Origin: Rhodobacterales bacterium 34-62-10
Lineage (GTDB): Bacteria > Pseudomonadota > Alphaproteobacteria > Rhodobacterales > Rhodobacteraceae
Direction of reading: 5' to 3'
Length of the DNA: 23,159 bases
Assembly (NCBI GenBank): GCA_002282555.1
Contig: NCJR01000064.1
Coordinates: 1 to 23,159, forward strand
Below, one piece after another: positions 1 through 23,159 of the stretch. A program made the translations under genes and the position numbers. The notes under the pieces are model-generated. The model was not told where the DNA came from. It saw only the letters and a program-made list of their open reading frames with translations, and searched no databases. Numbering within the stretch: position 1 is the stretch's first letter; every line of letters starts with the position of its first letter.

Positions 1-590
1 GCGACCGACAGGGCGCGAAAATCCTCAAGCGCGTCGCGCAGCCTTGCGTGCTCCCAATCCCACCATCCCAGCGCGATCATCCGCGCCGCCAGATCACCCG
101 GCAGGCGCATCCGGATCACCCGTGCCGGCACCCCCGCCACGATCGCATAGTCTGGCACATCCCGCGTAACCACCGCACCCGAGGCGACAACCGCCCCATG
201 CCCGACCGTGACCTCTGGCTTGATCTGCGCGTTATGCCCGATCCATGTGTCATGCCCGATCACCACCCGCCGCGCGCAGCGCTTGGCGAACCAATCCGCA
301 TCATCCGTCGCATCCGGCCAATACGCCGCGCTGCGATACATGAAATGATGCAAGGACGCCCGGTCCAGCGGATGATCCGTCGCTCCGATCCGCACGAAAC
401 TCGCAAGATTGGCGAACTTGCCCACGGTGGCATTTGCGATGTCACAGTAACGGTCGCAATAGCTGTAATCACCGATCTCGGAATAGGCCACCCGCGAGCC
501 TCGCCCGATCTCGCACCACGCGCCGAAGGTCGCATCCTTGATCTCGCAATCAGGGTGCAGCATCGGCGCATCCGCCTTCAGATCCTTCAC
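1..590 (-). CDS. phosphonate-cluster hexapeptide-repeat acyltransferase (partial, 3' end off window)
   Basis: Reading the minus strand from a GTG at 588-590 gives about 196 codons with no stop before the window edge. The product shows the left-handed beta-helix hexapeptide pattern ([59 protein letters not shown]) and ends in the typical [21 protein letters not shown]. Such proteins are acyl-CoA-dependent O/N-acetyltransferases. The position just after phnE matches the transferase family that accompanies phosphonate operons and is often annotated as chloramphenicol-acetyltransferase-like; that name is misleading and the substrate is unknown. The GTG has an AAGGGG ribosome-binding site 8 nt upstream; an ATG at 563 is a weaker alternative. 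The gene starts 58 bp after the phnE stop, on the same strand, so it is probably the fifth gene of the operon. Confidence 0.85.
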
Positions 591-648
591 GCCACCTGCC
601 CCTTCATCGTTCCACAAATACTCAACTGCAACGCGTCAATGTCGCGCA

Positions 649-2007
649 TCAATGCCCTGCATCGTCGCCCTTGATCAGCCGCCGCCGCAACCAACCTGAC
701 ACCGTATCCATAACCATCACCATCAGCACGATCAGCACGATGTAATAGGTGACCTCTTCCCAATCCTTCTGGGTTTGCATCGCTTGGGTCAGGAACAAGC
801 CGATGCCACCCCCGGTGATTGCGCCGATGATTGTGGCGCTGCGGGTGTTGGATTCAAAGTAATACAGGATCTGAGACAACAGGATCGGTGTCACCTGCGG
901 GATCACGCCAAAGCGGTAGCGCTGCAAAGGCTTGGCCCCGGTCGATTGCACACCCTCGATCTGCCGATTGTCCACATTCTCCAGCACCTCGGAGAAGCTT
1001 TTTCCAAAGCCGCCAACATCGGTGATCAGGATCGCAAGCGCACCGGTCAGCGGACCGGGACCGAAGGCGCGGCTCAGGATGATCGTCCAGATCAACCCGT
1101 CCACACCGCGCACGAAATCGAACACGCGCCGCACGGCAAAGCGCAAGGCCACCACGGGCGCAAAATTCTTGGCCGCAAGAAAAGCCAGCGGCAAGGCGAT
1201 GATCGCTGCCCCGAAGGTGCCAAGGAACGCCATCAGCACCGTCTCGCCAATGGCCCAGAACACATCCGCGTGCCGCCACATCGGATTGCCCATGAAATCC
1301 GCGATGGCCCCCGCCACATTGCTCCGTGCCGGATCTATCTGCGGCCCGAACAGGATCTCGCCAACGCCGCGTCCATGATAGGGGCTGTCCAGCGTGAACC
1401 AGAACAGCTCCCACCCCGGAAAATAGCGGAACACCTCATCCTTGGAGCGGGTCACGCTCAACCGCCCCGCCTCGGTCGTGATCGACACGCGGCTGTCCGA
1501 CACGCTGGCCCACTCCGGGCTTTCACCCGGACCAAAGCCCGGAAACTGCGCGACGATCTTGCCGTCCACGCGGTCGATCTCGATCACACCCACTCCGGGC
1601 ATGTCATAGGTGACACGGCGATCCGGCAGAAACCGCACCACATGCCCCTCGCCCAGATCGATCACCGTATCGTCGAAACCACCCGTCACCCATGCGGGCA
1701 TCGTGCCCTCGGGATAGCGGCCCTTGTTTTCGCCCTCAACCGCATAGACCATCTCGTCGGCGCGGGCATCGCGGGTCACATGCACCTTGTGGCTATAGCT
1801 GTCGGCCACCAGAATCCGCGCATTGTCCATATTGGCGCGCTGCACCAGCCCCGGCACATCAAAGGCGAAGAAGACATAGACCAGATACACCAGCAGCAGC
1901 ACCGGCACGGCCAAAGCCAGCCGCCGCTTGCGCGTGATCAGGGCCCGCGCCGCCTGCAACGGGGCGCCGTCAGACCGGCCTGCCCCCATATCCGTGGTCA
2001 TGCTCAT
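649..2007 (-). CDS. phnE: phosphonate ABC transporter permease PhnE, long form with extracytoplasmic insert
   Basis: 452 residues. Inner-membrane permease of the phosphonate/phosphate importer. One transmembrane helix near residues 30-50 is followed by about 150 mostly polar, beta-rich residues. Then comes the BPD-transporter permease core (from about residue 235), with the GxxxxxxLITDVGGFGKSFSEVLENVD coupling region, IEGVQSTGA and several hydrophobic segments. An ordinary PhnE is about 260-290 residues, so this copy carries an extra domain between TM1 and the core. The start ATG overlaps the stop of the upstream phnE by four bases (ATGA, 2004-2007), which implies translational coupling. The in-frame ATG at 2001 is an alternative start. 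The two PhnE proteins probably form a heterodimeric channel with PhnC. Confidence 0.9.
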   Translation of the reverse strand: MSMTTDMGAGRSDGAPLQAARALITRKRRLALAVPVLLLVYLVYVFFAFDVPGLVQRANMDNARILVADSYSHKVHVTRDARADEMVYAVEGENKGRYPEGTMPAWVTGGFDDTVIDLGEGHVVRFLPDRRVTYDMPGVGVIEIDRVDGKIVAQFPGFGPGESPEWASVSDSRVSITTEAGRLSVTRSKDEVFRYFPGWELFWFTLDSPYHGRGVGEILFGPQIDPARSNVAGAIADFMGNPMWRHADVFWAIGETVLMAFLGTFGAAIIALPLAFLAAKNFAPVVALRFAVRRVFDFVRGVDGLIWTIILSRAFGPGPLTGALAILITDVGGFGKSFSEVLENVDNRQIEGVQSTGAKPLQRYRFGVIPQVTPILLSQILYYFESNTRSATIIGAITGGGIGLFLTQAMQTQKDWEEVTYYIVLIVLMVMVMDTVSGWLRRRLIKGDDAGH

Positions 2008-2888
2008 CGCGTCACCCCATGCACCAGACGATTGCGGAAATAGCTGGACAGCTGATCAAAGAACACGATCGTCAGAAACAACAGGATGAAGATCGCCGCC
2101 GAAATGTCGAACCGTCCGGTCCCGAACGTCATGGCGTTGCGCAATTCATAGCCGATCCCGCCCGCCCCCACGAACCCCAGAATGGCCGAGGCGCGAATGT
2201 TGATCTCGAACCGCATCAACGCATAGCTGAGGTAATTCGGCGCCACCTGCGGCATCACCCCCAGCAGCATCCGCTGCCACCAGTTGGCGCCCACGGACTG
2301 CAACCCCTCAAGGGGTTTCAAATCCACATTCTCGGACACCTCGGAAAACAACTTGCCCAAAGCGCCTGCCGTATGCAGCGCGATGGCGATCATCGCGGGT
2401 ACCGGCCCGCCGCCCAGAACAAAGATCAGGACCAGCGCAATCACGATCTCTGGAAAGGCGCGCAGAATATCCATGATCCGCCGGAACACCGGGATCAGCC
2501 GCGGAAAAGGGGCCAACCCCCGGGTCGAGACCAGCGACAGACCAAGGCCAAGCACAGCCCCCAACAATGTCGATACCGCCGCGATATTGACCGTTTCGAT
2601 CAGCGCCGGGAAAAATTCGACGAAATAGCCCGGCAGGTTCGCCCGTTTTTCCCAGGCCTCGACCACCAGCCCGGTGGGGAAATCCAGAACCTTGGGCATC
2701 CCCTCCCAAAAACCGCCCGCCGACCGGTCCTCGACGATCCGGAAGCCGATGATCATCGCAATCACGAACAGCGCGATCATCAGGCCCGAATACATGCGCC
2801 GCGCCCGCACCATCCGCAGATAGCTGTCACTGTTCTGTGCAAGGTTGCGCGCAGCACCCGGGCTACGGGCAGCAGTCAGATCGGCCAT
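2004..2888 (-). CDS. phnE: phosphonate ABC transporter permease PhnE, standard form
   Basis: 294 residues starting MADLTAARS. The frame stays open 36 nt further upstream, but this ATG is preceded by GGAG about 7 nt away, and the upstream part crosses a hairpin, so I chose 2888. It has an N-terminal transmembrane helix (about 35-52) and a permease core with the coupling region ALGKLFSEVSENVD, the segment LEGLQSVGANWWQRM and a C-terminal FVGAGGIGYEL motif. These are typical of PhnE proteins of phosphonate importers. It overlaps the next phnE by four bases and is separated from phnD by 66 bp containing a stable stem-loop. Confidence 0.92.
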   Translation of the reverse strand: MADLTAARSPGAARNLAQNSDSYLRMVRARRMYSGLMIALFVIAMIIGFRIVEDRSAGGFWEGMPKVLDFPTGLVVEAWEKRANLPGYFVEFFPALIETVNIAAVSTLLGAVLGLGLSLVSTRGLAPFPRLIPVFRRIMDILRAFPEIVIALVLIFVLGGGPVPAMIAIALHTAGALGKLFSEVSENVDLKPLEGLQSVGANWWQRMLLGVMPQVAPNYLSYALMRFEINIRASAILGFVGAGGIGYELRNAMTFGTGRFDISAAIFILLFLTIVFFDQLSSYFRNRLVHGVTR

Positions 2889-2899
2889 GGAGGGTCTCC

Positions 2900-2935
2900 A
2901 AAAGAACGGGGTCCGGGGCAACACCCCGGAACCCC
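2900..2935 (-). terminator. stem-loop with U-rich tail between phnD and phnE
   Basis: On the minus strand, GGGG-T-TCCGGGG and CCCCGGA-CCCC pair across the loop TGTTG (an 11-bp stem with one bulged base). This is followed by G, TTC and TTTT just before the phnE ribosome-binding site. The position after a solute-binding-protein gene suggests partial termination or mRNA stabilisation, giving more PhnD than permease. Folding was done by eye only. Confidence 0.55.
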
Positions 2936-2954
2936 AAACATGGTAACAGTCGGA

Positions 2955-3863
2955 TCAGTTCGACATCTGCGACTTGCGCACGGCGATGATCGTCTCATAG
3001 GCGTCGTGACCGATCGGCGTGAACCCGGCTGTCTCGCCTGCTGCCACACCGTAGGCGCATTCAGGATCCTTGGCGTGCAGGTTCGCGGTCAGCTCGGTCA
3101 TCTTGGTCTTCACATCCTCGGGCAGCGCATTGCGCAGCACGATCGGGCCTTCCGGGATCGGCTTGGATTTCCAGATCTCGACCAGATCGTTCATGTCCAC
3201 CAGACCGGCATCCACCGCCTTGCGCAGCGCGCCCGAGTTGTAGCCGTCTTCCCAGTCGCCCTGACCATCGGCCCAGGTCACACCCGCATCCACATCGCCA
3301 TTGGCCACGGCCACGATCGTCTGCTCATGGCCGCCCACAAAGCGAACCTCACCGAAATAGTCGCCTGATTCCATGCTTGCGCCCGTGGCGGTCGGGATCT
3401 CGACCGACGGCACCAGATAGCCCGAGGTGGAGTTCGGATCACCAAAGGCAAAGACCTTGCCCTTCATGTCATCCAGCGAGGTGATGCCGCTGTCCTTGCG
3501 GGCAAAACCGATGGAATGATAGGTGAAGGACCCGTCAAGGTTGGTCTTGACCAGAACCGGCGTTACCGCTTCGGGCGCTTCCAGCCAGACTGCGGCATAG
3601 GCGGATGCGCCCAGCCATGCCATATCCAGCGTGCCACCGATCAGGCCCTGAATGACGCCGTTGTAATCAGCGGCGGTGAACAGCTTGGTGGGTACGCCCA
3701 GCGCTTCCTCGGTATAGGCACGGAAGCATTCGTTCGATGCCAGACGGTCCTGCGCGTTCTCGCCGCCCAGCAGACCGATACGGAATTCAGTGATCTGCTC
3801 CTGTGCGACTGCGGGGCTGATCAGGGCGGTCGTGGCGACCATTGCGGCAAACAGTTTCTTCAT
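2955..3863 (-). CDS. phnD: phosphonate/phosphate ABC transporter substrate-binding protein
   Basis: 302 residues. Periplasmic binding protein of the PhnD family. A signal peptide covers residues 1-21 (lysines at 2-3, hydrophobic core, SPAVAQ cleavage region). The mature part contains the family pattern FRIGLLGGENAQDRL, the ligand-loop region LGASAYAAVWLEA, KDSGITSLDDMKGKVFAFGDPNSTSGYLVP and GDVDAGVTWADG. The SxSGY-type and Trp/Tyr contacts in these blocks are those that hold phosphonate or phosphate groups in the family. The start ATG has GGAGAG 3 nt upstream. It lies 64 bp after phnC, with a terminator-like hairpin in between. The natural ligand (2-aminoethylphosphonate, other phosphonates, phosphite or phosphate) cannot be told from sequence. 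Confidence 0.93.
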   Translation of the reverse strand: MKKLFAAMVATTALISPAVAQEQITEFRIGLLGGENAQDRLASNECFRAYTEEALGVPTKLFTAADYNGVIQGLIGGTLDMAWLGASAYAAVWLEAPEAVTPVLVKTNLDGSFTYHSIGFARKDSGITSLDDMKGKVFAFGDPNSTSGYLVPSVEIPTATGASMESGDYFGEVRFVGGHEQTIVAVANGDVDAGVTWADGQGDWEDGYNSGALRKAVDAGLVDMNDLVEIWKSKPIPEGPIVLRNALPEDVKTKMTELTANLHAKDPECAYGVAAGETAGFTPIGHDAYETIIAVRKSQMSN

Positions 3864-3880
3864 GGCTCTCTCCGGTTTGC

Positions 3881-3908
3881 AAAAACCCCCGCGCGGATGC
3901 AGCGGGGG
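3881..3908 (-). terminator. terminator-like hairpin between phnC and phnD
   Basis: On the minus strand the arms CCCCCGC and GCGGGGG (perfect 7-bp GC stem, 9-nt loop) are followed at once by TTTTTG. This is the form of an intrinsic terminator or attenuator. The phnD ribosome-binding site comes directly after, so read-through or a separate start must supply phnD and the permeases. Confidence 0.6.
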
Positions 3909-3927
3909 CGGTTTCAGATATCAGATG

Positions 3928-4758
3928 TCAGGCGATGGCCTCGGCCGCGCGAATGGCGCGCGCCGCGGCGTCCGAGCGGTCCAGCGCCTCGATACTTGTG
4001 CTGGTGGCCTCCTCGCTGAAGCTCGCGTCAGCCCCATAGATGTCGCGCGCGACACCCGTGGTCAGTTGCGATGGCGTGCCGTCAAAGACCACGCGCCCGT
4101 CGCGCATCCCGATCACCCGGTCGCAATAGCGCCGTGCCGTATCCAGCGTGTGCAGGTTGGCGATGACCATGCGGCCATCTTCCTCGTGGATGCGGCGCAG
4201 CGCCTCCATCACTACCTGGGCATTCATCGGATCAAGGCTGGCAATTGGTTCATCGGCCAGAATGATCTTGGGATCCTGCATCAATGCCCGCGCGATGGCA
4301 ACGCGCTGCTGCTGGCCACCCGACAAGGCTTCGGCCCGTTTGGACGCATGGTCCGCGATCCCCAGACGATCCAGAATGGCAATCGCCATCTCGATATCCG
4401 CCGTGGGATAAAGGTTGAACATCGTCGCCAGCGTCGAACGGCGGTTCAGCGTGCCGTGCAGCACATTGCTCACCACATCCATACGCGGCACAAGGTTGAA
4501 CTGCTGAAAGATCATCGCACAATCGGACTGCCAGCCGCGCATTTCTGCACCCTTGAGGGTCAGGATATCGCGCCCCTCGTGGATGACCTGCCCGGATGTG
4601 GCATCGGTCAACCGGTTCAGCATCCGCAAAAGCGTAGATTTGCCAGCGCCCGAGCGCCCGATGATCCCGATCATCTTCGGGGCATCCACCGCGAAGCTCA
4701 CCGCATCGCAAGCAGTATTTGCGCCGAAACGCTTGGTCAGTTTGTTGACCGCAAACAT
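3928..4758 (-). CDS. phnC: phosphonate ABC transporter ATP-binding protein
   Basis: 276 residues. Cytoplasmic ATPase of the importer. Visible motifs are Walker [10 protein letters not shown] (34-42), a Q-loop FQQFN (84-88), signature LSGGQQQR (145-152), Walker B IILADEP (165-171) and the D-loop SLDP. The H-loop is in NLHTLD. The length and the motif series fit PhnC. The start ATG follows AGGGGGAA with about 6 nt spacing. It is the first gene of the minus-strand operon, and its upstream region, shared with the divergent amine-oxidase gene, contains a Pho-box-like element. Confidence 0.94.
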
Positions 4759-4823
4759 GGCCGTTCCCCCTGTGAACTTCCCTGCGATCTAAGGGGCCAG
4801 CACGACGGGTTTGTTGCATTCAG

Positions 4824-4841
4824 GTGAAACTTTTGTAAACG
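4824..4841 (-). promoter_or_regulatory. candidate Pho box upstream of phnC
   Basis: Read on the minus strand this is CGTTTACAAAAGTTTCAC. Compared by eye with the enterobacterial Pho-box consensus (two CTGTCA-like half-sites around an A-rich spacer) it agrees at about 12 of 18 positions, with the second half-site best. It lies about 66 bp upstream of the phnC start. PhoB control of phosphonate transport is well established in other proteobacteria; its use here is inferred. Confidence 0.35.
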
Positions 4842-4912
4842 GGCAGGCAGGGCGCGGGCCGCGTTGCTCCGTCGACATGCCCCATCAGGGGGTTCTGCAG
4901 GAAAGGTACATC

Positions 4913-5986
4913 ATGCACCGGATCGACATCGCCGTCATCGGCGCGGGCCTGTCCGGTCTGACCTGCGCGCGCCTGCTGTCCGACGCCGGGGCCAAGGTCG
5001 CGGTGTTCGAAGCCGCCTCCCGCATCGGCGGCCGCATCCACGCGCTGCGCGATGAACGCGGACAGGCGCTGGCCGATCTGGGTCCCACATGGGTCTGGCC
5101 GCCCCATCAGCCCGTGGTGGCGCAATGGCTGGAACGGCTGGGCATCGCGACATTTGCGCAGGCCAATGACGGTGATGCCGTGATCGAGGGCTACCACCCC
5201 GCCCCGATCCGCGCGCCCCTGCCCGGTCAGGACGGGATGGCGCGGATTAAGGGGGGCCCCGCAGCCTTGGTCCAGGCGATGGCCGCTGACCTTCCAGACG
5301 GCACGCTGCACCTCAACCGCCCCATCACGCGCATCACGCTTGCCCCAGACGGACTGATCCTGACGGATGCGACAGGCGCACAGATCATCGCCGCAAAGGT
5401 CGTGCTGTCCACACCGCTCCGCGTCGCTGCGGCGCAAATCGCAATCCCCGATGCGCCCGCGGCTGTGCTGGACGCGATGCGCGCCACACCAACATGGATG
5501 GCAGGCCAGGCCAAGGCCGTCATCCTTTATGATCGCCCCTTCTGGCGCAATATGGGCCTGTCGGGACGCATCGCCAGCCGCATTGGACCATTGACCGAGA
5601 TGCATGACCACAGCGCCGCGAACGGTCAACCCGCCCTCTTCGGCTTCGTCGGTTGGCCGCCCGAGGCGCGCGACCCCGCCGCACTCGACACCGCGATCCG
5701 CGCCCAACTGACGCGCTGCTTCGGCCCGTCAGCCCCGCAGCCCCGATCCATTACGGTGCAGGACTGGTCGCGCAATCCGCTGATCTGCACCGCTGCCGAT
5801 CACGCAGGCGCGCATCCCGACCTGCCCCCGGCCATCCTGCGCCAGACCCACCTGCAAGGTCGCCTGCATATCGCCATCGCCGAGGTCTCGACCCGCAGCC
5901 CCGGCCTTATCGAGGGCGCGCTGGACGCAGGCGAAACCGCCGCCGCCACCCTGCTGGCATCAGCCACGACAGACTGGGGGCTTTGA
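4913..5986 (+). CDS. FAD-dependent flavin monoamine-oxidase-type oxidoreductase
   Basis: 357 residues. The N-terminus has the dinucleotide fold IAVIGAGLSGLTCARLL (GxGxxG at 10-15), an acidic residue ending the second strand (VFEA, E33) and the amine-oxidase motif SRIGGRIHAL with DLGPTWVW after it. The C-terminus has GLIEGALDAGETAA, the second FAD-contact block of this family. This fits a flavin-dependent oxidase of amines or a related substrate. It is shorter than the classical monoamine oxidases (about 450 residues), and the substrate is unknown. The start MHRIDI at 4913 is preceded by AGGAAAGG (4899-4906), so the longer open frame from 4811 is rejected. It is divergent from phnC and convergent with the ATPase gene downstream. 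Confidence 0.85.
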   Translation: MHRIDIAVIGAGLSGLTCARLLSDAGAKVAVFEAASRIGGRIHALRDERGQALADLGPTWVWPPHQPVVAQWLERLGIATFAQANDGDAVIEGYHPAPIRAPLPGQDGMARIKGGPAALVQAMAADLPDGTLHLNRPITRITLAPDGLILTDATGAQIIAAKVVLSTPLRVAAAQIAIPDAPAAVLDAMRATPTWMAGQAKAVILYDRPFWRNMGLSGRIASRIGPLTEMHDHSAANGQPALFGFVGWPPEARDPAALDTAIRAQLTRCFGPSAPQPRSITVQDWSRNPLICTAADHAGAHPDLPPAILRQTHLQGRLHIAIAEVSTRSPGLIEGALDAGETAAATLLASATTDWGL

Positions 5987-5992
5987 CAAGAC

Positions 5993-6016
5993 GAAGCAGC
6001 CCGCACGCCTTGCTTC
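5993..6016. terminator. weak hairpin between convergent genes
   Basis: GAAGCA (5993-5998) and TGCTTC (6011-6016) can pair across a 12-nt loop, followed on the plus strand by TTCTTG. It sits between the ends of two convergent genes. The stem is short and the U-tract poor, so the terminator role is tentative. Confidence 0.3.
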
Positions 6017-6046
6017 TTCTTGCCTCAAATATCCAAAACCGCCGGA

Positions 6047-7906
6047 TCAACCCAGCGCATGGATACGCACCGCGGGACAGATCCGCTGGGCAATGTCGCA
6101 CAGATGCCGATGATGCGTCAGATAGATCACCTGCCCGACCCCCGCCATCCCGGACAGAAGCGCGAATGTCTCGGCGGCGCGGTCATCATCAAAGGTTTCC
6201 AGAATGTCATCGGCGATGAAGGGCACGGTGTCCCGCGCGCCCGCAATCTCGTGATAGCCCGCCACGCGCAGCGCCAGATAAAGCTGGAACCGCGTCCCCT
6301 TGGACAGATCCCGCGCCAGCTTCGACGCACCCGTGGCGGCCATGGCGACCAGGACCTCGCGCTCGCCCTCGGGTTGGGCGGCCAGCCCGCTGTAATCGCC
6401 CCGCGTGATCGTGCGAAACGCGTCCGACGCGCGCTGCATCATCGCGCTGCGATGGCTGTCACGGTAGCCCTGCAAGGCGTGATCCACCGCCGCGATCCCC
6501 AACCGCTGCCGCAGATAGGCGTGCGCCTCCTCGGTGATCTGCAACAGCAATGTCTGCCGCTCTTCCTGCAACCGCGCCACGGCATCATCGCCACCCACGG
6601 CATCGATCCGCCCCTGCGCCTGCGCCAGTTCCGCATAAAGCCGCTGCAATTCCTGCGCCTGCCGTTGCTGCGCCGCGATCAGCCCCTCGCGCTCGGCCGC
6701 CAGCGCGGGCCGATCCAACCCGTCCAGCGCGGCGACCGCATCGGCCAAACTGTCCGTCCCCATCCCCTCACAAATATCACGGGCCAGACGGTCGCGCTCT
6801 GCTGCCAAGACCTGCCGCCGCCCGGCCTGTTCGACCAACTGATGCAGGGATTGCACCTCATCACAGTCGAAATAGGCACAGAACGCAGCCAACCGCGCCT
6901 CGATCCCGGCCAGCGTCTCGTGCAGGGCCTGCGTTGTCTGCGCGCCCTCCGTCAGCTTGTTCTGCACCGCGTGACGCCGCGCCTGCCCGTCAAGCGCCAC
7001 GCGCTGCCGCGCCCGCAACGCAGCCCAGGACGCTGCCGGATCATTCCCCGGCAATCCCAGCCGCCCCGCCAGCGCCGTCACTGCATCTTCAAAGGCCGCA
7101 CGATTGGCCTGCATCTTGCCGATCCGGTCACGCAACCCGCGCAATTCGCGCCAAGCCTGCTCAACCCCCTGCAACAGATCCAGCACGCCGCCCATCAGCG
7201 CCACATCCGCACCATCCACCCCGACAGGCAACCGCGCACAGGCGGCCTGCCAATCATCCCGCCATCCCTGCATCACAGCCTGCGCCCGCGCCTGCGCCTC
7301 CTGCCGGCGCCGCAAATCCAGCGCAGCCGCCTCCCGCGCCTCGACCAGCGCGGCGCGGCCCTGCGCGCGCTCCAACAGCACCCGCGCTTGCGCGGCCAGC
7401 ACCGCCAGCGGCGCGCCTTCCGCCACATCCTGACCCGAGGCCGCAAGCCCCGCCGCCAGCGCATCCCTTGCCGCTACCTGCCGCCGCACAGCCCCCGCCA
7501 GATCGCGCGCCGCCGCCTGCCACGCGCCGTATCCCTCCAGCGCAGCCTCCCGCCGGCGCATCCAGTCCTCAAGCCCCTCAGCCGAGGTTGAACGGTCCAA
7601 CCCTTCGGGCAAGACGCGCGCCAGATCGTCCCGCACCGCCGCCATCCGCGCCACAGCTGCCGCGCCTTCGGTCTCATGCCGCGCCCGGCTGATCTCCAGC
7701 GCCGCCAACCGCGCGTCGGCCTCGGCCCGGTGCAGCGCGGCGCTCTGGGCCCGCGCCAGTGCCGCCGTCACCTGATCATCCTGCCTGAGTGCGGCTTCAA
7801 ACGCCTCGGCCGTCGCAGTGCTCAAGGCCGCGCGATGCGCCGCCCACAGGCTTTCCCTTGCCGCCCTGACCCGCGCGGCATCCTCCAGCGTGACCTGACC
7901 CGTCAT
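6047..7906 (-). CDS. YhaN/SbcC-like ATPase, C-terminal part (frameshifted gene)
   Basis: 619 residues from the ATG at 7906; the frame itself is open from 7996. Most of the chain is alanine/glutamine/arginine-rich coiled coil. The C-terminus holds the second half of an ABC-type ATPase head: the signature-like LSKGTRFQLYLALRVAGYHE, the Walker-B-like VPFIADDILETFDDDRA and the H-loop region VIYLTHHRHL. It lacks a Walker A motif, which is in the neighbouring 5' fragment in another frame. The two together match the order and length (about 1,130-1,150 residues) of YhaN-type SMC-like ATPases that work with a YhaO/SbcD nuclease. I see no ribosome-binding site before 7906, so it is unlikely to be an independent gene. 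Either the gene is broken or the assembled sequence has an indel. Confidence 0.8.
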   Translation of the reverse strand: MTGQVTLEDAARVRAARESLWAAHRAALSTATAEAFEAALRQDDQVTAALARAQSAALHRAEADARLAALEISRARHETEGAAAVARMAAVRDDLARVLPEGLDRSTSAEGLEDWMRRREAALEGYGAWQAAARDLAGAVRRQVAARDALAAGLAASGQDVAEGAPLAVLAAQARVLLERAQGRAALVEAREAAALDLRRRQEAQARAQAVMQGWRDDWQAACARLPVGVDGADVALMGGVLDLLQGVEQAWRELRGLRDRIGKMQANRAAFEDAVTALAGRLGLPGNDPAASWAALRARQRVALDGQARRHAVQNKLTEGAQTTQALHETLAGIEARLAAFCAYFDCDEVQSLHQLVEQAGRRQVLAAERDRLARDICEGMGTDSLADAVAALDGLDRPALAAEREGLIAAQQRQAQELQRLYAELAQAQGRIDAVGGDDAVARLQEERQTLLLQITEEAHAYLRQRLGIAAVDHALQGYRDSHRSAMMQRASDAFRTITRGDYSGLAAQPEGEREVLVAMAATGASKLARDLSKGTRFQLYLALRVAGYHEIAGARDTVPFIADDILETFDDDRAAETFALLSGMAGVGQVIYLTHHRHLCDIAQRICPAVRIHALG

Positions 7907-9434
7907 CCGTGGCCCGCGCGACCTCGGCCTCGGCGCGCTCCTGCGCCCGCTGCGCCTCGGCCAGAACTTGCTTCCAGCCCTGTATCTGCGCCGCATCAGG
8001 CAAGGTCAGCGCCGCCAACGCCGCCCCATCGCCGCGCCACGGCAACAGCCGCGCCAATCCCGCATCCATCCGGTCGCGCGCCGCCGTTTCAAGGCCCTGC
8101 GCCCGTTCCAACGCACCTGCCGGATCGCCCTGCAACACGTCCTGCACGACCTGCCCCAGCAGCGCCAGATCCGGCACCGCCCCGCCATCTCCACCCAACC
8201 GCGCGGTCAGGTCCGCCAAGCGCTCAGCCGCCGCTGCCTCCTCCTGCCGCGCGGTCTCCAGCGCCGCTGTCACACCCGAGTGCCGCTCCATCAGCCCGCG
8301 CAGGCTGGCCACAAGCGGCGCAGGCAGCACCAGATCGGCAGGATCACGCCCCGCCGCCCCCAATTGCGCCAGCAGATCGTCGATCTGCCCCTGCACCTGA
8401 TCCGCCTCGGCCCGGCGCGCAGGCAAATCGCGCACTGCCCCGTCAAAGTCGGATTTCAACGCCTCGGCCGCATCCATCGCAGCACCCTGCGCCAACATCG
8501 CGGGATCATCGGTCGCGGCCTCCCTCTCGGCGCGCAAACTCTCCATCTGCGCGACCTGCCCCTCAAGACGCACCGCCGTCTGCCCATGGTCCCGCGACAG
8601 ATCCGACAGTTCTGCCGCCCAGCCCGGCGGCACCGGCGGCAAATCCGGCAGCGCCCTCAGATCGGCCTCGGCCATCATCAGACGCGTCACCAATGGCAGC
8701 GCCGCCAACTGCCGCTCGACCAGATGCAGCCGCGCCAGCGTGTCATCCTGCACCGCCTGCGCCGCATCCAGCGCCGCCTGCGCCTGATCGCGTGCCTGCG
8801 ACAGCACCGCAAACTCCCGCGCGCCGACATCCTGCGCGGCAATCGCGTCCTCAACCGCCGCCAGCGCCTTTTTCAGATCGGCCAGCCCGCCTGTACGCCC
8901 GCCCGGTTTGAAGAACGCCGCCGTTCTGCTGCGCAACCCGTCCAGCGCCTGCCCCATCTCGGCCAACCCGCTTGAGGCGGTGAACAGCATCTGCCCCAGA
9001 TCACCCTGACTGGACAGGATGCTGTCGCCCCCCTTTTCCAGCGTCTCGTCATCCAGACTGAACATCGCCTCATAGCCCGCGCGATCAATCCCGCCGAGCA
9101 GACCGGGCATCATCGCCTCAGGCAGGGCATTCCCCGCTGGGTCGGTCAGCGTGCCACCCCGCCCCTTGGTGCGGATCACCTCCAGCACCGTGCCGCCCGC
9201 GTCGATCGCCGCCCCCAGCCGCATCGTGCCGTAAGGGTGAATGAAATCCATCCGGCTTTGCGTGGGAATACCATAAAGCAGGTCCAGCCAGCCCTGCATG
9301 GTCGTGGATTTCCCCGCCTCGTTGGGGCCATAAATGATGTGGAAATCCGGCCCGCCCTCCGGGGCCGCCCCGAAATCAAGGCTTTTGTCGGTAAACTTGC
9401 CATAGCGTGTCAGATCAAGGCGGCGCAGGCGCAT
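7797..9434 (-). CDS. YhaN/SbcC-like AAA ATPase, N-terminal part (frameshifted gene)
   Basis: 545 codons. The first ~520 are family-like, with MRLRRLDLTRYGKF, Walker A GPNEAGKS (36-43), LLYGIPTQSRMDFIHPYG and LSSQGDLGQMLFTASSGL. Long coiled-coil heptads follow. After about residue 515 the frame turns into G/C-rich nonsense ending at 7797, while the genuine coding signal goes on in the +1 frame (9434 and 7906 differ by 1 mod 3). The start overlaps the stop of the upstream nuclease gene by one base (TGATG, 9432-9436), a coupled start. The intact protein would be the ATPase partner of a YhaO-type nuclease in DNA end processing or recombination repair. Confidence 0.8.
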   Translation of the reverse strand: MRLRRLDLTRYGKFTDKSLDFGAAPEGGPDFHIIYGPNEAGKSTTMQGWLDLLYGIPTQSRMDFIHPYGTMRLGAAIDAGGTVLEVIRTKGRGGTLTDPAGNALPEAMMPGLLGGIDRAGYEAMFSLDDETLEKGGDSILSSQGDLGQMLFTASSGLAEMGQALDGLRSRTAAFFKPGGRTGGLADLKKALAAVEDAIAAQDVGAREFAVLSQARDQAQAALDAAQAVQDDTLARLHLVERQLAALPLVTRLMMAEADLRALPDLPPVPPGWAAELSDLSRDHGQTAVRLEGQVAQMESLRAEREAATDDPAMLAQGAAMDAAEALKSDFDGAVRDLPARRAEADQVQGQIDDLLAQLGAAGRDPADLVLPAPLVASLRGLMERHSGVTAALETARQEEAAAAERLADLTARLGGDGGAVPDLALLGQVVQDVLQGDPAGALERAQGLETAARDRMDAGLARLLPWRGDGAALAALTLPDAAQIQGWKQVLAEAQRAQERAEAEVARATDDGSGHAGGCRAGQGGKGKPVGGASRGLEHCDGRGV

Positions 9435-10702
9435 CAGGCGTCAGCCTCCAAGCCATGCAGATGCGCCAGCACCTCTGCCGCCCCCTCTTGCAACATGGCA
9501 TCCCGGATCGCCGCCTGCGCCGCCGGATCATCGCCCAGCATGCCGCGCAACTCCTTGGGCAGCGCCTTGATCAGCGCCTCCATCACCGCATCCGCCTCGA
9601 TCAGAATCGCGGCGGGGGGCGACGTCATGCCCGCGATCTGCCGCGAAAGTTCCGCCAAAGGTCCGGCGGTATCCGCAGGCAGATCATCGGTGCAGGCCAG
9701 TTCCACCTTGTCGATCCACAGCGTGCCGATCCCTTCGGCGGTCAGCCGGGCTTCATCAGCCAGCAATCCAAGGTCACGCCGCAGCCGCCACAACAGCGGT
9801 GTGCGCCCCGTCAACACAGGCCGCAGCACCAGATGATCCTCGCCGTGATCCCGCCGCGCCGCACGCAGCGCCCCTGACAAGGCCGCCACAACACCCGGCC
9901 AATCCTCGGCCCCGCCCAAGGGCACCTCCACCCGCTCAAACCGCGCCACGGCAGTCGCCCGCGCCTCGACCGTCACGGCGCCGTCATCCGCCACCGTCAC
10001 CAGCGTCACGGATTTTGCACCCGCCTCGCCGATATCGCGCCCCTGCGGGATACCGGGCATCACCACATGACAGTCACCCGCATGATGCGCCCGCGCATGA
10101 ATATGGCCCAGCGCCCAGTAATCAAAACCACTGCCCTGCAAATCCACCAACCGACAGGGCGCATAGGGATCATGCCCCGCCGCCCCATCCAGACTGGTAT
10201 GCAGCATGCCGATATTCACCGCCCCCGGCACAGGGGCCTTGAACCGCCCCAGCAGGCTGTCTGGCGCATGGGGCCGCGCGAAACTGATCCCGTGAATGGC
10301 CACCTCCAACGCGCCCTTGCTACGCCGCGCCACCCCCGCTTGTGCACCGAACACCGTGACCGACGGCGGCAAGATCAACTGCGCCGTGATCCGCGATTCC
10401 GCGTCATGGTTGCCCCGGATGATGAACGTCTCGATCCCCGCAGCATCCAGCCGCCGCAAGCCTTGCGTCAAGAACCGCGCCGTCTTCATTGAGGTCTGCG
10501 CCCCGTCATAAAGATCCCCCGCGATCAGCAGCGCATCCACCGCCTCCTCCAGACACAGATCAATAATCCGCGTGAAGGCCGCACGGCTGGCATTGCCGAT
10601 CACCTCGGCCAAAGCGCTATCCCGCAGCGCCAACGATTTCAGCGGCGAATCCAGATGCAGATCAGCCGTGTGAACAAAACGAAAGGGCAAACAAGGCTCC
10701 AT
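9434..10702 (-). CDS. YhaO/SbcD-like metallophosphoesterase, DNA repair exonuclease
   Basis: 422 residues. It carries the metallophosphoesterase metal-binding series: DLHLDSP near the start (D-x-H), LLIAGDLYDG (GDxxD), IIRGNHDAES (GNHD), GMLHTSLDG and YWALGHIHAR (GHxH). These residues bind two Mn-type ions and cut DNA ends in Mre11/SbcD/YhaO enzymes. The C-terminal 180 residues form the capping/ATPase-contact region. The downstream ATPase gene overlaps by one base, so this is a two-gene complex like yhaO-yhaN or sbcD-sbcC. The first ATG at 10702 has no clear ribosome-binding site, and I see no better start before the DLHLD motif. Confidence 0.88.
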   Translation of the reverse strand: MEPCLPFRFVHTADLHLDSPLKSLALRDSALAEVIGNASRAAFTRIIDLCLEEAVDALLIAGDLYDGAQTSMKTARFLTQGLRRLDAAGIETFIIRGNHDAESRITAQLILPPSVTVFGAQAGVARRSKGALEVAIHGISFARPHAPDSLLGRFKAPVPGAVNIGMLHTSLDGAAGHDPYAPCRLVDLQGSGFDYWALGHIHARAHHAGDCHVVMPGIPQGRDIGEAGAKSVTLVTVADDGAVTVEARATAVARFERVEVPLGGAEDWPGVVAALSGALRAARRDHGEDHLVLRPVLTGRTPLLWRLRRDLGLLADEARLTAEGIGTLWIDKVELACTDDLPADTAGPLAELSRQIAGMTSPPAAILIEADAVMEALIKALPKELRGMLGDDPAAQAAIRDAMLQEGAAEVLAHLHGLEADA

Positions 10703-11983
10703 CTGACAGCGGCACCGGGAAGGCTCAGCCTGTCCTGCACACCTCAGGTTGTCAAACCCAAACCAAGCGCGGGCGGCTGCTTCATAGGTGTCGCTGGGAT
10801 GTGTTCTCGGATCGGCAAGTCAGGGGAAACTGTGCGTTTCAGCGGGCCCCGCCACCCCAGCCAGAGATATTTCAGAAAATGTCGACTGTGCGGGCGAAAA
10901 GCTGACTGGAAGCGAAGCAACCGACGAGGCAACAGCCGTCCATAGCCTCGATCACGGCGCAGCACAGACCGCCGTGCAGGATCAGTTGGTCCAGCGATCC
11001 GCGCCCACACAGGCGATTATGGGGGCGTCAAACTGACCACCGAGATGTCACCATTCTTGTAGCCGGAAAGGGTCAGAATTCGCGCTGCAACAATCAGACC
11101 AGCCTGAGGTCTCCACAATAGGCAGAGGTCTCGCACGGTGATCGCAGAAAGGCCCGCTCATCCATGAAATCGAACCATGGCGCCATGTAGCTGTAATCCT
11201 CAACCAGTTCCTCGATATAGGCGGGAACGTCGTCCACAAGCCGTTCATCGGGGTCGCGCCTGTCGGGGAAGTCCTCCCAGAAGGTTGGCCTATATGTCAC
11301 CCGCCCTGTGTTGCGATGAACAACCTGCTATAGAGCCCCGATCAAGGGATTGTCAGGACGCCGCCCCAAGGCCGATGCGAAAGCCTTGGTCACGGCCGCG
11401 CTGGTGACGTTGGGCTGGATGATCGCGTACCAGCCCTGAAGGTCCAGAGCGGCCGCAAGGTCACCGTCACCACGGGGCAGGGTGTCGCCACCAAGCGCAC
11501 CCCGGTTGGCATATAGCGCGCTCCTTGCAAGGACCCTGCCGCTTCTGCCGTCAGGTTGAGGACGGGTTTCTTCCAAGATTGGACATATACCGGGCAGTTC
11601 TCAACTGACTTTCATAAGGATCAACTGCTGTCACTCTGGTCGAACCAGCCACAACCCCTCCCGCCAACAATAACCACCATTTGTCATCCGTTGCACGATG
11701 GCTGCTGCGGTTCGTGCGCCGGACCCCATGGCCTCAAGAATGGCGGTCGAGACAGACAGGCACGCCTCTTGATCGCCTGCCCTGCCCTGCTGCAAATCTC
11801 TCGCCGCCGCAGTCGCCGGGTTGAGCGACAGGATCGTCTCGATCGCTGCTCTACACTGCGGGTCGATCCGCGCACCCAAGGCGTCAAGGAACCACACCCC
11901 GGTCGTCCCATCCGCTGCGCTTTGGGTCCGGTTTGCACTGCAACGGGCTTTGGCCGCCGAACTCACCATGAGCCTCACGCAAG
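10703..11983. other. gene-poor, decayed accessory region
   Basis: About 1.3 kb with no complete recognisable gene. Base composition is less G/C-biased at third positions than in the flanking genes. The minus strand holds short protein-like stretches in shifting frames (see separate entries at 11017-11576 and 11631-11987). The segment 10703-10860 must contain the promoter of the nuclease gene: a TTGACA (minus strand, 10750-10755) is present, but the matching -10 is poor. No transposase, inverted-repeat ends or integrase could be recognised. Confidence 0.6.
11017..11576 (-). pseudogene. unrecognised coding remnant interrupted by an in-frame TAG and a frameshift
   Basis: Minus-strand frame from a TTG at 11576. 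Protein-like text (LDLQGWYAIIQPNVTSAAV, then ALGRRPDNPLIGAL) ends at TAG 11328-11330. The same frame then continues with QVVHRNTGRVTYRPTFW, acidic text (VPAYIEELVEDYSYMAPWF), to a TGA at 11094. In the next frame coding-like text (LIVAARILTLSGYKNG) runs to TAA at 11017-11019. Codon use is gene-like on both sides of the TAG. No family is recognised. It could instead be two small genes (11328-11576 and a GTG-started 11094-11300), but neither has a good ribosome-binding site. Confidence 0.4.
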
Positions 11984-11987
11984 GCAC
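11631..11987 (-). CDS. hypothetical protein, possibly a remnant
   Basis: 118 codons from a GTG at 11987; an ATG at 11969 is an alternative start. From about residue 32 the product looks like a real soluble helical protein (FLDALGARIDPQCRAAIETI, AILEAMGSGARTAAAIVQRM, NGGYCWREGLWLVRPE). The first 30 residues look like noise. Third positions are moderately G/C rich, below the neighbouring genes. I see no convincing ribosome-binding site and recognise no family. It lies in the decayed zone, next to the TRAP permease remnant on the other strand. Confidence 0.35.
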   Translation of the reverse strand: MPCVRLMVSSAAKARCSANRTQSAADGTTGVWFLDALGARIDPQCRAAIETILSLNPATAAARDLQQGRAGDQEACLSVSTAILEAMGSGARTAAAIVQRMTNGGYCWREGLWLVRPE

Positions 11988-12142
11988 GTGCGCTGTTTCT
12001 TCGCAAACCTATCACGCCGTCCAAGGTGACAACCCTTGACATCGACGGGGGCGCAATGCCCTTCATCGCTCTGCAAGCGCTTGCGTTATCGCTGGCCTAT
12101 CTCTTCCCCGGGCTCGCCCTCTGGCTGCCCCAAGCTATCGGG
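11984..12142 (+). pseudogene. C-terminal remnant of a TRAP transporter large permease (DctM-like)
   Basis: In the plus frame through 12026 the translation reads ARALFLRKPITPSKVTTLDI, then DGGAMPFIALQALALSLAY, then LFPGLALWLPQAIG. TRAP large-permease (DctM) proteins end in just this way: a VTTxDIYRGxxPFIALQ block, a last hydrophobic helix and FPGLxxWLP. Only about 53 codons remain. An in-frame TGA lies at 11969-11971 and no other part of the transporter is found upstream. The frame has no stop at the usual place and runs into the next gene. TRAP genes often neighbour catabolic hydrolase genes, so an intact dctPQM set may once have preceded the following gene. The match is from memory of the family, not an alignment. 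Confidence 0.55.
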
Positions 12143-12149
12143 TGTCCAC

Positions 12150-13736
12150 ATGCTGACGTCTTCCATGGGCTACAAAGGTGCGATCTCCGCGCCGCATCGC
12201 GCAGCGGCACTGGCCGGACGCGACATCCTGAACGCAGGCGGCACCGCGATTGAGGCGATGGTGGCCGCAGCTGCTGCCATCGCAGTGGCCTATCCGCATA
12301 TGAACGGCATCGGCGGGGATGGCTTCTGGGTGATCCACCGCCCCGGTCAGGCCCCCATCGGCATCTCGGGCTGTGGCCGCGCGGCAGGGCTTGCCACACC
12401 CGAATGGTATGCTGAGCGGCATGTGACCACAGCCCTGCCCGCACGCGGGCCCTTGGCCGCCCTCACCGTGCCCGGCACCATCGAAGGCTGGGCGCGCGCC
12501 CTCGCCCTTGTCCCCGAAACACGCCGCCTGCCCCTGTCCGACCTGCTCGCCCCTGCCATCGCGCTGGCGCGCGACGGGGTCGCCGTGACCGCCAACCAAT
12601 CCCACACCACCGCCGCCAAACTGGACACCCTCAAGGGCGTGCCCGGCTTTGACGAGACCTTCCTCGTCAACGGCGCCCCCCCTGCCCCCGGCCACCATCT
12701 GCGCCAGACAGCCCTTGGCGACACGCTCGCAAGGCTCGCTGAAACAGGGCTCGACGACTACTACCGCGGGGATATCGCCACCACCCATGCCCGCTACCTC
12801 GAGGATATGGGAAGCCCCCTGCGCCTCACCGACTTCCACCTCTTTGCCGCCGAACAGGTCACCCCGCTGACCGTCACCACCAGCGCAGGCCAGCTTTACA
12901 ACATGATCGCCCCCACACAGGGCGTGTCATCGCTGATGATCCTTGCCCTTTACGACCGGCTACGCATCTCCCATGCCGAAGGTTTCGCCCATCTGCACGG
13001 TTTGATTGAGGCGACCAAACAAGCCTTCATCCAGCGCAACGCCGAACTGGGCGATCCTGACCACATGACGACCCCGGCGCAGGACTGGCTGACCGACAGC
13101 CATCTGGACACGCTGGCCGCCCGCATCGACATGACCCGCGCCCTGCCTTGGCCGCATGAGGCCAAGCCGGGTGACACCATCTGGATGGGTGCCGCTGACA
13201 AGGATGGCATGGTCGTCAGCTTCATCCAGTCGGTGTTCTGGGAATTCGGCTCGGGCCTCACCTGCACCGATACGGGCGTGTTCTTCCAGAACCGCGGCGC
13301 AGGCTTCTCCTTGGCCGCAGGGCCGAACCAGCTTGGCCCCTACCGCCGCCCGTTCCACACGCTCAACCCGGCGCTGGCGCAACTGAACGATGGCCGCATC
13401 ATGGCCTATGGCACCATGGGCGGCGAAGGCCAGCCCCAGACGCAGGCCGCCGTCTTTACCCGCCACGTCCTCTATGGCCAGAACCTGCAAGCCGCCGTCA
13501 CCGCACCGCGCTGGCTTCTGGGCAAGACATGGGGCGACACCACAACCACCCTCAAGCTGGAAGACCGCTTCGACCCTGCGCTTGTCGCTGCCCTGAAAGA
13601 GGCTGGCCACGAGGTCGAAATGATCGCCCCCTTCTCGGATACCGCAGGCCATGCGGGGGCGGTTGTCTTGCATCCCGAAGGGCTGATAGAAGCCGCCTCG
13701 GACCCGCGCGCGGATGGCGCAGCGCTGGCCTTCTGA
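12150..13736 (+). CDS. gamma-glutamyltransferase-family Ntn hydrolase, HpxW (oxamate amidohydrolase)-like
   Basis: 528 residues from MLTSSMGYKGAI; a second ATG at 12165 is possible and neither has a strong ribosome-binding site. The large-subunit part has GRDILNAGGTAIEAMVAAA and YPHMNGIGGDGFW. The nucleophile block is GDTIWMGAADKDG, whose Thr (codon 343) aligns with the autoprocessing/catalytic Thr of E. coli GGT (TTHYSVVDKDG). The family is made as one chain that cuts itself before this Thr. Here the residues after it are Ile-Trp instead of Thr-His. The overall pattern recalls HpxW-type oxamate amidohydrolases more than true glutathione hydrolases. No signal peptide is visible, so it is probably cytoplasmic. 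It is followed 32 bp later by an exporter gene. Confidence 0.85.
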   Translation: MLTSSMGYKGAISAPHRAAALAGRDILNAGGTAIEAMVAAAAAIAVAYPHMNGIGGDGFWVIHRPGQAPIGISGCGRAAGLATPEWYAERHVTTALPARGPLAALTVPGTIEGWARALALVPETRRLPLSDLLAPAIALARDGVAVTANQSHTTAAKLDTLKGVPGFDETFLVNGAPPAPGHHLRQTALGDTLARLAETGLDDYYRGDIATTHARYLEDMGSPLRLTDFHLFAAEQVTPLTVTTSAGQLYNMIAPTQGVSSLMILALYDRLRISHAEGFAHLHGLIEATKQAFIQRNAELGDPDHMTTPAQDWLTDSHLDTLAARIDMTRALPWPHEAKPGDTIWMGAADKDGMVVSFIQSVFWEFGSGLTCTDTGVFFQNRGAGFSLAAGPNQLGPYRRPFHTLNPALAQLNDGRIMAYGTMGGEGQPQTQAAVFTRHVLYGQNLQAAVTAPRWLLGKTWGDTTTTLKLEDRFDPALVAALKEAGHEVEMIAPFSDTAGHAGAVVLHPEGLIEAASDPRADGAALAF

Positions 13737-13768
13737 TGCAAGACTTTCACTACTGATCGGATAGATGC

Positions 13769-14596
13769 TTGGAACTGCTGACTTATACTGAAATCGCCCT
13801 GCTGGTCGGCGGCGTAATGATCGCCGCTGCCTTTGCGGGCGTCCTTGCCGGCCTTTTGGGTGTGGGCGGGGGCATCGTCATCGTGCCGGTCTTGTTCTGG
13901 GTCTTCACCTTCACGCAGCTTGATCCGGACGTGGCCATGCCCGTGGCCGTGGCCACATCGCTGGCCACCATCATCGCCACCGCCATTTCTTCAGCCCGCG
14001 CCCATCACAAGCGCGGTGCCGTCGATATGGCGTTGGTCAAACGGTGGGGGCCTTGGATGGCTGCAGGCGCGCTGCTGGGCGGGGCCGTCGCGGGACTGGT
14101 GGATTCCGAGGCGCTGATGCTGGTCTTCGGCACGGTGGGACTGGTGGTCTCGGTGAACCTTGCCCGACCCAAAACCCTTGTGCTCTCGCAGGATTTGCCA
14201 CAGGGCAAGGCGGCGCAACCCGCATTGGCCACCACGATCGGAACAGTCTCGGCCATGATGGGTGTCGGCGGCGGCACCCTGGGCGTGCCCATCCTGACAG
14301 CCTGTTCAGTGCCGGTCCACCGCGCCGTGGGCACGGCATCGGCCTTTGGCCTGATCATCGCGGTGCCCGCCGTCATCGCACTGATCCTCTCTGGACTGGG
14401 CGCCGAAGGGCGTCCGCCCCTGTCGCTGGGCTATGTCAACCTTGTGGCCTTCGCGCTGATCGTGCCGATCTCGACCGCCATGGCCCCGCGCGGCGCGCAA
14501 CTGGCGCATGCGCTGGATGCCAAATGGGTCAAGCGCGCCTTTGCCGTGTTCCTTGCGATCACCTCGGTCAGGATGCTTTGGACTGCCTTGGAATAG
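13769..14596 (+). CDS. TauE/SafE-family sulfite/sulfoacetate exporter-like membrane protein
   Basis: 275 residues, about eight hydrophobic segments in two repeats. Each repeat has the glycine-rich TauE/SafE signature: AGLLGVGGGIVIVPVL near residue 30 and SAMMGVGGGTLGVPIL near residue 170. The family moves small sulfur-containing or organic anions across the inner membrane, and the substrate here is unknown. There is no ATG at the N-terminus of the first helix. The best start is TTG at 13769; an ATG at residue 17 would cut the first helix. It follows the GGT-family gene by 32 bp and overlaps the convergent GntR gene by 29 bp (14568-14596). Confidence 0.85.
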   Translation: MELLTYTEIALLVGGVMIAAAFAGVLAGLLGVGGGIVIVPVLFWVFTFTQLDPDVAMPVAVATSLATIIATAISSARAHHKRGAVDMALVKRWGPWMAAGALLGGAVAGLVDSEALMLVFGTVGLVVSVNLARPKTLVLSQDLPQGKAAQPALATTIGTVSAMMGVGGGTLGVPILTACSVPVHRAVGTASAFGLIIAVPAVIALILSGLGAEGRPPLSLGYVNLVAFALIVPISTAMAPRGAQLAHALDAKWVKRAFAVFLAITSVRMLWTALE

Positions 14597-15266
14597 GCTC
14601 GCCCCGGCTGGCCTCCCATTTCTCCAGCATCGCCTGCGCCGCAAGCAATAGATGGCGGCGCAGGGCAAGGTCCGCCGCGGGACCGTCCCGTTCCAGAATC
14701 GCCGCGGTGATCTGGTCATGTTCGGCATTGGATTTCGCGATCCGCGCCGCATCCGCCAATTGCGTTCGCCGGAACGGAGCCAGCTTCATCCGCATGGTTT
14801 CCGCAATCTCGGCAAGATCCTCGTTGTGACTGCCGCTATAGATCAACTGGTGAAACCGCGTGTTCGCCTCTTCATAGCCCGCCGCATCACCCGCCCGCAC
14901 CATCCCGGCCATCGCGCCATGCTCGCGCCGAAGTGCGGCGCGTTCCTCCGTTGTCATCCGCTGCGCGGCATAGCGCCCGCACAAGGCTTCGATCTCGCCC
15001 ATCGCCTCGAATAACTGGTGGATCCGCTCGACCGAGATGTCGCTGACCACGACGCCCCGGAAAGGTTGCCGCACCGCCAGTGCCCGGCCCACCACGATCT
15101 GCAACGCCTCGCGCACGGGTGTGCGCGACACCCCGAACCGCCGCGCCAGCGCCGCCTCATCCAGCCGCGTGCCCGCAGCGATCTGCCCCAGCAGGATGTC
15201 CGCCTCCAGATCGGCGGCGATGGACTGGCTCAGGACCTGTTTCGGACGGCGCGGCGCTGCGGACAT
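14568..15266 (-). CDS. GntR-family transcriptional regulator with FCD ligand-binding domain
   Basis: 232 residues. The N-terminal winged helix (about 10-75) has the GntR signature LDEAALARRFGVSRTPVREAL. The C-terminal all-helical FCD domain has the usual metal/ligand positions NTRFH, AEHDQI and LRRHLL; the first position, often Asp, is Asn here. FCD regulators usually repress catabolic genes and respond to small organic acids. The gene is convergent with the TauE/SafE gene, which it may control together with the GGT-family gene. Three tandem 17-bp repeats lie 18-68 bp upstream of its start and may be operators. The ribosome-binding site is a weak AAGAG. Confidence 0.88.
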   Translation of the reverse strand: MSAAPRRPKQVLSQSIAADLEADILLGQIAAGTRLDEAALARRFGVSRTPVREALQIVVGRALAVRQPFRGVVVSDISVERIHQLFEAMGEIEALCGRYAAQRMTTEERAALRREHGAMAGMVRAGDAAGYEEANTRFHQLIYSGSHNEDLAEIAETMRMKLAPFRRTQLADAARIAKSNAEHDQITAAILERDGPAADLALRRHLLLAAQAMLEKWEASRGEPIPRQSKAS

Positions 15267-15283
15267 GGGATGCTCTTTTCTTT

Positions 15284-15334
15284 CTCAGGCCAGATTCTTA
15301 CTTCGGCCAGAGTCTTTCTCAGGCCAGAATGAAC
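15284..15334. repeat. three tandem 17-bp direct repeats upstream of the GntR gene
   Basis: The copies are CTCAGGCCAGATTCTTA, CTTCGGCCAGAGTCTTT and CTCAGGCCAGAATGAAC, exactly 17 bp each and adjacent. The GGCCAGA core is in all three, and a 14-base string is identical in the first and third copy (15281-15294 and 15315-15328). The position, just upstream of the GntR start and about 97 bp before the plus-strand methyltransferase gene, suggests a regulator-binding array. It does not resemble the usual TGGT-N-ACCA FadR-type operator. Confidence 0.8.
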
Positions 15335-15430
15335 GGGATTTGCCAAGGCGCATATGGAGACATCCCCGCTCCATTCAATCCTTTGCCTTGACCCTTGCCA
15401 CGGCAGAGCGCCCGGCGGATAAGCAGGCGC

Positions 15431-16576
15431 ATGACTGACAGCACCCTGTTCGAGATTTTTCTGGCCGTCCCTCCGGGGCTGGAACCCACGCTGGCCCAGG
15501 AGGTCGCGGCGCTTGGCTTTGCGTCGCCTGCGATCGTGCCCGGTGGCGTGACCTTTCAAGGCGACTGGCCGGATGTCTGGCGCGCAAACCTGTCCGTGCG
15601 GGGCGCGACCCGCGTGCTGGCGCGGATCGGCGCGTTCCGCGTGCTGCATCTGGCCCAACTCGACAAGCGCGCGCGCAAGTTCGACTGGGCCGCCGTGCTG
15701 CGCCCCGATGTGCCGGTGCGGGTCGAGGTCACCTGCAAGGCGTCGAAAATCTATCACGCCGGTGCCGCGAAACAGCGGATCGAGACCGCCCTGCGCGAAA
15801 CGCTGGGTGTCGAAATACTGACGGGTCCGGCGGTCGAGGACGCGCCCGAGGATACCTTTGAAATCCGCCTGAAAGCGCGGATCGAGGATGACCTGTGCAC
15901 CTTCAGCATCGACACGACAGGCGAGTCCCTGCACAAGCGCGGCCACAAGCAGGCCATGGCCAAGGCCCCCTTGCGCGAAACACTGGCCGCTCTTTTCCTG
16001 CGACAGTGCGGCTATGACGGAAGCGAACCCGTTGTCGATCCCATGTGCGGCTCCGGCACCTTCGTGATCGAGGCGGCGGAAATGGCCCTTGGCCTGCTGC
16101 CCGGAAGGGGTCGAAGCTATGCCTTTGAAAAGCTTGTCACTTTTAATGTCCCATCGTGGGACATTCTGAAAAACGCCGCGCCCGCCCGTGCAACACCCCT
16201 CCGGTTTTACGGCTCTGACCGCGACGCAGGCGCGATCCGCGCCGCCAGCGCCAACGCCGACCGCGCGGACGTGGCCGGGATCACCAGCTTTCACTGCCAC
16301 GCCATCAGCGACCTGCCCCGCCCCGACGGACCGCCAGGTCTGGTCATGGTCAACCCGCCCTACGGCGCCCGGATCGGCGAGCGCAAACTCCTCTTCGCCC
16401 TCTACGGCGCGCTTGGCAAGACACTGTCCGAACGGTTCCGAGGCTGGCGCGTCGGCCTTGTCACCAGCGATCCGGCTCTGGCCAAGGCCACCGCCTTGCC
16501 GTTCCTGCCCCCCGCCCCGCCCGTCTCGAATGGCGGCCTCAAGGTCACGCTTTACCGCACCGCCCCCTTGCCCTGA
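15431..16576 (+). CDS. THUMP-domain class I SAM-dependent RNA methyltransferase (RlmL/TrmN-like)
   Basis: 381 residues. The N-terminal part (about 1-165) is a ferredoxin-like plus THUMP RNA-binding module. The C-terminal Rossmann methyltransferase has the SAM-binding motif DPMCGSGTFVIEAAE (203-217) and the catalytic NPPYGARIG (308-316), the NPPY form used by guanine-N2 methyltransferases. The family modifies rRNA (RlmL N-half, m2G) or tRNA; the exact target is uncertain. The start MTDSTLF at 15431 fits the family N-terminus better than the upstream in-frame ATG at 15395. This looks like a housekeeping gene between accessory ones. Confidence 0.88.
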   Translation: MTDSTLFEIFLAVPPGLEPTLAQEVAALGFASPAIVPGGVTFQGDWPDVWRANLSVRGATRVLARIGAFRVLHLAQLDKRARKFDWAAVLRPDVPVRVEVTCKASKIYHAGAAKQRIETALRETLGVEILTGPAVEDAPEDTFEIRLKARIEDDLCTFSIDTTGESLHKRGHKQAMAKAPLRETLAALFLRQCGYDGSEPVVDPMCGSGTFVIEAAEMALGLLPGRGRSYAFEKLVTFNVPSWDILKNAAPARATPLRFYGSDRDAGAIRAASANADRADVAGITSFHCHAISDLPRPDGPPGLVMVNPPYGARIGERKLLFALYGALGKTLSERFRGWRVGLVTSDPALAKATALPFLPPAPPVSNGGLKVTLYRTAPLP

Positions 16577-16608
16577 TACTGTCCTCGCCCAGCCACCGGA
16601 GAACACCC

Positions 16609-17406
16609 ATGCCCCACCCCCTCGTGACCCAACAGGACATCGCTGATTTCCAGCGCGACGGCGTCGTCCTGATCCGGGGCCTGTTCCGCGATCACGTGGA
16701 CACCCTCGCCGCCGGGATCGACCGCAACATGGCCGAACCGGGTCCCTATGCCGCCGAGAACCTCAAGGCAGGCGAAGCCGGCCGCTTCTTCGACGACTAC
16801 TGCAACTGGCAGCGCATCCCCGAATTCGCGGAGGTGATCCGCCAATCCCCCGCCGCAGAAGTCGCCGCCGACCTGATGGGATCGGACAGCGTCCAGCTTT
16901 TCCACGACCATATCCTCGTCAAGGAACCCGGCACCGCCAAGCCAACCCCATGGCATCAGGACGGCCCCTATTACTTTGTCGAAGGCCGCCAGACCGTCAG
17001 CTTCTGGTCGCCGCTTGATCCCGTGCGCGAAGCCAGCCTGCGCTGCGTGGCCGGATCACATCTCTGGCCGCGCCCCGTCCTGCCGACCCGCTGGCTGTCC
17101 GAGGAGAATTTCTACCCCGATGCCGATGCCTATATGCCCGTCCCCGATCCCGACGCCGAAGGGATGGAGGTGCGTGAATGGCACATGGAACCCGGTGACG
17201 CCGTGGCCTTCCATTACAGCACCCTGCACGGCGCGCGTGGCAATGCGACAGCCCAGCGCCGCCGCGCCTTTTCCCTGCGGTTGGTGGGCGATGATGCCCG
17301 CTATGTCGAACGCCCCGGCCGCACCTCGCCCCCGTTTCCTGGGCATGACATGCAGCCGGGTCAAAAGCTGCGCGAGGATTGGTTCCCGGTGCTGTTCACG
17401 CGCTGA
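16609..17406 (+). CDS. phytanoyl-CoA dioxygenase (PhyH) family Fe(II)/2-oxoglutarate oxygenase
   Basis: 265 residues. The iron-binding facial triad is visible as H116-x-D118 in PWHQDGPYYF and the distal H207 in YSTLHGARGN. Arginines about ten residues later (QRRRAFSLR) would hold 2-oxoglutarate. The length matches the family. PhyH proteins hydroxylate acyl-CoAs, osmolytes or small natural products; the substrate is unknown. The ribosome-binding site GGAGA precedes the ATG. It is 32 bp after the methyltransferase gene and 6 bp before an MFS transporter gene, so the latter two probably share a transcript. Confidence 0.9.
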   Translation: MPHPLVTQQDIADFQRDGVVLIRGLFRDHVDTLAAGIDRNMAEPGPYAAENLKAGEAGRFFDDYCNWQRIPEFAEVIRQSPAAEVAADLMGSDSVQLFHDHILVKEPGTAKPTPWHQDGPYYFVEGRQTVSFWSPLDPVREASLRCVAGSHLWPRPVLPTRWLSEENFYPDADAYMPVPDPDAEGMEVREWHMEPGDAVAFHYSTLHGARGNATAQRRRAFSLRLVGDDARYVERPGRTSPPFPGHDMQPGQKLREDWFPVLFTR

Positions 17407-17412
17407 ACAGGG

Positions 17413-18615
17413 ATGCGCCTGCCGGTCCTGTTCATCCTGATCACCGTCGTGATCGACGCCATGGGGATCGGCCTGATCCTGCCCGTGATGCCCGACCTCA
17501 TCCGCGAAACGACAGGCGGCACGCTGGCGCAGGCGGCTGTCTGGGGTGGCATCCTCTCGACTGTGTTTGCCGCAATGCAATTCCTGTTCGGCCCGATCCT
17601 TGGCGCGCTGTCCGACAGGTTCGGTCGGCGGCCCATCCTGCTGGTCTCGCTTCTGGTGATGGCGGTGGATTACGTGGTGATGGCGCTGGCCGGGTCGATC
17701 TGGCTGCTGGTGGCCGGGCGCGTGGTGGGCGGAATCACGGCGGCGACCCATGCCACAGCCACGGCTTACATGGCCGACATCTCGGCCCCGCAGGACAAGG
17801 CGCGCAACTTCGGCCTGATCGGGGCGGCCTTTGGTCTGGGCTTTGTGCTGGGTCCGGTCATGGGCGGGCTCTTGGCCGAATGGGGCACGCGCGCGCCTTT
17901 CATCGCCGCTGCAGGCCTTGCACTGATCAATGCCGTCTTTGGCTGGCTGGTCCTGCGCGAGACCGTGACCGACAGCATCCGCCGCCCCTTCCAGTGGCGC
18001 CGCGCCAATCCGTTCGGCGCGATCCGCGCGCTGTCCCGGCTGGCCGGGGTCAGTCCACTGCTCTGGGTCTGGTTCCTCTATCATTTCGCAACGGTGGTTT
18101 ATCCCGCGATCTGGGCCTTTTTCACCGCCGCCCGCTTTGGCTGGTCGCCGGGATTGATCGGGGTGTCATTGGCGGTTTACGGCCTGTCTCTGGCGGTGGC
18201 GCAGGGAACGCTGGTCGGCCCTGCAATCCGCGCCTTTGGCGATGCTCGCACGGTGCTTCTGGGGCTGGTGATCCAGATTGCATCACTGGTGACGCTTGGG
18301 TTCATCACATCGGGCAACCTGTTGCTGATGCTGATTCCGATCACGGCTATCGGTGCGGTCGGCCTGCCGGCCTTGCAGGGTATCCTGTCGCGCGCCGTGC
18401 CCGACAATGCACAAGGCGAATTGCAGGGCGTGCTGACCAGCCTGACAGCGGTGGCCATGGTGCTTGCGCCCTTGGTCATGACGCAGACCTTCGCGCGGTT
18501 TACCCGCATGGATGCTGCCATCTACCTGCCCGGTGCGCCCTTTCTGGTGTCGGCGGCGATCATGGTGATCGCCTTGGCGATCTATCAGGCACGCGGGCGC
18601 CATCTGGTGCAGTAA
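17413..18615 (+). CDS. MFS transporter, TetA-type drug:H+ antiporter-like
   Basis: 400 residues and about twelve hydrophobic segments. TM1 has VVIDAMGIGLILPVMPDLIRE, and the loop 2-3 motif A is GALSDRFGRRPILL (D68). This resembles the TetA tetracycline/multidrug branch of the major facilitator superfamily, but many chromosomal members of the branch do not confer tetracycline resistance. The start ATG lies 6 bp after the PhyH stop, with only a CAGGG close before it, so translational coupling is likely. An exporter or importer of the PhyH substrate or product is possible but not shown. Confidence 0.87.
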   Translation: MRLPVLFILITVVIDAMGIGLILPVMPDLIRETTGGTLAQAAVWGGILSTVFAAMQFLFGPILGALSDRFGRRPILLVSLLVMAVDYVVMALAGSIWLLVAGRVVGGITAATHATATAYMADISAPQDKARNFGLIGAAFGLGFVLGPVMGGLLAEWGTRAPFIAAAGLALINAVFGWLVLRETVTDSIRRPFQWRRANPFGAIRALSRLAGVSPLLWVWFLYHFATVVYPAIWAFFTAARFGWSPGLIGVSLAVYGLSLAVAQGTLVGPAIRAFGDARTVLLGLVIQIASLVTLGFITSGNLLLMLIPITAIGAVGLPALQGILSRAVPDNAQGELQGVLTSLTAVAMVLAPLVMTQTFARFTRMDAAIYLPGAPFLVSAAIMVIALAIYQARGRHLVQ

Positions 18616-18722
18616 GCAGGCCGAATTGCGACACCAAAGCTGTTGTTTTGCGCTTGCACCCCTGATCACGCGCGGGCAGGTTCTGGGACAGCGCAAAGAC
18701 CAGACTGAAAAGGACACCCCCC

Positions 18723-19811
18723 ATGCAGATGATCAAGGCCGCCGTGTGCCACGCCTTCGGCACCCCCCTGACCATCGAGGAGGTACGCCTGCGCGCCCCC
18801 GAAATGGGCGAGGTCGAGGTGAAGCTGGACGCCGTGGCGATCTGTCATTCCGACATCTCCTTTGCCGAGGGCGCGTGGGGCGGCACCCTGCCTGCGGTTT
18901 ACGGCCATGAGGCGGCAGGGCGTGTGACCGCCATCGGCGCAGGCGTTCCAGGTCTGGCCGTGGGGGATAGCGTCGCCGTGACGCTGATCCGCGCATGTGG
19001 CGGCTGCACCAGTTGCGGCTCGGGCAAGCCGACCCTGTGCGAGACGCCCTATAACGGCGACAAGGGGCCACTGACCACCGCCGATGGCGGCGTGCTGCAT
19101 CAGGCGATGGCCTGTGGCGCCTTTGCCGAAGCGGTCGTGGTCGATCACAGCCAGGTTGTGAAAATCCCCGAGGATATGGCCAAGGACGTGGCCTCCCTTC
19201 TGTCCTGTGGTGTGATCACCGGCGTCGGCGCGGTGGTGAATGCCGCTGCCTTGCGCGCAGGTCAGGACGTGGTCGTCATCGGCGCGGGCGGCGTCGGTCT
19301 GAACGCCATTCAGGGCGCGCGCATCGCCGGGGCCCGCCGCATCATCGCCGTTGACATGTCTGAGGAAAAACTGGCCATCGCCCGCGAATTCGGCGCGACC
19401 GACGGCATCCTTGCGACCGAGGCCAAGCCGTGGTCGCGCGCCAAGCGCATCCTGGGGCGCGGGGCCGATGCGGTGATCGTGACCGTGGGCGCGATCCCGG
19501 CCTATGACACCGCACCCCGCTATCTGGGCTATGGTGGCCGCGTCGTCATGGTGGGTATGCCCCATTCCGGCCAGACCTCGACCTATGAACCCGTGGTCAT
19601 GGCTGCCGTCGGGCAAGGCATGATCGGCTCCAAGATGGGCGATGTGGTGATCAAGCGCGACATTCCGTGGATGGTGGACCTCTATCAACAAGGCCGCCTC
19701 AAGCTGGATGAGCTGATCTCGGGCCGCTGGCGGCTGGACCAGATCAACGAGGCGATTGCCGACACCAAAACAGGTGCCGCGCGCCGCAACGTGATCATCC
19801 TGAACGACTGA
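18723..19811 (+). CDS. zinc-dependent alcohol dehydrogenase (MDR superfamily)
   Basis: 362 residues. Catalytic-zinc ligands are C41 (AICHSD), H62-E63 (YGHEAAG) and probably C162 (LLSCGVITG). The structural-zinc site has four cysteines, C92, C95, C98 and C106 (CGGCTSCGSGKPTLC). The cofactor motif is VVVIGAGGVGLNA (GxGxxG at 187-192), with D211 at the end of the second strand, which favours NAD over NADP. The protein oxidises an alcohol or reduces an aldehyde; the substrate is unknown. The AAAGGA ribosome-binding site precedes the ATG at 18723; a second ATG two codons on is possible. It is followed 46 bp later by a sugar-acid-dehydratase-like gene, suggesting a shared catabolic path. Confidence 0.92.
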   Translation: MQMIKAAVCHAFGTPLTIEEVRLRAPEMGEVEVKLDAVAICHSDISFAEGAWGGTLPAVYGHEAAGRVTAIGAGVPGLAVGDSVAVTLIRACGGCTSCGSGKPTLCETPYNGDKGPLTTADGGVLHQAMACGAFAEAVVVDHSQVVKIPEDMAKDVASLLSCGVITGVGAVVNAAALRAGQDVVVIGAGGVGLNAIQGARIAGARRIIAVDMSEEKLAIAREFGATDGILATEAKPWSRAKRILGRGADAVIVTVGAIPAYDTAPRYLGYGGRVVMVGMPHSGQTSTYEPVVMAAVGQGMIGSKMGDVVIKRDIPWMVDLYQQGRLKLDELISGRWRLDQINEAIADTKTGAARRNVIILND

Positions 19812-19857
19812 CGCCGCCCTTTCACTGTTCCCCAAATACTCATAGGAGCAAGAGACG

Positions 19858-21090
19858 ATGAAACTGGCTGACCTTGACATCATCGTCACCGCGCCCCCGG
19901 CACCGGGCTGGGGCGGGCGCTACTGGATTTTCGTGAAACTCACGACCGACACCGGGATCGTCGGCTGGGGCGAATGTTACGCCTCGACCGTGGGTCCCGT
20001 CGCCATGCGCGCGGTGATCGAGGATGTCTTTGCCCGCCACATGCAGGGCGAGAACCCGGAAAACATCGAAAAGATGTTCCGCCGGGTCTATTCATCCGGC
20101 TTCACCCAGCGGCCCGATCTGACGGTGATGGGCGCGTTTTCGGGGCTGGAGATCGCCTGCTGGGACATTCTGGGCAAGGCCCGGAACCGCCCGGTCTGGG
20201 CCTTGCTGGGGGGCAAGATCAACGACCGGCTGCGCGCCTATACCTATCTCTACCCGCTGCCACATCACGAACACGCGCCCTTCTGGGTCTCGCCCGAGAT
20301 GGCGGCGGAATCGGCGCTGGACGCTGTGGATCGCGGCTATACGGCGGTCAAGTTCGATCCGGCTGGCCCCTATACGATGCGCGGCGGGCATATGCCTGCG
20401 ATGCGGGATATCTCGCGCTCGGTCGCCTTCTGCCGCGCCATCCGCGAGGCGGTGGGGGATCGGGCGGATCTGCTCTTTGGCACCCATGGGCAGTTCACTA
20501 CAGCAGGCGCGATCCGGCTGGGTCAGGCGTTGGAACCCTATAGTCCGCTATGGTATGAAGAACCGATGCCGCCAGACAATCTGCTGGAATTCCAGAAGGT
20601 TGCGAACGCCGTGCGGATACCGCTCGCCACCGGTGAGCGGATGACGACCAAGACCGAATTCGCCACACTTCTGCGCACGGGGGGTGCGGAAATCCTGCAA
20701 CCCGCCTTGGGGCGCGCGGGCGGCATCTGGGAGGTCAAGAAAATCGCTGCCATGGCCGAGGCGTTCAACGCGCAGATCGCCCCGCATCTTTATGCCGGAC
20801 CCATCGAATGGGCGGCGAACATCCATCTGGCGGCCTCGATCCCGAACCTGCTGATGATCGAAACCATCGAGACGCCCTTCCATGACGGGCTGATCAAGGG
20901 GATGATCCGGGTCGAGAACGGCCATGTCATTCCGCCCGACCGCCCCGGTCTGGGGATCGAGATCGACGAGGATCTGGCCCGTGCCCATCCCTTCACCGGG
21001 ACGGGTCTTCACCTGCAAATGCAGGAAGACCCTTGCGATTATCAGAATGAGAACCATTTTGAAGGCGGTGCGCCAGCTTATGAGCAGTGA
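19858..21090 (+). CDS. mandelate racemase/muconate lactonizing enzyme family protein (sugar-acid dehydratase-like)
   Basis: 410 residues. The N-terminal enolase cap has GWGECYASTV and the linker LEIACWDILGKARNRPVWALLGG. The barrel has VKFDPAG (165-167), the second and third metal ligands in YEEP (234-235) and ATGER (E260), and a candidate catalytic His in IAPH (H310). At the first metal position, where galactonate-type dehydratases have DFHGR, this protein has GTHGQ (208-212), so His is kept but Asp is Gly. Enolase-superfamily members of this branch dehydrate aldonic acids or related compounds; the substrate is not predictable. The strong AGGAG site (19844-19848) sets the start. It lies next to the alcohol dehydrogenase and a regulator gene. 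Confidence 0.88.
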   Translation: MKLADLDIIVTAPPAPGWGGRYWIFVKLTTDTGIVGWGECYASTVGPVAMRAVIEDVFARHMQGENPENIEKMFRRVYSSGFTQRPDLTVMGAFSGLEIACWDILGKARNRPVWALLGGKINDRLRAYTYLYPLPHHEHAPFWVSPEMAAESALDAVDRGYTAVKFDPAGPYTMRGGHMPAMRDISRSVAFCRAIREAVGDRADLLFGTHGQFTTAGAIRLGQALEPYSPLWYEEPMPPDNLLEFQKVANAVRIPLATGERMTTKTEFATLLRTGGAEILQPALGRAGGIWEVKKIAAMAEAFNAQIAPHLYAGPIEWAANIHLAASIPNLLMIETIETPFHDGLIKGMIRVENGHVIPPDRPGLGIEIDEDLARAHPFTGTGLHLQMQEDPCDYQNENHFEGGAPAYEQ

Positions 21091-21140
21091 TATCGCTCTT
21101 TCCGCAAGGCTGTGATAGGAAAGGCAGAGGGATCGACCGA

Positions 21141-21506
21141 ATGCAGGAACTTGCCGAATTGACCACGCAAAGCCCCCCCGCCCCGCCAAACGAAATGGCG
21201 CGCAGCGCCGAGGCTGCGGCGGCCTATCTCAAGACGCTGGCCCATGAGGGTCGGTTGATGATCCTGTGTCATCTCGGCTCGGGCGAGAAATCCGTGGGCG
21301 AACTGGAAGAGTTGCTGGAGATCCGGCAAGCGGCTGTCAGCCAGATGCTGGCGCGCCTGCGCGAGGAGGATCTGGTCAAGACCCGGCGCGAGGGCAAGAC
21401 GATCTTCTACAGTCTTGCCGACAACAACACTTACGAAGTGATCAGCCTGCTTTACCGGTTGTTCTGCAGCCCGGACGGGAAGGACACTACAAAGACATCC
21501 TGCTGA
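21141..21506 (+). CDS. ArsR-family regulator of the SqrR/BigR (persulfide sensor) type
   Basis: 121 residues from MQELAELT. The frame is open from a GTG at 21087 that overlaps the previous stop, but a GAGGG site precedes the ATG at 21141. The winged helix is ArsR-like: LKTLAHEGRLMILCHLGSGEKSV, LEELLEIRQAAVSQMLARLRE, TRREGKTIFYSLAD. Cysteines C43 (start of helix alpha-2 region) and C109 (LYRLFC, last helix) are 66 residues apart, the same spacing as C41/C107 in Rhodobacter capsulatus SqrR and C42/C108 in BigR, where they form a tetrasulfide or disulfide. ArsR metal-site motifs (ELCVC) are absent. Its gene is 50 bp after the dehydratase gene and probably on the same transcript. Confidence 0.88.
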   Translation: MQELAELTTQSPPAPPNEMARSAEAAAAYLKTLAHEGRLMILCHLGSGEKSVGELEELLEIRQAAVSQMLARLREEDLVKTRREGKTIFYSLADNNTYEVISLLYRLFCSPDGKDTTKTSC

Positions 21507-21528
21507 GTGACGCGCAGACAGTCGGTGC

Positions 21529-22455
21529 TCACCGTGTGACCCCCGCCTCAAGCTCTGTGGCGATCTGCCCGATCAGGCCCCGCAACCATCGGTGCATGGG
21601 CGAATGATGGGTGCGGGCCGTCCAATAGAGGTCAATCTCGAATGGTGCCGGAAAGGGACAGTCCACGATCCTGAGGCCCGGCCCATAGGACAGCGCCGTG
21701 CGCAGGGGCACCGTCGCAATCAGGTCGGTGCCGGGCAGGATATCGCGCAACGTCGCGGGGCTTGGCAGTTCCAGCACCATGTTGGGGGCCAGACCCGCCG
21801 CCTCCATCTCGACCAGATACCGTGATCGCCAATTGCCACCATAGGTCACAACAGCCTGCGGCGCGGCGGCAAAATCGTCGACATCCAGCGGCTTGTCGCC
21901 CAGCGGATTGTCCGGTGCCATGACACAGACGTAGTGATCCCCAAGCACGCGCCGACCAAAGAACCCGGCGTCACCGATTTGAACCGGCCCCACAAGCACG
22001 TCACATTCCCCCCGGCTGAGTTGGTCGCGCCCGCGCACGGTCGAGGTGATGACCCCCAGTTTCATCCCCGGTGCCACCGCACGCAGGCGGCGGACCAACG
22101 CAGGCACCAATGTGGCCCGCTCATAATAATTGCACGACAGCACGATCGTCGTATCGGCACGGGCAGGATCAAAGGCACGCGGCGCGGACAGGGCCATGAA
22201 CGCATCCACCATGCGCGCGGCCTCGATCACGATCTCGTCGCAGCGGTCGGTGGGGACGATCCCCGCGCCCTGCCGCACAAAAAGCGGATCGCCAAACGCA
22301 CGCCGCAATCTGTCGATCGTATAACTGACCGAGGACTGGTTCACGCCCAGAACATCGGCCGCCCGCGAGAACGACCCGTAATCATGCACCAGCCGCAGCA
22401 CACGCAGCGCCGCGAAATCCACCGCCAGCGGATCGCCATCCTTGGGTGTGACCAT
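21529..22455 (-). CDS. LysR-family transcriptional regulator
   Basis: 308 residues. The N-terminal HTH (about 10-70) reads ALRVLRLVHDYGSFSRAADV, LGVNQSSVSYTIDRLRRAFG, DPLFVRQGAGIVPT, a classical LysR pattern. The rest is the two-lobed effector-binding domain (IVLSCNYYERATLVPALV, GECDVLVGPVQIGDAGFF). The ATG at 22455 has a perfect AGGAGG about 7 nt upstream, which decides against the longer TTG-started frame at 22479. It is divergent from the P450 gene, with a palindrome in the 127-bp intergenic region, so it probably controls that gene. It is convergent with the ArsR gene; the two stops are 22 bp apart. Confidence 0.9.
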   Translation of the reverse strand: MVTPKDGDPLAVDFAALRVLRLVHDYGSFSRAADVLGVNQSSVSYTIDRLRRAFGDPLFVRQGAGIVPTDRCDEIVIEAARMVDAFMALSAPRAFDPARADTTIVLSCNYYERATLVPALVRRLRAVAPGMKLGVITSTVRGRDQLSRGECDVLVGPVQIGDAGFFGRRVLGDHYVCVMAPDNPLGDKPLDVDDFAAAPQAVVTYGGNWRSRYLVEMEAAGLAPNMVLELPSPATLRDILPGTDLIATVPLRTALSYGPGLRIVDCPFPAPFEIDLYWTARTHHSPMHRWLRGLIGQIATELEAGVTR

Positions 22456-22493
22456 GCGACTGCCTCCTGTCCGCACCAACCTGATCAGATTAT

Positions 22494-22510
22494 TCGATAG
22501 TCTCTATCGA
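22494..22510. promoter_or_regulatory. operator-like palindrome between LysR and P450 genes
   Basis: TCGATAG and CTATCGA form a perfect 7-bp inverted repeat around TCT. A second short palindrome, CTGATCAG, lies at 22481-22488. The site is 39 bp before the LysR start and about 73 bp before the P450 start, where LysR regulators normally bind. It is not an exact T-N11-A box. Confidence 0.5.
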
Positions 22511-22582
22511 TTCCATCGGATTGTCCCATGCCACACGATCCTCTAGGGTCAGCCATGCGATCAGGCAGGGAAGGGCTGGACC

Positions 22583-23159
22583 GTGACACTTGATACACCC
22601 ATCGCACCGCAGGCACCGCTGGACGAGCAGATCACGATCCAGCAGCTGACGCTGGACCCCTATACCGTTTACAAACGTCTGCGGGCCGAAGCGCCGGTCC
22701 TGCGCGTCAAGGCGGTGGGGCGGACCCTGCTGACCAAGGCGGCGGATACAAAATACGTCAAGGACAACCCTGTCCTGTTCAGTTCGAACGATCCCAACAC
22801 CCCGATGCAGCGCGCCTTCCGCGCCCATACCCTGATGCGCAAGGACGGCGCTGAACACGCGGCCGAACGCGGCGCAATGGCACCGGCCTTCACCGCGCGC
22901 AACATCAAGCAATGCTGGGAGCCGATCTATACACGCATCGCCGAAGATTATGTCGGCCGCCTGCCGCGTGGTGAAACCTTGATTTTTGGCCGTTCACACT
23001 GTGATGTTTGCCAACGATCGCTGGGCATGGCTGATCTGGTGCCGGTTTTGAGTTTCATTATCTCGCGCGGCCGCTGCAGGTATTGTGCGGCGCCGATTAA
23101 GCTGCATCTCTTGCTCGTCGAACTCGCCAGTCTAGCGATGGCGCTCTCGCTTTGCGCCG
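22583..23159 (+). CDS. cytochrome P450 N-terminal region, fused in frame to a prepilin-peptidase segment (partial)
   Basis: 192 codons from GTG at 22583 (GGGAAGG upstream), open at the window edge. Residues 1-131 are P450-like: DPYTVYKRLRAEAPVLRV, NPVLFSSNDPNTPMQR and the helix-C motif RKDGAEHAAERGAMAPAF, which contacts haem. A normal P450 would continue toward the I-helix after RLPRGET (126-132). Here the chain changes into another family: LIFGRSHCDVCQRSLGM, VPVLSFIISRGRCRYCAAP. The haem Cys and I-helix are absent from the window. Without the fusion this would be a bacterial class I P450 controlled by the divergent LysR gene; as read it would not be a working P450. Confidence 0.75.
   Translation, partial: MTLDTPIAPQAPLDEQITIQQLTLDPYTVYKRLRAEAPVLRVKAVGRTLLTKAADTKYVKDNPVLFSSNDPNTPMQRAFRAHTLMRKDGAEHAAERGAMAPAFTARNIKQCWEPIYTRIAEDYVGRLPRGETLIFGRSHCDVCQRSLGMADLVPVLSFIISRGRCRYCAAPIKLHLLLVELASLAMALSLCA
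22979..23159 (+). other. type IV prepilin peptidase (GspO/PilD) tetracysteine domain segment
   Basis: In the same frame as the P450 start, codons 133-192 encode CxxC (C140, C143), 21 residues, then CxxC (C165, C168), with DLVPVLSF between them and a hydrophobic LLLVELASLAMALSL after. The spacing equals that of the zinc-binding domain of PilD-type prepilin peptidases, and the residues before it (RLPRGET, FGRSHC) also fit those enzymes. The catalytic aspartates would be beyond the window. G+C is about 57 % here, lower than in the surrounding genes by eye. Confidence 0.75.

Follow-up and report, generated by a model that had tools for sequence, protein, structure and literature searches.

The open reading frame that joins a cytochrome P450 to a prepilin peptidase at the right end of the window (the entire contig C511, i.e. 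the whole stretch of DNA analysed, 23,159 bases) is best explained as a chimeric contig end assembled from two bacterial genomes. Judged from sequence comparisons, we assign this reading a probability of about 95%, and under it no fused protein exists. The two halves of the frame had separate, intact relatives, the join fell within a zone of about 22 nt, and the contig ended 181 nt past the switch. The P450-peptidase fusion is thus almost certainly neither a new protein nor a real feature.

Results

The fused reading frame

The preliminary description had reported a P450 gene continuing in frame into a prepilin-peptidase domain. This was upheld by the list of open reading frames and their translation, in which 22583–23158 on the forward strand formed a single frame free of stops up to the contig end (Table 1). 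In a Pfam profile search, PF06750 (A24_N_bact) matched residues 124–190 of the fused product P0001 with an E-value of 1e-20 and a score of 74 bits (cut-off 23), covering profile positions 14–80 of 84; the peptidase domain expected from about codon 133 onwards was therefore present. The motifs CDVC and CRYC supplied the tetracysteine pattern (CxxC...CxxC) of the A24 N-terminal domain. The PF01478 membrane peptidase domain with the catalytic aspartates, present in the unfused relative P0003, was absent from the window, as the contig stops before it.

PF00067 was not reported on P0001 in the Pfam search, and NCBIfam P450 models gave weak matches far below their cut-offs (best E-value 4.5e-4), which is unsurprising because only an N-terminal piece of a P450 is present. 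The frame did not encode a full-length P450: it switched past residue 131, and P0001 lacked the sequence FGNGPHFCQG of the same-genus P450 L004, which we take to be the cysteine haem-ligand motif. In the protein database, the fused product itself corresponded to entry P0002, comprising one sequence on one contig.

Table 1. Features at the right end of the window, with the evidence for each.
Feature	Coordinates	Strand	Basis
LysR-type regulator gene beside the P450 gene	21529..22479	-	Open reading frame; family assigned by reading, no profile search
CYP104-like cytochrome P450 gene, N-terminal portion only, truncated by the junction	22583..22957	+	Protein identity to same-genus genes
Junction zone encoding RLPRGET, at most ~22 nt common to both source genes	22957..22978	+	Protein and DNA comparisons
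Tetracysteine region of an A24 prepilin peptidase, probably foreign and left incomplete by the contig end	22979..23159	+	PF06750; identity to P0003

The P450 half and its native context

Residues 1–131, identified earlier as the beginning of a cytochrome P450, were 90–97% identical to P450 genes in all six same-genus genomes. These orthologues were unfused, lying in stop-to-stop frames of 425–442 aa (6/6 genomes), and past RLPRGET all six (L002–L007) continued as P450, starting with VDLF. In blastn comparisons with same-genus loci, the window was 87–88% identical to L051 from 15387 to 22965 (in two pieces), 85% identical to L053 from 17413 to 22977 and 81% identical to L052 from 21560 to 22977. 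All three similarities stopped inside the junction zone, yet the P450 gene continues in those genomes. The neighbouring LysR-type gene was covered by the similarity to L051 and L053, and by that to L052 from 21560. This left-flank similarity, which includes the LysR-type gene, shows the left side to be native, and the P450 half belongs to the window's own genus.

Further features of the contig were noted by eye. On the minus strand at 6047–9434, a large AAA-type ATPase gene (SbcC/YhaN-like) seemed to be split into two overlapping frames (7797–9434 and 6047–7996), resembling a frameshift near 7797–7996; either an error in sequencing or a disrupted gene could account for this. It is adjoined by a metallophosphoesterase-like gene at 9434–10702. 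A phosphonate-type ABC transporter set, with two permeases, a binding protein and an ATPase, occupied the minus strand at 649–4758. About 850 bases at 10703–11555 contained no listed open reading frame of at least 100 aa on either strand.

The peptidase half and its candidate donor

A protein search with residues 124–192 returned five proteins from 15 candidates, namely the window's own P0002, P0003 and three more distant peptidases. P0003 is an ordinary, unfused prepilin peptidase of 261 aa with both peptidase domains, and represents four sequences on 13 contigs. From RLPRGET to the contig end, 67/67 residues were the same as in P0003. The relatives of P0003 were otherwise 43–55% identical among the matches listed (best 120 of 662), and the peptidase half would therefore be a piece of P0003's gene.

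Full-length PilD-type enzymes had been called atypical of Rhodobacterales, and the profile searches agreed. PF06750 was found in none of the six same-genus genomes and in 33 of the 393 other family genomes searched (with a stop inside in 1 of the 33), in searches that were each positive in 8 of 14 named control genomes. By these profile matches, the domain is uncommon in the family, though not foreign to it. Of 385 class genomes, a set that includes the window's own, 159 contained a match to P0003; apart from C511, none of the matches listed exceeded 50% identity. Donor DNA was sought in collections that may lack entries for the window's genome and for those closest to it: viral contigs yielded nothing, genome contigs one distant relative (31% identity), and plasmids 35 records, all below 60% identity, including two from Leisingera and one from Tropicibacter. 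A further plasmid search, to which the same exclusion may apply, gave no match. The organism names among the best 120 of 662 P0003 relatives were mostly Acetobacter, Gluconobacter, Azospirillum and Nitrospirillum, genera placed outside Rhodobacterales. The P450 half, by its matches, fell within the genus; for the peptidase half, the names of the relatives suggest a donor outside Rhodobacterales, although such names are no proof.

The junction

RLPRGET was encoded at 22958–22978, exactly where it had been placed before. Immediately upstream, the window encodes Gly (GGC) as opposed to Asp in P0003, so that peptidase-like DNA starts no earlier than 22957. At 22979 the window has T, as opposed to G in all seven aligned P450 relatives; P450-like DNA therefore most likely ends by 22978, assuming that the genome's own gene also has G. 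Together these limits leave the two sources about 22 nt to share at most. At the protein level, P0003 and all six same-genus P450s contain RLPRGET, and from this we infer the DNA identity of the shared string and its exact length.

Of the 120 P450 relatives listed, 72 contained RLPRGE, as did 22 of 122 peptidases, P0003 among them; the longer RLPRGET occurred in 36/120 and 3/122, respectively. The form is common in these P450s and a minority form in peptidases. The string does occur in both families, as described earlier, but the wording that peptidases "often" carry it was too strong.

The change in base composition described previously was also present: GC was 62.4% (third positions, 76.8%) at 22583–22957 and 56.1% (third positions, 63.3%) at 22979–23158. 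Since GC was as low in 54 of 2280 overlapping 180-nt tiles from the remainder of the contig, the drop, taken alone, is weak evidence.

Missing pieces and other fused proteins

A search of the window's genome with PF00067 gave five matches on four contigs. It was silent on the N-terminal piece on C511 itself, and is thus informative only for the later part of a P450. The 280-residue piece L025 on contig C167 (genome G000) was considered as the missing P450 remainder and rejected, as its sequence is that of a different P450; it represents another P450 gene of the window's genome that runs into a contig edge, here on its 5' side. By reading, the pieces on the other three PF00067-positive contigs were also different P450s. 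The P450 remainder and the downstream genes, as arranged in genome G002, were not found on the other contigs of the window's genome, where DNA of the G002 region matched only C511:22863–22965 (40 of 144 first-look candidates scored). The remainder of the peptidase was likewise not found in the window's genome, in which P0003 matched only C511, over residues 39–107.

Homologues with the same fused architecture would have spoken for a real fusion. Apart from the window's own product, there was no second fused protein among the best 120 of 1455 P450 matches; 119 had a P450 domain only, and P0025 had no domain call. P0025 was considered as a second chimera and rejected, since it aligned to the P450 P0009 over residues 5–297 of 299. 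There was none among the best 120 of 662 peptidase matches, all with the two peptidase domains only, in a search that scored 7997 candidates only; fused fragments of small length could have scored too low to enter the best 120 matches of either half. Among the five matches of the short search, the window's own product was the sole fused protein.

Discussion

Origin of the fused frame

The genome consists of 542 contigs, is 72.22% complete and has an estimated contamination of 1.47%, figures that point to a metagenome-assembled genome; the names attached to near P450 proteins suggest that it belongs to Rhodobacterales. Up to about 22957–22978, the sequence would be the beginning of an ordinary P450 gene native to this genome. 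Within the RLPRGET string, the assembler (or, with lower likelihood, a chimera formed in the library) would have stepped onto the matching string of a peptidase gene from another bacterium in the same sample, run 181 nt further and stopped. We infer that the step took place during assembly and that both organisms were present in one sample. An intact, separate relative was found for each side (P450s unfused in 6/6 same-genus genomes, and the unfused P0003). The preliminary description had leaned towards a chimera created in assembly where the two genes have a short string in common, and the native left half, the right half identical to P0003 and the contig end 181 nt on all support it in this.

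The length of the shared string can be set beside assembly practice. In PMC4585024 the initial k was 21 for SPAdes and, depending on the data set, 21 or 25 for MEGAHIT; the study counts chimeras in simulated viral metagenomes and partly blames them on bad k-mers or alternative graph paths. The maximum of about 22 nt in C511 is close to the small k-mer of 21 in that study, although the assembler behind C511 may differ from those used there.

Some observations run against a chimera. The join is in frame, for which the odds are about one in three by chance, but this is to be expected if both genes encode an identical seven residues at that point. Contamination of the genome is estimated at a low 1.47%. 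The PF06750 domain does occur in the family (33/393 other genomes) and, with distant P0003 relatives on Leisingera and Tropicibacter plasmids, such a gene could conceivably have been acquired. A real and very recent fusion, in which the P450 gene took up a horizontally acquired foreign peptidase gene through recombination at a microhomology of about 21 nt, would draw on the same occurrence in the family, on the open frame, on a PF06750 match that is whole from profile position 14, and on a shared coding string that could act as the microhomology. We nevertheless consider it very unlikely. The event would need to be young enough for 67/67 residues still to equal P0003, the contig would have to stop by coincidence 181 nt after the join, and neither the best 120 of 1455 P450 matches nor the best 120 of 662 peptidase matches held a second example. 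Such a fusion would also cut the P450 upstream of the cysteine haem-ligand motif seen in its relatives and substitute P450 sequence for the peptidase's first 40 residues.

A chimeric molecule formed during library preparation, by ligation or by template switching (a process that likewise exploits short stretches in common), and then faithfully assembled would yield the same sequence picture. This origin seems even more improbable, since a single molecule would rarely give enough reads for contig extension, and a wrong step in the assembly graph near a gap would more simply explain the contig end. We therefore retain the assembly chimera as the preferred explanation. The case is a caution that a wrong step at a short shared coding string can leave an uninterrupted frame whose product passes for a credible protein of two domains, and contig ends of draft genomes should be suspected before gene fusions are called.

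Comparison with known systems

The left half is closest to CYP104-like (PinF2-like) P450s of Rhodobacterales, since some of the database proteins near it bear the names "cytochrome P450 family 104" and "Cytochrome P450-pinF2". It differs from them in being without the remaining two thirds of the protein, including the cysteine haem-ligand motif of its relatives. With A24 prepilin peptidases of the GspO/PilD type, the window shares the tetracysteine part, identical to P0003 over 67 residues; unlike these enzymes, it has P450 residues as its protein start, and the catalytic part would lie past the contig end. The whole resembles the chimeric metagenome contigs treated in PMC4585024, in which two sources likewise meet at a string roughly as long as a k-mer. 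It differs in that the seven residues encoded at the join are identical in both genes, and the false frame therefore stays open and resembles a fusion protein.
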